From the NCBI RefSeq assembly GCF_014207595.1, contig NZ_JACHGY010000001.1, positions 2,982,836 through 3,046,835 of the forward strand: DNA of 64,000 nt. The letters are read 5' to 3'. Positions within the stretch are counted from its first letter, which is position 1. Each line of letters begins with the position of its first letter. Source of the stretch: Algisphaera agarilytica (GTDB lineage Bacteria; Planctomycetota; Phycisphaerae; Phycisphaerales; Phycisphaeraceae). A model generated the notes under the pieces. The model had not been told where the DNA came from. It saw only the letters and a list, made by a program, of their open reading frames with translations, and searched no databases. The position numbers and the translations under genes were made by a program. This document shows positions 1 through 64,000 of this stretch, piece after piece.

Positions 1-9
1 GGGCCTTGG

Positions 10-17
10 GCCGATAA
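10..17 (+). promoter_or_regulatory. Possible sigma-28 -10 element
   Basis: GCCGATAA matches the FliA-type -10 consensus at all eight positions and lies about 43 bases before the TPR gene. The -35 region falls outside the window, so the promoter cannot be judged. The match also overlaps a short GGCC-TTG-GGCC dyad that recurs after the gene at 2550, so it may be incidental. Confidence 0.22.
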
Positions 18-59
18 ATCTAAGACCAAGCGTGCGCCCACGTTGCGCGATCATTACCT

Positions 60-2543
60 ATGCCCGATCTCACTCCCCCAGCTTCGACCAAGACGACCTC
101 CTGGACCGCGGTCTGGCAGTTGCCGGTGCTGCTGGTCGGGATGGTGCTGCTGGGCGTGGGGCTGTATCTGGCCAAGCCGCGTTACACCCCGCCGGACTTC
201 CACGGCATGCTGGACACGGTCGACCAGTACCTCGAGGCGGACAACCCTGAAGAAGCCCGGATCCGGATGGACACGCTGGTCGAAGAGGGGATCGAAACCC
301 AAAACGATCTGACGCGCGGCCGGTACTACCAGTACCTGGGTGACCACGACTGGCTGGTGTACAGCGACCTGTATCCCGTGCCCGTCGACACGCCCGAGTC
401 GGCGGTGCAGCTGCGGAAGGTGGTCGAGGCGTACGAGACCGCGGAAGGCTTCGGCCGAACGCTGGACGGCCTGTCGATGCAGCGCTGGGCCGAGACGCTG
501 GTGCTGCGTGGACAGGAAGACGACGCCCTGGCGATCGTCGACCGCATGGAAGCCAAAGACGCGGCGATGCGATACAGCCTGATCCGTCGGCTGATCGAGA
601 AGCACCGCTCGGACGGCGACCCCGAAGCCTTCGCCCGCATGCTCGACCGCTTCGAGCGCACCCTCCGCGACGAAAGCGACAAGAAAGAACAACTCAAGCA
701 GCGGCAGTGGGTCGCCCAGCTCCGTGCCCGGCACTACCTGGATGTCGAAGACCCGCAGCGGGCGATCGACTACATCAACCGCGAGATGCAGCGGCTGCGG
801 GCCGCGGGTGCGGACGATGCGCCGGATCTGCTGGTGCTGCTGGGGCAGGCGTATCAGAAGATCGCGGACTTCGACAACGCCCGCCGCCTGTACGCGGTGT
901 CGCAGCAGATGATCCAAGATGGCAACCCGCTGAACGGCCGGATCCTGGTCGGCTTGGCGCAGATCGAGCTGGCGGTGGGGGGCGAAGGGTTTGAAGACCG
1001 CGCCCACACGCTGTTCGGCCGTGCGGCGAAAGAGCATCCGATGGGCGAGGCGTACATCGATGCGTTGATCGGCCGGGCTCACGTCGAGGCGATGATGGGC
1101 CGGGTCACCGATTCGGTGGACCACTTCCGTTTGGCGATCGCTCAGATGCTTGATGTGACGCCTGCCTGGGACCCGCGTCGCAAAGAGGTGACCGAAAAGA
1201 TTGCGTCGCACGTGGATCGCTCGATCGATCTGGAGCAGTACGACGACGCATTGGACTACATCTCCCTGCTGCTGCCGATGTACGACGGTGGCAAGGCGTT
1301 GCCCGCGGAGTCGTTGTTCCAGTTTGCGGAGATCCACGAGAAGATCGGCGAGGCGCGGATGACGCGGGCCGAGTCGATGGACCCGCTGACCTGGGCCGGG
1401 CCGGGCGATCCCCCAATCAAGGCACGCCGGAACGCCTATCAGGAAGCGGCCCACCATTACGGCCAGTCGGCGGAGTACTTCAAGCGTCATGCCGACACCG
1501 TGACCGTGATTGACGACGAGGCCCACGGCGAATCGCTGTGGTCAGCCGGGCAGAACTACGACCTGGCTCAGCGCTGGCCGGACGCGATCGACATCTACGC
1601 CGAGTACGTGACCACCCGCCCCGGCGACGGCGAGCAGCTCAAGGCCCGCCACCACCTCGCCAAGGCGTACATGGCCGATCGCCAGTACGAATCGGCGGTG
1701 GGCATCTTCAAAGACCTCATCGACGAAAACCCGCAGAGCAACTGGGCGTATTCCTCGCTGGTGCCCATGGCCCGCTGCTACACCGCGATGGGGCAATCCG
1801 ATGCGGCGGTGCGGGTGTTGCTTTCCATCGTGGACGGCCACCCGGGCATCCGCCCCGAGTCCGACACCTACCGCGAAGCGCTGGTCGATCTGGCCCGGAC
1901 CTACTACCTCCAAGGCCAGGACGACCCGGTGTACTTCGTGAGCGCCATCGAACGCCTCGACACCGCGGTCGAACGCTACGGCAACACGCACGACGGCCCA
2001 GTCCTCCGCTACATGCTCGGCGACAGTCTGCGTCGCTCGTCGCGTGACCTGGCGGAGCAGGCGCAGAACGCACGCAGCGAACGCCAAAGGCTCGCGTTCC
2101 AGGCCGAGCGCAACGAACGCTTGCGGAATGCGGAGATGTACTACGACCAGGTCATCACCGAGCTCGAGGCCCGGTTCGCGGCGGCCCGGTCCGACCTCGA
2201 GAACCTCTATCTGCGTAACGCCTACTTCTACAAGGCGGATTGCTCGTACGATCGCCAGGACTACACCGTGGCGATCGACCGCTACCGCGAAGCGGCCCAG
2301 CGCTGGAGCGATCACCCGTCTTCGCTGGTCGCCCAGGTGCAGATGGTCAACGCGTATTGCGAGCTCCAGGAATTCCAGCAGGCCTATGTCGCCAACCAGA
2401 ACGCGCTGTGGCAGCTCAGCCAGATGGAAGACGAGGTCTTCGATAGCCCGGACATGCCGATGACCAGGCAGCACTGGGAAGATTGGCTGCGGTGGTCGAG
2501 TGAGCTGAAGCTGCTCGACAAGCAGAGCGCCTCGGCCCAGTGA
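60..2543 (+). CDS. Membrane-anchored TPR-repeat protein
   Basis: An 827-residue protein with one N-terminal membrane helix (residues about 17-38) behind a short polar tail, then about 780 residues of helical repeats. Recurrent A..Y...G....A...Y spacing, for example GQAYQKIADFDNARRLY, marks tetratricopeptide-like repeats through the whole chain. A long charged helical stretch lies around residues 665-725. The likely role is a periplasmic protein-protein scaffold; topology and partner are inferred. It stands alone, 61 bases before a secreted-protein gene, and about 940 bases before the flagellar kinase. The ATG at 60 is chosen because the membrane helix follows directly. No specific family name can be assigned. 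Confidence 0.85.
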   Translation: MPDLTPPASTKTTSWTAVWQLPVLLVGMVLLGVGLYLAKPRYTPPDFHGMLDTVDQYLEADNPEEARIRMDTLVEEGIETQNDLTRGRYYQYLGDHDWLVYSDLYPVPVDTPESAVQLRKVVEAYETAEGFGRTLDGLSMQRWAETLVLRGQEDDALAIVDRMEAKDAAMRYSLIRRLIEKHRSDGDPEAFARMLDRFERTLRDESDKKEQLKQRQWVAQLRARHYLDVEDPQRAIDYINREMQRLRAAGADDAPDLLVLLGQAYQKIADFDNARRLYAVSQQMIQDGNPLNGRILVGLAQIELAVGGEGFEDRAHTLFGRAAKEHPMGEAYIDALIGRAHVEAMMGRVTDSVDHFRLAIAQMLDVTPAWDPRRKEVTEKIASHVDRSIDLEQYDDALDYISLLLPMYDGGKALPAESLFQFAEIHEKIGEARMTRAESMDPLTWAGPGDPPIKARRNAYQEAAHHYGQSAEYFKRHADTVTVIDDEAHGESLWSAGQNYDLAQRWPDAIDIYAEYVTTRPGDGEQLKARHHLAKAYMADRQYESAVGIFKDLIDENPQSNWAYSSLVPMARCYTAMGQSDAAVRVLLSIVDGHPGIRPESDTYREALVDLARTYYLQGQDDPVYFVSAIERLDTAVERYGNTHDGPVLRYMLGDSLRRSSRDLAEQAQNARSERQRLAFQAERNERLRNAEMYYDQVITELEARFAAARSDLENLYLRNAYFYKADCSYDRQDYTVAIDRYREAAQRWSDHPSSLVAQVQMVNAYCELQEFQQAYVANQNALWQLSQMEDEVFDSPDMPMTRQHWEDWLRWSSELKLLDKQSASAQ

Positions 2544-2604
2544 CGTTGCGGCCTTGGGCCGTTACGCTATGGGCTAGATGTAATTCCTTCCGTGGAGGTT
2601 TGAG

Positions 2605-3204
2605 ATGATTGGATTCCGGCGTTTTCGTGTGCTTTTGTGTGGGCTGGTCGCGGTGTTTGCGTTGACCTTGTCTGCGGATGGGGCGGGGCAGAGCTTCAAT
2701 TTGGACATCGGGGCGGCATTTCTGGGTGAAGCGCCCGATCCGACTTACGCCGGTGGCGGGGCGGCGGGCTATTGGAATCTGATTGATCTGGGAGCCCAGG
2801 GGGACGCGCAGGAAGTCGAGTTGCGTGATTTGTCGGGCAACGAGACCTTTGTCACGGCGATTCCTGAGGGCAACCCTGGTGATTTGCGTGGGGAACTCGG
2901 GCGATCCTTGTCGGGGCGTGTGGATAGCGAGGCGCGTTTGATGGGGGACTACTTTTTCGGAGTTCGTGAGTTGCAGTTGGTGGGGCTGCAATCGGGAATC
3001 TATGAAGTCACGGTGTTCTCGGCCGGCACCGGGGGCGAGCCGTATCCGGGGGTGATCGAGGTGGCGGGTGCGACGTCTGCTCTGATTCAATTGGGGGGTA
3101 TATATCGAACCTCGCTCGTCCTGGGCCAGACCCACGGCTCGGCGTTGGTTGAAGTGGGCGATACCCAAACCCTGAGCATATTCCCGGATTCAGCCACCGA
3201 TTGA
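2605..3204 (+). CDS. Secreted protein cut off from its PEP-CTERM anchor
   Basis: A 199-residue exported protein of unknown function. Residues about 1-27 form a signal peptide (basic start, hydrophobic core, cleavage near ADGAGQ). GGAGG six bases before the ATG fixes the start. The mature part is glycine-rich and beta-like, with no catalytic motif that I recognise. The reading frame stops at TGA 3202-3204, but the same frame continues downstream into a clear PEP-CTERM tail (see 3205-3312). As read, the protein would be released, not anchored. Either this is a nonsense mutation, a sequencing error, or readthrough. The full product would be 235 residues, typical for this kind of planctomycete surface protein. 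Confidence 0.75.
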   Translation: MIGFRRFRVLLCGLVAVFALTLSADGAGQSFNLDIGAAFLGEAPDPTYAGGGAAGYWNLIDLGAQGDAQEVELRDLSGNETFVTAIPEGNPGDLRGELGRSLSGRVDSEARLMGDYFFGVRELQLVGLQSGIYEVTVFSAGTGGEPYPGVIEVAGATSALIQLGGIYRTSLVLGQTHGSALVEVGDTQTLSIFPDSATD

Positions 3205-3312
3205 TCGATTCACGGGGCGCAGGTGAATCTTGTTCCGGAGCCTGGGGTTGGGGGATTGCTCTGTCTGGGGCTGGTTGGCTTGTCTCGGCGGGGGCGTCGG
3301 GTTCGGGTCTGA
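3205..3312 (+). pseudogene. In-frame PEP-CTERM tail after a TGA
   Basis: Reading on in the frame of the upstream gene gives 35 codons. They include the motif VPEPG, a hydrophobic stretch (GGLLCLGLVGL) and an arginine-rich end (SRRGRRVRV), followed by TGA at 3310-3312. These are the three parts of a PEP-CTERM sorting signal, which an exosortase/archaeosortase-type system recognises. No good start codon or ribosome site precedes it, so it is almost surely the detached end of the 2605 gene. Confidence 0.75.
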
Positions 3313-3422
3313 GGTGTGATTGCGGGCGGGCACAAGATATTGGGGTTCCCGGGGTGGACCGCGCAAGTTTCGCCTAGTGCAGGTGTTGGCCGCGCAAAAA
3401 CTAACGTCCGGCAGACCCTTAG

Positions 3423-3439
3423 TCCGATACCCCCGATAA
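3423..3439 (+). promoter_or_regulatory. Two CCGATA-type -10-like boxes before flgN-like gene
   Basis: TCCGATAC and CCCGATAA lie side by side 46-62 bases before the first flagellar gene. Both resemble the sigma-28 -10 sequence with one or two changes. TAAC at 3402 lies 17 bases before the first box, slightly further than the usual 15. This is a weak candidate for the flagellar cluster promoter. Confidence 0.2.
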
Positions 3440-3484
3440 CCACACGTGGGGCAGGATGCCCTGTGTTTAAGAAAGAAGGTCAGG

Positions 3485-3994
3485 ATGACCCCACCTCCCG
3501 CGAGTCTTTCGGATGCCGTTCAATCGGACGGGCAGGCCGACCAACTCATCGAGATGCTGACGCAGCAGCGCGACTTGTATAAGTCGCTCGAAGCGCTCAG
3601 TGGCAAGCAGCAGGAAATCATCGCTCAGGGGCAGGCCGAGCAGTTGCTTGGTGTGTTGTCTGAGCGGCAAGTGATTGTCGATCGGTTGACGCAGATCAAT
3701 CAAGACCTGTCGCCGTTGCGGGGGCGGATGTCGGAGATCGCCGAGGCGTCGACCGAGGCGAAGCGTCAGCTGCTGCGTTCGCTGGTGGACGAGGTGCAGG
3801 CGATGCTCGAGTCGATCATCCAGCGGGACGAACAGGACCGCCAATCCCTAGAGGCGTCCAAGGCGCAGGTCGGGCAGGAGCTGGCCAAGGTCAAGACGGC
3901 CCCGGCGGCGATCAACGCGTACAAGGCCAACGCCTATGGCGGCGGGGCGGCGGGTGCGTCGCCCACGGCTCGGTTCACGGACTCTAGCGGTTGA
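3485..3994 (+). CDS. FlgN-like flagellar export chaperone
   Basis: A 169-residue, almost wholly alpha-helical protein with no signal peptide or membrane segment. Residues about 15-145 carry the FlgN pattern: repeated leucine/glutamine heptads beginning LIEMLTQQRDLYKSLEAL, with a mid-section ERQVIVDRLTQIN. FlgN family members are cytoplasmic chaperones that hold hook-filament junction proteins before export. The ATG at 3485 is preferred to an upstream in-frame ATG at 3446 because AAGAAGG precedes it. The gene opens the flagellar cluster and ends 13 bases before the kinase gene. The family assignment is by pattern and position, so it is less certain than the structural genes. Confidence 0.7.
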   Translation: MTPPPASLSDAVQSDGQADQLIEMLTQQRDLYKSLEALSGKQQEIIAQGQAEQLLGVLSERQVIVDRLTQINQDLSPLRGRMSEIAEASTEAKRQLLRSLVDEVQAMLESIIQRDEQDRQSLEASKAQVGQELAKVKTAPAAINAYKANAYGGGAAGASPTARFTDSSG

Positions 3995-4007
3995 GGCTGA
4001 GGTGCTG

Positions 4008-4946
4008 ATGGCGTCTGTCGCTGAACATGCTGATGGTGCCGGGGCGGGTCAGGCAGAGGCCGGGGTGCTGGCGCCCGAGGACCTGGCGGAAGTGATCCAG
4101 GCGTACTCCGCGGTGGCGGAGCGGCTGCAGGCTTCGCACGAGGCGTTGTCCGGCGAGGTATCTCGTCTGCAGAAAGAACTGGCAGCGAAGAACGAACAGC
4201 TCGAACGCAGCAAGCGGCTCTCGGCGCTCGGCGAGATGGCGGCGGGCATCGCTCACGAAATCCGTAATCCCCTGGCGGCGATCCAGCTCTACGCGGAGAT
4301 GGTGGCCGATGACCTGGAGCCCACGCAGGTCAGCGAACGCAGCCTGTGTTTCGCCGCGGACAATACGCAGAAAATCGCGGACGCGGTCCGCGGGTTGTCG
4401 GCCATCGTGAATGACGTGTTGAGCTTTGCTCGACAGATCGAGCCGAAGGTGCGTCGACTGGACGCTGCGGAGGTGTTTCAGCGGGTCGTCGATGCGCATC
4501 GCCCGGCAATTGAAGCCCAGGGCGTCGCGGTCGCGGTGGAAGTTGTGGATGGCGTGATTGAAGCGGACCCCGATCTTCTGCATCAGGCGTTGTTGAACCT
4601 GGTGCGGAACGCGGTGGACGCGATGGCGGGCCGGGGCGGCGGTCGGCTGACGCTTTCGGCGGGAGCGGGGCGGGTGGTCTTGACCGATACCGGCCCGGGC
4701 CTGCCGCAGGAGGTGGTGGATCGCATTTTCAATCCGTTCTTCACGACGCGCAGCACCGGCACCGGGCTGGGGCTGGCGATCGTGCACCGCATCGTTGATG
4801 CCCACGGCGGCGCGATCGCGGTACACAACCACGAGCGCCACGGCGGGGCGGTGTTCACGCTCGACCTGCCCCGATCCGAGACGTCCTCGGCCGGGGGTGT
4901 CGGGGGTATGGCTTCTGAATCCGAAGTGTTGGAGTCCGCGGTATGA
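4008..4946 (+). CDS. Flagellar two-component sensor histidine kinase
   Basis: A soluble 312-residue kinase of the FlgS/FlrB kind, which phosphorylates the sigma-54 activator encoded next. There is no transmembrane segment. Residues about 25-75 form a coiled-coil sensor-like region. The H-box holds the phospho-accepting His83 (GIAHEIRNPL), followed by a dimerisation helix, N-box (NLVRNAVDAM), G1 (DTGPGLP) and G2 (TGTGLGLAI). An in-frame ATG at 3936 lies inside the previous gene; 4008 is the better start since it leaves a normal 13-base gap. The stop overlaps the next ATG by four bases, so translation of kinase and regulator is probably coupled. The input signal is likely export-apparatus assembly, as in FlgS, but that is inference. 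Confidence 0.88.
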   Translation: MASVAEHADGAGAGQAEAGVLAPEDLAEVIQAYSAVAERLQASHEALSGEVSRLQKELAAKNEQLERSKRLSALGEMAAGIAHEIRNPLAAIQLYAEMVADDLEPTQVSERSLCFAADNTQKIADAVRGLSAIVNDVLSFARQIEPKVRRLDAAEVFQRVVDAHRPAIEAQGVAVAVEVVDGVIEADPDLLHQALLNLVRNAVDAMAGRGGGRLTLSAGAGRVVLTDTGPGLPQEVVDRIFNPFFTTRSTGTGLGLAIVHRIVDAHGGAIAVHNHERHGGAVFTLDLPRSETSSAGGVGGMASESEVLESAV

Positions 4947-6442
4947 GTACGAAGGTTCTGGTCGTCGATGACAAGCAGATGATGCGCGACTCCGTCGGTG
5001 CGACGTTGCAGCGTGCGGGTTACACCGTCGTGGCGGCGTCCAACGGTGAGGTGGCACTTCGCATGGTGGCCAAGCATCGGCCGGCCGCGGTGGTGACCGA
5101 CCTCAAGATGCCTGAGATGGATGGGCTGGAGTTGCTGCAGCGTCTGGCGCAGTCGGACAGCCAGCTCCCGGTTGTGTTGATGACGGCCTACGGCAACATC
5201 AACGACGCGGTCTCGGCGATGAAGGCCGGGGCGTTCGACTTTGTGCAGAAACCCTTTGAAGGCGATCAGCTCAAGATGGTGGTCCGCCGTGCGGTGGAGC
5301 ACCGCCGGCTTGTCATGGAGAACGCGAACCGTGAAGCGGAGAAGCGGCACGGCAGCGGTCCCGAGTCGCCGCACCTGGTCGGCAAGTCGCCGGCGATGAA
5401 GGGCGTCGCTCAGCAGATCCACCAGATCGCGAATTCGGTCGGCACGGTCTTGATTCAAGGGGAATCGGGCACGGGTAAAGAAGTGGTCGCCCGCACGATC
5501 CACGCCCACTCGCCCCGGCACGACCGCATCATGCTCTGCCTCAACTGTGCGGCGCTGTCGAGCAGCCTGCTGGAGAGCGAGTTGTTCGGCCACGAGAAGG
5601 GCGCGTTCACCGGTGCGGATCAGCTCCGCAAGGGCCGGTTCGAGCTCGCCGACGGCGGCACGCTGCTGCTGGATGAAATCAGTGAGATCAGCCCGACTCT
5701 TCAGGCCAAGTTGCTGCGGGTGCTGCAGGAAGGCCAGTTCGAACGCGTCGGCTCTTCGATCACGATGCAGGTCGATGTGCGGGTGATCGCGACGACCAAC
5801 CGCGATCTGGCGCAGTCGGTGGCGGACGGCACGTTCCGCCAGGACCTGTACTACCGTCTGAATGTCTTGCCGATCGCGTTGCCGCCGCTGAGTCAGCGGG
5901 GCGGCGATATCACGCTACTCGCCCAGCACTTCCTGCAGCAGGTGGCGCTGCGTGAAGGCAAGGAAGCCAAGCGATTCGATGAAGAAGCGCAGGCTTTGTT
6001 GTCGGCCTATCACTGGCCGGGCAACGTGCGGGAGCTGCAGAACATCTGCGAGCGGGCAAGCGTGTTGTCCAAGGGGCAGGTGATCTCGGGCGGATTGATC
6101 CAGCCCTGGCTGTTGACCCTGCCTTCGAGTGCATCGGGTTTCACGCCGTCGCCGCAATCGCTGACCCCTCCTTCGCCGGCTGCGAATGCCGCGGTGATGG
6201 GCAGCCCGCCGCTACAGGTAGCTTCGATGGCCGGGGCGAGTGCTCCGGTGTCGGTTGCCGCCGCGATCGGGCAGGAGGTGCGCCCTCTCGAAGAAGTCGA
6301 GCGCGACCGCATCGTCCACGCACTGGGGCAGTTCAACGGCAACCGCACGAAGACGGCCGAGGCGCTGGGGATCGGCGTTCGCACGCTGGGCCTGAAACTC
6401 AAGAAATGGAAGGAGCAGAACCTCGTTGCGCAGACGATCTGA
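4943..6442 (+). CDS. Sigma-54-dependent flagellar response regulator
   Basis: A 499-residue NtrC-type activator. Residues about 1-120 are a receiver domain with phospho-acceptor Asp53 in TDLKMPE. The central AAA+ ATPase follows, with Walker A GESGTGKE and the sigma-54-contacting GAFTGA loop. A proline/serine-rich linker (about residues 395-435) leads to a Fis-type helix-turn-helix at the C-terminus (NRTKTAEALGIGVRTLGLKL). This is the FlgR/FlrC architecture. The DNA carries a near-perfect sigma-54 promoter about 110 bases after the stop, in front of flgB, which is the obvious target. It overlaps the kinase gene by four bases. Confidence 0.93.
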   Translation: MSTKVLVVDDKQMMRDSVGATLQRAGYTVVAASNGEVALRMVAKHRPAAVVTDLKMPEMDGLELLQRLAQSDSQLPVVLMTAYGNINDAVSAMKAGAFDFVQKPFEGDQLKMVVRRAVEHRRLVMENANREAEKRHGSGPESPHLVGKSPAMKGVAQQIHQIANSVGTVLIQGESGTGKEVVARTIHAHSPRHDRIMLCLNCAALSSSLLESELFGHEKGAFTGADQLRKGRFELADGGTLLLDEISEISPTLQAKLLRVLQEGQFERVGSSITMQVDVRVIATTNRDLAQSVADGTFRQDLYYRLNVLPIALPPLSQRGGDITLLAQHFLQQVALREGKEAKRFDEEAQALLSAYHWPGNVRELQNICERASVLSKGQVISGGLIQPWLLTLPSSASGFTPSPQSLTPPSPAANAAVMGSPPLQVASMAGASAPVSVAAAIGQEVRPLEEVERDRIVHALGQFNGNRTKTAEALGIGVRTLGLKLKKWKEQNLVAQTI

Positions 6443-6553
6443 GGTCAGCTGTGGTGGTTTTTTGCTCGGTTTGGGGCGCAGCTCCAGCGCCTGTGGTGCG
6501 CAGGTATTGCGCGGTGGTTTTGCCCGTTTTGCGGTTCCTGGCGGCGGGCGGGG

Positions 6554-6570
6554 TCGGCACGCGGATTGCG
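6554..6570 (+). promoter_or_regulatory. Sigma-54 promoter for the flgB operon
   Basis: GGCACG at 6556-6561, four bases, then TTGC at 6566-6569 reproduces the -24/-12 consensus with correct spacing. Only the T just before GG is changed (to C). It lies 30 bases before the flgB ATG and directly after the gene for a sigma-54 activator, giving a predicted transcript start near 6581. Confidence 0.8.
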
Positions 6571-6598
6571 GTAAATCCGGGATGCGTGAGGTGTGCCC

Positions 6599-7036
6599 AT
6601 GATTGATGGAATGTTCAACAGCGGTTCCCTGCCGGTGCTCGAGCGGGTGGTTCAATTCACCGGCCAGCGCCACCAGGTCATCGCGAACAACATCGCCAAC
6701 CTCTCGACGCCGTACTTCCAGCCGAAGGACTTGAGCGTTGAGAAGTTCCAGAAGCAGCTCCGCAAGGCGGTTCACGACCGCCGGGCCACCGAGACGCCCC
6801 GCCAGGGCGACCTCCGGTTCCAAGACACACGTGAGTTCCGCTTCCATGCCCACGGCCTCGAAGCCCGCCCGCAGGAGCTCGACGAAAACATCCTGTTCCA
6901 CGACCGTAACAACCGCGACCTCGAACGCATCATGCAAGATCTCGCCGAAAACACGCTCGCCCACAACGCGGGCCTGGAGATGCTCAAGAGCGAGTTCAAC
7001 CTGCTGCGGATGGCCATCCGGGGCACGCTCTCCTGA
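6599..7036 (+). CDS. flgB: Flagellar proximal rod protein FlgB
   Basis: A 145-residue rod subunit that links the MS-ring/FliE to the axial rod in the periplasm. The N-terminal rod signature is present (residues about 14-40, VIANNIANLSTPYF). The C-terminal helix shows the usual NLLRMAIRGTLS ending. Length is normal for FlgB. A GTG six bases upstream is also open, but GAGG sits at the right distance only for the ATG at 6599. It is the first gene after the sigma-54 promoter and starts the early basal-body block flgB-flgC-fliE. Confidence 0.95.
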   Translation: MIDGMFNSGSLPVLERVVQFTGQRHQVIANNIANLSTPYFQPKDLSVEKFQKQLRKAVHDRRATETPRQGDLRFQDTREFRFHAHGLEARPQELDENILFHDRNNRDLERIMQDLAENTLAHNAGLEMLKSEFNLLRMAIRGTLS

Positions 7037-7106
7037 CGCGGCGTGAGTGAGAAAGAAGTTCGATCCGAGATTCACTGAGTAAACCAAACATACGAAAGCC
7101 AATGCC

Positions 7107-7511
7107 ATGTTCGGCGCCCTAGACACCTCAACCTCCGCCCTCGTCGCCAACCGCATCCGGATGGAAACGGTCGCGGCCAACGTGGCGAACGCCAACAGCA
7201 TCGAAGATGCCAACGGCGAGAACGTGCCTTTCCGCCGTCGGATCGCCATCCTCAGCGAAGGCGACGCCGCCACGGGGAAGGCTGAGGGAGTGCACGTGCG
7301 TCAGATCATGCACGACCCCGCGCCCTTCATGAAAAAGCATCTGCCGAAACACCCGCTGGCGGATAAGGACGGCTACGTCAAATTCCCCAACATCAACACG
7401 ATCAACGAACAAGTGAACGCCCTTGAGATCGCCCGGGCCTACGAGGCCAACATCCAGGCCGCCGAGGCCACCAAGGCCATGATGCAGTCGGCCCTCCGCC
7501 TGCTGGCCTGA
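7107..7511 (+). CDS. flgC: Flagellar proximal rod protein FlgC
   Basis: A 134-residue rod protein. The N-terminal flagellar rod motif is present (VAANVANANSI, residues about 23-33), with the C-terminal motif VNALEIARAYEANIQAAEATKAM shown here only by its key parts (VNALE, YEANI, A..KAM). FlgC packs with FlgB, FlgF and FlgG in the rod. It lies 70 bases after flgB. The protein is slightly shorter than enteric homologues, lost mainly from the middle. There is no signal peptide, as expected for a type III export substrate. Confidence 0.95.
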   Translation: MFGALDTSTSALVANRIRMETVAANVANANSIEDANGENVPFRRRIAILSEGDAATGKAEGVHVRQIMHDPAPFMKKHLPKHPLADKDGYVKFPNINTINEQVNALEIARAYEANIQAAEATKAMMQSALRLLA

Positions 7512-7567
7512 GCGATCGTCGTCATCTAACGCAATAACCCCGCACCGCCATTTAGCCCGAGTCCAAC

Positions 7568-7876
7568 ATGCCCGATCCACTGGGTCTCATCAATCCGAAT
7601 CAAGGCGTCAGCCCGCTCCAGCCCGGCAAGCCTCTGGCCGCCCCCAAGGTCGAGGGCCCGGGGTTTAAAGACGTGCTGATGAAAAACATCGAACAGGTCA
7701 GCAAGCTCCAGAAGGACGCGGAGGTGGCCTACGAAGACTTTGCCACCGGCGACCGCAACGACATCGATGGCGTCATGATGGCCAAACAGAAAGCAGATAT
7801 CGCGTTCCAGATGCTGATGCAGGTGCGCAACAAGATGATGGACGCCTACGAAGAGGTGAAACAGATCCGAGTCTAA
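7568..7876 (+). CDS. fliE: Flagellar hook-basal body protein FliE
   Basis: A 102-residue protein joining the MS-ring to the rod. A proline-rich N-terminal third (residues 1-35) is followed by FKDVLMKNIEQVSKLQKDAE and the conserved C-terminal FQMLMQVRNKMMDAYEEV. Length and ending match FliE, and the flgB-flgC-fliE order is the standard one. It closes the first block of the cluster; the gap after it holds an inverted repeat. Confidence 0.95.
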   Translation: MPDPLGLINPNQGVSPLQPGKPLAAPKVEGPGFKDVLMKNIEQVSKLQKDAEVAYEDFATGDRNDIDGVMMAKQKADIAFQMLMQVRNKMMDAYEEVKQIRV

Positions 7877-7889
7877 GGCGACAAGGCAT

Positions 7890-7989
7890 AGTGATGAGTA
7901 AACAGTGAACAGTGATGAGTAAAGACAAGAGCATCGGGTAGCAGAGTCGGCGGAGCCACTCAACACTCGTCACTGTTCACTCATCACTG
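7890..7989. repeat. Inverted repeat between fliE and fliF
   Basis: The left arm (about 7890-7920) reads AGTGATGAGTAAACAGTGA and repeats part of itself. The right arm (about 7964-7989) is its inverted copy, with about 22 of 25 positions matching. About 43 bases separate the arms. Transcribed, it would form a long hairpin without a T-run, so it is not a classical terminator. Confidence 0.85.
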
Positions 7990-8014
7990 AAGTAAGGCAG
8001 GAGGCCGACCCAAG

Positions 8015-9658
8015 ATGGATTTTGCTAGGAAATATTGGACGACGATCCGGGCGCAGATGGAAGGTCTGCCCGCTTCGACCAAGCTGCTGATCGGCTCGCT
8101 GGTGGTGATCATGCTGCTGGTCGGGTTTATCGCGTTGCTCTACGCGGGCAAGCCCCAGACGGTGCCGATCAGTCGTTTCGCCGACGGCCGCAGCGAAGAA
8201 GTCGTTGCCCGCCTCGACGCCTCGGGCATCTCCGCCGAGATCAAGAACGGCCAGGTCTACGTGCCCGCCACCAAGCGTATCGATGCGATCGCCCTGCTGG
8301 CCCGCGAAGACATGCTCTCGGAAAACGCCTCGACCGCGTTCGCCGACATCACCGGCAACCCCTGGGAAACCGACGCCCAGGGCGACCGCAAATACTTGCT
8401 CGCCATGCAGAATTACCTCAGTGTGGTGGCCCGGAAGATCGACGGGATCCGTTCCGCCGACGTGGTTATCTCGCTGCCCGAGCGTGTCGGCTTCGGGCGA
8501 ACCGGGGTCCGGCCCTCGGCGTCGGTCACCGTCACGATGAACGGCAGCCAGGCCGTGGGCAAGCACCGCGTCGAGTCGCTGGCCAGCCTGGTGAGCGGGG
8601 CGGTGGCCGAGCTGCGTCCGCAGGACGTGATGGTGATCGACGCGAACAACGGCCGGCAGCACACCGTCGCGGATGAGGACGATGTCGTTCCGACCGAAGT
8701 CATCGAACTCGTCCGCCACCAGGAAGAGTACCACCGCAAGAAGATCGAAGACACGCTCCGCACCATCCCCGGCGTCATCGTCGCGGTCCGCGTCAGTACC
8801 AACCCGATCCGCCGTGAGGTGCGTGAGGAACGCAAGTTCTCCGATACCGAGCCGCTTAAAGTCGAGGAAACCAACGAGCTGATCAGCAAGAGCTTTGACC
8901 GCGGTGGCGAAGCGGGCGCCCGCCCTAACACCACGCTCACCATCGACCCCGGCGACAACCTCACCCAGGAAACCACCGAGACGATGACCCGCAGCGAGTT
9001 CGGCGAGAAGCAGCTCGTCAGCACCTCGCAGATCGAGTTGGCCGGCCACCAGATCGAACAGATCAACGTGACGATCAACGTGCCACGGAGCTACTTCGTC
9101 ACCATCTACAAGGCGATGAACCCCGAGACGGAAGACGCGCCCGACGCCGCGACGCTCGAGCCGATCCAGGCCGCCGAGATCGAAAAGATCAAGGCGCAGG
9201 TCGCGCCGCTGGTCGCGGTCAGCGAAGACGCCCCGGGCATCATCGAGGCCAACATGGTCTACGACATGGCCTTTCTCCAGCCCGAGTTCGCCGGCCCCGG
9301 CAGCTCCGGTGGTGGCGGCGTGATGGGCGTGGTGACCGACTCGAACATGGTCGCCATGGCTTCGGCGGGGGGGCTGGCGGTGATCTCGCTGGCGCTCGCG
9401 CTGATGATGGTGAAGAAGGCCACCAAGCCCGAGGCGTTGCCCACGGTTGAAGAGTTGGCGGGTGTTCCCCCGGCCCTGCCTACCGATGAGGAATTGATCG
9501 GTGAGGCCGACGAGGTCGAGGCCTCGATGGCCGGCCTGGAGGTCAACGAAGAAGAACTACGTACCCGCAACCTCGCCGACCAGATCAACGAGATGATCAA
9601 GTCGTCGCCGAACGACGCGGGCAGCTTGCTGGGCAAATGGGTCCAGGCCGAGGACTGA
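8015..9658 (+). CDS. fliF: Flagellar MS-ring protein FliF
   Basis: A 547-residue inner-membrane ring subunit, the base on which the flagellum is built. Two membrane helices are visible: residues about 23-45 near the N-terminus and about 445-468 near the C-terminus. The periplasmic ring-building domains lie between them. The C-terminal tail (about residues 515-547, ending SLLGKWVQAED) is the FliG-binding segment. Length is normal. AGGAGG stands ten bases before the ATG. It starts a two-gene block with fliG, 40 bases away. Confidence 0.95.
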   Translation: MDFARKYWTTIRAQMEGLPASTKLLIGSLVVIMLLVGFIALLYAGKPQTVPISRFADGRSEEVVARLDASGISAEIKNGQVYVPATKRIDAIALLAREDMLSENASTAFADITGNPWETDAQGDRKYLLAMQNYLSVVARKIDGIRSADVVISLPERVGFGRTGVRPSASVTVTMNGSQAVGKHRVESLASLVSGAVAELRPQDVMVIDANNGRQHTVADEDDVVPTEVIELVRHQEEYHRKKIEDTLRTIPGVIVAVRVSTNPIRREVREERKFSDTEPLKVEETNELISKSFDRGGEAGARPNTTLTIDPGDNLTQETTETMTRSEFGEKQLVSTSQIELAGHQIEQINVTINVPRSYFVTIYKAMNPETEDAPDAATLEPIQAAEIEKIKAQVAPLVAVSEDAPGIIEANMVYDMAFLQPEFAGPGSSGGGGVMGVVTDSNMVAMASAGGLAVISLALALMMVKKATKPEALPTVEELAGVPPALPTDEELIGEADEVEASMAGLEVNEEELRTRNLADQINEMIKSSPNDAGSLLGKWVQAED

Positions 9659-9697
9659 GTGCAGTCGCCGGGATGGCCCGGCGGATGAGGTTAAACG

Positions 9698-10732
9698 ATG
9701 TTTAAATCCATCAAACCCACCGATACGATCGACGACCTGAGCGGCGTGCGCAAGGCGGCGGTGCTGCTGCTGGCCCTCGATGGCGAGGCGTCCGGCATGG
9801 TGCTCAAGACCATGCCCACACAGGCGGTCGAAGAGGTGACGCGCGAGCTGGCGAGCATCGGCAGCGTGCCGCCGCGGCTGCGTGACGAGGTGGTGACCGA
9901 GTTCTACAACCTCGCGGTTTCGCAGAGCTGGGCGGTGGAAGGCGGGCTCGAAAACGCCCGGATGCTGCTGGCCAACAGCCTGTCCAAGGAAGACGCCGAC
10001 GCGATCATGCAGCGGATCAGCCACCAGGTCCGCAAGACGCCGTTCGCGTTCCTGCAGAAGGCCGAGAGCTCGAACCTGCTGACGTTTATCCAGGACGAGC
10101 ACCCGCAGACCATCGCCTTGATCGTCAGCCACCTGCAATACGCCAAGGCCTCGGAAATCCTGGGCGGCCTGCCCACGGCCAAGCAGATCGAGGTCGTGAA
10201 GCGCGTCGCCAACATGGAGCAGACCAACCCCGAGGTCATCAGCGAAGTCGAGAAGGGCCTCGAAGCCCGCTTGGCGAATATGCTCAACCAGTCGTTCGAA
10301 AAGCTCGGCGGCATCAACAGCGTGGCGGAGATGCTCAACCTCACCGACCGCACCACCGAGAAGTCGATCATGGAAGGCCTTGAGGCCGACGACCCCGACC
10401 TGGTCGAAGAGATCCGCCGGCTGATGTTTGTCTTCGAAGACATCAACCTCGTCGACGACAAGGGCATCCAGGCGGTGCTCAAGGAAGTCGAGAACGACGA
10501 GTTGTCGCTGGCCCTCAAGACCGCCAGCCAGGACCTGCAGGACAAGATTTTCCGCAACATGTCCGAGCGTGCCGCCACGCTTATCGCCGAGGACATGGAA
10601 TTCATGGGCCCGGTCCGCGTCAGCGACGTGGAAGCGGCCCAGCAACGCATCGTCGACATCGTCCGCCGTCTCGAAGACGCCGGCGAGATCATCATCAGCG
10701 GCCGCGGCGGTGACAAGGATTTGGTGGTGTAG
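9698..10732 (+). CDS. fliG: Flagellar motor switch protein FliG
   Basis: A 344-residue cytoplasmic rotor protein that binds FliF, FliM and the stator MotA. The three FliG domains are visible. The N-terminal domain begins LSGVRKAAVLLLALDGE. The middle domain carries the EHPQTIALIVSHL motif (about residues 129-141). The C-terminal torque domain has the charged ridge around DKIFRNMSERAATLI (about residues 281-295). Length is normal. It follows fliF and ends at a gap filled by an inverted repeat. Confidence 0.96.
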   Translation: MFKSIKPTDTIDDLSGVRKAAVLLLALDGEASGMVLKTMPTQAVEEVTRELASIGSVPPRLRDEVVTEFYNLAVSQSWAVEGGLENARMLLANSLSKEDADAIMQRISHQVRKTPFAFLQKAESSNLLTFIQDEHPQTIALIVSHLQYAKASEILGGLPTAKQIEVVKRVANMEQTNPEVISEVEKGLEARLANMLNQSFEKLGGINSVAEMLNLTDRTTEKSIMEGLEADDPDLVEEIRRLMFVFEDINLVDDKGIQAVLKEVENDELSLALKTASQDLQDKIFRNMSERAATLIAEDMEFMGPVRVSDVEAAQQRIVDIVRRLEDAGEIIISGRGGDKDLVV

Positions 10733-10882
10733 GGGTTGGGGGCTTGGGTGTTAGGGGCTTAGGAACAGAGTCCCAGCCCGCTGCTTCTGCCCAAACTCCA
10801 CCGATATTCGAAAACTCAAGCCCGCTCGCTAAATCACAAGTCCCAAATCCAAGCCCCTAAGCCCCCAACACCCAAGCCCCCC
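10733..10882. repeat. Inverted repeat between fliG and fliH
   Basis: The left arm at about 10733-10763 is built on GGGGGCTTGGGTGTT and AGGGGCTTAGG. The right arm at about 10848-10880 is its inverted copy. Around 85 bases separate them. The right arm ends only four bases before the fliH ATG, and no ribosome-binding sequence is left between them. Confidence 0.85.
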
Positions 10883-10883
10883 A

Positions 10884-11669
10884 ATGCCCATCCTCAAGCA
10901 ACAAGCCAGTCAGCCCCTCATCCGCGACGCGGTGGTGTTGGACTTGGGTGACTTGGGCAAGCAGGCGGCGAAGCTGAAGGCCGCGGCTCAGGCCCGAGCC
11001 GAGCAGATTCTGCAGGACGCCCGGGACGAAGCGCAGCGCATCATCGCCGCCGCCGAGCAGACGGGGTTTGATGCGGGGCACGCCAAGGGCTTGGCTCAAG
11101 GCATGGAGGAAGGCAAGGCCCAGGGGCACGCCGAGGCGTTGGCCGCGGGCAACGAGCGGGTGCAGCACGTCACCGCGCAGTTCGATGCCGTGGCCAAGGA
11201 CTGGGACGCCTATCGCACGGAGATGGACCGCGAGGCCCGGTCCGCGGTGCTGCGTTTCGCATTGAAGTTCGCTCAGCAGGTCACACACCGCGTCATCGAG
11301 GTAGACCCGGGGGTGATCGCCGATCAGGTCGCCACGGCGTTGTCGCATGTGCTCGAACCCACCGACGTCGCGATCCGCGTGCACCCGGAAGATCAAGCCG
11401 CGCTGCGAGAAGTCCTGCCCGACTTGCTCGCTGGGCTTTCGCATCTGCAGCACGTGGACCTGATCGAAGACGAATCGGTGGGGCGGGGCGGCTGCAAGCT
11501 CGGTCTGAACGGGGGCGAGGTCGATGCCTCGATCCCGACCCAGATCCGCCGGCTGACCGAAGTCATTCTCCCGGGTGCATCGGCTGAAGATTCGGCACCT
11601 TCCGAGGCGGACTCGACCCCATCGCCGACCGAAACCACCGACACGCCGCCGACCGATCCCGAGCTGTAA
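10884..11669 (+). CDS. fliH: Flagellar assembly protein FliH
   Basis: A 261-residue cytoplasmic regulator that dimerises and holds the FliI ATPase. Residues about 30-115 form an alanine/glutamine-rich coiled coil with the GxxxG-like spacing typical of FliH (GFDAGHAKGLAQGMEEGKA). The C-terminal half (about 125-230) matches the FliH/HrpE globular domain, including a central VHPEDQAALREVLP-type segment. The last 30 residues are a Ser/Thr/Pro-rich acidic tail. The ATG abuts the preceding repeat, without a Shine-Dalgarno sequence. It precedes fliI by 49 bases. Confidence 0.9.
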   Translation: MPILKQQASQPLIRDAVVLDLGDLGKQAAKLKAAAQARAEQILQDARDEAQRIIAAAEQTGFDAGHAKGLAQGMEEGKAQGHAEALAAGNERVQHVTAQFDAVAKDWDAYRTEMDREARSAVLRFALKFAQQVTHRVIEVDPGVIADQVATALSHVLEPTDVAIRVHPEDQAALREVLPDLLAGLSHLQHVDLIEDESVGRGGCKLGLNGGEVDASIPTQIRRLTEVILPGASAEDSAPSEADSTPSPTETTDTPPTDPEL

Positions 11670-11718
11670 TTCTCACTGTGTTTGCCGACCGGCATCCTGT
11701 TCGCTGGAAGTTCATGTA

Positions 11719-13107
11719 ATGCCCGTTCTCGATGCCCAGATCGACCTGCTCGACCGTTGCACCGCGCCGGAATTGCGCGGCACGGTGAAAGAAGTGCGCG
11801 GTCTTGCGCTGCGGGTGGCGACGTTGCCCGCGCCGATCGGGGCCATGGTCGAAATTTTCTCGCACGCCGGGAACCGCGCTCAGTCCCCGCCGATCCCCGG
11901 CGAAGTCGTCGGGTTCGATGGCCGCGACACCGTGGTCATGCCGCTGGGCTCAGCGTCGGGCGTGAGCCGGGGCGATCACGTCGTCGCGCTGCACAACACC
12001 CAGCAGGTCCGCGTCGGGCCCACGCTGCTCGGCCGGGTGCTCAACGGCATGGGCGAACCGATCGACGGCCAGGGCCCGCTGCGTGACACCGTCCCCCAAC
12101 CGCTGCACCCCGAGCCCGTCGACCCATTGGATCGGCCGCTGATCGATCAACCCCTGGCCACCGGCATGCGGGTGATCGACGCGATGACGCCGCTCGGCAT
12201 GGGCCAGCGCATGGGCGTGTTTGCGTCGCCGGGCGTGGGCAAGTCCACGCTGCTGGCGAGCTGCGCGAAACACACCGCGGCGGACGTCTCGGTGATCGCG
12301 CTCATCGGCGAGCGTGGACGGGAGGTCAAAGACTTCATCGAAAAAGCACTCGGTGCCGACGGCATGGCCCGCAGCGTGGTGGTCTGTGCGACCAGCGACG
12401 AGTCCGCATTGATGCGGCTGCGTGCGGCGTGGGTCGGCACGAGCATCGCCGAGTATTTCCGCGACCAGGGGCTGAACGTCATGCTGGTCATGGACTCGGT
12501 GACCCGGTTCTGCCAGGCCCAGCGGCAGGTCGGTCTCGCCGCGGGTGAGCCGCCCGCCACCAAGGGCTATCCGCCCAGCGTGTTCGCGACGTTGCCCAAG
12601 CTGCTCGAACGCTCGGGCCGCACCAGCCAGGGCTCGATCACCGGGCTGTACTCGGTGCTGGTCGAGGGCGGCGACATGGACGAGCCTATCGCCGACGCCT
12701 GCCGGGGCATCCTGGACGGCCACCTGCTGCTCGATCGCAAGCTCGCCGAGCAGGGGCACTACCCCGCGATCGACGTGCCCGGCTCGATCAGCCGTGTCGC
12801 CGACGACGTCACCGATGCGAACCACCAGCAGTGGCGCCGCCAGGTCCTGAAGCTGATCGCCGCCCACCGGCAGGTCGAGGACCTGGTGAACATCGGCGCT
12901 TATGCCGCGGGTTCCAACCCCGATTTCGACCTGGCCATCACCTGCAAGCCCGCGATCGATCGCCTGCTGCAGCAGGGACGGGGCGAGGTGCAGGGCCAGG
13001 CCGACTTCCTGCAAACGACGGCTCAACTCCAGGCCCTCGCACAGCTCCTGGATCAAACCAAACAACAACTCCAAGCACAGACCCGGGCGAATATTCGCCG
13101 TAGCTAG
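11719..13107 (+). CDS. fliI: Flagellar export ATPase FliI
   Basis: A 462-residue F1-beta-like ATPase that powers early steps of flagellar type III export. Walker A (SPGVGKST, residues 170-177, Lys175), Walker B (VMLVMDSVTRF) and the catalytic GERGREV motif are all present. An ORF extends upstream to 11575 inside fliH, but the ATG at 11719 gives the normal FliI N-terminus (LLDRCTAPELRGTVKEV) and length. The gene is followed eight bases later by fliJ. No anomalies were seen. Confidence 0.96.
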   Translation: MPVLDAQIDLLDRCTAPELRGTVKEVRGLALRVATLPAPIGAMVEIFSHAGNRAQSPPIPGEVVGFDGRDTVVMPLGSASGVSRGDHVVALHNTQQVRVGPTLLGRVLNGMGEPIDGQGPLRDTVPQPLHPEPVDPLDRPLIDQPLATGMRVIDAMTPLGMGQRMGVFASPGVGKSTLLASCAKHTAADVSVIALIGERGREVKDFIEKALGADGMARSVVVCATSDESALMRLRAAWVGTSIAEYFRDQGLNVMLVMDSVTRFCQAQRQVGLAAGEPPATKGYPPSVFATLPKLLERSGRTSQGSITGLYSVLVEGGDMDEPIADACRGILDGHLLLDRKLAEQGHYPAIDVPGSISRVADDVTDANHQQWRRQVLKLIAAHRQVEDLVNIGAYAAGSNPDFDLAITCKPAIDRLLQQGRGEVQGQADFLQTTAQLQALAQLLDQTKQQLQAQTRANIRRS

Positions 13108-13115
13108 TTCCGCTT

Positions 13116-13619
13116 ATGCCCAAGTTCATTTTCCGCTACGAAAGTTTGTTGCAGCACCGCCGCAACCTCGAAGACCAGGCCCAACGCAAGATGGCCGAGC
13201 GTGTGCGTACGCAGATGATCCTGACCGATCAGCTCCGCGGGATGCAGCAGCAGATCTCCGACTCCAAGCGCGACCTCGGCGGAGCCCTGGTCGGCAAGGT
13301 GGACCTGTCGCAGGTCGGCGAGTTCACGCGGTTCAACGCCGACTCGACCGTGCGCGGCCGGCAACTCGTGCAACGCCTGGCCGAACTCAAAGTGCAGGTC
13401 GAAGCCGCCCGGCAACAACTGGTCAACGCGATGCAGCAACGCAAAGCCCTCGACCTGCTGCGTGAGCGTGACCTCAAGAAATGGAAGACCGAGCAGGACC
13501 GCAAGGAAACGGCCGAGCTCGACGACCTCGCGTCGCAGGCCTACACCCGCAAGCTCTTTGAAGCTCAGCGTGTGGTGGATGACTCCTCCGACACCCTGAA
13601 TCAGGAGCGTGTGGCATGA
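13116..13619 (+). CDS. fliJ: Flagellar export protein FliJ
   Basis: A 167-residue coiled-coil protein. FliJ forms the central stalk inserted in the FliI hexamer and helps couple export to the proton gradient. The N-terminus (FIFRYESLLQHRRNLEDQA) is the family hallmark. The rest is heptad-rich and highly charged, and includes LDLLRERDLKKWK, the usual K/E/R-rich late region. Its stop overlaps the ATG of the next gene by four bases. Confidence 0.92.
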   Translation: MPKFIFRYESLLQHRRNLEDQAQRKMAERVRTQMILTDQLRGMQQQISDSKRDLGGALVGKVDLSQVGEFTRFNADSTVRGRQLVQRLAELKVQVEAARQQLVNAMQQRKALDLLRERDLKKWKTEQDRKETAELDDLASQAYTRKLFEAQRVVDDSSDTLNQERVA

Positions 13620-14344
13620 AATCGCTGTTGGCTGCGTTCATCATCTTGATCTTGATCCACCTGATCCTGGCGGTGGGCTTTGTGGGTTGGCTCAAGGCCA
13701 GCAACCGGCTCGACGGCGAGCGGGTGCAGGCGGTGGTGGAGATGTTCAAGCCCACGATCGCTGAGGTCGATCAGCTCAAAGCCGAAGCCGAAGCCGCCGA
13801 GGCCGAGGCCGCCGCCGCCCGCGATCAACTGATGCGTCTGGAGAGTGTCGCCAAGGGGCCGCAGACCCTGGAAGACCGTCTGGCGCAAAACTTCGAAGCA
13901 GATGAATTCGACCTCCACCGTCTCGAACGGCTGAACGCCGAGACCGAAGCGATCCGTCGCCGGCTCGATCAGGACAAAGCCCTGATCGCGCAGGAGTGGG
14001 CCGCGCTCCAGGAACAGCAGGCCATCTTCGAGGAGATGGTCAAGGTCCGGACCGCGAGCATGCGGGACGAGGACTTCGATCGCGCGGTCAAAACGCTGGA
14101 GCAGCTTCCGCCCAAGCAGGCCAAGGGCGTGGTCCAGCAGTACATCGCCGACGGGCAGATGGAAGAGGTGGTGGACTACCTCGCCGCGATGCAGCTGCGT
14201 AAATCCGCCGGCATCCTCAAGGCGTTCAAGAGCGAAGAAGACATCCCGCAAGCCGCCGAGATCCTCGAGCAGCTACGCACCCGCGGCAAAGACCCGTTTG
14301 GCCAAGCCACCGCCGGGGGCACATCGGAGCAACCCCAGTCATGA
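13616..14344 (+). CDS. MotE-like membrane protein
   Basis: A 242-residue protein with one N-terminal membrane helix (residues about 4-24) and a long charged coiled coil (about 45-150). The C-terminal domain of about 65 residues resembles the MgtE N-domain repeat (LPPKQAKGVVQQYI, MQLRKSAGILKAF). This is the layout of MotE, a flagellar chaperone-like protein first described for the sodium stator protein MotC. It sits between fliJ and fliK and overlaps both by four bases (ATGA at each end), so it is tightly tied to basal-body expression. A MotE-like role in stator or export quality control is inference from architecture. Confidence 0.72.
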   Translation: MKSLLAAFIILILIHLILAVGFVGWLKASNRLDGERVQAVVEMFKPTIAEVDQLKAEAEAAEAEAAAARDQLMRLESVAKGPQTLEDRLAQNFEADEFDLHRLERLNAETEAIRRRLDQDKALIAQEWAALQEQQAIFEEMVKVRTASMRDEDFDRAVKTLEQLPPKQAKGVVQQYIADGQMEEVVDYLAAMQLRKSAGILKAFKSEEDIPQAAEILEQLRTRGKDPFGQATAGGTSEQPQS

Positions 14345-15777
14345 GTGCCCTGGACCTGTTGTCATTGAATCCCGTCGCGGAGCCGAAGTCCCCCGTGCCG
14401 TTCCCGGCCGAGACATCGGAAGCGAACGACACGTCGCGCTCGTTTCGCGATGAACTTTCGGAGGCCGAGCCGCGTCCTTCGTCCGAACTTGAGTCTCGCC
14501 GCGACGTGACCCGTGAACGGGACGCTCAAGCGGCCGAGGCCCCGGTGTCGGAGCCAACCGAAGAAGCCGCGGCAGCAGATCGGTCGTCCGATGTTGCCAC
14601 GGATGAAACCGCAGAAGCGCAGGCGGAATCCGCCGAGTCTGAGGTGGCAGCTGAGGGTGAAGTATCAGATGCGTCGGCCGCCACCGAAGGCGAGTCGGAT
14701 CAGACCGAGTCTCCCGTGGGCGAGTTGGTCTCGGAGTTGATCGCGGCCTTTGAAAACGTGCTGGAAAACAACCCGCTGGCCCAAGCGGTGGAAGGCGCCG
14801 CCAACGGCGAGACACCTTCGCCGTTCCCCGGCCTCACCGCGTTGTTCGAGGCGCTCAGCGCCGTGTCCGCGATCACCGGAGCGAATGCCGGGCAGGGCGT
14901 GGCCGCCGCGACGACTACGGTGACCCCGCAAACCACCGCACCGGTGCTTCCCGCCACGGGCGCCGCCAACGCAACGGCCTCGGTGACGACCATCGCCCCC
15001 GAAAACGCCTCGGCCCAAACTCAGACCGGCCAGCAGTTTTCCGAGGGGCAAAGCCAATCCGGGTTCACCCAAGGTCAGGCCGACCCCGGCGTGACCGAGG
15101 CGAAGCCGGGCTCGTCCAACGTGTTGCCCGCCACGGCGCTGCCCGGAAGCGAAACCGCCGCGAGCCGAACCGCCGCGCAGCCGGTGTCGCCCCTGGTGAA
15201 CAGCGCCACGCAGGCGGGGACCGACGTCTCGGCCCGCCTCGCCCCGACCGGGCAGCCCAACCAGAACACCACCGACGCGCTCAACGCCGCACGCCTGTCG
15301 CGTGGCCTGAGCAACGCCGTCAACCAGCAGGGCGGGGCGGTCACGCTTCGATTGACCCCGCCGGAGATGGGCACGGTGCGTATCCAATTGAACCTGCAGG
15401 GCTCGAACGTCTCGGCCCAGTTCCACGCCGAGACCGATTCGGCTCAGCGTTTGCTGACCCAGCAACTCGGCCAACTCCGCAGCTCGCTCGAATCCCAGGG
15501 CCTGAACGTCGAGAAGCTCGGCGTGCAATCGATGAGTTCGTCATCGAACTCGTCCAGCCTGCAGCAGCAGGCCAACAGCGACAGCCAGCAATCCCAAACC
15601 AACGCGGACGGCCGAAGCCGTGGGCAGTTCAACCAGTCTTCGCAGCAAGACGGCCAGGGTGACGGGGCAGCCGACGACAGCCCGGCACCCGCCGACTTCA
15701 CCCAGATATTCAATGCAGACCTGAGCAACACCGAAACAGAAACCGCTCCCGCCAACCCGGCGCTGGGAGCCGCGTAA
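14341..15777 (+). CDS. fliK: Flagellar hook-length control protein FliK
   Basis: A 478-residue exported ruler protein. Residues 1 to about 310 are low-complexity, rich in Ala, Glu, Thr, Gln and Ser, as expected of the disordered ruler part. The conserved C-terminal switch domain is at about residues 325-405 (RLTPPEMGTVRIQLNLQGSN, then QLGQLRSSLESQGL). FliK measures the hook and switches FlhB from rod/hook to filament substrates. A second Gln/Ser-rich tail follows. It overlaps the MotE-like gene by four bases and precedes flgD, as in many flagellar operons. Confidence 0.9.
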   Translation: MSALDLLSLNPVAEPKSPVPFPAETSEANDTSRSFRDELSEAEPRPSSELESRRDVTRERDAQAAEAPVSEPTEEAAAADRSSDVATDETAEAQAESAESEVAAEGEVSDASAATEGESDQTESPVGELVSELIAAFENVLENNPLAQAVEGAANGETPSPFPGLTALFEALSAVSAITGANAGQGVAAATTTVTPQTTAPVLPATGAANATASVTTIAPENASAQTQTGQQFSEGQSQSGFTQGQADPGVTEAKPGSSNVLPATALPGSETAASRTAAQPVSPLVNSATQAGTDVSARLAPTGQPNQNTTDALNAARLSRGLSNAVNQQGGAVTLRLTPPEMGTVRIQLNLQGSNVSAQFHAETDSAQRLLTQQLGQLRSSLESQGLNVEKLGVQSMSSSSNSSSLQQQANSDSQQSQTNADGRSRGQFNQSSQQDGQGDGAADDSPAPADFTQIFNADLSNTETETAPANPALGAA

Positions 15778-15810
15778 CCCGTTCAACGCTGAACGTCTTG
15801 GAGACATCCG

Positions 15811-16404
15811 ATGTCCGCCATCTCATCGACGACCAACAACCCGCTGATCTCCTTCACTTCCGATGCCCAGGCCGTCGCGCAGACGCCGCGGGTCGAGGCC
15901 GGCGCGTCGAACCCCTTCGCCGAGGTCTCCAGTGAGGAGTGGCTGAACATCATCCTCGAAGAGCTGTCCAACCAGGACCCCTTCGAGCCCAACGACACCT
16001 CCGCGACGCTCGAACAGCTCAACAGCCTCCGCAGCATTGAGAGCGATCTGTCGCTGCAGGATCAGCTCCAAGCATTGGTGTTGCAGAACTCCATCGGCCA
16101 GGCGGGCTCGCTCATCGGCCGCGAGGTCGAGGGCCTGAGTAACAGCGGACTCAACGTCACCGGCATTGTTTCCTCGGTCCGCGTGGTCGACGACAAGTCG
16201 CAGCTCCAGCTCGAGAGCGGGTCGACCATCGAGTTCAGCAACGTGACCAGCGTGTCGAGCGTGGCCCCGTCCGCCGCAACGCCGCAGACCACCGCGACCG
16301 ACGACGCGAATGTCCAGGCGATCAATGATGCGCTCGCGGGCCTGCTTAACGGAAATAACACCGATTCGAACACCCCGGACGAGGAGGCCGAGTCGACGCT
16401 GTGA
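15811..16404 (+). CDS. flgD: Flagellar hook scaffold protein FlgD
   Basis: A 197-residue hook-capping protein. The conserved N-terminal region is present: EEWLNIILEELSNQDPFEP replaces the usual FL..L..QL.NQDP motif, followed by LEQLNSLRSIESD. Then comes the hook-assembly core (QAGSLIGREVEG). It is a little shorter than enteric FlgD and seems to lack most of the C-terminal immunoglobulin-like domain. Its position between fliK and flgE fits. The next gene starts at a GTG that overlaps its stop by four bases. Confidence 0.9.
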   Translation: MSAISSTTNNPLISFTSDAQAVAQTPRVEAGASNPFAEVSSEEWLNIILEELSNQDPFEPNDTSATLEQLNSLRSIESDLSLQDQLQALVLQNSIGQAGSLIGREVEGLSNSGLNVTGIVSSVRVVDDKSQLQLESGSTIEFSNVTSVSSVAPSAATPQTTATDDANVQAINDALAGLLNGNNTDSNTPDEEAESTL

Positions 16405-16739
16405 CCAAGGGCACGGACCTACTGCGACTGCTCGAGCCGACGGTGCGACCCGTGTCGCCGGTGAAGCCGACCGGCGGTGTGGCCGGGGTGAAGACCGGCG
16501 AGCTGCCGTTCGAAGCCCAGGACTTCGACACGCTGCTGGCGTCCGTGCGTGAGGGGCAACCGGTCCAAGCCATCGCCGAGACCACCGAGCCCGCAGCGAC
16601 CGCCGCCAAAGCACCCGACCCGCTCGACACCCTGGCCGCCTTCGGCCGCATCGAAAACCCCGGGCTCCGCGAGCTGATCGCGCAGCAACGCCAACAAGCC
16701 TCGCCCAACGCAACGACCCCACCCCACGCCGCCGCCTGA
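16401..16739 (+). CDS. Small protein between flgD and flgE
   Basis: A 112-residue protein starting at a GTG that overlaps the flgD stop (GTGA). It has no signal peptide or membrane segment. The N-terminal half is Pro/Gly/Val-rich and contains LPFEAQDFDTLLASV, and the C-terminal half has RIENPGLRELIAQQ. A small conserved flagellar operon protein of unknown role (the TIGR02530 type) occupies this position in Firmicutes. Placement and size fit that group, but I cannot show sequence relationship. Translational coupling suggests a role in hook assembly. Confidence 0.6.
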   Translation: MTKGTDLLRLLEPTVRPVSPVKPTGGVAGVKTGELPFEAQDFDTLLASVREGQPVQAIAETTEPAATAAKAPDPLDTLAAFGRIENPGLRELIAQQRQQASPNATTPPHAAA

Positions 16740-16774
16740 CCTGAAGCGACCGCGCACAACCGCAGAGGATTCTC

Positions 16775-18490
16775 ATGGGACTGACCACATCGCTCTACAC
16801 CGGACTGACCGGCCTCGCCGCCAACTCGCAGACCATCGACGTCACCGGTAACAACATCGCCAACGTCAATACCAACGCCTTCAAGTCCAGCCGGGTGAAC
16901 TTCGAGACCGCCATCGCCCAGACGCCCCGCTCCGGCTCGGCGCCCTCGGGCCAGATCGGCGGCACCAACCCCGCGCAGGTCGGCTTGGGTACCCGCCTCG
17001 GTTCGATCACCGCCGACTTCTCCAACGGGGCGCTCAGCTCCACCGGCGTTTCCACCGACCTCGCCATCGAGGGCGACGGCTTCTTCGTGGTGGACGACAA
17101 CGGCTCGCAACGCTTCACCCGCAACGGCAACTTCTCACTCGACCGCGACTTCAACCTCACCACCGCCGCCGGCGGACTCGTGCAGGGCTACGGCGTGGAC
17201 GAAGACTTCAACGTGGTCGAGGGCGTGCTCACCGACATCACCATCCCGATCGGCGTCACCACCATCGCCAGCCCGACCACCGAGGTGAAGTTCGCCGGCA
17301 ACCTGAACGCCGGCGGCGACATCGCCACGCAGGGCTCGATCACCGATTTCGAGCAGCTCTTCTCCGACGCCGGTGCCACCGTGCCCGCGACCGGAGCGAC
17401 CGCGCTGACCGCGCTCACCAAGGCCGACCTGACCAACCCGTTCGCCTTGGGCGACGTGATCACCATTAGCGGCGCGACCCGCGGCGGCTCGGCAATCCCC
17501 GACCGCACCTTCGAGATCAACGCCGCGCCGACCCTCGGCGTGAACGCCGACGCCAACGGCACCACGCTCCAGGACTTCGCCGACTTCCTCGACAACATCT
17601 TCGGGATCGATCAGACCGCCGTCCCGGCCGGTGTGTCCATCGCCGGCGGGGTGCTCAGCGTCACCGGCAACGTCGGCAGCGCCAACGGCATCAGCTTCGA
17701 CGACACCAACCTCATCGTGAACCAGGGCACCGCGCCCTCGACGCCCCTGCAGCTCAACACCAGCCAGCAGGCCGACGGCGAATCGACCCTGACCACCTTT
17801 GCCGCCTTCGACTCGCTGGGCAACCCGCTGACGGTCAACCTCGTCACCACGCTGGTGACCAAGGACGCCAACGGAACGCAGTGGAGCTTCAGCGCCACCG
17901 CCGAGGACGACACCGACATCGACACGTTCCTGGGCACGGGCACCGCGAACTTCGACACCGAGGGCCAGTTCATCGGGCTCAACAACGCCGGGCTGACGCT
18001 CGACCGGGCCAACACCGGTGCGGAGAACCCGTTGCAGATCGCCCTGGCGTTCACCGACCCGTTCGGCTCGGTGACCGCGCTGGTCGACCAGAGCACCGAG
18101 TTGCGGACGCTGTCCCAGGATGGCTTCCCGATCGGCAGCCTCGAAGACTTCGACATCAGCCTCGACGGCGTGATCACCGGCTCGTTCACCAACGGCCTCC
18201 GCCGCACGCTCGGCAAGGTGCCGCTGGCGACCTTCGCCAACAACAACGGCCTGCGGCAGGTCGGCGGCTCGCTCTACGAAGCCGAGAACAACTCGGGCAA
18301 TCCCGCGATCGTCTCGGCCGGTGTTGCCGGGGCCGGCAGCGTGGTCTCCCGGGCCTTGGAGCTGTCGAACGTGGAATTGTCGGAGGAGTTCGTCAACCTC
18401 ATCACCGCTTCGACCGGTTTCTCGGCGAGTTCCCGGGTGATCACGACCAGCGACGACCTGATCCAGGAACTGTTGACACTCGTTCGGTAA
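16775..18490 (+). CDS. flgE: Flagellar hook protein FlgE
   Basis: A 571-residue hook subunit. The N-terminal rod/hook motif (LTGLAANSQTIDVTGNNIAN) and the C-terminal hook-rod domain (LELSNVELSEEFVNLITAST, then a terminal LIQELLTLVR) form the D0 helices. The FlgE signature GDGFFVV at about residues 99-105 is present. The middle 300 residues are a Thr/Asp-rich variable insertion larger than in enteric FlgE (about 400 residues total). There is no cysteine-rich or proteolytic motif. It is the last gene before a family-A inverted repeat. Confidence 0.95.
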   Translation: MGLTTSLYTGLTGLAANSQTIDVTGNNIANVNTNAFKSSRVNFETAIAQTPRSGSAPSGQIGGTNPAQVGLGTRLGSITADFSNGALSSTGVSTDLAIEGDGFFVVDDNGSQRFTRNGNFSLDRDFNLTTAAGGLVQGYGVDEDFNVVEGVLTDITIPIGVTTIASPTTEVKFAGNLNAGGDIATQGSITDFEQLFSDAGATVPATGATALTALTKADLTNPFALGDVITISGATRGGSAIPDRTFEINAAPTLGVNADANGTTLQDFADFLDNIFGIDQTAVPAGVSIAGGVLSVTGNVGSANGISFDDTNLIVNQGTAPSTPLQLNTSQQADGESTLTTFAAFDSLGNPLTVNLVTTLVTKDANGTQWSFSATAEDDTDIDTFLGTGTANFDTEGQFIGLNNAGLTLDRANTGAENPLQIALAFTDPFGSVTALVDQSTELRTLSQDGFPIGSLEDFDISLDGVITGSFTNGLRRTLGKVPLATFANNNGLRQVGGSLYEAENNSGNPAIVSAGVAGAGSVVSRALELSNVELSEEFVNLITASTGFSASSRVITTSDDLIQELLTLVR

Positions 18491-18503
18491 GTCATCGCCA
18501 CCT

Positions 18504-18565
18504 TTAGCCCCGGGCTCGGCCCGGGGGCAAGGGTGATCGCGTCCCCGGGCGGAGCCCGGGGCTAA
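18504..18565. repeat. Family A inverted repeat between flgE and flbD
   Basis: TTAGCCCCGGGCTC at 18504 and its inverted copy ending GCCCGGGGCTAA at 18565 enclose about 15 bases. Each arm is itself partly palindromic. Closely related pairs occur at 23407-23476 and 34867-34948. Confidence 0.88.
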
Positions 18566-18578
18566 TGGGGACCATGAT

Positions 18579-18776
18579 TTGATCACCGTCACCCGCCTTA
18601 ACGGCAAACAGTTCGTCATCAACGCCGAGTTGATCCGCACCGTCGAATCGAACCCCGATACGACGATCACGCTGATCAACGGCGACCATTTCATTGTGCG
18701 CGAGCCCATGCAGGATGTGGTCGAGCTCGCGATCGATTACGGCCGAAGCCTGCGTCGGCTGAACCCGCCTTCGTGA
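18579..18776 (+). CDS. flbD: Flagellar protein FlbD (small)
   Basis: A 65-residue cytoplasmic protein of the FlbD family found next to motA in many flagellar clusters; its exact function is not known. The family pattern ITVTRLNGKQFVINAELI is at the N-terminus, followed by the turn TTITLINGDHFIV. The start is TTG at 18579: the nearby ATG at 18574 is out of frame and stops after two codons. It belongs with motA, whose ATG lies 131 bases downstream. Confidence 0.88.
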   Translation: MITVTRLNGKQFVINAELIRTVESNPDTTITLINGDHFIVREPMQDVVELAIDYGRSLRRLNPPS

Positions 18777-18857
18777 CCGCGGTTCAATGGGCCGGGCGAT
18801 CGGGGCGGCATACGTGGAGAGGCGGTTTCGTGTTTCTCAATCTTTCGGAGTTGGACG

Positions 18858-18865
18858 GCCGATAA
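18858..18865 (+). promoter_or_regulatory. Possible sigma-28 -10 element before motA
   Basis: GCCGATAA is an eight-of-eight match to the FliA -10 box, 42 bases before motA, a gene that sigma-28 controls in many bacteria. The best -35 (TCAA at 18837) is 17 bases upstream, against the usual 15 from TAAA, so the promoter is plausible but imperfect. Confidence 0.45.
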
Positions 18866-18907
18866 ACCACTGGCTCCCGCCATGGACGGGCGGGGTTGAG
18901 GACTGTC

Positions 18908-19687
18908 ATGGATTTAGGCTTACTATTTGGTTTCCTCGGCACGTGGGCGCTGGTGGCGTGGGCGCTGTTCAGCGGCTCGGGCGGCAACATCGGGATGTAC
19001 GTCGATATCCCGTCGGTCGTGATCGTCTGCGGCGCGTCGATGACGATCGTGTTCTTCTGCTTCCCGGCGGCCAACGTGAAGAACATCATCGGGGCCTCCA
19101 AGAAAGCCTTCTTCTGGAAGTCCGGCTCGATCGAGAAGCTGATCGAAGACATGGTCAGCTACGCCGAGATCGCCCGCCGCGACGGCATCCTCAGCCTCGA
19201 AGCCACCTGCAAAGAAATCGAAGACCCGTTTGTCGTTCAGGGCATCCAGATGGCCGTCGACGGCACGGACCCCGAGCTGATCGAGCAGATCATGATCAAC
19301 GACCTCGACACCCTCGTCGAGCGGCACGAAACCAGTAAGGGCCTCTGGGAAGCGATTAACAAGTACGCCCCGGCGATGGGCATGATCGGTACGCTCGTCG
19401 GCCTGGTCGCCATGCTCGCCGACCTGTCGGACCCCAGTGCGATCGGTGCCGGCCTCGCGGTCGCGCTGCTCACCACGATGTACGGCGCGATGGTCAGCAA
19501 CATGCTCGCCGGCCCCATGGCCGACCGCTTGGGGCGACGCTCGGCCGAGGAAGTGATGTACAAGACGATCATCGTGAAAGGTGTGATGTCGATCCAGAGC
19601 GGCGACAACCCCCGCGTGGTCGAACAGAAGCTGCGGACGTTCCTGCCGCCCGCGATGCGGCCGGCGGCTGACGAAGACGCGGCGTAG
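18908..19687 (+). CDS. motA: Flagellar stator protein MotA
   Basis: A 259-residue inner-membrane proton-channel subunit. Four membrane helices are visible: two near the N-terminus (about residues 3-20 and 30-50) and two at about 150-170 and 180-205 (GMIGTLVGLVAML, then GAGLAVALLTTMYGAM). The large cytoplasmic loop carries the charged residues that contact FliG. GAGGA before the ATG at 18908 favours it over an in-frame TTG at 18896. motB follows after an inverted repeat. Confidence 0.95.
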   Translation: MDLGLLFGFLGTWALVAWALFSGSGGNIGMYVDIPSVVIVCGASMTIVFFCFPAANVKNIIGASKKAFFWKSGSIEKLIEDMVSYAEIARRDGILSLEATCKEIEDPFVVQGIQMAVDGTDPELIEQIMINDLDTLVERHETSKGLWEAINKYAPAMGMIGTLVGLVAMLADLSDPSAIGAGLAVALLTTMYGAMVSNMLAGPMADRLGRRSAEEVMYKTIIVKGVMSIQSGDNPRVVEQKLRTFLPPAMRPAADEDAA

Positions 19688-19767
19688 GGATTTATGATTT
19701 CAGATTTTAGATTTCAAATGTTGAAAGCCGTTTCAATCTGAAATCTGAAATCGCAAATCTGAAATTG
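19688..19767. repeat. Family B inverted repeat between motA and motB
   Basis: The left arm has TGATTTCAGATTTTAGATTTC. The right arm (about 19732-19767) carries the inverted units CTGAAATCTGAAATC and AAATCTGAAAT. It is AT-rich within GC-rich surroundings and ends close to the motB ATG. A relative built on CGGATTTCGGATTTC lies at 25823-25901. Confidence 0.88.
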
Positions 19768-19771
19768 GCTT

Positions 19772-20521
19772 ATGGCTGACAAATGCAAATGCCCGCCCGC
19801 CGGTGCCCCCGAGTGGATGACGACTTACGGCGACATGATGACGCTGCTGCTGTGCTTCTTCGTGCTCATCGTGTCGTTTAGCGAAATCAAGAAAGACGAA
19901 ACCTTCCAGGCGGTCATCGAGCACATCCAGCAGGCGTTCGGCATGATGGGCGGCGGCGGCAAGATCCCCATCACCGACGACCCGGCCCTGTCGCTCATTG
20001 AACGCCTCGACGCGCTTCGACTCAAACAGGAGAAAGTGCCCAACCGCAGCAACACCAAGGACCCCGGACAGGAGGGCCGTGAGCCGCAGGTGACCAAGGT
20101 TCGCGAGGGCATGATGATTGCGACCGGCGGCCGAATAACCTTCGAGCCCGGATCAGCCGATCTATCCGAAGAGGCCAAGGAAAGCCTCCGCCAGCTCGCT
20201 GAAGTGTTCAAGGGCTGGGAAAACCTGGTGGAACTGCGTGGCCACGCCGCGTCGTTGGAGATGCCCGAGGGCGGGAACGGCACGTTCTCGGACCTTTGGC
20301 ACCTCAGCCACGCCCGGTCGAAGTCGGTTTTCGATTACCTGACCCAGGAACTCGAGATCGACCCCGCCCGCTTCCGGCTGACGGCGAACGCCGATCGCGA
20401 GCCGCTCGACGCCCGGGCTGCGGATACGGACGACGCCGAGAAGAACCGCCGGGTTGAGGTGCTGGTCAGCGAATCGTTGAAACAAGATTTCACCGAACCC
20501 GAGACCGGTAGCCGAAGCTAA
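19772..20521 (+). CDS. motB: Flagellar stator protein MotB
   Basis: A 249-residue stator subunit that anchors the motor to peptidoglycan. The membrane helix (residues about 20-40) holds the essential proton-carrying Asp21 (TYGDMMTLLLCFF). After a plug/linker segment comes an OmpA-like peptidoglycan-binding domain (about 105-245), with LVELRGHAA and the C-terminal NRRVEVLV. An unusual CKCPP stretch precedes the membrane helix. The start at 19772 lies directly after the inverted repeat. It pairs with motA, separated only by that repeat. Confidence 0.95.
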   Translation: MADKCKCPPAGAPEWMTTYGDMMTLLLCFFVLIVSFSEIKKDETFQAVIEHIQQAFGMMGGGGKIPITDDPALSLIERLDALRLKQEKVPNRSNTKDPGQEGREPQVTKVREGMMIATGGRITFEPGSADLSEEAKESLRQLAEVFKGWENLVELRGHAASLEMPEGGNGTFSDLWHLSHARSKSVFDYLTQELEIDPARFRLTANADREPLDARAADTDDAEKNRRVEVLVSESLKQDFTEPETGSRS

Positions 20522-20554
20522 TACAGACCCGAATTGCAGGCATAAGAACTCATC

Positions 20555-21091
20555 ATGGCAGACGAAACCCCCGAAGCCGCTCCCGAGGGCGGCGAAGAAA
20601 CCAAGAAAAAAGGCTTGCCGCTGATGCCCATCATCGCGGTGGCGGCCGTGCTGCTGATCGAAGCGGTGGCGATCGTGGCGCTGTTCATGTTCAGCGGCGG
20701 CCCGTCCGAGGTGAAGGCCGAGCCGGGCGTGGTCGACGAGTTGGCCGCGTTGGAAGAGCCCGCCGAGATCCTGGTGCTCACTGGCAAGTTCCAGAACACC
20801 AAGTCCGGCCGCAGCTTCATGTACGATACCGAGATCTACATCGTCACCAAACAGAAGCACTTCGACACGATGACGATGAAGAAAGAAGCCATGCAGGCTT
20901 CGATCACCAAGGACATCACGACCATCTTCCGCCGGGCCGAGCCCTCGCACCTGCGTGAGCAGGAGCTGGCGACGCTGACCCGCCAGGTGAGCGCGGCGTT
21001 AGAAAACCGTTTCGGAAATGATGAAAACGAAGAGCCTTTCATTCAGGAAGTCCTGATCACCAAGTGTATGGAATTCGCCTCGGACTACTGA
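20555..21091 (+). CDS. fliL: Flagellar basal body-associated protein FliL
   Basis: A 178-residue single-pass inner-membrane protein. A cytoplasmic acidic/Lys-rich N-terminus is followed by one membrane helix (about residues 22-47) and a periplasmic FliL domain (about 70-178). The domain ends in ...EEPFIQEVLITKCMEF, comparable to the conserved late FliL strand. FliL forms a ring around the stator and strengthens torque. It follows motB by 33 bases. Sequence similarity in the periplasmic part is modest, but context is strong. Confidence 0.85.
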   Translation: MADETPEAAPEGGEETKKKGLPLMPIIAVAAVLLIEAVAIVALFMFSGGPSEVKAEPGVVDELAALEEPAEILVLTGKFQNTKSGRSFMYDTEIYIVTKQKHFDTMTMKKEAMQASITKDITTIFRRAEPSHLREQELATLTRQVSAALENRFGNDENEEPFIQEVLITKCMEFASDY

Positions 21092-21173
21092 TCTGAGAGC
21101 GTACGATGCGGGCCCGCAGCGACGGGCCGTGTCGGTCCGGGCTTTGATGGAATTCAATTAACGCATCAGCACC

Positions 21174-21653
21174 ATGGCAGAAGAAGCACAACCCGAAGTC
21201 GCCGACGACGAGTTCATCTCTCAGATGCTGGCCGAGGCCCAGTCCTCGGTCGATGAGATCACCGCGGCGGTGGGGGGCGGGCCCGTTCCCGATACCGACC
21301 GCGGCATCGACCTGCTCGGCGACGTGGACCTGGATGTCTCGATCGAGCTCGGCCGGACCGAGATGTTGGTCGAAGACGTGCTCAAACTGCAATCCGGCAG
21401 TGTGGTAGAGTTGGACAAGCTCGCCGGCGACCCAGTGGACGTGTACGTCAACGGCCGGATCGTCGCTCGCGGCGAAGTACTGGTACTCAACGACAACTTC
21501 TGCATCCGTGTCAGCGAGATCTTGGCGGATCTTGAAGAGCAGGCCGAAGTGGTCAAGCAGGAACAGCAGGACGCCGCGGAGCAAGCCGACGAGCAGAACG
21601 CGGAACAGGAAACGCCCGAAGCGATGAACGCCGAAGCCAACAGCGACGGCTGA
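21174..21653 (+). CDS. fliN: Flagellar motor switch protein FliN
   Basis: A 159-residue C-ring protein. The SpoA/FliN domain is at about residues 44-120 ([35 protein letters not shown] shown by its key parts LQSGSV and ELDKLAG, then [19 protein letters not shown]). The N-terminal 40 residues contain [19 protein letters not shown], and the last 35 residues are Glu/Gln-rich. It follows fliL after 82 bases. In most operons fliM lies between fliL and fliN; here it is absent. Confidence 0.93.
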
Positions 21654-21752
21654 CCGAACTGAATAACACGTGTGCGCAATGGTGTGGCAGGATGCCCGCC
21701 TCGCGAACCAACACACGAACACCCCGAGAAGCACCCCGGCCAGGAGGGCCAC

Positions 21753-22514
21753 GTGCACCGGACACCGAACTTCATTTTTCCCCACGGACTCGCTGCGCTG
21801 CTGCTTTGCGCGCTGCTATCGGTGTCGGCCTGGTCGCAGGAGGCTTCCAACGGGGTCGCACCCGAAGGGGCGGAGCAACGACTGGCGGAGTTGGCCGAGC
21901 GTTACGCCGGGGCGGCGGACGAATCATCCAAGCCGGTGGCGGCCGAGTCGGTGGACACAGAGTCGGCCGAGATCGAAGATACCCCGCTGGGGTTCGCGGC
22001 GCAGGTGGATGACAGCGCCGCTTCGATCGAGCCGCCGGCCGGGGGCTGGGCGTTGTCGACTCTGGCGGCGCTGGGCGTCGTGATCGCGATGATCTTCGGG
22101 GCGCGTTGGCTTTACACGAAGATGGGCGGGGCGGTGGTCGCAAGGCCGTCGCCGGTGGTCGAGGTGTTGTCACGCACGCCGGTCGCGCCGAAGAACCACG
22201 TCTTGCTGCTGCGTGTGGGCCAGCGGGTGCTGGTGGTGGGTGATTCCTCGTCGGGGCTGAACACGCTGGCGGACGTGACGGACCCCGAAGAAGTCGCGTC
22301 GCTGCTACAGGCGGTGAGCACGCACAGCGACCGCAGCGTGAGCAAGAACTTCAACTCGCTGGTCTCGCGGTTCAACACGGAATACGACGGCAAGGCCCGC
22401 GTCGGGCTCGAAGGCGGCGACGCGAGCGAGGTCCACCTCGACCGCACCCGCGATTCGCTCTCGGGCCTGGCCTCGAAACTGCGCAACCTCGGCGGCAGAG
22501 GGGGGGCGGTGTGA
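21753..22514 (+). CDS. fliO: Flagellar biosynthesis protein FliO-like
   Basis: A 253-residue protein with a cleavable-looking signal peptide (residues 1-28, ending SAWSQE), an acidic periplasmic region and a membrane helix (about 100-121, ending ARWLYTKM). A cytoplasmic FliO domain follows (VVEVLSRTPVAPKNHVLLLR, then VLVVGDS). FliO helps assemble the FliP-FliQ-FliR export gate. AGGAGG five bases before GTG 21753 fixes this start over an in-frame ATG at 21672. The stop overlaps fliP by four bases (GTGA). Most FliO proteins are shorter and lack such a long periplasmic part. Confidence 0.85.
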   Translation: MHRTPNFIFPHGLAALLLCALLSVSAWSQEASNGVAPEGAEQRLAELAERYAGAADESSKPVAAESVDTESAEIEDTPLGFAAQVDDSAASIEPPAGGWALSTLAALGVVIAMIFGARWLYTKMGGAVVARPSPVVEVLSRTPVAPKNHVLLLRVGQRVLVVGDSSSGLNTLADVTDPEEVASLLQAVSTHSDRSVSKNFNSLVSRFNTEYDGKARVGLEGGDASEVHLDRTRDSLSGLASKLRNLGGRGGAV

Positions 22515-23395
22515 AGCGGTACGTGGGGCTCGTGGTGGCGATGTACATCGTGGCGCTGTTCGGCACCGCCGCCTTGGGTCAGGATGCGCCCGCAGCCGAC
22601 GGAGGCAACGCGCCGCTGGACCCGTTTAACCCGATCTCGATCCTGGAAAACGCCGACAGCGCCTTGCCGATCGGCTCCGGCACGGACAGCAACCCTTCGG
22701 CGCAGAACGCCCCGTCGGTCGATGGCGGCCTGAGCGCTTCGCTCTCGATCGTTCTTCTGCTGACCGTCCTGTCGCTCGCCCCGGCGATCCTGGTGATGTG
22801 CACCAGTTTCACGCGGATCATTGTCGTGTTGGCGCTCTTGCGTCAGGCGGTGGGCACGCAGGCGCTCCCGCCGTCGCAGGTGTTGGTGGGGCTGTCGTTG
22901 TTCATGACGGTGTTGATCATGATGCCGACGTTCGAGCGGATCAACAGCGAGGCGCTGCAGCCGCTGCAGGCGGGGCAGATCGATCAGATCCAGGCGTGGG
23001 AACGCACCAAGCAGCCGCTACGCGACTTCATGTTTGATCAGATCGACCACGCGAACAACTGGGACAGCGTGTACATGTTCATGGAGTACCGCGGGCAGGA
23101 CACGTCCAACCCCGAAGAGCTCCGCCGCAAGGATGTGGACATGATCACGCTGGTACCGGCGTTCATTCTGAGCGAGCTGAAGGTGGCGTTCCTGATGGGG
23201 TTCCGGCTGTATCTGCCGTTTTTGGTGATCGACATGGTGATCAGCAGTGTGTTGATCTCGATGGGCATGATGATGCTCCCGCCGATTTTCATCTCGCTGC
23301 CGTTCAAGTTGTTGTTGTTTGTGTTGGTGGACGGTTGGCGGCTCGTGGCCGGCAACCTGCTCAATAGTTTTGCGGTGCCGGGGGTGACGACATAG
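22511..23395 (+). CDS. fliP: Flagellar export gate protein FliP
   Basis: A 294-residue polytopic protein of the flagellar export gate. An N-terminal signal peptide (to about residue 24, GTAALGQ) and a long loop precede the conserved core. Four membrane helices follow, with the hallmark TSFTRIIVVLALLRQAVGTQ at about residues 98-117 and the late FKLLLFVLVDGW. The start is a GTG coupled to fliO by a four-base overlap. The gap to fliQ contains a family A inverted repeat. Confidence 0.95.
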   Translation: MKRYVGLVVAMYIVALFGTAALGQDAPAADGGNAPLDPFNPISILENADSALPIGSGTDSNPSAQNAPSVDGGLSASLSIVLLLTVLSLAPAILVMCTSFTRIIVVLALLRQAVGTQALPPSQVLVGLSLFMTVLIMMPTFERINSEALQPLQAGQIDQIQAWERTKQPLRDFMFDQIDHANNWDSVYMFMEYRGQDTSNPEELRRKDVDMITLVPAFILSELKVAFLMGFRLYLPFLVIDMVISSVLISMGMMMLPPIFISLPFKLLLFVLVDGWRLVAGNLLNSFAVPGVTT

Positions 23396-23406
23396 GCGCA
23401 CGCCCA

Positions 23407-23476
23407 TTAGCCCCGGGCTTTGCCCGGGGGCTGTCGCAGGCGGAAAACACGCCCCCCGGGCAGAGCCCGGGGCTAA
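23407..23476. repeat. Family A inverted repeat between fliP and fliQ
   Basis: TTAGCCCCGGGCTTTGCC at 23407 pairs with the inverted copy ending AGAGCCCGGGGCTAA at 23476; about 20 bases separate the arms. It has the same core as 18504-18565 and 34867-34948. Confidence 0.88.
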
Positions 23477-23488
23477 GAGAAACGAAAT

Positions 23489-23743
23489 ATGCCATTCGAC
23501 CAAGCCATCCAACTCGTGCGTGAGACGCTGACGCTGATGTTGTTTCTCTCGGCCCCGATCCTGCTGGTCGCGTTGGCTGTCGGTCTGGTCATCAGCGTGA
23601 TCCAGGCGGCCACGCAGCTGCAGGAGCAGACCCTGAGCTTCGTCCCCAAGATCCTGGGGATGGGCGTTGTCGCGATCCTGACCGCGCCCTGGACTTTCAC
23701 GAAGATCATGGACTTCTCCGCTCGCATGTTCGGAGGTTGGTGA
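23489..23743 (+). CDS. fliQ: Flagellar export gate protein FliQ
   Basis: An 84-residue protein with two membrane helices (about residues 17-40 and 50-75). The conserved signature ATQLQEQTLSFVPKI is between them. Length and pattern are standard for FliQ, a component of the FliP5Q4R1 gate. It is isolated from its neighbours by an inverted repeat on each side, although fliP-fliQ-fliR are usually contiguous. Confidence 0.95.
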   Translation: MPFDQAIQLVRETLTLMLFLSAPILLVALAVGLVISVIQAATQLQEQTLSFVPKILGMGVVAILTAPWTFTKIMDFSARMFGGW

Positions 23744-23768
23744 ATGCTCGATCTTGATTGGAGCCATT

Positions 23769-23837
23769 CAACGCCAAGACGCCAAGAGGCCAAGACGTCA
23801 AGGGAAATCCAAAGCACCATTCATCTTGGCGTCTTGC
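23769..23837. repeat. Family C inverted repeat between fliQ and fliR
   Basis: The left part has three tandem units related to CGCCAAGA (23770-23801). The right part, CTTGGCGTCTTGC at 23825-23837, is the inverted copy. The unit resembles the CGCGAAGACGCGAAGG arms at 42092-42181. The repeat ends 19 bases before the fliR ATG. Confidence 0.8.
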
Positions 23838-23856
23838 ATATTTCTGGGACCGGCGC

Positions 23857-24693
23857 ATGGTGAACCTGACGCCGCTGATCGATCACCTGCCCGCGTGGCT
23901 GATGGTGCTGTTCCGGCTGACGGGCATTTTTCTGCTCGCCCCGGTGTTCGGCAGCCGGACGATCCCGCGGATCGTCAAGGTGTTCATGATCGTTGGGCTT
24001 TCGCTGTGCGTGTACCCGATGCTTATGGCCAAGGGCCACACCGCCTCCGCCTCGCTGGCCGGGATCATCGGCACCGACGCCTCGGGCATGCTGACGCTGT
24101 CGCTGTGGAACCTGCTGCCCATCGTCGCGATCGAGTTGCTGATGGGCTACGTGATCGGCTACTGCGCCTCGCTGCCGCTCATCGGCATGCAGATCGGCGG
24201 TCAGGTCATCGACCAGCAGATGGGCATCAGTGCCGGCGGCGTGTTCAACCCCGATCTCGATGCCGAGGCGGGCGTGATGGGCCAGCTCTACTTCCTGGCC
24301 GGGCTGACCGTCTTCCTCATCATCGGCGGGCACCACGCGATCCTGCTCACCCTCGTCGGCAGCTTCGAGCTCATCCCCATCGGCGGGTTCGGCACGACGG
24401 GCGTCGAGATGAGCTCGGCCGTCGGTTTGGTGGTGGGGCTGCTCAACGTGATGTTCGACATGGCGCTGCGGATCGCGATGCCGCTCTTGTGCATCCTGTT
24501 CCTGCTGCGGGTGGCGATGGGCTTCATCGGGCGGACCGTCCCGCAGATGAACATCCTCAGCGTCGGCTTCATTTTCTACATCCTGGCGGGCGCCCTGGTC
24601 CTGGTCGTGGGTGCCACGGCGACGATGACGGTCTTTCGCGACACTTTGCAAGAAACTCTTCAACAAGTCTTGTCCATTTTTACGATGAACTAG
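23857..24693 (+). CDS. fliR: Flagellar export gate protein FliR
   Basis: A 278-residue polytopic protein with about six membrane helices. The family motifs FRLTGIFLLAPVFGSRTIP (early) and GQVIDQQMGISAGGVFNPD (middle) are clear. The open frame continues up to 23758 through the inverted repeat, but the ATG at 23857 gives the normal FliR N-terminus (LTPLIDHLPAWLMVLFRL). The extra 33 residues otherwise encoded by the repeat would be unprecedented. flhB follows after 57 bases. Confidence 0.93.
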   Translation: MVNLTPLIDHLPAWLMVLFRLTGIFLLAPVFGSRTIPRIVKVFMIVGLSLCVYPMLMAKGHTASASLAGIIGTDASGMLTLSLWNLLPIVAIELLMGYVIGYCASLPLIGMQIGGQVIDQQMGISAGGVFNPDLDAEAGVMGQLYFLAGLTVFLIIGGHHAILLTLVGSFELIPIGGFGTTGVEMSSAVGLVVGLLNVMFDMALRIAMPLLCILFLLRVAMGFIGRTVPQMNILSVGFIFYILAGALVLVVGATATMTVFRDTLQETLQQVLSIFTMN

Positions 24694-24750
24694 TTAGAGT
24701 ACTAAGTTCACTCGCCAAAGCAGGATGCTGAGGCGCACCGAGAGGCTAGG

Positions 24751-25821
24751 ATGGCCGAGACCGGGCAAGACAAAACCGAACAGGCGACACCGCGCCGCAA
24801 GACCGAGGCCCGCAACGACGGCAACCTGGCCAAGAGCCAGGACCTCACCGCCGCGGTCATGCTGCTCGCCGCGATCATCGGCCTCCAGGTCTTCGGGCTG
24901 CGCGTCTTCTCCAATATGCGGCACACCGTCGAGACGCTGCTGACCGGCGCTCACACCTCCAACCCCGCGAGGATCGATGACCTCGGGGCGATTAGTGCGT
25001 ATTCGATGCGGGCGTTGATCGCGATGCTCGCGCCGCTGCTGCTCATCGTGACCGCCGCCGGGCTCGTTGCGGTGGTGGGGCAGGTCGGCTTCCTGGTCAC
25101 CGGCAAGCCGCTCGTCCCCGACCCCAAGAAGCTCAACCCGATCAAGGGCATCCAGCAGATGTTCAGCGCCCGCTCGGCCGTGCGTCTGGTGATGAGCATC
25201 GGTAAGTTCATCCTCATCGGCGCGGTCGCGGGCTATGTGATCTACCGCGACATGGAAAAGATCCTGCACCTGGCCGAGCTCTCGTCGGTGCAGGCGTTCA
25301 TCGTCAGCGCTCGGATGGTGTTCGAACTGGCCATGATCCTCGCGGCGCTGCTGATCGTGCTCGCCCTGCTGGACTACTGGTACCAGAAGTGGCAGCACAA
25401 CAAAGACCTGATGATGACCAAGGAGCAGGTCAAGCAAGAAATGAAGGACATGGACGGCGACCCGATGGTCAAGCAGCGCCGGGCCCGCGTCGCCCGCCAG
25501 CTCGCCATGCAGCGGATGGCCCAGGCCGTGCCCAACGCCGACGTGATCGTCACCAACCCCACGCACTACGCCATCGCCCTCAAGTACGACAAAAACGAAA
25601 ACCAGGCCCCGAAGGTCATCGCCAAGGGCGCCGACTTCATGGCCATGCGTATCCGGCAGATCGCCGCGCTGAATGGCATCCCGCTGGTCGAACGCAAGCC
25701 GCTGGCCCGTGCGCTGTACGCCGGCGTCGAGGTCGGCGAAGAAATCCCGCAGGAACACTACGCCGCCGTCGCGGAAATCTTGGCCTACGTCTATCGCCTC
25801 AGCGGAAACAAAGTCGCGTAA
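24751..25821 (+). CDS. flhB: Flagellar export switch protein FlhB
   Basis: A 356-residue membrane protein with four helices in the N-terminal 210 residues and a cytoplasmic autocleavage domain. The cleavage motif NPTH is at residues 269-272, with Asn269 the scissile residue. The conserved N-terminal pattern TEQATPRRKTEARNDGNLAKSQ shows as KTEQATPRR and GNLAKS. FlhB changes export specificity together with FliK. The length is typical. The gap after it holds a family B repeat. Confidence 0.96.
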   Translation: MAETGQDKTEQATPRRKTEARNDGNLAKSQDLTAAVMLLAAIIGLQVFGLRVFSNMRHTVETLLTGAHTSNPARIDDLGAISAYSMRALIAMLAPLLLIVTAAGLVAVVGQVGFLVTGKPLVPDPKKLNPIKGIQQMFSARSAVRLVMSIGKFILIGAVAGYVIYRDMEKILHLAELSSVQAFIVSARMVFELAMILAALLIVLALLDYWYQKWQHNKDLMMTKEQVKQEMKDMDGDPMVKQRRARVARQLAMQRMAQAVPNADVIVTNPTHYAIALKYDKNENQAPKVIAKGADFMAMRIRQIAALNGIPLVERKPLARALYAGVEVGEEIPQEHYAAVAEILAYVYRLSGNKVA

Positions 25822-25822
25822 G

Positions 25823-25901
25823 GGATTTCGTATTGGGGATTTCGGATTTCGGAATCCCGCCACTCAAGTTTTCCGAAATCCGAAATCGTAAATCCGAAAT
25901 C
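25823..25901. repeat. Family B inverted repeat between flhB and flhA
   Basis: The left arm carries GGGGATTTCGGATTTCGGA. The right arm (about 25869-25901) has the inverted units TCCGAAATCCGAAATC and AAATCCGAAATC. It is the same design as 19688-19767 with G for A at intervals. About 40 bases separate the right arm from flhA. Confidence 0.88.
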
Positions 25902-25940
25902 AGGCACTCTCTTTAACCAAACTTCCTCTCTTACGACCCC

Positions 25941-28184
25941 ATGGCCCAAGTCACCTCCTCACCCCTGCCCGCTTGGCTGAACCGGCTCGACCGGTATCGG
26001 CCGTTGCTGGTGCCCGGGGCGGTGATCGGGTTGATCGCGGTGATCGTCGTTCCGCTGCCGCCGTTCCTGATGGACATGCTCATCGCGACGAACATCGCGC
26101 TGGCGGCGTTGATCCTGATGACGACGATCTTCGTGAAGTCGCCGCTGGAATTCTCGGTGTTCCCGGCCTTGCTGCTGGGCACGACCCTGTTCCGCCTGGT
26201 GCTCAATATCGCTACCACGCGTCTGATCCTCGCCGCCGATGTGAATTCGCCCAGCGAGGCCACGGCCGTGGCGGGCAAAGTGATCGAGGCGTTCAGCGAG
26301 TTCGTCTCCGGCTCGTCGATCGTCGTCGGGGCGATCCTGTTCATCATCCTGATCATCGTGCAGTTCGTGGTCATCACCAAGGGTGCGACCCGCATCTCCG
26401 AAGTCGCCGCGCGGTTCACCCTGGACGCGATGCCCGGTAAGCAGATGGCGATCGACGCCGACCTCAACGCCGGCATCATCGACGAAGGGACCGCCCGCCA
26501 ACGCCGCGAAGACATCGGCCGGGAAGCCGACTTCTACGGGGCCATGGACGGTGCCGCCAAGTTCGTGCGCGGCGACGCGATCGCCGGCATCATCATCACC
26601 ATCGTGAACATCATCGGCGGCTTCGCCGTGGGCATCGCGATGAAGGGCTGGTCGGCGGGCGAATCGATGGACGTTTTCACCAAGCTCACCATCGGCGACG
26701 GCTTGGTCTCGCAGCTCCCCGCCTTCGTCGTTTCGATCGGTGCCGCTTTGATCGTCACCCGCTCGGGCAGCCGGCGCGACTTCGGCGAAGAACTCTCCGA
26801 ACAACTCGCCAGCCGCGGCGCGGCGCTCGGCATCACCGCCGCGTTCCTCGCCGCCATGGCGTTCACCGGGTTGCCCACCGTGCCCATGATGGCCTTGGCC
26901 CTGGTTTGCGGGGTGATGGCATTCTTCGCCAGCCGCAACCGATCTGCACAGGCCGCCGCTGAGGCGGACGAGCAGAAGAAGCAGGACGCCGCCAAGGACG
27001 AGCCCCCGCCGATCGAACAGGCCCTGGGCGTCGATACGCTCGAGCTCGAGGTCGGCTACGGCCTGGTACGCATGGTCGATACCAAGCAGGGCGGCGACCT
27101 GCTCGACCGCATCACCATGATCCGCCGCCAGCTCGCCGCCGAGCAGGGCTTCGTGATGCCGCCGGTGCGCATCCGCGACAACATGCAGCACCAGCCCAAC
27201 GACTACCACTTCAAGATCCGCGGCAACAGCGTTGCCCAGGGCCAGGTCTACCCCGGCCAGTTCCTCGCGATGGACGGCGGCCTCGCCTCGCCCGACAACG
27301 GCGAGCTCAAGGGCGTCCGCGTCAAAGAGCCCGCCTTCGGCCTCAACGCCGTGTGGATCGACGCCGGCCAAAAACAAAGGGCCGAGTCGCTCAACTACAC
27401 CGTCGTCGACGCCACGTCCGTCCTCGCGACCCACCTCACCGAGGTCGTCAAGAACTTCGCCGACGAGCTGCTGGACTTCGAAGAGACCAACAACCTCATC
27501 ACCCAGCTCAAGGAGAAAGCCCCCAAACTCACCGAGGCCGTGCTCGAAGGCGACCCGCCGTTGGTCAAGCCGTCGGACCTGCAGAAGGTGTTGCAGAACC
27601 TCTTGGGCGAGCGGGTCCCCGTCCGCGACCTGGCGACGATCGTCGAAACGCTCGGCGAGTGGGCCCCGCGTACCAAGGACCTGGACGTACTCACCGAATA
27701 CGTCCGCAACGCGCTGCGGCGCACCGTGTGCAGCCAGTACACCGTGCAGGAAGCCGACACCAACGACCCCGGCATGCAGGGCCCGGGCATCACCAAGCTC
27801 TACTGCGTCAGCCTCGACCCGGCGCTCGAAGATCAGATCCTGGGTTACATCGATCGCTCGGCCGAGGGCACAAGCATGTCCATGCCGCCCGTCGTCGCCA
27901 ACCGCATCACCGCGGCGATCATCGAAGAAGTTCAGCGGCTCATCGGCGCGGGCCACAACCCGGTGGTGCTCGCGTCGCCGCAGGTCCGGGCCCAGGTGCG
28001 ATCGTTGATCGAGCCGCACCTCCCGACGTGTGCCGTTCTGGGGTATAACGAGATTAGCAAAGGCGTCGAGGTCGAATCTTTAGGCCTGATCCAGTCCTCG
28101 GCCGAAACACCGAATCCGTCAGAACCGCCATTGACCGCGCCGGGACCGGTCGATGCGCCATCATTGCAAGGGGCTAGTCGTTGA
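25941..28184 (+). CDS. flhA: Flagellar export protein FlhA
   Basis: A 747-residue export-gate protein, the largest of the apparatus. Eight membrane helices are expected in residues about 20-325. The FHIPEP-type cytoplasmic motif region is visible at about residues 145-205 (FVVITKGATRISEVAARFTLD, shown by ITKGATRISEV and RFTLDAMPGKQM). The large cytoplasmic domain (about 355-700) docks export chaperones. Length is slightly above the enteric protein owing to a Pro-rich tail. The stop overlaps the flhF TTG by four bases. Confidence 0.96.
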   Translation: MAQVTSSPLPAWLNRLDRYRPLLVPGAVIGLIAVIVVPLPPFLMDMLIATNIALAALILMTTIFVKSPLEFSVFPALLLGTTLFRLVLNIATTRLILAADVNSPSEATAVAGKVIEAFSEFVSGSSIVVGAILFIILIIVQFVVITKGATRISEVAARFTLDAMPGKQMAIDADLNAGIIDEGTARQRREDIGREADFYGAMDGAAKFVRGDAIAGIIITIVNIIGGFAVGIAMKGWSAGESMDVFTKLTIGDGLVSQLPAFVVSIGAALIVTRSGSRRDFGEELSEQLASRGAALGITAAFLAAMAFTGLPTVPMMALALVCGVMAFFASRNRSAQAAAEADEQKKQDAAKDEPPPIEQALGVDTLELEVGYGLVRMVDTKQGGDLLDRITMIRRQLAAEQGFVMPPVRIRDNMQHQPNDYHFKIRGNSVAQGQVYPGQFLAMDGGLASPDNGELKGVRVKEPAFGLNAVWIDAGQKQRAESLNYTVVDATSVLATHLTEVVKNFADELLDFEETNNLITQLKEKAPKLTEAVLEGDPPLVKPSDLQKVLQNLLGERVPVRDLATIVETLGEWAPRTKDLDVLTEYVRNALRRTVCSQYTVQEADTNDPGMQGPGITKLYCVSLDPALEDQILGYIDRSAEGTSMSMPPVVANRITAAIIEEVQRLIGAGHNPVVLASPQVRAQVRSLIEPHLPTCAVLGYNEISKGVEVESLGLIQSSAETPNPSEPPLTAPGPVDAPSLQGASR

Positions 28185-29512
28185 CGATCCGTACGTTCAC
28201 TGCACGCACCATGGCCGAGGCATTGGCTCTGGTTAAACAAGAGATCGGCAAGCACGCCGTGGTCTTGCACACCCGCACCATCAAGCGTGGGGGCGTGCTT
28301 GGGATCGGCGCCAAGACGCTGATCGAAGTCACCGCGGCCGACGGCCGCGAGATGGCCCGGCAACGCCAACGCGAAGCCCAGCAATCGCCCCGGGTTAAAG
28401 CCCTCCGCGAAGCCGCCGCCGCCGAAGTTCGCGAACGCAGCAACATCACCGCCACCACGCCCGTCGAAGAGCAGACCGCGGGCGACCTGATCCGACGCAC
28501 GTACCAGGCCGCACGCACGCAATTCGACACGCCCGCCGCCGTCGAAGCCGCCGACACCTACACGCCCGCCGCCCCGACGGTCGCCATGCCAGCGCCGATG
28601 CCCAGCACGCAGCAGGATGCGCAGATGGCCAAGGACCTCCAGGCGGTGAAGCAGCTCGTCGAACAGGTCGTGCAGAGCCAGAAGAAAGCTGAGGTCTTCG
28701 CCCAGGCCCCGCCCGAAGAAAAGCTGCCCGACCCGCTGGTCGAGCACTACTCCGCGTTGATCCAGCAGGAGATCGCCTGCGAGCTCGCCAACGAGCTGAT
28801 CCGTGGCCTCGACTCGTCTGCCACCGATGATGTGCAGCAGGCCCTGCGTGATGAGGTCGCCAAGCTGCTGCCCACCGATCCGGACGCCGGCGAGTTCAAA
28901 GCCACCGAAGACGGCCGCCCCCGCACCATCGCCCTGGTCGGCCCGACGGGCGTGGGCAAAACCACCACCGTCGCCAAGCTCGCCGCGACTTTCAAGCTCA
29001 AGCAGAACAAGAATGTCGCCCTGATCACCGCCGACACCTACCGCATCGCCGCCGTCGAACAGCTGCGCACCTACGCGGGCATCATCGGCGTGCCGCTCGA
29101 GGTCGTGTCCAGCCCCGAGGAACTTTCCGCCGCTCTGGCCCGCCTGTCCCACGTCGACGTCGTCCTGATCGACACCGCCGGCCGATCGCAGCGTAACGCC
29201 GACCGCCTCGACGAATTAGCGCAGCTCATCGAAACCGCACATCCCCACGAGACGCACCTCGTGCTATCCTCCACGGCGTCCCAGCGGGTGCTGCTGGAGA
29301 CCATCGAACGCTTCGAACAGATCAAGACCGATCGGCTGATCTTCACCAAGATCGACGAGGCGGTGACCTGCGGGGTGTTGTTGAACGTTGCTCAAAGGGT
29401 CAACAAGCCGTTGAGCTATATCACGACGGGGCAGGAGGTCCCTCACCAGATCGAGCCCTGCACTTCGGGCCGATTGGCGGAGTTGGTGTTGGGCTTGGAG
29501 GTGTTGGCATGA
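28181..29512 (+). CDS. flhF: Flagellar placement GTPase FlhF
   Basis: A 443-residue SRP-type GTPase that sets flagellar pole and number. The N-terminal B domain (IRTFTARTMAEALALVKQEI) is followed by a variable linker rich in Ala/Gln. The NG domain begins near residue 195, with P-loop GPTGVGKT at 254-261 (Lys260), DTAGRSQ and TKIDE. The start is TTG at 28181, overlapping the flhA stop. It overlaps flhG by four bases, giving the usual flhA-flhF-flhG order. Confidence 0.95.
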   Translation: MTIRTFTARTMAEALALVKQEIGKHAVVLHTRTIKRGGVLGIGAKTLIEVTAADGREMARQRQREAQQSPRVKALREAAAAEVRERSNITATTPVEEQTAGDLIRRTYQAARTQFDTPAAVEAADTYTPAAPTVAMPAPMPSTQQDAQMAKDLQAVKQLVEQVVQSQKKAEVFAQAPPEEKLPDPLVEHYSALIQQEIACELANELIRGLDSSATDDVQQALRDEVAKLLPTDPDAGEFKATEDGRPRTIALVGPTGVGKTTTVAKLAATFKLKQNKNVALITADTYRIAAVEQLRTYAGIIGVPLEVVSSPEELSAALARLSHVDVVLIDTAGRSQRNADRLDELAQLIETAHPHETHLVLSSTASQRVLLETIERFEQIKTDRLIFTKIDEAVTCGVLLNVAQRVNKPLSYITTGQEVPHQIEPCTSGRLAELVLGLEVLA

Positions 29513-30411
29513 GTGTCGCCGATCAAGCGGCCGCGTTGCGCGGCCTGGTGGAACAGTACGAACAATCCAACGGCCCACGCGGCGCCGGGATGACGCGCGC
29601 TCAGCCGCGCCTCGCACAGACCCTCGCGATCACCAGCGGGAAGGGCGGCGTCGGCAAGACGACCGTCACCGTGAACCTCGCCGTGCAGCTCGCCCGCTTG
29701 GGGCGGCGCGTTGTCCTGCTCGACGCGGACCTGGGCACCGCGAACGCCGATGTGATGTGCAACGTCAACGCCCGATCCACGCTGGCCCACGTCGTGGCGG
29801 GGCAACGCGAGCTCGAAGACATCATCGTCGACGCCCCCGGCGGGTTCCGCCTGGTCCCCGGCGCTTCGGGGCTGGCGAACATGGCCAACCTCAGCGCGCA
29901 CGAACACGACCGTCTCAACGCGCAGATGCGCCGACTCGAATCAAGTTGCGACGTATTGCTCATCGACACCGGCGCGGGCGTCGGGCCGAACGTGCTGAGT
30001 TTCTGTGTGGCCGCGGAGCGTTTGCTTGTGGTGACCACACCTGAACCGACTTCAATCACCGACGCTTACGCGGTGATCAAAACGATCAACGCGCAGACTT
30101 CGCACCCCGACATTCGCTTGCTGGTGAACATGGTGGAAAACGAAGCCGAGGCCCGCGCAGTTTTTGCGCGAATCAATGGGGTATGTCAGCGCTTCCTTGG
30201 TTTATCCCCAAATTACGCAGGGCATGTGGTGACCGACGCCAAGGTGTCACGCGCCGTGCGACAACGCCGTCCGTTTGTTCTCGACACGCCCAACACCAAA
30301 GCGAGCGTATGCGTGTTAAGCCTTGCTCACAGGCTGGATAGACATGCGATGGACCCGCGCCGTCAGTCCGCGGGGTTGATTAAAAAAATGGCGTCCTGGT
30401 TGAGGCATTGA
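29509..30411 (+). CDS. flhG: MinD-like flagellar number regulator FlhG
   Basis: A 300-residue ParA/MinD-family ATPase, also called FleN or YlxH. The deviant Walker A SGKGGVGKTT is at residues 43-52, followed by the Walker A' Asp in VVLLDADLGTANADV and the switch region LLIDTGAGVG. The N-terminal 40 residues hold a short DQAAALRGLV helix, similar to the FlhF-activating motif of FlhG proteins. FlhG restrains flagellar number through FlhF and FliM/FliN. Coupled to flhF by a four-base overlap. Confidence 0.94.
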   Translation: MSVADQAAALRGLVEQYEQSNGPRGAGMTRAQPRLAQTLAITSGKGGVGKTTVTVNLAVQLARLGRRVVLLDADLGTANADVMCNVNARSTLAHVVAGQRELEDIIVDAPGGFRLVPGASGLANMANLSAHEHDRLNAQMRRLESSCDVLLIDTGAGVGPNVLSFCVAAERLLVVTTPEPTSITDAYAVIKTINAQTSHPDIRLLVNMVENEAEARAVFARINGVCQRFLGLSPNYAGHVVTDAKVSRAVRQRRPFVLDTPNTKASVCVLSLAHRLDRHAMDPRRQSAGLIKKMASWLRH

Positions 30412-30461
30412 TCACTCAGGACACTTAACTTTAAACTTTTTCATTTATTTTTCCACGTCGC

Positions 30462-30479
30462 AAGGCAAAGGCCTTTTTT
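30462..30479 (+). terminator. Likely weak intrinsic terminator after flhG
   Basis: AAGGC, loop AAAG, GCCTT, then a run of T. The five-pair stem is short but the position, 50 bases after flhG in an AT-rich gap, is right for partial termination. Confidence 0.5.
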
Positions 30480-30598
30480 CGTGCGCGCGATTAGGTATAT
30501 TCTTCCATGAAGCCTCATGGATCGGGGCTTGGATGAGATAGCCATCGGGTAACGGAGTACTGGCCATCACCTCTCGAGTCATCGCAACTTGTTTCGCC

Positions 30599-30862
30599 TT
30601 GACCAGCTTTGCGGGGGCTATTCTTGTCGGCATGATGGCCGGCAATCCTTTACAAACCATTTTCTTGCGTGCTCTGTTCACGATGATCGTCTGCTACGCC
30701 ATCGGACTGGTCATCGGATTGATCGCTCAGAGCACCGTGCAACGGCATATCGAACAGCACAAACTGGATCACCCGATCCCCGGCGAAGAGATGGACCTCG
30801 CCGCAGTGTCGCGTGAGCTCGACAAGTCGTCGGGTAATCAAGCCCAGGCCGAAGCGGCCTGA
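30599..30862 (+). CDS. Small two-helix membrane protein
   Basis: An 87-residue protein (from TTG 30599) with two hydrophobic segments (about residues 2-15 and 20-44) and a soluble acidic tail (PIPGEEMDLAAVSREL). No ATG or GTG exists in this frame. The frame is open from 30542, and a CTG at 30560 with GGAG just before it would complete the first membrane helix, so translation may begin there. It lies between flhG and the first sigma factor, where many flagellar clusters carry a small uncharacterised membrane gene. Function is unknown; a flagellar link is inferred from position. Confidence 0.6.
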   Translation: MTSFAGAILVGMMAGNPLQTIFLRALFTMIVCYAIGLVIGLIAQSTVQRHIEQHKLDHPIPGEEMDLAAVSRELDKSSGNQAQAEAA

Positions 30863-30963
30863 CGCTTTTAAGAATGTAGAGAGCGGGTGGAGGGCTTGTC
30901 CCTCCCCTTTCGAATGACAGGGGCCGTGAAGGATCACGGCGGGAACGGGCAAAGGATGGACCC

Positions 30964-31785
30964 ATGGGATTGGCATTAGCCGCAAAACGCTATCAACGAC
31001 TCGAACCGGTCGACCGCGATACCGCGAGCTCGCTCTGGTCGGCGTACCGGGAGTCGCCCGACCGCACGAACCGCAACGCCTTGATGGAGCTCTACCTCCC
31101 GGTGGTGCGTTACAACGCCCAGCGGATCCACCTCAAGCTCCCCGAGTCGGTCGAGCTGGGTGACCTCATCTCCGCCGGCACCTTCGGCCTGGTCGACGCC
31201 ATCGAGGGCTTCGACCCCGAGCGTGGCATCAAATTCGAAACCTACTGTGCACCGCGCATCCGCGGCGCGATCCTCGACGAGCTGCGTTCCCTGGACTGGG
31301 TGCCTCGCCTCGTGCGTTCGCGTTCGACGCAGGTCGAGAAGGCCCGCCGTTCACTCACCGCACAGACCGGCGTTGCCCCGACCGACAGCGAACTCCGCCA
31401 ACAGCTCGGCGTCGACCGTGACGAGTTCGCCAAGATCAAACGCGACTCCACCGCCGTGGGCACCGTGTCGCTGTCCCGCCGGTTCACCACCGAAGAGTCG
31501 GGCCGCGAGCTCGGCGAGATCGACGTGCTGCAAGACACCCGTCAGATCAACCCGCTGTCCGCCATCTCCCGGCGGGACCTCAAGGAACTAGTCACCAAAG
31601 GCCTCTCCCGTCACGAGCGCATGATCGTGGTGCTCTACTACTACGAAGCGATGACGATGCGCGAGATCGGGCGGGTCCTGGACTTATCGGAATCGCGTGT
31701 CAGCCAGATGCATTCGTCGATTCTGCTGCGTTTGAAGGCCCAATTGCAGCACAAAGCCAATGAACTGGCAGAGCTCAACGGATAA
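30964..31785 (+). CDS. fliA: FliA/WhiG-family sigma factor, copy 1
   Basis: A 273-residue sigma-28-type factor. Region 2 is at about residues 40-110, with the core-binding LGDLISAGTFGLVDAIEGFD and the FETYCAPRIRGAILDELR promoter-melting segment. Region 3 follows (PTDSELRQQLGVDRDEF), then region 4 with helix-turn-helix (MREIGRVLDLSESRVSQMHS). AAAGGA stands before the ATG. The flhF-flhG-(small gene)-sigma order is the classical place of fliA, which directs late flagellar genes. A second, related sigma gene follows at once. Confidence 0.9.
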   Translation: MGLALAAKRYQRLEPVDRDTASSLWSAYRESPDRTNRNALMELYLPVVRYNAQRIHLKLPESVELGDLISAGTFGLVDAIEGFDPERGIKFETYCAPRIRGAILDELRSLDWVPRLVRSRSTQVEKARRSLTAQTGVAPTDSELRQQLGVDRDEFAKIKRDSTAVGTVSLSRRFTTEESGRELGEIDVLQDTRQINPLSAISRRDLKELVTKGLSRHERMIVVLYYYEAMTMREIGRVLDLSESRVSQMHSSILLRLKAQLQHKANELAELNG

Positions 31786-31801
31786 GCGGGACCGCCGATA
31801 A
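31775..31801 (+). promoter_or_regulatory. Candidate sigma-28 promoter before the second sigma gene
   Basis: TCAA at 31775-31778, a 15-base spacer, then GCCGATAA at 31794-31801. The -10 is an exact match and the spacing is the FliA standard; the -35 differs from TAAA by one base. It overlaps the end of the first sigma gene and would let one FliA-type factor drive the other. Confidence 0.5.
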
Positions 31802-31940
31802 CGAAATACTTGAATTTTTTATTTTTTCCTCATGACCCAAATTTAGATCACCGATGGATGAACGGGTGCATTGGGCACGGAAGTGTCCGGATAACCCTCG
31901 CAACCGGCCTCCATCACATCAACGAGCAGGGAACGACAAC

Positions 31941-32894
31941 ATGACCGCAGTGAAGGCCCGAGCGACCAAGCCTAAAGTCAAAAGCAAAACCAGCCCGAAA
32001 TCTAAAGCGAAGTCGGCGACCAAGACCAAGCCCCGCGCTAAGGCGGCCGTGAAGGAAGAAGAGGCTGTCGAAGCCGTTCCCGCCAAGGTCTCCGCCGCTC
32101 CTGTTCCCGAGGAGCACACCAAGGACGAGATCGAGCAGGCCTGGGAGAACTACCACAAAGACAAGAGCGAAGCGTCCCGCGACGTCCTGCTCGAAGCCCA
32201 CCTCCCGCTGATCCAGCGTGTCGTCGAACGCATCTCCCGCCGCCTCCCCGCGGAAGTGGATCCGGGCGACCTCATGCAGGAAGGTGTGTTCGGCCTGATG
32301 CACGCCATCGACCGCTTCGACCCCGAACGCGGCGTCCGCTTCACTACCTTCGCCACCCAATCGATCAACTCGGCCGTCCTCGACTACCTCCGCTCGATCG
32401 ACTGGGCCCCGCGCCTCGCTCGCAGCCGTTCGCGTAAGCTCAACACCGCCAAGCAGACGCTCACCAAAGAGCTCGGCCGCGAGCCGGACGAAGAAGAACT
32501 GTTCAAGCAAATGGACATGTCGCGGAAAGAGTTCCTGCTCACCGTTCGCGACGGCTCGCTCACCAGCACCGTCAGCCTCGCCGCGGGTGCCGACGCCCCC
32601 GACGCCGAGGGCGGCTACACCGGCCTGGGCCAGGTGCTCTCCGACAACACCGCCGCTTGCCCCGTTACCGAGAGCCATCGCCGCAACCTCAAGGACCTGG
32701 TCACCGGCAAGCTCAGCCGGGCCGAGCGCCTCATCGTCGTGCTCTACTACTACGAGCAGATGAGCATGAAAGAGATCGGCGTCACGCTCGACCTCTCCGA
32801 GTCGCGCGTCAGCCAGATGCACAGCTCGATCATGGCCCGCCTCAAGGTCCAGCTCGCCGACCGCATGGACGACTTCCATTCGCCCAACGAATAA
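31941..32894 (+). CDS. FliA/WhiG-family sigma factor, copy 2, Lys-rich tail
   Basis: A 317-residue sigma factor related to copy 1: region 2 (PGDLMQEGVFGLMHAIDRFD), region 3 (REPDEEELFKQMDMSRKEF) and region 4 (MKEIGVTLDLSESRVSQMHS) align end to end. It differs by an N-terminal extension of about 60 residues. Residues about 6-42 are extremely rich in Lys, Ala, Thr and Ser, like a histone-H1 tail (KSKTSPKSKAKSATKTK), then an acidic Val/Pro/Glu linker. The ATG at 31941 (AGGGA upstream) is preferred to an in-frame ATG at 31854 in the leader. It probably arose by duplication and may serve a separate promoter set; which genes it controls is not visible here. A strong terminator follows. Confidence 0.88.
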   Translation: MTAVKARATKPKVKSKTSPKSKAKSATKTKPRAKAAVKEEEAVEAVPAKVSAAPVPEEHTKDEIEQAWENYHKDKSEASRDVLLEAHLPLIQRVVERISRRLPAEVDPGDLMQEGVFGLMHAIDRFDPERGVRFTTFATQSINSAVLDYLRSIDWAPRLARSRSRKLNTAKQTLTKELGREPDEEELFKQMDMSRKEFLLTVRDGSLTSTVSLAAGADAPDAEGGYTGLGQVLSDNTAACPVTESHRRNLKDLVTGKLSRAERLIVVLYYYEQMSMKEIGVTLDLSESRVSQMHSSIMARLKVQLADRMDDFHSPNE

Positions 32895-32925
32895 GCGCCC
32901 CGCCACCAACGAAACCTCCTTCGGC

Positions 32926-32956
32926 AACGCCGCGATCGTCGCGGCGTTGTTGTTTT
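32926..32956 (+). terminator. Intrinsic terminator ending the flagellar cluster
   Basis: AACGCCGCGA, loop TCG, then TCGCGGCGTT make a perfect ten-pair stem, followed by GTTGTTTT. It lies 32 bases after the second sigma gene and closes the 29-kb cluster. Confidence 0.88.
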
Positions 32957-32996
32957 ACAGGCATTCCCACACCCAAGCCCCACAGAACCCCACGCC

Positions 32997-33025
32997 GACG
33001 CTGAGCCGCAACGCGGCGAAGCGTC
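32997..33025. repeat. Short palindrome with GA internal loop before argS
   Basis: GACGCT-ga-GCCGC, loop aac, GCGGC-ga-AGCGTC: two perfect stems flanking a tandem GA/GA mismatch. The same layout (stem, ga, GC, loop, GC, ga, stem) is found in the insertion inside the symporter gene at 45809-45829. It lies 75 bases before argS. Confidence 0.6.
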
Positions 33026-33099
33026 TGGTACCAAACCTGCATAACCCAAGCCCACTCCCAGCCCCGCCCCCAACCACACCTGCTACCATCTCCCGCGAT

Positions 33100-34857
33100 A
33101 TGAGCGACCTGCAATCCACCCTCGAATCCCGCCTGCAGCAAGCGGTTTCCGCCGCGCTCGGCCCCGACCACGCCGACGCCGACCCGGTCATCCGCCCCAG
33201 CAACAACCCCAAGTTCGGCGACTACCAGGCCAACCTCGCCATGGCCCTGGGCAAGAAGCTCGGCCAAAAGCCCCGCGACGTCGCCGAGAAGATCGTCGAC
33301 GCCCTCGACTCGGATGGTTTGTTCATCCGCGTCGAGATCGCCGGCCCGGGCTTCATCAACCTCACCCTCGATCCCGCGCTGCTCAGTACCCAAGCCGCCG
33401 CGATGTCGGCCGACGCCAACCTGGGCATCGCTCAGGCCGATCCACAGCAAACCGTCGTCATCGACTACTCGGCGCCCAACGTCGCCAAGGAGATGCACGT
33501 CGGCCACCTCCGCTCGACGGTCATCGGCGACGCGCTCGCCCGCACCTTCGACGCCGTCGGCCTCAAGACCATCCGCCAGAACCACCTCGGCGACTGGGGC
33601 ACGCAGTTCGGCATGCTCATCACCAACCTGCTCGACACCGGCTTCGACCCCCACGCCCCCGGAAGTGACAACGCCTCCCCCGGCGAACTCACCAAGATCT
33701 ACAAGGCGGCCAAGCTCCGCTTCGACAACGAACCCGAATTCGTCGAACGCGCCCGGCAACGCGTCGTCCTGCTCCAAGCCGGCGACGAAGAAACCCTCGC
33801 GGTGTGGAAGGCGCTAGTCGAAGATTCCAAACAATATTTCGACACGGTCTATCAACGCCTGAACGTGCTCATTCAGCCGGAAGACGCCAAGGGCGAGAGC
33901 TTCTACAACGACCGCCTGCCCGGCGTCATCGAACGCCTCGAACAAGAAGGGCGGTTGCAGAAGAGCCAGGGAGCCGACGTGGTTTACGCCGGCGACTTCA
34001 AGGACCGCGACGGCGAGCCGCTGCCCATGATCGTCCGCAAGGCGGATGGCGGATATCTCTACGCGACGACCGACCTCGCCGCCGCGATGTACCGCGCCCA
34101 CGACCTCGGGGCGAGCCGGGTGGTGTACGTGATCGGGCTGCCGCAGAAACAGCACGTCGAGATGTTCACCACGATGCTCTACGAGTACGGCTGGATCGAG
34201 AAGTCCGTAAGAATGGACTTTGTCGGCTTCGGCTCGGTGCTGGGCAAAGACAAGAAGATGTTCAAGACCCGCAGCGGCGAGACGATCCGCCTGGTCGATC
34301 TCATTGACGAGGCCGAGGCGAAGGCCGAGGCCGCGATCGCCGAGAAGAATCCCGATCTGCCCGAAGACGAACGCAAAGCTGTCGCTCAGGCGGTGGGGGT
34401 GGGTGCGCTAAAGTATGCCGACCTGTCGAGCGACCGGGTGAAGGACTACGTTTTCGACTGGGACCGCATGCTCGCGCTCGAGGGCAACACCGCGCCGTAC
34501 CTGCTCTACAGCTACGCCCGCATCCGCTCGATCTTCCGCAAGGGCGAGATCGATTTTGATGGGTTAGCCAGCGATCAACTCGCGGTGAGCGAACCCGCCG
34601 AGCGTGGGTTGGTGTTGCAACTGCTGCAGTTCGCTGGCGTGGTGGAGAACGTGGCCGACACGCTCGAGCCGCACCGCTTGTGCAACTATTTGTACGAGTT
34701 GGCGACGCGGTACCACCGCTTCTTCGAGCAGTGCCCGGTGCTCAAGGCCGAGGATGAAGCGACCAAGCAGTCGCGTTTGGCGTTGTGTCACCTCACCGCC
34801 CGCACGCTCGACCGCGGCCTGGGCCTACTCGGTATCCAAGTCGTCGAACGCATGTAA
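33100..34857 (+). CDS. argS: Arginyl-tRNA synthetase
   Basis: A 585-residue class I aminoacyl-tRNA synthetase that charges tRNA-Arg. The N-terminal additional domain occupies about residues 1-110. The catalytic fold shows the HIGH-like HVGH motif (VAKEMHVGHLRSTVIGDAL, given by MHVGHLRSTVIGD), and the GSVLGKDKKMFKTRSGE segment stands at the usual KMSKS position. The C-terminal anticodon domain ends LLGIQVVERM, the family ending. The open frame runs upstream to 32947, but the ATG at 33100 gives the standard N-terminus (LQSTLESRLQQAV). Flanked by repeats on both sides; housekeeping gene. Confidence 0.97.
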   Translation: MSDLQSTLESRLQQAVSAALGPDHADADPVIRPSNNPKFGDYQANLAMALGKKLGQKPRDVAEKIVDALDSDGLFIRVEIAGPGFINLTLDPALLSTQAAAMSADANLGIAQADPQQTVVIDYSAPNVAKEMHVGHLRSTVIGDALARTFDAVGLKTIRQNHLGDWGTQFGMLITNLLDTGFDPHAPGSDNASPGELTKIYKAAKLRFDNEPEFVERARQRVVLLQAGDEETLAVWKALVEDSKQYFDTVYQRLNVLIQPEDAKGESFYNDRLPGVIERLEQEGRLQKSQGADVVYAGDFKDRDGEPLPMIVRKADGGYLYATTDLAAAMYRAHDLGASRVVYVIGLPQKQHVEMFTTMLYEYGWIEKSVRMDFVGFGSVLGKDKKMFKTRSGETIRLVDLIDEAEAKAEAAIAEKNPDLPEDERKAVAQAVGVGALKYADLSSDRVKDYVFDWDRMLALEGNTAPYLLYSYARIRSIFRKGEIDFDGLASDQLAVSEPAERGLVLQLLQFAGVVENVADTLEPHRLCNYLYELATRYHRFFEQCPVLKAEDEATKQSRLALCHLTARTLDRGLGLLGIQVVERM

Positions 34858-34866
34858 TTCCCCCCC

Positions 34867-34948
34867 TTAGCCCCCGGCTCTGCCGGGGGGGACGTTATTG
34901 GTGGCGTTGGATAACTTTGCGGCGACCCCCGGCAGAGCCGGGGGCTAA
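34867..34948. repeat. Family A inverted repeat after argS
   Basis: Perfect 23-base arms (34867-34889 and 34926-34948) beginning TTAGCCCCCGGCTCTGCC, with a 36-base spacer. Same core as 18504-18565 and 23407-23476. It could fold as a very stable hairpin at the argS 3' end. Confidence 0.9.
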
Positions 34949-34964
34949 CGGGGTTGGAGGTTTC

Positions 34965-35534
34965 ATGATCGACATCGCACTCAAAGAATGGGCCTGCGTC
35001 TGCGACCTGCTCGTCGAGGGCAGGGCCTGCCTGCTCCTCCGCAAAGGCGGCGTCCACGAAGACGGCGGCCCCGGCCGATTCAAACTCGAACACCACCGCT
35101 TCGCCCTTTTCCCCGCCTGGGAACACGAAACCCTCGAATGGATCAAACCCGAGTTCCGCCCCGACCGCGGCCCGATCACCGAGGAGCCGGACGAGATCGA
35201 ACTCAAAGGCTACGCCGAGCTCGCGGGCATCTGGGAAGTGCCGTCACGCGAGGCCTTCGACCAACTCGACGACCTGCACCCCTGGCTCCCCCCGCAGATC
35301 GACATGCGTTTCAACTACAAACCCGACCGCCCGCTCTACGCGATGCTCGTCAAAGCGTTCCGTTTCAACGAACCCAAGATCATCCCCAACCGCCGGAAAT
35401 TCGCGGGGTGTAAAAGTTGGGTGCCATTGGAACTTGGAGATGGGATTACTCTGGGTAGTGAGTGTCAGAGTATTCCGAAAGCTCGGCTGAATACGCTTCT
35501 TGATTCGGTGGAGCAGCGTTTGTCGGCGGAATAA
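34965..35534 (+). CDS. DUF1802 family protein
   Basis: A 189-residue cytoplasmic protein of the DUF1802 family, whose function is unknown. The family features are seen: an early ALKEWACVCDLLVEGRACLLLRKGG segment (shown by ALKEWACVCDLL and LLLRKGG), HHRFALFPAWEHE in the middle, and the late CKSWVPLE. GGAGG four bases before the ATG fixes the start. An open frame extending upstream runs through the repeat and is not coding. The last 89 bases overlap the convergent gene on the other strand. Confidence 0.82.
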   Translation: MIDIALKEWACVCDLLVEGRACLLLRKGGVHEDGGPGRFKLEHHRFALFPAWEHETLEWIKPEFRPDRGPITEEPDEIELKGYAELAGIWEVPSREAFDQLDDLHPWLPPQIDMRFNYKPDRPLYAMLVKAFRFNEPKIIPNRRKFAGCKSWVPLELGDGITLGSECQSIPKARLNTLLDSVEQRLSAE

Positions 35535-36102
35535 GCCCTCGCATTCGGTAGCATGCATCGGTTAGGACACGGGTTAGCTCTTCGCAAGTCGTATAGTCGA
35601 GTTGAGTGGTCACTACGACCGGGTGAGATATCTCTTCGATGAGTAGATAGACACCGTAGACCATTTCACCGTTGCTTAGGTCTACGTTGCCATCGGGTTG
35701 CACGTATCGCAGGCTGTTCAGGGGGTATCGACTGGATACCGATTTGCGGCCATGACCTAAGGTCTTCTTTATGGTCTTTCGGTTGATCCGAAGGCGAGCG
35801 TACATCTCGTTGCTGCACATGATTGCTTGAATTGTGCGATCCCATGCCTCTTGCAGAAGAGGCGGAAGAAAAAGAAGTAGGGCGAGTGAATACATCCAAA
35901 AGTCACGTAGGTACAGCCATGCAAGACACATCGCACCAAGCAATAGGAAGGAGATAGAAATACTCAGAATCGCCTTTCGAACGAATACTGGGCGAGATTC
36001 GGGCTCGGGCGCGAGGGCGGGGAAATAGATTTCGAACCGACGGGGTGTGTCTTCGGTGATCAGGAAAGTTCCACGCTCGACAGCCGGTGGGGAATTTACC
36101 AT
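35446..36102 (-). CDS. Low-GC two-helix membrane protein
   Basis: A 218-residue protein with two adjacent membrane helices (about residues 45-85, SISISFLLLGAMCLAWLYL then SLALLLFLPPLL) and a C-terminal cytoplasmic domain. The domain resembles a bacterial pleckstrin-like fold (DLSNGEMVYGVYLLIEE), but I cannot assign a family. The ATG at 36102 leaves 16 bases after the GT2 stop; a TTG at 36132 would overlap that gene. By eye the gene is clearly less GC-rich and uses different codons than its neighbours, which suggests transfer. Its 3' end overlaps the DUF1802 gene on the opposite strand. Confidence 0.65.
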   Translation of the reverse strand: MVNSPPAVERGTFLITEDTPRRFEIYFPALAPEPESRPVFVRKAILSISISFLLLGAMCLAWLYLRDFWMYSLALLLFLPPLLQEAWDRTIQAIMCSNEMYARLRINRKTIKKTLGHGRKSVSSRYPLNSLRYVQPDGNVDLSNGEMVYGVYLLIEEISHPVVVTTQLDYTTCEELTRVLTDACYRMRGLIPPTNAAPPNQEAYSAELSEYSDTHYPE

Positions 36103-36118
36103 CGAATTTGAATTGTAA

Positions 36119-37756
36119 TCACGCAGCCGCAAGACGCGCGCTGCGTTTTTGTTGGCGGGCGGCGAGCCAGCCGCGGGCGTGGATCGCCAAGCTGTTGAGG
36201 CCGACGTAGAGGTAGCCGCTGGCGAAGAGCATGAGGAAGGGCAGGCTCACGGCGGAGTTGAGGTTGCCGGGCTGCACCGAGAGGATGCCGCAGTAGACCA
36301 TCAGCAGGCCGAAGGCGATCTCGATGAAGGTGATCCAGAGCTTGAGGCTGGGGATCGGGATGACCGACAGCTTGGACTTGGCGGGCTTGGGCTTGGCGTC
36401 GTTGTGCGGGGTGATGGGGGCGGTTTCGGTTTCGCCGGGTTCGGTGGTGCCGAGGTTGTCGCCGTACTTGGGGGTGCGGATGAAGGGGGACTCGTGGCCG
36501 AGGAGGGCTTCGAGGCAGGCGATGGCGTTGTTGAGCGCGATGCCGATGCCGATGGACATGAGCATGGGGACCTGGAGCAGCGTCAGCCAGCCGCTGCGTT
36601 TCTGGGCGCGTTGGCTGGTGATGTAGAACGCGGTCGCCGAGGCGGTGCCGAGCATGAACAGGCTGATGCCCAGGAAGACGCCGGCCCAGGTGCCGTCTTC
36701 GAGCGGCTGGACGTTGACGTACACGGCCGGGAAGAACAGCAGCGCGAACAGCGAGATGTAGAGGTACACCATCGGGCTGGTGAGGTGGAAGAACGCTTCG
36801 AGCTTGATGTGCAGCGGGACTTTGGCGCGGAAGAGCGTGGGCAGGAGCTTGATCGCGGTCTGGATCGAGCCCTTGGTCCAGCGGTGCTGCTGGCTCTTGA
36901 ACGCGTTGATCTCCGGCGGGAGCTCGGCGGGGCAGGTCACCTGCGGGAGGAAGAGGAACTTCCAGCCCTTGAGTTGGGCGCGGTAGGACAGGTCGACGTC
37001 TTCGGTGAGCGTGTCGTGCTGCCAGCCGCCGGCCTCTTCGATCGCGGCGGCGCGCCAGAGCCCGGCGGTGCCGTTGAAGTTGATCCAAGCGCCGCTGCGG
37101 TTGCGGGCGGTGTGTTCGACGACGAAGTGGCCGTCGAGGAAGATCGCCTGGCCTCGGGTGAGCAGCGAGTCTTTGCGGTTGAGGTGGGCCCAGCGGGTCT
37201 GCACCATGCCGACTTTGTCGTCGGTGAAGTGGTGGACGGTGCGCTTGAGGAAGTTGGCGGGGGGGATGAAGTCCGCGTCGAAGATGGCGATCAGTTCGCC
37301 AGTGGCCTCGGGCATCGCTTCTTGGAGAGCGCCGGCCTTGTACCCGGTGCGATCGACGCGGTGACGGAACATGATGTCCACGCCCTTTGCTTTCCAATAC
37401 TCGACGCGGTCGGCACAAATCAGCTTGCTCTGGTCGGTCGAGTCGTCGAGCACCTGGATCTGCAGGCGGTCGGCGGGGTAGTCGATCTTGCAAGCGGCGT
37501 CGATGATGCGCTCGGCGACGAAGCCCTCGTTGAACATGGGCAGCTGGATAGTGACGCGGGGCAGCTCTTCGAAACGGGTCGCGGGGCGGGCGACTTGTTT
37601 GCGGTGGCGGTTGAAGAGGAAGACCAGCCAGTAGCGGTGCAGGCCGTAGGTGCCGATGAGGGCGATGAGGAACACGTAGCAGAAGGTCAACGGCCACCGC
37701 AGCGGGACGAGCAGCTCGGCGAGGTCGGGGGAGAAGAGTGAAGCGATCGTTGACAT
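36119..37756 (-). CDS. Membrane GT2 glycosyltransferase (glucan-synthase-like)
   Basis: A 545-residue integral membrane family 2 glycosyltransferase that probably builds a beta-linked polysaccharide on the cytoplasmic face. An N-terminal helix (about residues 18-40) precedes the catalytic domain. The D,D,D,QxxRW set is present: [18 protein letters not shown] and QQHRW. Four or more membrane helices follow (about 320-500). A Pro/Thr/Lys-rich linker lies around residue 440. QxxRW suggests processivity, as in cellulose and curdlan synthases, but no PilZ domain or partner gene is visible. The ATG at 37756 gives a short N-terminus; the frame is open upstream to 37882. Confidence 0.88.
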
Positions 37757-38189
37757 AGTGGGGTGAGCCTTGATGCCGGGATGGGGCGGCGGGCCGTGGT
37801 GTTTGGGTTGATGATCAAGCTTGCCTTGGCGGGTTGCTGGAAGGCGAGCTTGCCGAGCGGGCTCGGCCTGGGGCCGGGACATCTCGGTGAGGGTCTCGGC
37901 GTTCGGGGTGTGGTGATTCTGGGTACGCCCGGGGAACAGATGTATCGGGCAACAGGGGGGTTAAGCGTGATCTCCCATGAGCTGGATCGCCTGGCCTGGG
38001 CGATGCCACGAATCCTTTTCGCGGTGGATGGTGTTCAAGCAAGCCTGTGGGGGCGTCCGATAAACACATAGGCGGACGCGGGTTAAGTTTTGCGCCCGGG
38101 TCGGTCCGATACCTCTCACGAAGCAAGCCACAGGTTAGCACAGTTTGAGCAAGGTTCAAGACGACACCGCCTCGGCAAAGGGCCCGCAT
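37757..38189. other. Divergent intergenic region, no gene seen
   Basis: 433 bases separate the minus-strand GT2 gene and the plus-strand TolB-like gene, so both promoters should lie here. GCGTCCG (38054) and CGGACGC (38073) form a seven-pair inverted repeat. A -35-like TTAAGTTT at 38083 is followed 14 bases later by TCCGATAC, slightly too far for a standard sigma-28 promoter. A short open frame on the plus strand has no supporting features. Confidence 0.5.
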
Positions 38190-39605
38190 ATGCGATACCA
38201 ACCCACAACCACCAGCTTTTTAGTCCTCGCTTTGAGCGGTTTTTGGGGTTGTAGTCAGTCGTACAACGGCGCGGTCAGCCTCGGCCAACCCGAGCAGGCC
38301 GAGATCCAGGACTATCAAGAAGCCCGGCGTGTCGCGGTTTCGCCCGCCAAGTCGACCCAGCCTTCTCAGAATCAAGCCGACGGTTCTCGGATCGCCCCGC
38401 CCATCCCGGCCCCCGCGCCGGTGGAAGCGTTGACGCTTCCCGAGGATGCGGCCGTGTTCGGTGCCCCGGTCCCCCAGACCATGTCGCGGAAGACCGTCGC
38501 AGCCGATCAGCCCCAACCCGCCACGCCGACCCAGCCTGTGTTCACCCCCGTGAGCACCGCTCAACCCGAGCCGGCCCCCTCGCCCAAAGTCACCGTCGAT
38601 CCTCGCCGTACGGGCCTGCACCGCTTCGGCGAGCTGGACGACCTGCAGATGGCGACCGTCAGCCCGCTCGACCACCAGGGCAACCTCCGTCGAGTGACGT
38701 TCACCCACGAAGGGGCGGACTTCGACGTCGAGGTCGATCCCACCGGGCGTTTCCTCGCTTACGCCAGCACCCGCCACCGCCAAACCTCGGACATCTATCT
38801 CCAACGCGTGGACGGCACGGCCGTGACCCAGCTCACCACCGACCCCGCCAACGACGTGATGCCCTGCATCAGCCCCGACGGCAAGCAGGTCGCTTTCGCC
38901 AGCGACCGCGCGGGCACCTGGGACATCTACCTCATGGACATGGACGGCGGCCCGGCGATCAAGCTCACCGAAGACGGCGCCCAGAACATCCACCCCAGCT
39001 TCTCGCCCGACGGCAACCAGCTCGTCTACAGCTCACGCGGCAGCCAGTCCGGCGTCTGGGAGCTGATCCTGATCGACATCAACCGCCCCCAACACCGCAA
39101 GATCATTGGCCACGGCCTGTTCCCGGTGTGGGCCCCCAAGGGCAACAAGGTCGTCTACCAGCGGGCTCGCGAACGCGGCAGCCGGTGGTTCAGCGTCTGG
39201 ACCGTTGAGATCACCCAGGACGGCGAAGCGATCCGCCCGACCGAGATCGCCGCCAGCAGCAACGCCGCGATCATCACCCCCGAGTGGAGCCCCGACGGGC
39301 GGAACATCGTTTTTTGCACCGTGCTCGACCCAACGGCCGATAGTCCAGCAGGCTCAAGGGCTGATATCTGGATTTCCAACGCCGACGGCTCGGGTCGCAC
39401 CCGCATCACCCACGGCAACTACGGAAACCTGTATCCGACGTGGGCCTCGGATGGTTCGATCTACTTCGTCTCAAATCGCGGGGTGGACGCCATCGAGAAC
39501 GTGTACGCGGTGAAGCCCGATCGGGCCGTGTACCTCGCCCAGCAGCGTGAGCAAAAGCAGGCGAGCGAAACCATGGAGGCCACCGCGCCCACCCCCATCC
39601 CCTGA
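38190..39605 (+). CDS. TolB-like beta-propeller lipoprotein
   Basis: A 471-residue exported protein. The N-terminus ends in FLVLALSGFWGC, a lipobox-like cleavage site with an atypical -3/-2 pair, followed by about 120 low-complexity Pro/Ala/Gln residues. The rest is a beta-propeller of PD40/WD40-like repeats (ISPDGKQVAFASDRAGTWDIY, given by SPDGKQVAFASDR and TWDIY). These are typical of TolB and of secreted surface proteins. It probably acts in the periplasm. An upstream TTG in frame at 38145 is rejected because the ATG at 38190 starts the signal peptide. The next lipoprotein gene, 97 bases on, may be a partner. Confidence 0.8.
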   Translation: MRYQPTTTSFLVLALSGFWGCSQSYNGAVSLGQPEQAEIQDYQEARRVAVSPAKSTQPSQNQADGSRIAPPIPAPAPVEALTLPEDAAVFGAPVPQTMSRKTVAADQPQPATPTQPVFTPVSTAQPEPAPSPKVTVDPRRTGLHRFGELDDLQMATVSPLDHQGNLRRVTFTHEGADFDVEVDPTGRFLAYASTRHRQTSDIYLQRVDGTAVTQLTTDPANDVMPCISPDGKQVAFASDRAGTWDIYLMDMDGGPAIKLTEDGAQNIHPSFSPDGNQLVYSSRGSQSGVWELILIDINRPQHRKIIGHGLFPVWAPKGNKVVYQRARERGSRWFSVWTVEITQDGEAIRPTEIAASSNAAIITPEWSPDGRNIVFCTVLDPTADSPAGSRADIWISNADGSGRTRITHGNYGNLYPTWASDGSIYFVSNRGVDAIENVYAVKPDRAVYLAQQREQKQASETMEATAPTPIP

Positions 39606-39702
39606 CGGGATGAACCGACTCTAAACGCTCCTCGGATCGAGTGAGCGACCCAACGAAACCAACGCCCAGGCAGGACGCCTCGGCTTCTCACGGCAGGACG
39701 CC

Positions 39703-40548
39703 ATGACAAGTAAACAGATCGTGCTGATCCTCTTGTCGGCGGTGCTGCTGAGCGCTTCCCTGTCGCTGTCGGGTTGTAAAAAGCCCCAGCGGATGGAAAC
39801 CATAAAAGCCCCGTACCCGACCCGTCAGGTCTTTGCCGTGGCCCCGTTCAGGAATGAATCGGGCTCCGCGTACGCCGACGGTGCTCGCATGGCCGACAAG
39901 GTCACCCAGCGTCTGGCCCTCGTGCGAGGGATCGACACGCTGCCGGTGAATCGCGTCTATTCCGCGATGGACGCCCTGGGCATCAACCGCATCGCCGACA
40001 AAGGCGACGCAATCCGCCTTCGGCAAACCCTTGGCGTGGACGGCCTGGTCGTCGGGACCATCACGGCTTACGAGCCGTACAACCCGCCGAAGCTCGGGCT
40101 CAACCTCGAGCTCTACCTCGACGCCCGTCTCGCCTGGCAGGGCAGCGAGCTCGACACGCGTGAGCTCTCCGCCGCCGCCACTGATAACACCGCCGTGCTT
40201 CCGGGTGGTGAAGCCAGTCGCCGCCAACCCGTGACCGCCCTCGGCGGCTTCTACGACGCGGCCGACCCCAACGTCATCGACCTGCTCGAAGCCTACCTGG
40301 CCGAACGCCGGCCCGACGACAGCCTCGACATGGCGCTCCGCCGCCACACCCTCAGCATCGATCTGTACAGCGAGTTCGTGAGCACCCAGGTGACCTCACA
40401 ACTCCTTCAGGCCGAACGCCTCCGATTGCGTCGGCCGACCGCTTCGAACACCCAACGGCCCGACCCCAACGTCCCGGCCCCGCAATCCCGAACGCCCGAA
40501 AAACCTGCCTTCGTCCATCCCACGGCGAGCAAAGGCAGCAACAACTAA
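39703..40548 (+). CDS. Lipoprotein with CsgG/TolB_N-like domain
   Basis: A 281-residue lipoprotein with signal peptide and lipobox LSGC (Cys about residue 25). The mature protein begins KKPQRMETIK. A domain of about 150 residues follows: VFAVAPFRNESGSAYADGAR, then GVDGLVVGTI. This pattern of a conserved AVxPFxN strand and a VDGLVVG strand is shared by GNA1162/CsgG and the N-domain of TolB. The C-terminal 40 residues are Pro/Arg/Thr-rich. It is not recognised as a named protein. Its position after the beta-propeller lipoprotein suggests an envelope pair. Confidence 0.75.
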   Translation: MTSKQIVLILLSAVLLSASLSLSGCKKPQRMETIKAPYPTRQVFAVAPFRNESGSAYADGARMADKVTQRLALVRGIDTLPVNRVYSAMDALGINRIADKGDAIRLRQTLGVDGLVVGTITAYEPYNPPKLGLNLELYLDARLAWQGSELDTRELSAAATDNTAVLPGGEASRRQPVTALGGFYDAADPNVIDLLEAYLAERRPDDSLDMALRRHTLSIDLYSEFVSTQVTSQLLQAERLRLRRPTASNTQRPDPNVPAPQSRTPEKPAFVHPTASKGSNN

Positions 40549-40599
40549 CCCGGATCGGCACGCACGCCGGTCCACCCGACCGGCCACCCAAGCGTACCG

Positions 40600-40869
40600 A
40601 TGCCCGAGTTCACCCCCATCCCGCCCGACGACGCACCCTTCCTTGACGAAGGCAACGAGAACCAACTCGTGCTGGTCAAGAAAGGCCACCGCTATGTCTT
40701 CGAGTGTGGCCCCGGCCAAGAGCACGAACTCCTGCAGCGTCTGCAGCTCCTCGTCGCCGATCCCAACAACGATCTGAACTGGTTCGACGCCGCGGTGCTC
40801 TCCCATCAGATGGGCCAACGCATGTCCGACCAACTCACCAAGCTGTATCGCAGCCGTCGCTCCGCCTGA
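40600..40869 (+). CDS. Conserved-looking small protein, unknown function
   Basis: An 89-residue soluble protein. It holds LVLVKKGHRYVFECGPGQE, then a helical part (LLQRLQLLVADPNNDLNWFDAAVL) shown here by its key residues NDLNWFDAA. There is no signal peptide or membrane helix. It lies between two lipoprotein genes and a Xer gene; an operon with the upstream gene is possible (51-base gap). I do not recognise the family. Confidence 0.7.
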   Translation: MPEFTPIPPDDAPFLDEGNENQLVLVKKGHRYVFECGPGQEHELLQRLQLLVADPNNDLNWFDAAVLSHQMGQRMSDQLTKLYRSRRSA

Positions 40870-40912
40870 CCCCCGTCAGTCATCACACCGGCCCGTGTGC
40901 GGGCCACCGCAC
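40866..40912 (+). promoter_or_regulatory. Overlapping alternative hairpins before the xer gene
   Basis: Three perfect short stems occur: CTGAC-cccc-GTCAG, GGCCCG-TGTG-CGGGCC (40890-40905) and GTGCGG-GCCA-CCGCAC (40897-40912). The last two share bases and cannot form together, which is the layout of an attenuator or leader switch. No T-run follows. Confidence 0.35.
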
Positions 40913-40945
40913 CCTGTGCCGTTCGTTAGAGAGGAAAATTGATCC

Positions 40946-41914
40946 ATGGCAGAACAAGCCCCCGTCGTCCAGCAGTTCGTCGATTACCTGAAGCACGAAC
41001 GCCACTTCAGCCCCTACACCGCACGCTGCTACGGCGCCGACCTGCGTCAGTTCGCCGAGTACCTGGCCGGTGACGAAGTCGGCCCGGATCAAGTCATCCC
41101 CGACCACCTCGTGCCGATCGTCGAGCAGAAGCTCCACGCCGCCGACGCCATGACCGTCCGCGGCTTCCTCGCCCACCTCGACAGCTTCGGCTACTCGCCC
41201 GCCACCACGGCCCGCAAGATCGCCACCCTCCGCAGCTTCTACAAGTGGATGCTCAAGAAGGGCAACTGCGACACCAACCCGATGCTGCTGATCCGCACGC
41301 CCAAGCAGACCAAGCGTCTGCCCAAGGCCATCGGCGTCGAGCAAGTCGAAGCCCTGCTCGCCGCCCCCGACAACCGCGAAACCCTCGGCGCCCGCGACCG
41401 TGCGATCCTCGAAACCCTCTACTCCACCGGCGTCCGCGTCAGCGAACTCGTCGACCTCGACCGCAACGACATCGACATGGAAGGCTCCACGATGCACGTC
41501 CGCGGTAAGGGCAAGAAAGAACGTATCGTCCCCCTCGGCTCGCACGCCATGGCTGCGATCCGTCACTACCTGACCCTGCTCGAGCCCGACCACCGCTTCA
41601 CCGAGCTGCGCAACCAGTCGATGATCGACCCCTCGGTGCCCCTGTTCATCAACAAGAACGGCGGACGTCTGAGCAGCCGATCGGTGCGTCGTAAACTCGA
41701 CAAGTACCTCAAAGCCTGCGGCCTCGACTCGACCATCAGCCCGCACACCCTGCGTCACTCGTTCGCGACCCACCTGCTGGACAACGGCGCGGACCTCCGC
41801 AGCGTCCAGGAACTGCTGGGCCACCAGTCGCTGAGCACCACGCAGATCTACACCCACCTGTCGAGCATGCGTCTCCGCACCGCCTACGAAGACGCCCACC
41901 CCCGCGCGGTGTAA
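40946..41914 (+). CDS. Tyrosine recombinase XerC/XerD-like
   Basis: A 322-residue tyrosine recombinase, probably the housekeeping enzyme that resolves chromosome dimers at dif. The N-terminal core-binding SAM-like domain spans residues about 8-105. The catalytic set is complete: Arg164 (TGVRVSEL), Lys188 in the beta-hairpin GKGKKER, His267 and Arg270 (HTLRHSF), His293 (LGHQ) and the nucleophile Tyr302 (TQIYTH). Length fits XerC or XerD; which one cannot be told. AGAGGAAA stands about ten bases before the ATG. It ends at a hairpin-rich region with a terminator. No transposon or integron features surround it. Confidence 0.92.
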   Translation: MAEQAPVVQQFVDYLKHERHFSPYTARCYGADLRQFAEYLAGDEVGPDQVIPDHLVPIVEQKLHAADAMTVRGFLAHLDSFGYSPATTARKIATLRSFYKWMLKKGNCDTNPMLLIRTPKQTKRLPKAIGVEQVEALLAAPDNRETLGARDRAILETLYSTGVRVSELVDLDRNDIDMEGSTMHVRGKGKKERIVPLGSHAMAAIRHYLTLLEPDHRFTELRNQSMIDPSVPLFINKNGGRLSSRSVRRKLDKYLKACGLDSTISPHTLRHSFATHLLDNGADLRSVQELLGHQSLSTTQIYTHLSSMRLRTAYEDAHPRAV

Positions 41915-41920
41915 ACCGCG

Positions 41921-41944
41921 GCGTGCGGGCTTCAGCCCGCATGC
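41921..41944. repeat. Short palindrome after the xer gene
   Basis: GCGTGCGGGCT and AGCCCGCATGC pair with one wobble across a TC loop, seven bases after the stop. GCGGGCTTCAGCCCGC is the core, of a kind that recurs in intergenic DNA of many bacteria. Confidence 0.7.
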
Positions 41945-41971
41945 TAAAGATCAACACGATCTCTCCTCCCG

Positions 41972-42008
41972 GACACCCACGGATTCAATCCGTGGGTGTC
42001 TGTGTTTT
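41972..42008 (+). terminator. Intrinsic terminator after the xer gene
   Basis: A perfect 13-pair stem, GACACCCACGGAT and ATCCGTGGGTGTC, with a three-base loop, is followed by TGTGTTTTG. It would stop transcription from the xer gene. Confidence 0.8.
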
Positions 42009-42091
42009 GAATTGACTTGCCAAAGAGCGAACCCGTGCTCCCCGCCACACCCGCTGCCGTGGCCGGCGTGGGGTGAGTGGGTTGGGATTCA

Positions 42092-42181
42092 GTTGAACCG
42101 CGAAGACGCGAAGGCAAACCATTGGTTTGAATTCAAATTCATCTGCCTTGCTTCGCGCTCTTCGCGCCTTCGCGGTTCAAC
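42092..42181. repeat. Family C inverted repeat in the gene-free region
   Basis: GTTGAACCGCGAAGACGCG at 42092 has its inverted copy CGCGCCTTCGCGGTTCAAC ending at 42181. The right arm also has a second CGCGAAG-type unit. About 28 bases separate the arms. It is related to the smaller family C repeat before fliR. Confidence 0.88.
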
Positions 42182-42480
42182 CTTTCCCAGAACAAGAGCC
42201 CTCGACCAACGACGACGGGTTCCGACCTTGAGCGATCCCGGCAAGGTGGTGAGCTCAAGCGTCGCCACGCACCCGACGTGTGCGTCAGCCCGGTTCCACG
42301 GGTATGGGCGTGCTTGGTGCCTTGCCTGTGCGACCTTCACGCCTGGAGTGCCACCGTGCTCCGACATTAGGGGGTGAGACTGATCAGACGTGCGCACGGA
42401 AACGTCGGCCGTTTCACGGAAGCGAGTACCGACAAGGAGTAAGCAATTTTCTGCGTTGTTGATTTTCTGCGTTCGTGCGC
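42182..42480. other. Gene-free stretch with several possible stems
   Basis: Around 300 bases with no credible open frame on either strand. Possible stems include CTTGAGC/GCTCAAG (42228-42260 area), ACGCAC/GTGCGT, CCCG/CGGG and GGAGTGC/GTGCTCC around a CACC loop. It lies after the xer terminator and before a large inverted repeat. It could be a structured RNA, a decayed gene or a dif-like region. No known RNA signature (SRP, tmRNA, RNase P) was found. Confidence 0.3.
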
Positions 42481-42511
42481 GCCCCACCGTGCGCATCCGA
42501 ATGACGTTGCC

Positions 42512-42637
42512 TTAACCCCCTCTCCCCCCGGGAGAGGGTTGGGGTGAGGGCACTCACCATGAACCTGTGCCAGACCCAACGCACAAGAAATCCAACCTGC
42601 CCTCACCCCGGCCCCCTCCCGGAGGGAGAGGGGGTAA
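42512..42637. repeat. Large C/T-rich inverted repeat
   Basis: The left arm (42512-42550) begins TTAACCCCCTCTCCCC and ends GGGGTGAGGG. The right arm (42598-42637) is its inverted copy with a few changes. About 47 bases separate them. Each arm is itself palindromic around CCCGGGA or CCCGGAGG, making a multi-hairpin element. Confidence 0.88.
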
Positions 42638-42688
42638 GACAGAAACAAGTTTGTCACCCCCGGGCTTTGATGCGATTCAAACCAAGCT

Positions 42689-43708
42689 TCACGCCACGCA
42701 GGTCATCCCGCTTTGGGGCGGGGCGGGGTCGACGACCGAGAGCAGGATCGGCGCGGTTGTCAGCTGCGTAGGGAGAAAGATGCGGGTCTGGGTCTCGATC
42801 GAGACCGGGATCGGTTGTTCTTCGAGGGTCACCGGCAGGTGATCGATGTGGGCCTTGAGCTGATCCGCGAAGCGGACGACCTGGTGGTCGGGTTCGCCCG
42901 AACGCACAGCCATGACGAATCGGCCGTCGCCGACGTGGGCCACGACATCGGCGGGCCAGGCGGTGGCGTTGATGCGGCGGCCGACCTCACGCACGACCTG
43001 ATCCACGGTGTCCTGCCCGCGTTCCTCGGCCATTGAAGCGAGGCCGGGGATCGTAATGCCGAGCATCCCGATGGTCTTCGGGTCGTCCTGGCTCCGGGTG
43101 AGGATGTCCTGCAGCAGGGCGGAGATCCCGATGTGGTTCCACAGCCGGGTCAGCGGATCGGTGAAGGTGGCGAGCAGCCGTTGTTCCATGCGGTCGACGA
43201 AGGCCGACATGCTCAGGTCTTCGGGGGGGTGGTTGATCTCGCGCTCGGTCAGTTCGCCCAGCCGTTTCAGGATGTCGACTTGGCGGTCGTCGAGGTTCCG
43301 GGGTTGGCGGTCGATGACACACAACGAACCGACGCACGAGCCGTCCTGAGCATAGAGCGGTTGGCCGGCGTAGAACACGATGCCGGGCTCGCCGGTGACC
43401 AGGGGGTTGTCGTGGTAGCGTTCGTTCTCCCGGGCGTCGTGGATGATCTGGGGCTGGCGGTCCACGATGGTGTGGGCGCAGAAGGCCACTTCCCGCGAGG
43501 TCTCGGTGGCGCTAAGGCCTTGGATGGACTTGAACCACTGGCGGTCGCTCTCGACGAGCGAGATCGCGGCGATGGGCATGTCTAGCAAGGTCTGCGCCAA
43601 CTGGGTGATACGCTCGAAACGCCCCTCGACCGGCGTGTCGAGCAGGTTCAGCGATCGCAAGGTCTGGAGACGATGCGCTTCATCAGCAGGGAGGGGCGGT
43701 TGAATCAT
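42689..43708 (-). CDS. GAF sensor protein with degenerate GGDEF domain
   Basis: A 339-residue cytoplasmic signalling protein. Residues about 25-160 form a GAF domain (typical SLVESDRQWFKSIQG, CAHTIV and GSLCVID blocks). A GGDEF-like domain spans about 188-339 (DPLTRLWNHIGISALL). The catalytic GGDEF loop is replaced by VGDGRF, so diguanylate cyclase activity is unlikely. It may act as a non-catalytic sensor. The ATG at 43708 begins at the conserved LQTLRSLNLLDTPVE pattern; the frame is open to 43777. The gene stands alone between a repeat-rich gap and the symporter. Confidence 0.8.
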   Translation of the reverse strand: MIQPPLPADEAHRLQTLRSLNLLDTPVEGRFERITQLAQTLLDMPIAAISLVESDRQWFKSIQGLSATETSREVAFCAHTIVDRQPQIIHDARENERYHDNPLVTGEPGIVFYAGQPLYAQDGSCVGSLCVIDRQPRNLDDRQVDILKRLGELTEREINHPPEDLSMSAFVDRMEQRLLATFTDPLTRLWNHIGISALLQDILTRSQDDPKTIGMLGITIPGLASMAEERGQDTVDQVVREVGRRINATAWPADVVAHVGDGRFVMAVRSGEPDHQVVRFADQLKAHIDHLPVTLEEQPIPVSIETQTRIFLPTQLTTAPILLSVVDPAPPQSGMTCVA

Positions 43709-43937
43709 GGATACGTTTCTGAGTCGAAGCCGGAACGGCCGAATATGGGTAACTCTATATTTTCGGCAGTCTGGCAAGCTGGGGTAACCTCAGCCGCCTA
43801 TGTGTGGGTTATCGGCCTGCGTTTCTAGGGGATTTCGGACGTTGGGGCCTTGTATATCGCGCAGACGGACACCCCAAAACAGAGCGCAGCGGATACGCAA
43901 CCGCCACAAGAGACGGTGCAAGGCGAGCAACCGCGCG

Positions 43938-46265
43938 TCAATGGGCCGGGGCGTTTTCGATGTGCGGAGCGGGGACGCTGCCGGGGGTTCCGGGGGCGGC
44001 TTCGGGTTCGCGGACCGACTCGACCAGTGCTTGGACCTCGGGGCTGGCCCCCTTGAAGAAGGGGGTGAGCGCGAGGGTCACGACGAAGTTGAGCACCATG
44101 CCGACGGTGCCGATGCCCTGGGCGTCGATGCCGAAGAACCAGGGGTTGCGGATTGCGCTGTCGGGCGAGCCGAAGATCGCGGCGGCGACCTCGGCGTTGA
44201 GCAGGATGACATCGGCCTTCTGCGTGACGATGTAGAACGCCGTGAACGTGATGCCCACGAGCATGCCCGCCACGGCCGGGACGGTGCCGACGCGTTTGGT
44301 GAAGATGCCGAGCACGATCGCGGGGAAGAACGACGCCGCCGCGAGGCCGAAGGCGAACGCGACGACCTCGCCGACGAAGCCCGGCGGGTTGATGCCGAAG
44401 TACCCAGCGATACACACCGCCACGCCGATCGCGACCCGACCGACGAGCAGCCGCTGCTTCTCGGAAGCCTGCGGGTTCATGACTTTGAAGTACAGGTCGT
44501 GCGCGACGGAAGAAGAGATCACCAGCAGCAGCCCCGACGCGGTCGACAGCGCCGCGGCGAGGCCCCCGGCGATGACAAACGCGACGACCCAGTCGGCGAG
44601 CTGCGCCATCTGCGGTGTGGCGAGCACGATGATGTCCCGGTCGGGGTGGTGGGCGGCGCCGAGTTTAAGGAGTTTGGCCTTGGCTAAAAGGGAATACTCT
44701 GTAATGACCGCTTGAGATGTCGCCAGTTCTTCGGGAGTACTGCCTGCAATTCCATCCATCTCGGTGTTCAGAAGCCGATCGGAAAATTCTTGTAACCCCG
44801 TGACTCCATCAATCATCATCCATCCCGTGGGCGACTCGATTAGCTCCTTGCGAATGGCTTCCGGTACTTTGCCGATTCGCATCAATTCATTTGGATGAAT
44901 GTAGACGTAGTTGTTCGTAACCTTTTCAGATTCTTTTAATGCTTCTGTTATCCCCGGGAATTCATCCTCGACTCTCTCGTGCTGAATAGTCGTGAATGGA
45001 TGTTCGAAATCAGGATCATTGATGGGATCGTATCTAAGCGTGTGGTTTGTAAGGTTGTTCGTGAAAGCTAGTTTCCCGTCTCCATTGAAATCCACCCAAG
45101 CGATCAACCCGGTCTTGTTCCAGTCGTGGTACCACTGCGGGAGTTCTTCGGCGGTCTTGCCGTTGAGGCCGGCGATGTCGTCGACCATGTAGTAGCGGGC
45201 GAACGCGGCGACGGACGGGGCGGTGAGGTAGAGGAGGCTGATGAAGCCCAGGGCCCAGAAGGCGGACCAGCGGGCGGCCTTGACGCTCTTGACGGTGTAG
45301 AAGCGGACGATGACGTGCGGGAGCCCGGCGGTGCCGGCCATGAGGGCGAGGCAGACGCAGAAGACGTTGAGCCGGTTCCACTTGCCGGCGTTTTCGCCGT
45401 AGGCATCCGTGTAGCTGCCGAAGCCGAACTGCTGGTTGAGGCTGGAGAGTTTGTCGAGCAGGTACGGCCGGGCGGGGTCGACGGATTCGAGGACGGGGGA
45501 CGCGAGGCCGACCGAGGGGACGGCTTGCCCCGTGAGCTTGAGGCTGATGGCGATGGCGGGGATGAGGAAGGCGGTGATGAGGACCCAGAACTGGGCGACC
45601 TGGGTCCAGGTGATGCCCTTCATGCCGCCGAACACGGCGTAGACGAAGACGATGGCCATGCCGATGAACACGCCGGTGGCGGGCGTGACGCCGAGGAAGC
45701 CGGAGAAGACGACGCCGACGCCTTTCATTTGGCCGACGACGTAGGTGAAGCTGACGAAGATGGCGCAGAAAAGGGCGATGAGGCGGGCGTAGTTGAGGGA
45801 GCGATCCGGCCCTTCGCTTTGCTCAGGGCTCGGCTTGAGGGGGCGCCCGGGGGCGTAGCGGTCGCCGATGAAGTCGGGGACGGTGAAGTGGCCGAACTTG
45901 CGGAGGTAGGGGGCGAGGAGGAGGGCGAGCAGGACGTAGCCGCCGGTCCAGCCCATTAGGTAGACGCCGCCGGCGAAGCCCATGCCACTGACGAGGCCGG
46001 CCATGGAGATGAACGACGCGGCGGACATCCAGTCGGCGGCGGTGGCCATGCCGTTGGCGGGCGCGGGCACGCCGCCCCCGGCGATGAAGAAACCTTTGGT
46101 GTCGCTGACGCGCGACCACCAGGCGATGCCGAGGTACAGGCCGAAGGTGAGGATGACGAAGACGACGGTCCAGGTTTTGAGGGTGGACATGCCGAACAGG
46201 CCGGCGAGGACCCCCGGAAGTTCCGCAAGCGTCGGCGTAAGGCTTGGGTGTAGCAGATCGATCAC
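43938..46265 (-). CDS. Sodium:solute symporter (large subunit) with insertions
   Basis: A 775-residue SSS-family transporter with about 13 membrane helices, of the type that works with a DUF4212 small subunit (VC_2705-like). The core is well preserved (TVPDFIGDRY, FTYVVGQMKGVGVVFSGF, AGLPHVIVRFYTV). It is about 190 residues longer than usual because of two insertions. One is residues about 138-158 (LKPSPEQSEGPDRS), which carries a palindrome. The other is residues about 383-532, an extracytoplasmic domain with an EF-hand-like loop DFNGDGKLAF at 392-401. The DNA of the second insertion is much less GC-rich by eye. The start overlaps the DUF4212 stop by four bases. The substrate may be an organic acid; the fucosidase neighbours suggest a sugar-derived acid, but this is inference. 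Confidence 0.88.
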   Translation of the reverse strand: MIDLLHPSLTPTLAELPGVLAGLFGMSTLKTWTVVFVILTFGLYLGIAWWSRVSDTKGFFIAGGGVPAPANGMATAADWMSAASFISMAGLVSGMGFAGGVYLMGWTGGYVLLALLLAPYLRKFGHFTVPDFIGDRYAPGRPLKPSPEQSEGPDRSLNYARLIALFCAIFVSFTYVVGQMKGVGVVFSGFLGVTPATGVFIGMAIVFVYAVFGGMKGITWTQVAQFWVLITAFLIPAIAISLKLTGQAVPSVGLASPVLESVDPARPYLLDKLSSLNQQFGFGSYTDAYGENAGKWNRLNVFCVCLALMAGTAGLPHVIVRFYTVKSVKAARWSAFWALGFISLLYLTAPSVAAFARYYMVDDIAGLNGKTAEELPQWYHDWNKTGLIAWVDFNGDGKLAFTNNLTNHTLRYDPINDPDFEHPFTTIQHERVEDEFPGITEALKESEKVTNNYVYIHPNELMRIGKVPEAIRKELIESPTGWMMIDGVTGLQEFSDRLLNTEMDGIAGSTPEELATSQAVITEYSLLAKAKLLKLGAAHHPDRDIIVLATPQMAQLADWVVAFVIAGGLAAALSTASGLLLVISSSVAHDLYFKVMNPQASEKQRLLVGRVAIGVAVCIAGYFGINPPGFVGEVVAFAFGLAAASFFPAIVLGIFTKRVGTVPAVAGMLVGITFTAFYIVTQKADVILLNAEVAAAIFGSPDSAIRNPWFFGIDAQGIGTVGMVLNFVVTLALTPFFKGASPEVQALVESVREPEAAPGTPGSVPAPHIENAPAH

Positions 46266-46624
46266 GCGTCACCGCCTTCCGCGTCGGTATCGGCCGCTTG
46301 CGGCTTAGCGCTGTCGGGCGAGCGCGGCGGAGCCGCGTCGCTTCCGGTGGCGATTTCGCGGTGGTACTTGTCGTCGAGGCGGTTCATCGAGATGGCGTAG
46401 ACCAGGATAAGCAGCACGAACGTGATGATGCTGCCTTGCTGGGCGAACCAGAATCCCAGGGGCACGCCGCCGACCGAGGCAAGGTCGTTGAGCTTGTCGG
46501 CAAACAGGATCCCGCAGCCGAGGCCGACGAAGGCCCAGATCGCCAGCAGTCCAACCATGAGGGTGACGTTGCGTCGCCAGTAGCGCTGCTTGGCCTGGGA
46601 CACCCGATCCGCGGAATCACTCAT
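46262..46624 (-). CDS. DUF4212 symporter small subunit
   Basis: A 120-residue protein with two membrane helices (about residues 22-45 and 60-82). The YWRRNVTLMVGLLAIWAFV and FWFAQQGSIITFVLLILVY patterns are characteristic of DUF4212. This small subunit always accompanies a sodium:solute symporter of the next gene's type. The last 35 residues are a Pro/Ala/Asp tail. The two genes overlap by four bases (ATGA). They may be read together with the fucosidase gene upstream, 173 bases away. Confidence 0.9.
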   Translation of the reverse strand: MSDSADRVSQAKQRYWRRNVTLMVGLLAIWAFVGLGCGILFADKLNDLASVGGVPLGFWFAQQGSIITFVLLILVYAISMNRLDDKYHREIATGSDAAPPRSPDSAKPQAADTDAEGGDA

Positions 46625-46760
46625 GAGCGATCGTCCTTTGCGAGTTCGTGAAACAGCCCGGCCAGAACGCCGGATAGAGAAAAGCCGTGAACCTCGGCTC
46701 GGCCATGAAAACCGAAAACCGTGTCCACGGCAAGAGGTGTGTGATGTTTACGAAGTGGCG

Positions 46761-46781
46761 AGCGTGCAAGTAGTGCACGCT
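46761..46781. promoter_or_regulatory. Perfect palindrome between fucosidase and DUF4212 genes
   Basis: AGCGTGCA, five bases, TGCACGCT: an eight-pair perfect dyad, 17 bases after the fucosidase stop. No T-run follows on the minus strand, so an operator or processing hairpin is likelier than a terminator. Confidence 0.4.
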
Positions 46782-46797
46782 TCTGCCGACTTTCGAG

Positions 46798-48324
46798 TTA
46801 CCAGTGCTTGAATCGATAGGGCGAGCTGTCTAACTCGGGCCCGAAATCGACCACGACCACATCCGTCACGTGTCCCGCTTTCGATCCTTCGGGGATCGCG
46901 ATCGTCAGGGTCTGGTCGGCGAAGGTGTAGTCGAGCTCCTCGCCGGTGCACATGAGTTTGACCGAGACCGGCTCGGCGGCGTCTTGCAAGACGATCGGGT
47001 CTTCGGCGGTGGCTTGATCTTTGGTGGCGTGGAAGTACCACACGGCGTCGCGGCAAGTGATGGGGACATTACATTTCTCAGGCCAGGGGCCGCCGCCGTT
47101 GATGCCGAAGACCGAGTCGCGGTTAGTCTTCATCCACTGGGCCATGTCGTCGAATAGGCGGTAGGCCTCGTCGGGGAACTGGCCATCCGGGCGGGGGCCG
47201 ATGTTGGCCAGCAAGTTGCCGCCCATGCTGCGAGCCTCGGCGAGTTCCATCAGAAGCCTGTCGGAGGGCATGATGTATTCGGTTTGGCCGGGGCGTGCGT
47301 CGTAGTGCCACGAGCCGCGGGTGATGATGCTGTTGACCTCCCACCACCAGCCGTTGGCGACAACGGGTTTCTTGACGTACTGCGGCTCGGCCATGTGGAA
47401 GCCCTCGGCGGTGGCGTGGTCGCCGCCCTCGCCGCGGTTGTTGCAGACGATGCCGGGGCGCCACTCGCGGATTTGTTCGGCGGTTGCGCCGTGGCCGCCA
47501 TCGCCCCACCAGATGTCGGGATCGAACATGTCGATCAGCTCGCGGACCTGGGCCTGGTTGTATTCGTCGTAGGCCTGGCGGAAGCTGGGCGGGCGCTGGG
47601 GCAGCGACTTCACTTGCTTACCGTGGTAATCGATCAGCACCTTCGGCGAGTGGCTGAAGTTCATGTAGTCGCGTTCGAAGTACCAGTCCATGCCCGAGTA
47701 GTAGAAGCCGACGCGGATGTTGTGGTTGCGGCAGGCATCGACGAAGGGTTGGACCAGGTCTTTGCCATCGAGGTGTTGACGCACGCCCAGCAGGGCGTGG
47801 TCCGAGTCCCAGAGCGCGTAGCCGTCGTGGTGCTTGGTGGTGAGCACGGCGTAGGTAAAGCCGGCCTCCTCTGCGGCGGCCATCCACTTGTCGGCGTCGT
47901 ACTTCGTCGGGTTGAAAGTCTCGGCGGCGGCCCAGATGTCCGACTGTGGGTGGAATCGTCCGCTGTCGACCTTGGCCTGCGACCAGCGCCCGGCCCAGGC
48001 TTCGCCGGTGGGTTCAAACTCGCTGACGATGCCCCAGTGCATGAACAGGCCGAGGCCCGCTTGGGGCCACCACTGCGCATCGGGGTGGTCTGTGCGCTCG
48101 CCGCGCATCTGCATCTTGAAGTTCTTCCACTCGTGCCAATGGGGCCAGGTGTAGTAGTGCTTACCGTCGCGCACCTCGATCGTGGGTGTGATCGACTCGC
48201 CGGTCTTGGAGTCGGTGTAGGAGGCGGCGGAACCGTCTTCGCTTTGGCCGGGCACGACCTGGGATTGGGCGGCGATTGGCGCGAGACAGGACAGCGTGGC
48301 GAGGAGCAGGGTGGGGGTGGACAT
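46798..48324 (-). CDS. GH29 alpha-L-fucosidase, copy 1
   Basis: A 508-residue secreted glycosidase that removes terminal L-fucose. Signal peptide at residues 1-20 (LAPIAAQSQ end). The conserved GH29 blocks are intact: His96 (GLFMHWG), His165-His166-Asp167 (TTKHHDG), and the probable nucleophile Asp275 (DIWWGDGG). The position of the acid/base residue is not clear. ATG 48324 is favoured over 48366 because the hydrophobic core follows at once. A second copy lies 131 bases upstream. It likely acts on fucosylated polysaccharide (for example algal) in the periplasm or outside. A pair of 21-base direct repeats is found 65-103 bases before the start. Confidence 0.92.
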   Translation of the reverse strand: MSTPTLLLATLSCLAPIAAQSQVVPGQSEDGSAASYTDSKTGESITPTIEVRDGKHYYTWPHWHEWKNFKMQMRGERTDHPDAQWWPQAGLGLFMHWGIVSEFEPTGEAWAGRWSQAKVDSGRFHPQSDIWAAAETFNPTKYDADKWMAAAEEAGFTYAVLTTKHHDGYALWDSDHALLGVRQHLDGKDLVQPFVDACRNHNIRVGFYYSGMDWYFERDYMNFSHSPKVLIDYHGKQVKSLPQRPPSFRQAYDEYNQAQVRELIDMFDPDIWWGDGGHGATAEQIREWRPGIVCNNRGEGGDHATAEGFHMAEPQYVKKPVVANGWWWEVNSIITRGSWHYDARPGQTEYIMPSDRLLMELAEARSMGGNLLANIGPRPDGQFPDEAYRLFDDMAQWMKTNRDSVFGINGGGPWPEKCNVPITCRDAVWYFHATKDQATAEDPIVLQDAAEPVSVKLMCTGEELDYTFADQTLTIAIPEGSKAGHVTDVVVVDFGPELDSSPYRFKHW

Positions 48325-48388
48325 GAATGACACTTTCGGCAGGAGCAAATTTGAATCGCTTTGCACCTTACCGATTTACCGAACTGTG

Positions 48389-48427
48389 GCTATGCGCAAA
48401 CACGAGAAAGCTATGCACATTTACGAG
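48389..48427 (-). promoter_or_regulatory. 21-bp direct repeats before fucosidase copy 1
   Basis: Two units of 18 bases, beginning GCTATGCGCAAACACGAG (48389) and GCTATGCACATTTACGAG (48410), agree at 14 positions and lie exactly 21 bases apart. Two same-face direct repeats upstream of the promoter are typical of AraC/XylS binding sites. An AraC-type gene lies at 51078. TATGCA cores also occur before copy 2 (50008-50013) and before that regulator. Confidence 0.55.
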
Positions 48428-48454
48428 ATGTGCCGATCTATCGGGGGTTGCCCG

Positions 48455-49981
48455 TTACCAATGCTTGAACAGATAGGGCGTGGTATCGAAGTCCTTGCCG
48501 AAATCGACGACGACCACGTCGGTGACATGGCCGGCTTTCGTGTCATCGGGGATGGAGAATTTGAGCACGTTGTTGGCGTATGTGTATTCGAGCTCCTCGC
48601 CGGTTCGCATGAGCTTGACCGAGACCGGCTCGGCGGCGTCTTGCAAGACAATCGGGTCCTCGGCGGTGGCTTGTTTTGCGGTGGCGTGGAAGTACCACAC
48701 GGCGTCGCGGCAGGTGATGGGGACGTTGCAGCGTTCGGGCCAGGGGCCGCCGCCGTTGATGCCGAAGACCGAGTCGCGGTTGGTCTTCATCCATTCGGCC
48801 ATGTCGTCGAACAGGCGGTAGGCCTGCTCCTGCATCCTGCCGTCGGGGCGGGGTCCGATGTTGGCCAGCAGGTTGCCGCCCATGCACCGGGCTTTTGCGA
48901 GATGCATCAGGACGACATCGGAGTCGTAGATGCGTTCGCCGTGGTTTTTGTCGTAGTGCCACGAGCCGCCCTGGATGATGGCGTTGACTTCCCACCACCA
49001 GCCGTTGGCGACGACGGGTTTCTTGACGAATTGGGGATGGGCCATGTGGAAGCCCTCGGCGGTCGCGTGGTCGCCGCCGCCTAGGCCGCGGTTGTTGAGC
49101 ACGATGCCGGGCTTGAGGGCGCGGATGTCGTCGGCGTGCATGCCGTGGCCGCCGTCGCCCCACCAGATGTCGGGTTCGAACCGCTCCATGATCTCTTTGA
49201 CCTGCGCGGCGTTGTACTCCTCGTAGGCCTTGCTGAAACTCGGCGGCCGTTTCGGCAGCGACTTCACGTGTTCGCCCTTGTAATTGACGGGCCATTGAGG
49301 GTCGTAGCTGAAGCTTTTGTAGTCGCGTTCGAAATACCAATCCATGCCGGAGTAGTAGAAGCCGACCTTGATGCCGTGGTTTCGGCAGGCCTCGGTCCAC
49401 GGGGCGAGGAGGTCTCGGCCGTTCATGAATTGGCGGACCCCGATGAGGGCGTGGTCCGAGTCCCACATGGCGTAGCCGCCGTGGTGCTTGGTGGTGATGA
49501 CCGAGTATTGGAAGCCGGCCTTGGCGGCGGCGGCCATCCACTTCTCGGGGTCGTAATCCGTGGGGTTCCATCCCTCGGCAGCGGCCCAGATCTCAGACTG
49601 CGGGTAAAACGCGCCACGGTCCTCGCGATCCTGCGACCAGATGCCCGACCAGCCCTCGCCGTTGGGCTCGAAGGCGCTGGGCAGGCCCCAGCAGAGAAAT
49701 AAACCTAAGCCCGCGTCGGGCCACCACTGCGCATCGGGGTGGGTGGTTCGCGGGTTCTCGACGTGCATCTTGCCGTTGGTCCACTTATTCCAGTGCGGCC
49801 AGGTGTAATACGACTTGCCGTCATCGCGCACCTCGATGGTGGGTGTGATGGCCTCGCCGGTGGCGGGATTCTGATAGGCCTCGGCGGAGCCGTCTTCGGT
49901 TTGATCAGGGACGACCTGGGGCATCGCGGCGGGGGAGAACGCGCAGGAAATCAACAAGAGCAGCAGGGGGAGGTGTTTCAT
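48455..49981 (-). CDS. GH29 fucosidase-like protein, copy 2, altered active site
   Basis: A 508-residue secreted homologue of the neighbouring fucosidase. Signal peptide at residues 1-20 (ISCAFSPAAM). The nucleophile region is preserved (Asp276, DIWWGDGG), but two conserved positions differ. The HWG His is Cys97 (FLCWGL, codon 49691-49693), and the Asp after the His-His pair is Gly168 (TTKHHGG, codon 49478-49480). The His at the first position binds fucose in characterised GH29 enzymes. The copy may have a changed substrate range or reduced activity. The C-terminal 200 residues are nearly identical to copy 1, also at the DNA level. Confidence 0.88.
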   Translation of the reverse strand: MKHLPLLLLLISCAFSPAAMPQVVPDQTEDGSAEAYQNPATGEAITPTIEVRDDGKSYYTWPHWNKWTNGKMHVENPRTTHPDAQWWPDAGLGLFLCWGLPSAFEPNGEGWSGIWSQDREDRGAFYPQSEIWAAAEGWNPTDYDPEKWMAAAAKAGFQYSVITTKHHGGYAMWDSDHALIGVRQFMNGRDLLAPWTEACRNHGIKVGFYYSGMDWYFERDYKSFSYDPQWPVNYKGEHVKSLPKRPPSFSKAYEEYNAAQVKEIMERFEPDIWWGDGGHGMHADDIRALKPGIVLNNRGLGGGDHATAEGFHMAHPQFVKKPVVANGWWWEVNAIIQGGSWHYDKNHGERIYDSDVVLMHLAKARCMGGNLLANIGPRPDGRMQEQAYRLFDDMAEWMKTNRDSVFGINGGGPWPERCNVPITCRDAVWYFHATAKQATAEDPIVLQDAAEPVSVKLMRTGEELEYTYANNVLKFSIPDDTKAGHVTDVVVVDFGKDFDTTPYLFKHW

Positions 49982-50063
49982 GGGCAGGGCGATTGAGAGG
50001 TGAGGGATATGCAAAGAAGAGAGCCACGCCGCAGCTTCGCAGCGGCGGGCATTCGGGGATGTG

Positions 50064-50936
50064 TTAGTTGTCGCCGATGGCTTTGGGCTTGTTGGCGATG
50101 GATAGGTCGTTGCCGGCGGGGCGGGGTTGGTAGTTCCATTGGCCGACTCCGGTCGTGTCTTCGCCGCGGCAGAGGATGGCGTTATCGCGCCAGGTGGGGT
50201 GGAAGTTGAACGTGTCCGGGGCGCAGTAGCGGATGGTCAGGCCGCAGCGGCGGCGGGCCGAGGGGTTGGGGGTGGAGCCGTGGGCTATCATGTCGGCGTG
50301 GAGCTCGATTTGGCCGGCCTTGAGGTTGATCGAGACGGGGTCGCCGTACTGCTCGATGTCCTGGATTTCCTGGTTGAGCACGGCCGGGCCCGCGGTGTCT
50401 TGCCATTCGAGCTTGCCGAGGGTGTGCGTGCGGGGGATGACCTTCATCGCTGCGTTTTCTTCGTCCGCGTCGTCGATCGCCAGCCACACCGTGACGGTGC
50501 GCGACTTCTCAAACGGCCAATACGACGCGTCCTGGTGCCAGGGCACGGCCTTGGGGTCGTGGGGCACCTTGCAGAAGAAGTGCGTCCCCCACGCGACGAT
50601 ATTCGGGCCGATCAGGTCCTGCACGATGTCGAGGATCGCAGGGTGGGTGGCCATGTCGTAGATCCCCTCGCAGCGCGTGTGGTAGCCGTTGATCGCGTAG
50701 GTGTCGCGGCCGTCGTTGTGGACACGCATCGCCGCGAGCAGGTAGTCGAAGTAGGCCCGGTTGGCCTGCGCTTCGAGCTCGTTGTAGATGGAGAACGGCA
50801 TCAGGTAGCCGTCGCGGTTGTATTGCTCGACCTGGGCGGGGCTTAGTGTCTGGGCTTGGCTGGGATCTGAGGGCGCGAAACTCAGGTCGCGGCTGGCCAT
50901 CAGTTGTTCGTAAGCGGGTTCGGTGGTGGTGGGCAT
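50064..50936 (-). CDS. Phytanoyl-CoA dioxygenase (PhyH)-like protein
   Basis: A 290-residue cytoplasmic Fe(II)/2-oxoglutarate oxygenase of the PhyH family. The facial triad is visible: His134 and Asp136 (PWHQDASYW), His219 (MIAHGSTPN), with a downstream Arg around 230 for 2-oxoglutarate. The N-terminal DGYLMPFSIYN block is typical. The family hydroxylates varied substrates, and in marine Planctomycetota such genes are often found with sulfated or fucosylated polysaccharide loci. ATG 50936 (AAAGGT upstream) is chosen over 50981. It is divergent from the AraC-type regulator, with a shared 141-base promoter region. Confidence 0.85.
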   Translation of the reverse strand: MPTTTEPAYEQLMASRDLSFAPSDPSQAQTLSPAQVEQYNRDGYLMPFSIYNELEAQANRAYFDYLLAAMRVHNDGRDTYAINGYHTRCEGIYDMATHPAILDIVQDLIGPNIVAWGTHFFCKVPHDPKAVPWHQDASYWPFEKSRTVTVWLAIDDADEENAAMKVIPRTHTLGKLEWQDTAGPAVLNQEIQDIEQYGDPVSINLKAGQIELHADMIAHGSTPNPSARRRCGLTIRYCAPDTFNFHPTWRDNAILCRGEDTTGVGQWNYQPRPAGNDLSIANKPKAIGDN

Positions 50937-51008
50937 AACGGCATGACCTTTCGGGTCGAGAGATAGACTGAATTGAACCACTTCACCTTACTCAGGCAAC
51001 ACGAATTG

Positions 51009-51042
51009 GCCATACACGAACCGTTGCTTTTGTATGCACGAT
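51009..51042. promoter_or_regulatory. Candidate regulator site between PhyH and AraC genes
   Basis: CATACACGAA (51011) and TATGCACGAT (51033) recur 22 bases apart in the divergent promoter region. The TATGCAC part is shared with the direct repeats before fucosidase copy 1. It could be the AraC-type regulator's own site. Confidence 0.35.
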
Positions 51043-51077
51043 CTTGACATTCAGTTCTGGGCTGTCAGACTTGCCGT

Positions 51078-51881
51078 ATGATCGAAGGTACGTACAGGAT
51101 CACGGTTGGGGGGCGTTTTGTGTGCACCCCTGCTTGGCAAGACAACCAGTGGCAGCCGCAGCGGATTTCACGGCTGTATTTCCCCCAGCGCGGCTCGGCC
51201 TGGATCGAATCGGATGCTGGACGCACCACGCTACGTCCGCAGCACATCTATCTCATTCCCGGTGGGGGGCGTTACACGCATGGCTGTGATCGTGAGATGG
51301 TCGTGGATTGGCTGCATTTCCAAGTGATTGGCGCGACCCTGGAGCTGGCGATGCTGCCCCTGCATGAAGTCATCGCCTGGCCCGCGAAAGATCACGCGAT
51401 GTGGCGAGAGGTCTACCGTGATCTGGGGCGATCTCTGCCCGATCAGGATCGGCCGTCTGCGGTTTCGGCGCGGCTGCTGGCGATGGTGTCGTACTTTGCG
51501 TCGCTGGCCATCGACACCGCCCGGGATTCAGCGCCCGACCCGCGTAATGTCGAGCTGATGGAGCGGCTGGCCCCGGCGATCCAATACATGAACCATCACG
51601 ACCTGGACCAGCCCGCGCTCGACGCCGTGGCCGAGGTGGTGGACCTCAGCCCGGATTATTTCCATCGGCTGTTTGTTCAGGCCTACGGGAAGACGCCCTA
51701 CGCCTACATGCTCGAGCGTCGGATGAACCAGGCGTTGTCGCTGTTGACTTCTACCAACCAGCGTATCGCGGACGTGGGCGAGGCCTGCGGGTACGACAAC
51801 CCGTTCTATTTTTCGCGCACCTTCAAGAAACACTTCGGGATCAGCCCGCGTGCGGCGCGGCAGGGCCGGATCGAGCCGTGA
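51078..51881 (+). CDS. AraC-family transcriptional regulator
   Basis: A 267-residue regulator. The N-terminal 150 residues form a cupin-like sensor domain (QRISRLYFPQRG, HIYLIPGGGRYTHG). The C-terminal 100 residues are an AraC double helix-turn-helix (LDAVAEVVDLSPDYFHRLF, then IADVGEACGYDNPFYFSRTFKKHFG, given by DVGEACGYDNPFY and FSRTFKKHFG). It is divergent from phyH and next to the fucosidases, so it most likely controls this locus in response to fucose or a product; effector unknown. Confidence 0.9.
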   Translation: MIEGTYRITVGGRFVCTPAWQDNQWQPQRISRLYFPQRGSAWIESDAGRTTLRPQHIYLIPGGGRYTHGCDREMVVDWLHFQVIGATLELAMLPLHEVIAWPAKDHAMWREVYRDLGRSLPDQDRPSAVSARLLAMVSYFASLAIDTARDSAPDPRNVELMERLAPAIQYMNHHDLDQPALDAVAEVVDLSPDYFHRLFVQAYGKTPYAYMLERRMNQALSLLTSTNQRIADVGEACGYDNPFYFSRTFKKHFGISPRAARQGRIEP

Positions 51882-51916
51882 GAATGTTTAAGCGTGTCGG
51901 GTGAACCAGGGGAGAT

Positions 51917-52381
51917 TCAGCTTTTTCCCGCGGTGGTGAAGGTGAGTTCGACTTCACCTTCGCCATCGGCAAGCGTGGCAGAAAAGATATAGCCCACGCC
52001 CGGCTCGAGGGGGATGCCCCGACGGGGAATGCCTTCGGCCCGCCGCATGCCCCGCATCCCTTGGCCGTAGCGGAGAAGGTCGGTCGCGGGGCGTTCGATT
52101 TCCTCCTCGCCTTCTTTGGGTTCACGCGGGATCAGGTGCCAGACGATCTGGTCCTCAGTGACCATGTAGAGCTCGCCTTCTTTGGGTTCGACGGCGGGAC
52201 GGACGACCTTGATTTCTTCGAACGCGACCTCGTCGTTGAACGAGAAGAGGGCTCGGTCGGTGGCCTTGGGTTGGATGAACATCACTTCGACGGGGGGAAG
52301 TTTGCGGCTGTTGAACATTACCGCGTAACCGATCCCGATCAGCACTAAAACAATGATCAGACCGACTTTGCGATTGTCCAT
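51917..52381 (-). CDS. Small membrane-anchored protein, unknown function
   Basis: A 154-residue protein with one N-terminal membrane helix (residues about 6-23, VGLIIVLVLIGIGYAVMF) and a soluble periplasmic part. The latter contains short acidic and Pro-rich runs (REPKEGEEEIERPAT) and a methionine/arginine patch (GMRGMRRAEGIPRRG). No family is recognised. It is divergent from the prepilin gene, which lies 151 bases away, and convergent with the AraC gene. Confidence 0.7.
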   Translation of the reverse strand: MDNRKVGLIIVLVLIGIGYAVMFNSRKLPPVEVMFIQPKATDRALFSFNDEVAFEEIKVVRPAVEPKEGELYMVTEDQIVWHLIPREPKEGEEEIERPATDLLRYGQGMRGMRRAEGIPRRGIPLEPGVGYIFSATLADGEGEVELTFTTAGKS

Positions 52382-52451
52382 GGGAGATTTCTCCTTTGAG
52401 GAAATGACGGCAAAAAAGACCAGCGATGCGAAATATTCGTGAAACGGTGTC

Positions 52452-52479
52452 GTCTATTAGACGTACATGCTATAGCATG
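52452..52479. promoter_or_regulatory. Two adjacent palindromes before the prepilin gene
   Basis: GTCTA-T-TAGAC (52452-52462) and CATGCTATAGCATG (52466-52479, a perfect 14-base palindrome) lie four bases apart and 54 bases before the prepilin ATG. They look like tandem operator sites for a dimeric regulator. Confidence 0.4.
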
Positions 52480-52532
52480 GTTTTCGTCAAGGATGAGAAT
52501 TTTTAAATGTTTTTACAAGGGGTCAGGCCGTC

Positions 52533-53234
52533 ATGTCACGTCACACACGCTCCGGATTCACACTGATCGAATTACTGGTGGTCATCAGCATCATCGCTTT
52601 GCTGATCGGGCTGCTCCTGCCCTCGCTCGCCGCGGCCCGTGAGACGGCCCGTACGATGCAGTGCTCCAGTAAGATGAAGCAACTGGTCTTGGCGGCGGAG
52701 ATCTACGCCCAGGAATCCAAGGGGAAGTATCCCTCAAGAGCTGGCGACAACGGCGATGCTCGTTGGCCTCACTATTTCCGGCAGACGATCCAGACTCCCG
52801 AGTTGTTGGTTTGTCCTAACGATGAATCGCCGATTAGCCTGACGCCGCCTCAGGTCGTTGAGGAATTTGATATTGCGGATCGGAGCTATCTCTTCAATGG
52901 TTTTAATGACCTGAAGCACGATGCAAACGTGAGTGCGCCAAACGGCACATGGGACGAAGACGATGAAACCGCGATGCCACAGGCGGCCTTGGTGAACTTT
53001 TCTGAGGTCATCTTTTTCGGGGAGAAAGAAAGCAGCGAGGCGAGTTTTTACCTCGACATCTTTGCCAATGATCCCTACCGCGTGTTGGAACGCTCCCGCC
53101 ACGGTGGCACCGGCAACCCCGAGCGGGGCGGCGTCTCGAATTACGCATTTGGTGATGGCCACGTCACCGCGTACGAGTTCAACGATACCACCGTGCCGGT
53201 TAACCTCTGGGCGGTGACCGCAGACAACCGTTAA
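52533..53234 (+). CDS. Prepilin/pseudopilin-type secreted protein
   Basis: A 233-residue type IV pilin-like protein. The prepilin signal is textbook: [20 protein letters not shown] at residues 7-26, with cleavage before Phe and Glu at +5. The C-terminus has [12 protein letters not shown], then [14 protein letters not shown], the H-x-DG-type ending of the large planctomycete pseudopilin family. It is exported and assembled, or surface-exposed, through a type II/IV system not in this window. AAGGGG stands 11 bases before the ATG. Two palindromes precede it. Confidence 0.88.
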
Positions 53235-53394
53235 CCGGCATACGGGCTCCGTTTGGCAGTCCGAGATGTCCAGCGGGCCACCGGGGCGTTTGGCTGTGCT
53301 TGATATACTTGGCCGACCGGGGGTGCGGCGTTCAGGCCCCGCGTGCCTTCTGTATTCCTGTGGCTCGGCCTTCCTCGTTTCGGTGTGACCCAAC

Positions 53395-54711
53395 TTGTCC
53401 TTAGAACAAAAGATCCGTGACCGCTCAGCAACCGTCGGGGTGATCGGGCTCGGCTACGTCGGCCTGCCGTTGTGCCACGCCTTCCACGAGGCGGGGTTCG
53501 GTGTCCTGGGCTTCGACGTCGACCAGAAGAAGATCGATCGGCTCAACGCCGGGGAGAACTACCTCAAGCACCTGGGCGAGGAACTGGCCCAGAAGCTCAG
53601 CGGCTCGGACCGCTTCGAGCCCACCACGGATTTCGCCCGCCTAAGCGAAGCGGATGTCGTGATCTCCTGCGTCCCGACCCCGCTGGGCAAGCACCTCGAG
53701 CCGGACCTGTCGTACGTCGAACGGACCACGGCCGACATCGCCGCAGCCCTGCGTCCGGGGCAGCTGGTGGTGCTCGAATCGACCACCTACCCGCGGACCA
53801 CGCGTGAGATCATGCTCCCCGCGTTCGAGGCCAAGGGTTTGGCGTGTGGCAGCGACGACGGGTTCTACCTCGCCTACTCGCCGGAGCGGGAAGACCCGGG
53901 CCGGCAGAATCACAACACCCAGACGATCCCGAAGCTGGTCGGCGGGATCGACGATGAGTCGGGCCGATTGGCGGAGTTGCTCTACTCCGCGGCGATCGCG
54001 CAGGTCCACCGGGTGGACAGTGCCGAGATCGCCGAGGCCGCGAAGCTGCTCGAAAACATCTTCCGGGCGGTGAACATCGCGCTGGTCAATGAGATGAAGG
54101 TCGTGCTGACGAAGATGGGGATCAACATCTTTGATGTGGTCGAAGCGGCGTCAACCAAGCCGTTCGGCTTCATGCCGTTCTACCCCGGCCCCGGCTTGGG
54201 CGGGCACTGCATACCGATCGATCCGTACTACCTGACGTGGAAAGCGCGGGAGGTGGGGATTGCCACACGCTTCATCGAGCTGGCGGGTGAGGTGAACCGC
54301 GACATGCCGGGGTACGTCGTGCAGCGTCTGGCGGAAGGCCTGAACCGACACGGCCTGGCGATCAGCCGGTCGAAGGTGCTGGTGCTGGGGTTGGCGTACA
54401 AGCCGAACGTGGACGATGTGCGGGAGAGCCCGAGCTTCGAGATCATCGAGAAGTTGATCGACGCGGGGGCCGATGTGCAATACAACGACCCGCACATCCC
54501 CAAGCCGTGGAAGGGCCGGAAACACGACCTGACGCTGGAGAGCCAGCCGGTGACGCCCGAGACGCTGGCGGGCTACGACGCGGTGGTCGTGGCCACGCAC
54601 CACGACGCGTACGACTGGCAGATGATCGCCGACCACGCCAAGCTGATCATCGACACCCGCAACGCGTTGCGGGACGTGTCGGGGGATCGTTCGCACATTG
54701 TGATCGCTTGA
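53395..54711 (+). CDS. UDP-sugar 6-dehydrogenase (WbpA/WecC-like)
   Basis: A 438-residue nucleotide-sugar dehydrogenase that oxidises UDP-linked amino sugar to uronic acid in two steps with NAD. The Rossmann motif VIGLGYVGLP is at residues about 14-23. The catalytic Cys272 is in GLGGHCIPIDPYYL. The C-terminal domain has LGLAYKPNVDDVRESP. The length fits UDP-GlcNAc or UDP-ManNAc dehydrogenase rather than UDP-Glc dehydrogenase. The start is TTG at 53395. It opens the polysaccharide locus and supplies precursors for it. Confidence 0.9.
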   Translation: MSLEQKIRDRSATVGVIGLGYVGLPLCHAFHEAGFGVLGFDVDQKKIDRLNAGENYLKHLGEELAQKLSGSDRFEPTTDFARLSEADVVISCVPTPLGKHLEPDLSYVERTTADIAAALRPGQLVVLESTTYPRTTREIMLPAFEAKGLACGSDDGFYLAYSPEREDPGRQNHNTQTIPKLVGGIDDESGRLAELLYSAAIAQVHRVDSAEIAEAAKLLENIFRAVNIALVNEMKVVLTKMGINIFDVVEAASTKPFGFMPFYPGPGLGGHCIPIDPYYLTWKAREVGIATRFIELAGEVNRDMPGYVVQRLAEGLNRHGLAISRSKVLVLGLAYKPNVDDVRESPSFEIIEKLIDAGADVQYNDPHIPKPWKGRKHDLTLESQPVTPETLAGYDAVVVATHHDAYDWQMIADHAKLIIDTRNALRDVSGDRSHIVIA

Positions 54712-54898
54712 TTAACGGCTTGCCCCGGGCGAGGCATGGGGTATGCTTCCGGTCCGGCAGAGGCCCGTTGGGCCGCTGTCAGCGGGGGTTTTGCACCCTC
54801 AACGCGTTGGGTCCGATGGAGGAGTTTTGCCCGGAGGTCCGGTCGTAGCGTTTGGGGGGATTGAATCGGTTCGGTCGGAAACCTGTCCACGCTCTTAC

Positions 54899-57478
54899 AT
54901 GCAGATTCTCTTCATCAATCAGACTTACGCCCCCGACGTTGCGGCGTCGGCCCAGCTGCTCGAAGACATGGCTCGGCAGTTCGCCGACGCTGGTCACGAG
55001 GTGGCGATCGTTACCTCGCGCTCGCTCTACGGCCAGGCCGGGGCGGTGCTGCCGCGTTACGAGAAGCGCGACGGCGTCGAGGTCCACCGGGTCGGGGTCG
55101 CTCGCTTCGGTAAGGGTTCGGTCCGCGCCCGGACGTTTGACGCGACGATGTTCTACCTCGCCGCCACGTTCAAGGCCTGGCGGGTGCGGATGCCCAGCGG
55201 CAAGCCGCAGGTTGTCGTCACGCTGACCAGCCCGCCGTACATCGGGTTCATCGGGGTGATCGTGCGTTTCCTGCTGGGCGGCAACCGCCGAGGGCGCTAC
55301 GCGATCAACTGGTCGATGGACCTCTATCCCGACGTGCTCACCTCGGCGGGGATCGTGAAGCCCGAATCGTTGTTCGGCCGGATGATGCACCGGTTCAACC
55401 TGTGGTGCATGCGGCGGGCCGACCGGGTGGTGACGGTGGGGCGGTGCATGCGCGACCGGGTGGTGGGCCAGGGCGTGGAGCCCGCGGACGTCGAGATGAT
55501 CAGCGTCTGGCCGGTCAGCCGGGTGTTGGAATTGGAGGAAGCGCGACAGCCCTCGAGCTACCGCGAGGCGTGGGGGCTGGAAGACAAGTTTGTTGTGATG
55601 TACTCGGGCAACCTGGGTGTGGCTCACCGGGCCAAGATCCTGGCCGAGGCCGCCCAACGGCTTCAGCACCGCGACGACATCCGCTTTGTCTTTGTGGGCG
55701 GCGGTCGTCGTCGCGACGAGATTACGAAATATGTCGCCGAGCACGGCCTGACCAATGTGTTGGAGAAGGACTACGAGCCCCGCGAGAAACTCGAAGACCT
55801 GCTGCGGCTGGGGGATGTCCACCTCATCACACAGCGCTCGGAATTCACCGGCGTGGTCGTGCCCAGCAAGTTGTTCGGCATCATGGCGTCGTGCCGGCCG
55901 TCGCTGTACGTCGGCCCGCCCGAGGCTGAGGTGGCCCGGGTCTTGACCGAGAGCGGGGGCGGGCAGGTCTGCTCGATGGAGAGTGCCGATGATCTGGTCG
56001 CCCAGATCGAGCGTCTCGCGGACGACCGTTCGATCGCCTTGGATATGGGGCAAAAGGCCCGCGAGGCGGTGCTGACCAGCCACACCCTGCGGGACCGGTT
56101 CGAGAAATTCAATGCGATGCTCGAGGGCTTGCTGGGCCCCGAAGCCGCCCGTGCGATCCATACGCCAGCGATCAACCATGGGCAGAACCTGCCCGCCAAG
56201 CCGCTGCGGGTGTTGTTCATCAACCAGGCCTACGCCCCGGACGCCGCGGCGACCGCGCAGCACTGCGAAGACTTGGCTCGGTACCTCGTCGAGCAGGGCC
56301 ACGGCGTGTCGGTCATCGCCTCGCGATCGATCTACGGCCAAAAGGGTGCCGACCTCCCCGGGCGGGAGACGCGTCACGGCGTGCACGTTAACCGGGTCGG
56401 CTTGTCGCTCTTCGGTAAACGTGGCATCGTCCTGCGGGCCGTCGACTTCGGGCTGTTTTATGTCGCCGCCATGTGGCGGGCGATCTGGATCCGGGTGCCG
56501 ATCGGTGACCGGCTCAGCAAGCCCGACGTCGTGGTCACCCTGACGACGCCTCCGCTCATCGGCATGGTCGGTTGGATGATGCGCCTGCTGCGTCGCTGCC
56601 GGCAGGTGGTGTGGACCATGGACCTGTATCCCGATGTGCTCGTCGCCGCGGGGGTGAGCAAGCAAGACAGTCTGCTGACGCGCTTCTTTGCCTGGCTCAA
56701 CCGGCGTGAGATCGGCCGGGCCGACCGCGTGGTTGCGCTGGGCCGGTGCATGAAGGACCTGATCAAGGCCAAGGGCATCGGCGAGGACCACATCGAAGTC
56801 ATCGGCGTCTGGTCGCCCAACGACCCGCCGGAAGAACTCAGCGATCCGGCCGAGTCCAGCTACCGCGAGGAGTGGGGCCTCGAGGGCAAGTTCGTCGTGC
56901 AATACTCGGGCAACTTCGGCCTCGCCCACGACTACCAGACCTTCTGCGACACCATCCTTGAGCTGCGTGACCGCGACGACATCGTGTTCCTCTTCGCGGG
57001 CGGCGGCAAACGCATCCCGCCGTTGAAAGCGTTTGTCGAACAGCACGGCCTCAAGAACGTCATGATCCAGCCCTACCAGCCGCGTGAACGGCTGCTGGAC
57101 CTGCTGAGCCTGGCGGATGTCCACCTGATCAGCCAGTCCGAGTCGTTCACCGGCATCGTCGTCCCCAGCAAGTTGTTCGGCATCATGGCGGCGGGGCGGA
57201 CGTCGCTGTTTGTCGGCCCGCCCGATGCCGAGGTCGCCCGCGTCCTCGACGAAACCGGGGGCGGCATCCGGTTCCCGCTCGGCGACGCCAAGGCGCTGGC
57301 CGACGTCATCCTCCAACTCGCCCACGACCCCGAACGCGTGCAGCGGATGGGGCAGGCGGCCTTGGATGCGTCGCGCGGCGAACACCACCGCAACAGCCGT
57401 TTCCACGCCTGGGAAGACCTGCTGGTCGAGGTCGTATCGCAAGCCCCGGCGCCGAGTCTGCCGGTGCCCCCTCTGTAA
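54899..57478 (+). CDS. Tandem double GT4 glycosyltransferase
   Basis: An 859-residue protein formed by two complete GT-B glycosyltransferase modules. Module 1 is residues about 1-415; module 2 is about 436-850. They start alike (QILFINQTYAPDVAASAQ against RVLFINQAYAPDAAATAQ). They also share the Rossmann loops SRSLYGQ/SRSIYGQ, MDLYPDVL, FVGGGRR/FAGGGKR, and the nucleotide-sugar region VVPSKLFGIMA. This is the WcaI-like GT4 family. The modules are clearly homologous but diverged, so an old duplication with fusion is likely. ATG 54899 fits the module start; the frame is open upstream. No membrane helix is evident. It may add two consecutive sugars. Confidence 0.9.
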   Translation: MQILFINQTYAPDVAASAQLLEDMARQFADAGHEVAIVTSRSLYGQAGAVLPRYEKRDGVEVHRVGVARFGKGSVRARTFDATMFYLAATFKAWRVRMPSGKPQVVVTLTSPPYIGFIGVIVRFLLGGNRRGRYAINWSMDLYPDVLTSAGIVKPESLFGRMMHRFNLWCMRRADRVVTVGRCMRDRVVGQGVEPADVEMISVWPVSRVLELEEARQPSSYREAWGLEDKFVVMYSGNLGVAHRAKILAEAAQRLQHRDDIRFVFVGGGRRRDEITKYVAEHGLTNVLEKDYEPREKLEDLLRLGDVHLITQRSEFTGVVVPSKLFGIMASCRPSLYVGPPEAEVARVLTESGGGQVCSMESADDLVAQIERLADDRSIALDMGQKAREAVLTSHTLRDRFEKFNAMLEGLLGPEAARAIHTPAINHGQNLPAKPLRVLFINQAYAPDAAATAQHCEDLARYLVEQGHGVSVIASRSIYGQKGADLPGRETRHGVHVNRVGLSLFGKRGIVLRAVDFGLFYVAAMWRAIWIRVPIGDRLSKPDVVVTLTTPPLIGMVGWMMRLLRRCRQVVWTMDLYPDVLVAAGVSKQDSLLTRFFAWLNRREIGRADRVVALGRCMKDLIKAKGIGEDHIEVIGVWSPNDPPEELSDPAESSYREEWGLEGKFVVQYSGNFGLAHDYQTFCDTILELRDRDDIVFLFAGGGKRIPPLKAFVEQHGLKNVMIQPYQPRERLLDLLSLADVHLISQSESFTGIVVPSKLFGIMAAGRTSLFVGPPDAEVARVLDETGGGIRFPLGDAKALADVILQLAHDPERVQRMGQAALDASRGEHHRNSRFHAWEDLLVEVVSQAPAPSLPVPPL

Positions 57479-57496
57479 ATTCGAAGATTGGGCCGC

Positions 57497-58498
57497 TCAG
57501 GACACCTTGGCCGAAGCCGGTGAATCCGCACGCCCCCAGCCGCGGATGTCGCCTTGGTTGGCCTTACACCACGCGACCGTCTGTTCCACACCTTGTTCCA
57601 GCGGGACCCGAGCGCTCCAGCCGAGTTGCTCGTGGGCGCGTTCCATGCTGAGGCAGCGTCTGGGCTGGCCGTCGGGCTTGTCGTGGTCCCAGGTGATTTG
57701 CCCCTTGAAGCCGGTCGCGTCGGCGATGATCTCGGCCAGTTCCTTGATGGGGGTTTCACGGCCCGATCCGAGGTTGATCGGCGTGGTTTCATCGACGCGG
57801 TCCGCGGTGTGGATCAGCCCGTCGGCCGCATCGGTGACGTAGAGGAACTCGCGGCTGGCTTTGCCCGAGCCCCAGACGCTGACGGTGTCCTCGCCGCGCT
57901 CGATCGCGTGGAGGAACTTTCGGATCAGCGCGGGCATGACGTGGGCGGTCTGCAGGTCGAAGTTGTCGTTGGGCCCGTAGAGGTTCACGGGGATGAGCAT
58001 GCACGATTGGAGGCCGTACTCCCGCCGGTAGCCGTCGAGCATGACGCCCAGGGACAGCTTGGCGATGCCGTAGGGCGCGGTGATGGGGGCGGGGTAGCTG
58101 TTCCAGAACTGGTCTTCGGTGAACGGCCGGGTGGCGTTTTCGGGGTAGGCGCAGACGGTGCCGCAGTGCACGAACTTCCGCAGGCCGTGGATGCGGGCCT
58201 GCTCGATCAGGTGGATGCCCATCGCGAAGTTGGCGTAGAAGAACCGTCCGGGGTGGGCTTGGTTGGCCCCGATCCCGCCGACTTCCGCGGCAAGGTGGAA
58301 GATCACATCGGGCTTAAACCGCTGGTACATCGACGCCACCTGGGCCTCGTCGGTCAGCTCGACCTCGGCGTGGGTGGGGGCGTAGAGCCGGTCCGCGGTC
58401 ACACCGCGGTCACGCAGGGTTTGGCACAGTTGTGTTCCAAGAAAGCCGTGCCCACCGGTGACCAGGATGCGGTCATGTTCAAAGTTGAGGTGACTCAT
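57497..58498 (-). CDS. GDP-L-fucose synthase-like SDR epimerase/reductase
   Basis: A 333-residue short-chain dehydrogenase of the extended type. The NAD(P) motif GGHGFLG is at residues 15-21. The catalytic set is Thr/Ser in CGTVCAYP (about 112-119), Tyr143 and Lys147 (APYGIAK). The WcaG/Fcl pattern (HLAAEVGGIGANQ, NLYGPNDNFD) fits GDP-L-fucose synthase, though other epimerase functions remain possible. ATG 58498 is preferred over 58582 because it begins just before the Rossmann fold. It is convergent with the double glycosyltransferase, 18 bases away. If it makes GDP-fucose, the organism both builds and degrades fucosylated glycans. Confidence 0.82.
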   Translation of the reverse strand: MSHLNFEHDRILVTGGHGFLGTQLCQTLRDRGVTADRLYAPTHAEVELTDEAQVASMYQRFKPDVIFHLAAEVGGIGANQAHPGRFFYANFAMGIHLIEQARIHGLRKFVHCGTVCAYPENATRPFTEDQFWNSYPAPITAPYGIAKLSLGVMLDGYRREYGLQSCMLIPVNLYGPNDNFDLQTAHVMPALIRKFLHAIERGEDTVSVWGSGKASREFLYVTDAADGLIHTADRVDETTPINLGSGRETPIKELAEIIADATGFKGQITWDHDKPDGQPRRCLSMERAHEQLGWSARVPLEQGVEQTVAWCKANQGDIRGWGRADSPASAKVS

Positions 58499-58618
58499 GG
58501 GAAGCAAACGAACAAAAGGAAGTGACGAGAGGAGTATATGCTTACTGTCCCGAGGGGGGTAGAGTTCGTTGAACTCTTTCATACAAACAAAAAGGTGTTG
58601 GGCGGCTTCTCTATTTTC

Positions 58619-60109
58619 TCAGCCCGACGCCAGCATCGCCAGCAACATCACCCCAAACACCAGGGCCCAACTCACCCGGTCGCCCACCGCCCAGGCCACA
58701 GGGTCTTCGTTCATGTGCCCCCGCTGAGCGATCAGCCAGATCCGCGACACCCAGTACACAAACAGCGGCACCACCGGCCAAAGCATGGCCGGCTTGGCGT
58801 AGAGCTCCTTGCTGATCGGGTCGTTGAGGTACAGGCACAGAATCACCGCCCCGGCATACCCCGAGACCACGCCCATCAGCTGGATCAGCCCGCGGTCCTC
58901 GGGCAGGTAGCCCCGCTCGGTGTGACGGGCGGGCTCGCCGGGCTGCGTCGCCGCTTCGTCGGCCATGTTCCGAAGCTCCGCGTATCGCTTGAGAAAACCC
59001 AGGCTCAGAAACAGGAAGATCGACAGCGTCAGCAACCAGAACGACGGGGTGATCTGGACCACCGCGCCACCGGCAAAGATTCGCAGGGCGTACAAACCCG
59101 CCAGCGTGATCACATCCAATAGCAGCCGGCTACGCAGCGTCGTGCTGTAGAGCACCGTCACCACCAAATATGCAACCAGCCAGCCCAGGAATTCGATCGG
59201 CAGGAACACCGCCGCGAACAGCAGGGCGGTCCCCATCAGCACGGGCACCGCGGCGATCGCGGTGGGGATCGGTAATCGGCCCGACGCGATCGGCCGCCGT
59301 GACTTGGTCGGGTGCGTGCGGTCGGCGTGGACGTCCAGAGTGTCGTTCACCAGATAAATGCTCGACGCGGCCAGACAGAAACAAACGATCCCCCAGAACA
59401 CACTCAGCAGGTTGCCCGCCGTGACCGCGTGGCCCGCCAGCATGGGCACCAACAGCAACCCGTTTTTGACCCACTGCCGCGGACGCATCCCCGCCAGCAA
59501 CGCGCCCCACGCCGGGCCTTGCATCTCGAAGGCTCGGCAGGCCCCGCCGTCGCTGGTGACCCGTTGGTACAGCTTTTCGTTACCCCCGGCCATAAGGCGT
59601 TCGTCGGCCTCGGCCCAGATCGGCTCGTCCGCCGAGCTGTCGCCCATGTACGCAAACGGCTGGCCGTCGGCGTGCTTGCGGATGGCTTCCAACTTGGCCT
59701 TGCCCTTCAGGTTGGTCTGCCCGTCCGTTGCCAGCACGTCATCGAAGAGGCCCAGGTGCTCGGCGACACGCTCGGCCGCGGGGCAGTCCGCCGCCGTGGC
59801 CAGGATCAGCTGGCGACCTTGGTCGCGTTGTTCACGCAGATACGCCAACACCTCCGGGCGGTAGGGCAGCTCCGACGCCTCGGGCATCGCCCGCTCCGCC
59901 AGCTGCCGCTTGAGCATTGGCCGCCCTTGAGCCAGCCAGCCCGGCACACACCACAGCGACGCCGGGTCGGCCTTGACCAGCCCGACCGCGCTCTCGATCA
60001 GCAGGTCGCTCTGGATCAGCGTGCCGTCGAGATCGACGTAAAGCGATGGGCCGATCGCCGATGCATCGTTGGCCCCGGGCTTCGGTGAGGTGTCGGCATC
60101 GATCGTCAT
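58619..60109 (-). CDS. HAD phosphatase-UbiA prenyltransferase fusion
   Basis: A 496-residue bifunctional protein. Residues about 22-185 are a HAD hydrolase (nucleophile Asp26 and Asp28 in VDLDGT, late GDSSAD at 156-161). Residues about 205-496 form a UbiA-type membrane prenyltransferase with several helices and the aspartate motif NDTLDVHAD at 255-263. UbiA relatives include the decaprenyl-phosphate 5-phosphoribosyltransferase of mycobacterial arabinan synthesis, in which a phosphatase acts next. A fusion would couple lipid-linked phosphoribose formation with dephosphorylation. This is inference; substrates are not known. It probably supplies a polyprenyl-linked sugar to the polysaccharide locus. 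Confidence 0.88.
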   Translation of the reverse strand: MTIDADTSPKPGANDASAIGPSLYVDLDGTLIQSDLLIESAVGLVKADPASLWCVPGWLAQGRPMLKRQLAERAMPEASELPYRPEVLAYLREQRDQGRQLILATAADCPAAERVAEHLGLFDDVLATDGQTNLKGKAKLEAIRKHADGQPFAYMGDSSADEPIWAEADERLMAGGNEKLYQRVTSDGGACRAFEMQGPAWGALLAGMRPRQWVKNGLLLVPMLAGHAVTAGNLLSVFWGIVCFCLAASSIYLVNDTLDVHADRTHPTKSRRPIASGRLPIPTAIAAVPVLMGTALLFAAVFLPIEFLGWLVAYLVVTVLYSTTLRSRLLLDVITLAGLYALRIFAGGAVVQITPSFWLLTLSIFLFLSLGFLKRYAELRNMADEAATQPGEPARHTERGYLPEDRGLIQLMGVVSGYAGAVILCLYLNDPISKELYAKPAMLWPVVPLFVYWVSRIWLIAQRGHMNEDPVAWAVGDRVSWALVFGVMLLAMLASG

Positions 60110-60420
60110 GGTCTCGGTATCAATGCGGGAAATCCGCCGTCTGCGTTGACATGCTGTTCCAGAACATCATTCCTACGACAACACTGCCTTAGGGTTCAAC
60201 ATCCACTTTGATATCGGCTCACGAGAACAAGTATCTGATGAAATGTCCGGGCCCTGGAACCGCATCAAAATCCTATGAAGATGACGCGCTGGATCGATGT
60301 TCCAAAACCTAGTGCACCTCTCGGCAGCCTCCGAAGGTGGATTCTGCGATCTGCAGGTGAGGGGATCCGTTCAGGTTATCGGTAGCAAGATGCGGGCGAA
60401 GCTCCCGGCAGCCGTCCGGC
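60110..60420. other. Gene-free stretch, lower GC
   Basis: 311 bases between two minus-strand genes, visibly poorer in GC than the surroundings, with many short stops in all frames. No strong repeat or terminator was seen. It may hold the promoter of the HAD-UbiA gene or be the remnant of a lost gene. Confidence 0.4.
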
Positions 60421-61347
60421 TCACTTGACCACAATCAGTTCGAGCACCGCACGCCGGCCGAACAGCAGATGGACGGCCTTGGCGTAACGGATCAGCCAGA
60501 TCATCGGCCGGGGGCTGGTGCCGTGGCTCAGCAACCAGTTGATGGTCTTGGGGGAATACTGAGCGGAGCCCAGCCGGGTCCCTTGGATACGGCCGAGGAT
60601 ACCCATCTTCGCTTCCTTGAAAACGCTGCCGCAGTTGGGGGCCGAGTGGTCCTGGTTCTCTTTCGAGTACGCGATGCGTTGGCTGATGGGCAGGCTCTTG
60701 CGATCCACGGCCTTCTTTTTTTTGTCCGAGCCGTCTTCGGCGGGTGACGCCCCGTCGGCCGCTGCGTCCTCGGCGGCATCGGGCTGACGTTCGGGCAGCT
60801 CGGGGAAATTGAAAGTTGCTTCGAGGATGAGGGAGTTGTTCAGCCCCGTGAACATGGTCTTGCGGTATGACAGTTCGATTTCGTCTCGGCGGAGGGTGAT
60901 CACCTCGTTGCCGTCGAAGTACGTCACGGTTTCCACGAAATCGAAGATCGTCTGGTTGTAAATCCGGCCCCGCCCGGCATTCATCGCCAACGCCCCGCCG
61001 AGCGTCGCGGGGACCGAGGCGAGGTAGTAGAAGCAGTCGAGGTTGCGGTCCTGGCAGTGCTTCAGGATCACCGAGATGGGCAGCGAAGAGCTCGCCTTGA
61101 CGTGCGTCTCGTCACCTAGCGTGGTCAGGTCTTTCTTGAGCTTGTTGCGAAGAACCAGAGACCGTACTTTGGTTTTTGCAAAAATGGTGTTCGAGCCGTT
61201 GCCGAGGATGTAGAAGTCAACGTTCTTGTCTTTGGCCCAGGCCACGCAATCTTTGAATTCCTCGATCGTTGAGAATTCCGCGTAGTTTTCGAAGTGGTGG
61301 TGGGTCCGGAAAGTGCTGAGTTTGTCTGAGTCGAGTGGTTCGATCAC
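60421..61347 (-). CDS. MurB-like FAD-dependent reductase
   Basis: A 308-residue FAD enzyme related to UDP-N-acetylenolpyruvylglucosamine reductase. It has the MurB loop pattern: LGNGSN (residues 48-53), then VPATLGGALAMNAGRG (112-127) and DEIELSYRKTMF (155-166, Arg162). The catalytic Ser241 is in NCGSVFKE and the C-terminal Glu303 in LELIVV. All three residues that act in MurB seem present. A charged insertion of about 35 residues (187-221, rich in Asp/Ala and Lys) is unusual. Lying next to a pyruvyl transferase rather than to mur genes, it may act on an enolpyruvyl sugar of an exopolysaccharide. It could instead be an ordinary MurB; this cannot be settled here. Confidence 0.8.
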   Translation of the reverse strand: MIEPLDSDKLSTFRTHHHFENYAEFSTIEEFKDCVAWAKDKNVDFYILGNGSNTIFAKTKVRSLVLRNKLKKDLTTLGDETHVKASSSLPISVILKHCQDRNLDCFYYLASVPATLGGALAMNAGRGRIYNQTIFDFVETVTYFDGNEVITLRRDEIELSYRKTMFTGLNNSLILEATFNFPELPERQPDAAEDAAADGASPAEDGSDKKKKAVDRKSLPISQRIAYSKENQDHSAPNCGSVFKEAKMGILGRIQGTRLGSAQYSPKTINWLLSHGTSPRPMIWLIRYAKAVHLLFGRRAVLELIVVK

Positions 61348-62393
61348 GCCAAGGCCTCCGCAAGAAACCCCGTGGATTGATCTCGAAGCGCCGCGAGCTT
61401 TGCTTCAGATTCGGTGAAATCGATGGGGCTGTCCATGGCGGATTCGACATGGTCCGGGCCCTCGATCACCCGGTGCGACAGCCCGACCCGGCTCAGCACA
61501 TCGTCGAGGCGCTGCTGATCGGTGCCCGGCATCCGGACGACGAAGAAGGGCAGTTTCCATTTGATGCAGAAGCACACGCCGTGGAAAGAGTTGGTGACGA
61601 GGTAGCTCGCGTTGCGAATGCAGTAGAGCCATTCGCGGGGGCCGATACCGATCAGGCCTTCGTCGGCACCCGGCGAAAGGACCCCTAGGGAGATCGCGGG
61701 CAGTTGAAGTTTGGCCTTGGCGGCGTTCACCGCCTGGCCGAAGACCTCGGCACGTTTCAGGCAGTACACCGCCATATATTTCTCGGGGAGCTTGGGTACC
61801 GGTCGCTCCACTCCTTCGAAGTCATCGAGAAAGACCGGGTCGAGCACTTCGGTGGGTATCCGGCCGCACGCCTTTTCAACCATCTCACGGCTGACCACAT
61901 CGCGCACCGAGAGGTGGTCGAATTTCAGCAGCTGCTCACGGATTTCTTGCTCGTGGGGATCGAAGGAAACCGTGGAGCCCACGGACGCGGCGTAACTGAT
62001 TCTGCGGTGGTTGTGCTCGGGGCTGATACCCTCGAAGAACGGGCGGTCGTAGCCGCGGTATGAAGAGATGTTCCAAACCTGGTCGCTGCCGATGATCACC
62101 GCGTCGAGGTCTTGATTGGAGCCTGCGAGGGATGCGATATCGTTGTGCGTGTTTTTACTTAGGTGCAACGCTTTCTTGCGAAAACTACCGAACTTCAACC
62201 GCTTCTTGGCCGTCACCCAGGCCGTGCCGGACCTGAGGCCGAAGCGGTTGTAGTGCTTCCGGGCGGACTCGGGGCGGTAGTCGATCACCCGGACGTCGTG
62301 CCCGGCTTTTTCCAGATAAGACTGCGTTGCGTAGGTTTGTAAGACTGCGCCGAAGTTGTCGGCGGCGTGGAAGGTCAATATGCCGATACGCAT
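61344..62393 (-). CDS. Polysaccharide pyruvyl transferase family protein
   Basis: A 349-residue protein of the PS_pyruv_trans family (CsaB/PssM/WcaK relatives), which move pyruvate from phosphoenolpyruvate to a sugar. The N-terminal IGILTFHAADNFGAVLQTYA and the mid DAVIIGSDQVWN are family marks. VTNSFHGVCFCIKWKLPFFV lies late. Its stop overlaps the start of the MurB-like gene by four bases, so the two are very probably made in fixed proportion. It is divergent from the flippase gene, 117 bases away. Role: decorating the polysaccharide assembled by this locus. Confidence 0.85.
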   Translation of the reverse strand: MRIGILTFHAADNFGAVLQTYATQSYLEKAGHDVRVIDYRPESARKHYNRFGLRSGTAWVTAKKRLKFGSFRKKALHLSKNTHNDIASLAGSNQDLDAVIIGSDQVWNISSYRGYDRPFFEGISPEHNHRRISYAASVGSTVSFDPHEQEIREQLLKFDHLSVRDVVSREMVEKACGRIPTEVLDPVFLDDFEGVERPVPKLPEKYMAVYCLKRAEVFGQAVNAAKAKLQLPAISLGVLSPGADEGLIGIGPREWLYCIRNASYLVTNSFHGVCFCIKWKLPFFVVRMPGTDQQRLDDVLSRVGLSHRVIEGPDHVESAMDSPIDFTESEAKLAALRDQSTGFLAEALA

Positions 62394-62510
62394 CTTGCAG
62401 AATCCTTTCTACGCTCCAACACATCGAACAGGGGTCGATATTATGGCGTAGCTTAATTACGCCGGATAGACGGCGCAGCCTCGATATCCGCGAAACTATA
62501 CCAAAACGAC

Positions 62511-63992
62511 ATGGCTCAGACCCAAAGCAACAACCTTGGCCAACGCGCGGCTCAGGCGCTTGCTTGGACACTGCTGCTCACGTTGTTTTCAAAGGTCATT
62601 TCACTGGGCGGGCAGGTCGTTTTGGCTTGGCTCCTCGCCCCCCGGGCGTTCGGTTTGATCGGCTTGGCGTACACGCTAACGGCGTTCACCGCGCTGCTAC
62701 AGCGGGCCGGGATCCGAGAGGTCCTGGTCCACCGGCACCGGCGTTTTCACCTGTGGGCGACGCCGGGATTCTGGATGTCCCTGACGTTCGGTGTGCTGAC
62801 ATCGGCCGTGATGTTGGGGATGGCCCCGGTCTTGGCCAGGGTCTACGGCGAGCCCGAATTGGTCGGGCTGATCATGGTTCTGGCCCTGGCCGCACCGATC
62901 AACGGCGTCGCCTCGGTCGCCGATGCGAAGCTGCAGAGCCAGCTACGTTTCGGCCTGATCTCGCGGGTCGGGATGCTTCAAGCCATCCTCACCATGGGGC
63001 TGACCATCTTGTTCGCCTGGTTGGGTTTTGGGGCATACAGCTTCGTGATGCCCCAGCCGATTGCGGCACTCTTTAACCTAGTCTGCCTCTGGCGCGCCGC
63101 CGACGTTTCGGTGACGGGCAAGCCCCGCTTCAGTTGTTGGCGTTACCTGCTCAGCGACAGCTTGGTCATGCTGTTGGGCAGCGTGTTGATTGCCGTGATC
63201 GCTCAGGGCGACTACTTCATCCTGGGTCTGGTGCTGGACGCCACGGAGGTCGGCCTCTATTTCTTCGCTTTCAACTTGTCGATTCAGGTCATTACGTTGT
63301 TTAGCAGCCAGTTCACGCGCGTGCTGTTTCCGACCCTTGCATCGATCGACGATCCCTACCGCCAGACCGAGGTCTATCTGCGGGTCAGCCGGATGTTGAC
63401 CCTGGCTGCGATGCCGTTTGCGGGCATGCAGATCCTGATCGCCGATCCGCTGATCCGCCTGATGTTTGATGAGCGTTGGTATCCCGCCATCACGATCTTT
63501 CAGGTGCTCAGCCTCGCGACCGTGTTCCGCGTGGTCAGCACCTCGGCGGGTAGCCTGCTTCAGGCGCAGGGCCGATTCAAATTTCGGCTCTACATCTTTT
63601 GTTGCTACACGCCGATCTTCCTGGCTGCGGTGTATCTCGGGACGGTCAGCCGTGGAGACGCGGTGGGGGCCGCGCTCGGCGTGTCGTCGTTCTACTCGGT
63701 GATCGGTTTCCTGCACGTCTGGCTGATCAGTCATAAATACGGCGGGACGTGGAAGGACATCGTGACGATTTATGCGGCGCCGCTAATCGCCACCGCCTTG
63801 TCGATGGGGATCGCGTGGTTGGCGATGGAGCAGCTGCCGGATGCGACCCCGATCGGCAAGATCGGCTGCATCGCCCTGGGGATCGCGTTGATGTTGCCGA
63901 TCTACGTCTTGGTCGCCCGGCTGCTCGCACGAGAGATTTTTGACGAGATCATCCAGCGGCTGATGAAACTGGTGAAACGAAAACGCGGGTAA
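62511..63992 (+). CDS. Wzx-like polysaccharide flippase
   Basis: A 493-residue inner-membrane protein of the MOP superfamily, with about 12-14 hydrophobic helices and a short basic C-terminus (LMKLVKRKRG). The N-terminal AWTLLLTLFSKVISLGGQVV and the motif around LAPRAFGLIGLAYTL are typical of O-antigen/polysaccharide flippases (MviN/RfbX type). It moves undecaprenyl-linked repeat units across the membrane. It ends eight bases before the window does. The ATG at 62511 has no clear ribosome site. The flippase and the modifying enzymes next to it suggest Wzx/Wzy-type export; polymerase not in window. Confidence 0.9.
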   Translation: MAQTQSNNLGQRAAQALAWTLLLTLFSKVISLGGQVVLAWLLAPRAFGLIGLAYTLTAFTALLQRAGIREVLVHRHRRFHLWATPGFWMSLTFGVLTSAVMLGMAPVLARVYGEPELVGLIMVLALAAPINGVASVADAKLQSQLRFGLISRVGMLQAILTMGLTILFAWLGFGAYSFVMPQPIAALFNLVCLWRAADVSVTGKPRFSCWRYLLSDSLVMLLGSVLIAVIAQGDYFILGLVLDATEVGLYFFAFNLSIQVITLFSSQFTRVLFPTLASIDDPYRQTEVYLRVSRMLTLAAMPFAGMQILIADPLIRLMFDERWYPAITIFQVLSLATVFRVVSTSAGSLLQAQGRFKFRLYIFCCYTPIFLAAVYLGTVSRGDAVGAALGVSSFYSVIGFLHVWLISHKYGGTWKDIVTIYAAPLIATALSMGIAWLAMEQLPDATPIGKIGCIALGIALMLPIYVLVARLLAREIFDEIIQRLMKLVKRKRG

Positions 63993-64000
63993 AACAGTCC

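Follow-up and report, generated by a model that had tools for sequence, protein, structure and literature searches.

The stretch of DNA analysed here, called the window throughout, comprises 64,000 nucleotides of Algisphaera agarilytica (contig NZ_JACHGY010000001.1, positions 2,982,836 to 3,046,835), and it carries a gene for a glycosyltransferase in which two homologous GT4 modules are joined in one polypeptide. The gene, its parts and its neighbours are the following:

53395-54711, plus strand: nucleotide-sugar dehydrogenase, directly upstream of the fused gene (TIGR03026 over cut-off)
54899-57478, plus strand: fused GT4-GT4 glycosyltransferase of 859 aa, starting with an ATG at the conserved N-terminus of the family
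54899-56146, plus strand: N module, residues 1-416 (about 1-414), WcaI-like GT4, the diverged copy
56147-56203, plus strand: linker between the modules, approximately residues 417-435, about 20 aa, with pLDDT below 50 at 415-432
56204-57475, plus strand: C module, residues 436-859 (domain to about 850), WcaI-like GT4, the conservative copy
57497-58582, minus strand: GDP-L-fucose synthase-like gene (fcl), convergent, 18 bp past the fused gene
61344-62393, minus strand: polysaccharide pyruvyl transferase
62511-63992, plus strand: Wzx/MOP-type flippase-like gene

The translation of 54899-57478 contains no internal stop; the reading frame stays open upstream to 54716, and the part from there to 54899 has no similarity to the family. 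When the protein is split at residue 436, its halves are 48% identical over 429 columns (E 2e-124), with 66% identity over 1082 columns at the nucleotide level, and each half alone passes the Pfam gathering scores for an N-terminal GT4 domain (PF13579/PF13439) and a C-terminal GT1/GT4 domain (PF00534/PF13692). Both halves are thus glycosyltransferase modules of the GT4 family (GT-B fold), and the sequence-only reading was right in describing two complete modules with parallel motifs and a short linker, as the modules have about 415-425 residues each and the linker about 20. It had also asked for a check for an internal start near 56160, and no in-frame ATG lies between M407 and the C module; the in-frame alternatives at the C module are a GTG (codon 438) and a TTG (codon 439), neither of them with a clear Shine-Dalgarno sequence. 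An antisense frame of 887 aa that covers the fused gene was taken as an artefact of G+C-rich codon usage. A promoter scan of 53200-58700 gave no promoter-like sites and fewer terminator-like sites than the shuffled mean.

An AlphaFold2 model (mean pLDDT 85.6) predicts two GT-B units with confidence, connected by a flexible tether, the linker being disordered at 415-432, and with a pTM of 0.53 the mutual placement of the two units is undefined in the model. The underlying alignment had 35 sequences and included 34 relatives out of 80 loci, both fused and single-domain ones, that had no stop in the matched part (a stop excluded L065 and L096, and L059 was left out by choice). In structural comparisons with VIA-align, residues 1-416 matched BshA (3mbo) with a Z of 37.4, residues 435-849 matched 6kih with 37.1, and residues 436-850 matched MshA (3c4q) with 36.8. 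The second-ranking Foldseek hit was 8qoy, a capsule multienzyme that has two modules, and a search of PDB sequences returned distant GT4 matches only. The alignments of both modules cover the WcaI models nearly end to end, with scores of 176.4 (N half) and 167.8 bits (C half) under the cut-off of the WcaI subfamily NF007640 (276 bits), which the entire protein exceeds (339) only through the summing of its two halves, and of 98.8 and 90.3 far under that of the WcaI equivalog TIGR04007 (800 bits). An EX7E pair was not found among the columns that are at least 97% conserved in 73 single-domain relatives, and when the site was placed by eye with the numbering of MshA, the canonical form seemed to occur in neither half.

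The genes around the fused gene point to the synthesis of an exopolysaccharide. The nucleotide-sugar dehydrogenase stays near the fused gene in both other sequenced genomes of the genus, and fcl is found near it in all three members. The Fcl protein matches solved GDP-L-fucose synthases well (7ll6, E 7e-63; 1bsv, E 1e-60), and as it scores 278 against an NCBIfam cut-off of 500, GDP-L-fucose synthase is given here as a putative product. In the two other members of the genus, as judged from the frames, a gmd-type gene lies beside fcl (in G002 with 533 bits in the gmd model, cut-off 415), and the window's genome has a gmd over cut-off and a second fcl-like gene, both elsewhere. The fused gene is followed by fcl, a HAD-UbiA protein, a MurB-like protein, the pyruvyl transferase and the Wzx-type flippase, and past the end of the window there are GT2 and GT4 genes, an acetyltransferase of the WcaF family (over cut-off) and a GT87 gene. 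No Wzy was identified in the cluster, in which the frame L167:7380-8894 has no Pfam or NCBIfam match. Since fcl, the nucleotide-sugar dehydrogenase, the pyruvyl transferase, Wzx and the WcaF-family acetyltransferase are all neighbours, the sequences place the fused gene in what would be a colanic-acid-like exopolysaccharide cluster. A Wzx flippase together with several glycosyltransferases is typical of repeat-unit assembly and not of ABC-dependent polymerisation. The HAD-UbiA protein (58619-60109, minus strand) is a fusion of a HAD phosphatase and a UbiA-type prenyltransferase (NF006088 over cut-off) that adjoins the MurB-like FAD protein and has weaker matches to decaprenyl-phosphate phosphoribosyltransferases. 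Farther upstream, at 43938-50981, the window contains two adjoining alpha-L-fucosidase genes, accompanied by genes for a sodium:solute symporter and a PhyH-family protein, and genes for fucose breakdown and for fucose use in a fucose-type exopolysaccharide cluster are found near each other.

A search for the same fusion in other genomes, as the sequence-only reading had proposed, found it in a second species of the genus. Among 61 genomes, the window's own included, a full-length match recurs in G002 as an open frame of 904 aa with 58% identity over residues 2-850, which is identical in record JALZVY010000164.1 ('Phycisphaera sp.'). Between the two species, the N modules are 57.8-59% and the C modules 55.3-57% identical, and N and C modules share 46-50%. 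The same fusion in an independent genome of the genus, with halves that share 59% and 57% identity with those of the window, means that neither an assembly collapse nor a duplication artefact accounts for it, and that it is not recent. In the third genome (G001, L022:1-216), the N half is present at 59% identity and ends near residue 231, about 0.2 kb from the contig end, followed by unrelated sequence, so that the fusion can neither be confirmed nor denied there. A tree of 131 GT4 domains unites the four modules of the two species in one group (SH-aLRT 96), in which the two N modules stand together (SH-aLRT 100), and places this group as sister to single-domain proteins of genus g21 (SH-aLRT 98). 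As judged from this topology, the fused gene arose by tandem duplication of a single-domain WcaI-like glycosyltransferase gene and fusion of the copies, and since the four modules group together beside g21, both events must have taken place inside family f1, before the two species parted.

The two modules have not diverged equally. Of 77 single-domain sequences, 73 were used for a count of conserved columns (L020, L143, L012 and L112 were dropped as long-branched, epimerase-fused or short), and 85 columns were conserved in at least 90% of them. In the N modules 11 (window) and 12 (G002) of these columns are changed, in the C modules 1 and 4, respectively. At 18 sites a new residue is common to both N modules while both C modules have the consensus, the reverse was found at none, and 72 of the 73 single-domain relatives are closer to the C module than to the N module. 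The changes in the N module tend to lie on the acceptor side (7 of 51 columns versus 1 of 34), a trend that is not significant (p 0.14). The sequences thus indicate that the C module has kept the ancestral residues and that the N module has diverged. With 11-12 altered columns out of 85 in the N module as compared to 1-4 in the C module, it could be thought that only the C module is catalytic and that the N module is a structural partner that holds the acceptor or docks to the membrane, and homologous glycosyltransferases that interact and complement each other do exist, as described for PssG/PssI of Rhizobium (PMC9961541). However, 73-74 of the 85 columns are retained in the N module, most of the listed changes are conservative by eye, and the N modules are as conserved between the species as the C modules (57.8% and 55.3%, respectively), which argues against a decay of either module, and a non-catalytic N module is therefore rather unlikely. 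The C module is read here as the bearer of the conserved ancestral activity, and the N module would have a new activity that has been maintained.

The fused gene is one of several double fusions in the order, where a GT4 module precedes a WcaI-like module in 24 of 301 sampled genomes. By kind of the N module, these are 2 genomes with the kind of the window (kind A), 10 with kind B and 13 with kind C, with G300 being counted in both B and C (its kind-C copy was read from L048, a named record of the same bin). Kind A belongs to family f1 and kinds B and C to family f3, and in 22 of the 24 genomes the N module is an unrelated one of two kinds. The first set of long frames that was read comprised 2 distinct proteins of kind A, 9 of kind B and 16 of kind C. 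Of 392 genomes sampled from the phylum, 16 gave matches at E 1e-70 or better, and a frame of the fused size was found only in the window's genome and in G055. The claim that such fused pairs are uncommon therefore holds for the pair of two WcaI-like modules, which was found only in this genus, but not for double fusions of a GT4 with a WcaI-like module in general. Long frames in G172, G070 and G150 (L135, L136, L138) contain only one glycosyltransferase each. In one genome (G146), a 774-aa frame (L143:3226-5547) has an NAD-dependent sugar epimerase ahead of the WcaI-like GT4 module, and in another (G122), a 581-aa frame (L159:4832-6574) has a shortened kind-C N module of about 170 aa and a complete WcaI-like module, which perhaps reflects a decay of the front module. 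WcaI-like genes from bins that are labelled Limnohabitans and Rhodospirillales (L106, L087) are nested among planctomycete ones, and these bins are likely mislabelled or contaminated.

The kinds B and C also differ in the genes that precede them. Kind-B proteins have an FnlC-like gene 0-4 bp upstream (9 of 9), mostly with an FnlA-like (8 of 9) and an FnlB-like gene (7 of 9). At kind-C loci, FnlA-, FnlB- and FnlC-like genes are absent in 16 of 16 cases, 15 of the 16 have a heparinase II/III-like gene at 0 bp, and 11 carry a WecB-like gene, which are all 11 that have at least 3 kb of upstream sequence. These family calls were made from single examples, with 605 bits for FnlA (cut-off 730), 490 for the WbjC/FnlB-type reductase (cut-off 500) and 222 for WecB (cut-off 210). 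As WbuB-type glycosyltransferases accompany FnlABC in some O-antigen clusters of Plesiomonas described in PMC6467956, the N modules of kind B may by analogy be called FucNAc-transferase-like, and this co-occurrence is the sole ground for the name. L140 and L129 have no FnlB between FnlA and FnlC, and this is evidence against reading these two simply in terms of FucNAc. Leaving aside the fused proteins and the truncated L159, the loci compared contained no relatives of the N modules of kinds B and C with more than about 29% identity.

It can be asked whether the joining has any function of its own, as a fused protein could act just like two separate single-domain enzymes, without channelling or coupling. 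Glycosyltransferase genes frequently adjoin each other in carbohydrate gene cassettes (PMC5702140), so that fusion through the loss of a stop codon should be easy, and in the kind-B proteins that were inspected at the DNA level, the C module still starts with an ATG. However, the WcaI-like module has repeatedly been joined to an N-terminal partner (kinds A, B and C, and the epimerase), and the fused state has outlasted the divergence of species, which makes a neutral fusion improbable.

In family f3, the N modules were exchanged, as concluded from sequence comparisons. The C modules of L131, L139, L137 and L110 (kind B) and of L048 and L052 (kind C) form one clade (100/100), whereas the N modules of the former four and the latter two belong to unrelated GT4 groups. 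In 50-column windows, the identity of L110 or L137 to L048 is about 19-38% within the N half, compared with 86-100% within the C half. At the DNA level, counted in steps of 15 bases, 0-7 of 15 positions are identical before the start of the C module, 13-15 in the first step of it and 8-13 thereafter, in 4 of 4 pairs examined, and in the case of L131 and L110 versus L052, the homology continues beyond the gene. A tree in which the C modules of kind B were forced into a single clade was rejected (p-AU 8e-42). Kind B and kind C each require 4 changes of the N kind, and the starred branches force 2 of these for kind B and 3 for kind C. As different assemblies are the source of L131 (400-kb contig), L110 (40 kb) and L052 (49 kb), a single chimaeric contig cannot explain the exchange. 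In G300, a single metagenome bin, L137/L089 and L048 have C-module DNA that is about 90% identical and unrelated N modules, and as L137 and L048 come from this one bin, they may be two loci or stem from two mixed strains. The N modules were thus swapped in front of a nearly identical C module, with its first codon as the boundary, and their upstream sugar-nucleotide genes moved along with them. A generalisation would be that the WcaI-like GT4 is a constant terminal module ahead of which different front modules are plugged in, be it its own duplicate, a GT4 that is FucNAc-transferase-like, a third kind of GT4 or once an epimerase. Each front would bring along its sugar-nucleotide genes, and the boundary would be the first codon of the constant module; this is a tentative idea that we would sooner expect to fail than to hold.

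As to the donor, fcl lies within 600 bp in 35 of the 71 single-domain WcaI-like loci that have at least 1.1 kb of upstream sequence, and it is in all 35 cases upstream and on the same strand, which makes GDP-L-fucose the most likely donor for one module or both. The other 36 loci have no fcl within 600 bp, and as these include the two closest relatives (L142 and L025 of g21), the specificity for fucose is not secure for the branch of the fused gene. The gene context therefore favours a GDP-L-fucose donor for the WcaI-like group overall, and for this branch GDP-L-fucose is a putative donor. In colanic acid, fucose is added at the second and third step according to a paper on fucosyllactose production (PMC12075129), which names wcaJ, wcaE and wcaI as the initiating genes, and because fucose enters at these two steps, it is proposed that the fused enzyme carries out two consecutive transfers. 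It would be a bifunctional glycosyltransferase at the cytoplasmic side of a Wzx-dependent pathway for a fucose-containing exopolysaccharide, having originated by the tandem duplication of a single-domain WcaI-like GT4 gene and the joining of its copies before the two sequenced species of the genus split. The C module would catalyse the ancestral reaction, most likely the transfer from GDP-L-fucose (or a close GDP-6-deoxyhexose) to a lipid-linked acceptor, and the N module most likely a neighbouring transfer, for which the donor would be identical or similar and the acceptor or linkage different, so that the single polypeptide may add two residues in succession.

A disaccharide step in a single enzyme, which was one of the two functions initially suggested from the sequence, is thus the best-supported reading of the sequence data, and in the specific form in which a single enzyme extends a lipid-linked repeat unit by two residues in a row, with donors, acceptors and order of transfer presumed as above, it has about an even chance of being correct. 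The other suggested function, a control of the alternation between two linkages, is possible but less favoured: WbdA has the same general plan of homologous glycosyltransferase modules in one chain, with one GDP-mannose-dependent module per linkage (PMC11231755), and the Foldseek hit 8qoy also has two modules, but a polymerase of this type, whose modules alternate on a growing chain to make a homopolymer or a polymer of disaccharide repeats for export by an ABC transporter, is improbable in a cluster that has a Wzx-type flippase and several other glycosyltransferase genes.

Among known systems, WcaI, the colanic acid GT4 of E. coli, is the closest parallel in that the modules of the fused protein align along nearly the whole WcaI models, and the colanic acid genes and the setting of the fused gene have gmd and fcl (in the genome), a pyruvyl transferase, a WcaF-family acetyltransferase and Wzx in common, but WcaI is a single module (model length 407-411), whereas the fused protein has two that are each under both model cut-offs. 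Two or three glycosyltransferase modules per polypeptide are known from WbdA (E. coli O9/O9a and Klebsiella O3/O5), WbbM and WbbY, as described in PMC11231755, and in WbdA each module makes one linkage with GDP-mannose as the sole donor; compared by description, these are polymerases of the ABC-transporter pathway, in contrast to the fused gene with a Wzx-type flippase in its cluster. In xanthan synthesis, GumH and GumI likewise carry out two consecutive transfers with one GDP-sugar donor (PMC13104830), but they are separate proteins of two glycosyltransferase families and, unlike the fused gene, neither fused nor duplicates. PssG and PssI of Rhizobium leguminosarum are homologous and interact, with complementary roles in the synthesis of the exopolysaccharide subunit (PMC9961541), but also these are separate proteins, unlike the fused GT4 pair. 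The fusions of kinds B and C in the order also have a WcaI-like C module behind a GT4, but in them the N module comes from one of two other GT4 groups and has been swapped between clades. A fusion or duplicate pair of the WcaI type, or an exchange of N modules at a module boundary, was not found in the literature searched, a collection with few subscription papers. Multi-module glycosyltransferases are already known, and the WcaI-like duplicate pair appears to be a new variant among them.

Multi-module glycosyltransferases serve as models of how the order of linkages is determined by an enzyme, and a duplicate pair of which one half is conservative and the other diverged makes it possible to test directly how a second specificity comes about. 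The occurrence of one C module behind two unrelated N modules provides natural chimaeras that mark workable points for cutting and rejoining, which would be useful for the engineering of glycans and also for understanding the variation of cell-surface polymers in planctomycetes. If the tentative scheme of a constant terminal module with exchangeable fronts were true, these bacteria would have a natural plug-in assembly line for two-sugar steps, in which one recombination at the module boundary could switch the structure of a surface polymer, and the fused gene of the window would be the self-duplicated version of this scheme.

Follow-up and report, generated by a model that had tools for sequence, protein, structure and literature searches.

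A divergent MurB-like reductase paired with a polysaccharide pyruvyl transferase as a candidate route to lactyl-ether sugars

Within an exopolysaccharide cluster of the window (the whole stretch of 64,000 nucleotides analysed here), a gene for a polysaccharide pyruvyl transferase (PST) overlaps a gene for a divergent MurB-like reductase. Judging from sequence, we consider it quite likely that the product of the PST is an enolpyruvyl ether, which the MurB-like protein then converts by reduction to a lactyl ether, the two proteins forming a single exopolysaccharide module. Both are known enzyme families, here in a new and widely distributed combination. No paper describing the PST–MurB pair was found in the open-access literature (subscription journals lay outside the search); the earlier note had likewise known of no described pathway of this form. 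A review of glycan pyruvylation leaves MurB unmentioned and covers enolpyruvylation under peptidoglycan (PMC6801904). The open-access literature likewise yielded no described biosynthetic route for polysaccharide lactyl ethers outside MurNAc.

The gene pair and its neighbourhood

The pair and the genes around it are as follows.

60421..61347, minus strand: MurB-like FAD reductase (308 aa, GTG start), from FAD_binding_4, predicted fold and catalytic triad
61344..62393, minus strand: PST (PF04230; 349 aa), from the Pfam match and a GT-B-like predicted fold
61344..61347, minus strand: four-base GTGA overlap of the PST stop and the MurB-like start
62511..63992, plus strand: Wzx-type polysaccharide flippase, a divergent neighbour (Polysacc_synt_3, 183 bits)
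58619..60109, minus strand: HAD-UbiA prenyltransferase (NF006088, 550 bits)
57497..58582, minus strand: GDP-L-fucose-synthase-like NDP-sugar epimerase (domain and family matches)
53395..54711, plus strand: nucleotide-sugar dehydrogenase of the UDP-glucose/GDP-mannose type (domain and family matches)

The PST gene lies upstream, and its TGA stop overlaps the GTG start of the MurB-like gene; the reading frames and the shared four bases are as the earlier note had given them. Glycosyltransferases are also present in the locus, and the nucleotide-sugar dehydrogenase is a possible source of uronic acid. A single reading frame at 54743-57478 contains a GT4 glycosyltransferase domain twice in tandem, duplicated and fused. 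The gene at 58619-60109, also within the polysaccharide cluster, joins a HAD phosphatase to a UbiA-type prenyltransferase and resembles decaprenyl-phosphate phosphoribosyltransferase.

The window's PST matches PF04230 with 104.3 bits (cut-off 25.3) and is the only PST found in the genome. Its model (pLDDT 80.3) has a GT-B-like predicted fold and matches GT-B folds, while a sequence search of the PDB gave no meaningful match. Paired PSTs have the motifs GSD, VR and FH in common, with D104, R164 and H271 invariant in the alignment.

A remote MurB, probably outside the peptidoglycan pathway

By its predicted structure, the MurB-like protein is a remote, divergent MurB with a MurB fold. FAD_binding_4 is matched with 45 bits, and MurB_C went undetected in the domain search, though the predicted structure corresponds to complete MurB structures. 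The protein falls below every cut-off of the NCBIfam MurB equivalogs (best 106.5 of 259 bits; TIGR00179 78.9 of 144.5). The AlphaFold model is confident (pLDDT 89.9, pTM 0.86), and comparison with the PDB returned MurB structures for all of the top eighteen matches (best E 4e-21), with DprE1 among the weaker ones (E 6e-8). The catalytic Arg, Ser (or Cys) and Glu of MurB are all present, at the positions the earlier note had assigned: R162 (SYRKTMF), S241 (NCGSVFK) and E303 (VLELIVVK).

The earlier note had reasoned that if the genome held no other murB, this gene would be the peptidoglycan enzyme. A canonical MurB_C match is found elsewhere in the genome (one match, 103 bits), as is a full-length MurA (490 bits, cut-off 392.7), and the window gene sits in an exopolysaccharide cluster, neither the sole MurB nor among mur genes. 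Because canonical MurB and MurA are encoded elsewhere, the window protein is not the peptidoglycan enzyme, and a peptidoglycan role for its gene is rejected as far as sequence can tell.

Occurrence of the pair in other genomes

The survey that the earlier note had proposed identified thirteen loci in which a MurB-like protein adjoins or is fused to a PST. They span several phyla and include one archaeal plasmid and one phage: the window, a second genome of the same phylum, four cyanobacteria, a Peribacteraceae MAG, Cetobacterium, Novosphingobium, Natrinema, two PST-MurB fusions and a phage MurB-PST fusion. The pair occurs in both gene orders and the fusions in both domain orders.

Plasmids were searched by tblastn, which was the source of the Cetobacterium, Natrinema, Novosphingobium and Paracoccus loci. 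The PST gene precedes the MurB-like gene in Cetobacterium somerae, in Novosphingobium P6W (with a four-base overlap) and on a plasmid of the archaeon Natrinema pellirubrum, where the genes also overlap. A MurB_C search of archaeal control genomes found no match. In Paracoccus aestuarii, plasmid pAES7 encodes an 845-aa protein (L029:2492-5029) with PS_pyruv_trans at residues 50-257, FAD_binding_4 at 559-679 and MurB_C at 724-820. The other PST-MurB fusion (817 aa, L175:8998-11451) comes from OR846590.1. This record was deposited as an Enterococcus phage; its neighbouring genes look bacterial (glycosyltransferases, an ABC exporter, UDP-galactopyranose mutase), and the stretch is probably host or community contamination. 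A UDP-galactopyranose mutase-like gene lies near both PST-MurB fusions, in unrelated hosts, which hints at galactofuranose as their acceptor.

A scan of viral contigs found the fusion in the opposite order, with MurB (residues 27-275) ahead of PST (294-538) in a 603-aa reading frame (L115:4974-6785). It lies downstream of portal protein and minor head protein genes on an IMG/VR contig of a tailed phage. Genes for a glycosyltransferase, an IspD-like cytidylyltransferase and an SDR follow it and make up a phage-borne glycan cassette (L115, L114). Searches of viral contigs that used just the MurB of the window or of Nostoc as query gave no relatives.

Genome contigs were scanned with a MurB alignment, and pairs were sorted by PST adjacency. 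The scan returned eighty loci, mostly canonical MurB, and three of these had an adjacent PST (the Peribacteraceae MAG and two Nostoc species). At the seventy-seven canonical MurB loci, no PST was found in flanks of up to 6 kb (0/77). Across 392 genomes of the window's phylum, a profile of the pair scored above 250 bits only in the window's genome and in one other (G394), where a PST gene lies beside a pair-type MurB gene; all others scored 166 bits or less. Among 149 sampled Nostocales and 292 sampled Cyanobacteria, the pair turned up in two further cyanobacterial genomes (G515 and G1303), in which the MurB gene leads. Thus a PST is present at all six pair-type MurB loci that came from searches on MurB similarity only (Peribacteraceae, the two Nostoc, G394, G515 and G1303), against 0/77 canonical loci, and the pairing exceeds chance. 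No pair-type match at E 1e-52 was found in Bacillota (348 genomes) or Actinomycetota (296), samples that held no internal positive control.

Among the pair-bearing genomes checked, a separate MurB copy is also present in the window's genome, G394, both Nostoc, G515 and the Peribacteraceae MAG. In Peribacteraceae and Nostoc FACHB-152, the pair stands among genes that do not look polysaccharide-related by eye, and these two-gene cassettes outside polysaccharide clusters indicate that the PST and MurB-like genes are a unit. Nostoc CHAB 5715 has a Wzx flippase just upstream of the pair, as in the window. Because its distribution is patchy, we infer that the pair spread by horizontal transfer.

In a tree of MurBs, eight of the twelve pair-type sequences group together (SH-aLRT 99). 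Novosphingobium and the three fusions (4/12) are placed, weakly, outside this main clade, and one sequence in the tree has a very long branch. A single clade for all pair-type MurBs was neither established nor rejected (p 0.49). Given the four outlying sequences and the very long branch, recruitment of the MurB part may have happened on several occasions, which counts against the lactyl-ether reading.

Residues of the pair-type MurBs

We compared twelve pair-type MurB sequences with 149 other, canonical ones. The catalytic triad is kept in the pair-type proteins, with Arg and Glu in 12/12 and Ser in 11/12 (Thr in G394). Two positions outside the triad differ between the sets. The Asn or Arg that follows FK is found in 141/149 canonical MurBs and in 0/12 of the pair type, and the histidine of SxKH in 147/149 and in at most 1/12; the window protein has E245 and T268, respectively, at these positions. 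The Asn of FKNP in E. coli MurB contacts the UDP-sugar, and both residues are probable substrate-side contacts of canonical MurB. Of the pair-type MurBs, 8/12 have an RGR-type insert, against 0/149 canonical ones. With the triad kept and the canonical substrate-side residues lost, the pattern suggests that the chemistry has stayed the same and the acceptor has changed. A charged, low-complexity insert (about residues 185-215) is found in the window protein alone.

A model for the pathway

MurB reduces an enolpyruvyl double bond, and a ketal offers none. Because MurB needs this double bond, an enolpyruvyl ether is the simplest reading of the PST product. In a first step, the PST would move the enolpyruvyl group from phosphoenolpyruvate (PEP) onto one sugar hydroxyl, with a nucleotide sugar or a lipid-linked repeat unit as the acceptor. 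The PST would release the enolpyruvyl ether, or pass it straight to the reductase, before the ring could close to form a ketal, and reduction would outcompete that closure; the fusions are compatible with such channelling. In a second step, which follows the conserved chemistry of MurB, NAD(P)H would reduce the MurB-like flavoprotein, and this would then transfer a hydride to the double bond of the enolpyruvyl group. That bond would be polarized by Arg162 and Glu303 and protonated by Ser241, leaving a 1-carboxyethyl (lactyl) ether, and the decorated unit would exit via the adjacent Wzx flippase.

The transfer of a three-carbon unit and its reduction to a lactyl ether, as the earlier note had pictured it, is thus supported as a pathway model by the pairing, the fusions, the triad, the fold and the second MurB, from which we infer the product. 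More broadly, it seems fairly likely that the PST–MurB module moves horizontally (in bacteria, a haloarchaeon and a phage) and constitutes a second, MurA-independent route to lactyl-ether sugars, such that part of the PST family makes enolpyruvyl ethers and MurB chemistry was recruited outside peptidoglycan. If true, this would extend MurB chemistry beyond peptidoglycan and into an archaeon, and it would caution that a genome with two annotated murB genes may encode a polysaccharide enzyme. The model could also explain PST genes in capsule loci without pyruvate ketals.

Alternative explanations

One alternative, which we regard as unlikely, is that the MurB-like protein acts on the substrate or product of the PST and that something other than a lactyl ether results. 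It might, for example, tailor a ketal-bearing sugar or work in the manner of DprE1, an enzyme with FAD_binding_4, as a sugar oxidase or epimerase partner. The FAD_binding_4 superfamily is broad, DprE1 is among the weaker fold matches, and PSTs have more than one redox neighbour since they also occur beside FrhB-type flavoproteins. However, the MurB match is far better than the DprE1 match (E 4e-21 against 6e-8), and the triad for enolpyruvyl reduction is kept (Arg 12/12, Ser 11/12, Glu 12/12).

It is very improbable that the protein provides UDP-MurNAc as a surplus MurB of the peptidoglycan type and stands beside an unrelated, ketal-forming PST through their common location in polysaccharide clusters. 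Its overall MurB fold and triad would fit such a role, and both genes are common in envelope metabolism. Yet the fusions in both orders, the cassettes of Peribacteraceae and Nostoc FACHB-152 outside polysaccharide clusters, and the absence of PST from all seventy-seven canonical loci argue against mere co-location, while the loss of the FK-following Asn or Arg and of the SxKH histidine, and a copy on an archaeal plasmid when archaeal control genomes had no MurB_C match, speak against a peptidoglycan-type enzyme.

We give scarcely any credence to a decaying gene pair with no current function. The charged insert peculiar to the window protein could point that way, but it sits in a low-confidence loop of an otherwise confident model, and both frames are open, tightly overlapping and intact in their catalytic residues. 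That the window gene is the organism's own peptidoglycan MurB has a negligible chance, since membership of the MurB superfamily is set against canonical MurB and MurA elsewhere and the failure of all NCBIfam MurB cut-offs.

Relation to known pathways and polysaccharides

The lactyl-ether model resembles the MurA–MurB pathway to UDP-N-acetylmuramic acid, in which enolpyruvyl transfer from PEP is followed by flavin reduction to a lactyl ether, and it shares the MurB fold and the catalytic Arg, Ser and Glu. It differs in that a PST (PF04230, GT-B-like) would stand in for MurA, that the pair-type reductase lacks the FK-following Asn or Arg and the SxKH histidine and often has the RGR insert, and that its context is exopolysaccharide rather than cell wall. 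Pyruvyltransferases of the CsaB, Pvg1p, WcfO and GumL type have 1-carboxyethylidene ketals as products. The window PST is the same kind of enzyme, belonging to PF04230 and with PEP as the expected donor, but its partner, which at other loci is joined to the PST in one protein, is a probable enolpyruvyl reductase.

Lactyl ethers recur on bacterial polysaccharides (Nostoc, Vibrio, Salinivibrio, Klebsiella), and the conserved, sometimes fused PST–MurB pair is a genetically testable candidate route to lactate-decorated polysaccharides. The exopolysaccharide of Vibrio alginolyticus contains 3-O-lactyl glucuronic acid (nosturonic acid), for which Nostoc commune is also cited (PMC5983295), and 4-O-(1-carboxyethyl)mannose is found in Salinivibrio, where the methyl of the 1-carboxyethyl group resonates near 1.40 ppm in NMR, with Cyanospira cited (PMC8466920). 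Solved structures exist for Nostoc commune DRH-1, Vibrio alginolyticus CNCM I-5034 and Salinivibrio EG9S8QL. We found no strain with both a sequenced pair and a solved lactyl-ether polysaccharide, and the Nostoc match is at genus level only.

The Klebsiella K66 capsule also carries a lactyl ether. Klebsiella K8, K22, K37 and K66 have pyruvyl transferase genes and capsules without pyruvate (PMC4616057); the K22 capsule is cited with 4-O-[(S)-1-carboxyethyl]-glucuronic acid, and K37 is given the same sugars (PMC7246685). Because K22 and K37 combine PST genes and lactyl glucuronic acid with no ketals, a PST is a plausible source of the lactyl ether. The earlier note had held against its own proposal that this transferase family makes ketals. 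The objection stands insofar as characterized PSTs are treated as ketal-forming (PMC6801904) and is weakened by the Klebsiella PST genes without pyruvate (PMC4616057, PMC7246685). The K22 and K37 loci thus resemble the proposed pathway in having a PST in the cluster and a polymer with a lactyl ether and no pyruvate ketal; they differ in that the reported lactyl group is (S), and the comparison covers PST genes and capsule sugars. MurB makes the (R) lactyl group, and the (S) configuration in K22 counts against the model.

E. coli genomes searched with Klebsiella FrhB-PST DNA gave no match, and the pair could therefore not be linked to any of the E. coli O-antigens known to bear a lactyl ether. 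PST genes adjoin FrhB/FdhB-type flavoprotein genes in Sinorhizobium and on a Klebsiella aerogenes plasmid (L176:6001-8476, L177:1849-4412). As in the window, a PST there neighbours a flavoprotein oxidoreductase, though of a family unrelated to MurB, and this is possibly an analogous PST–reductase pairing.
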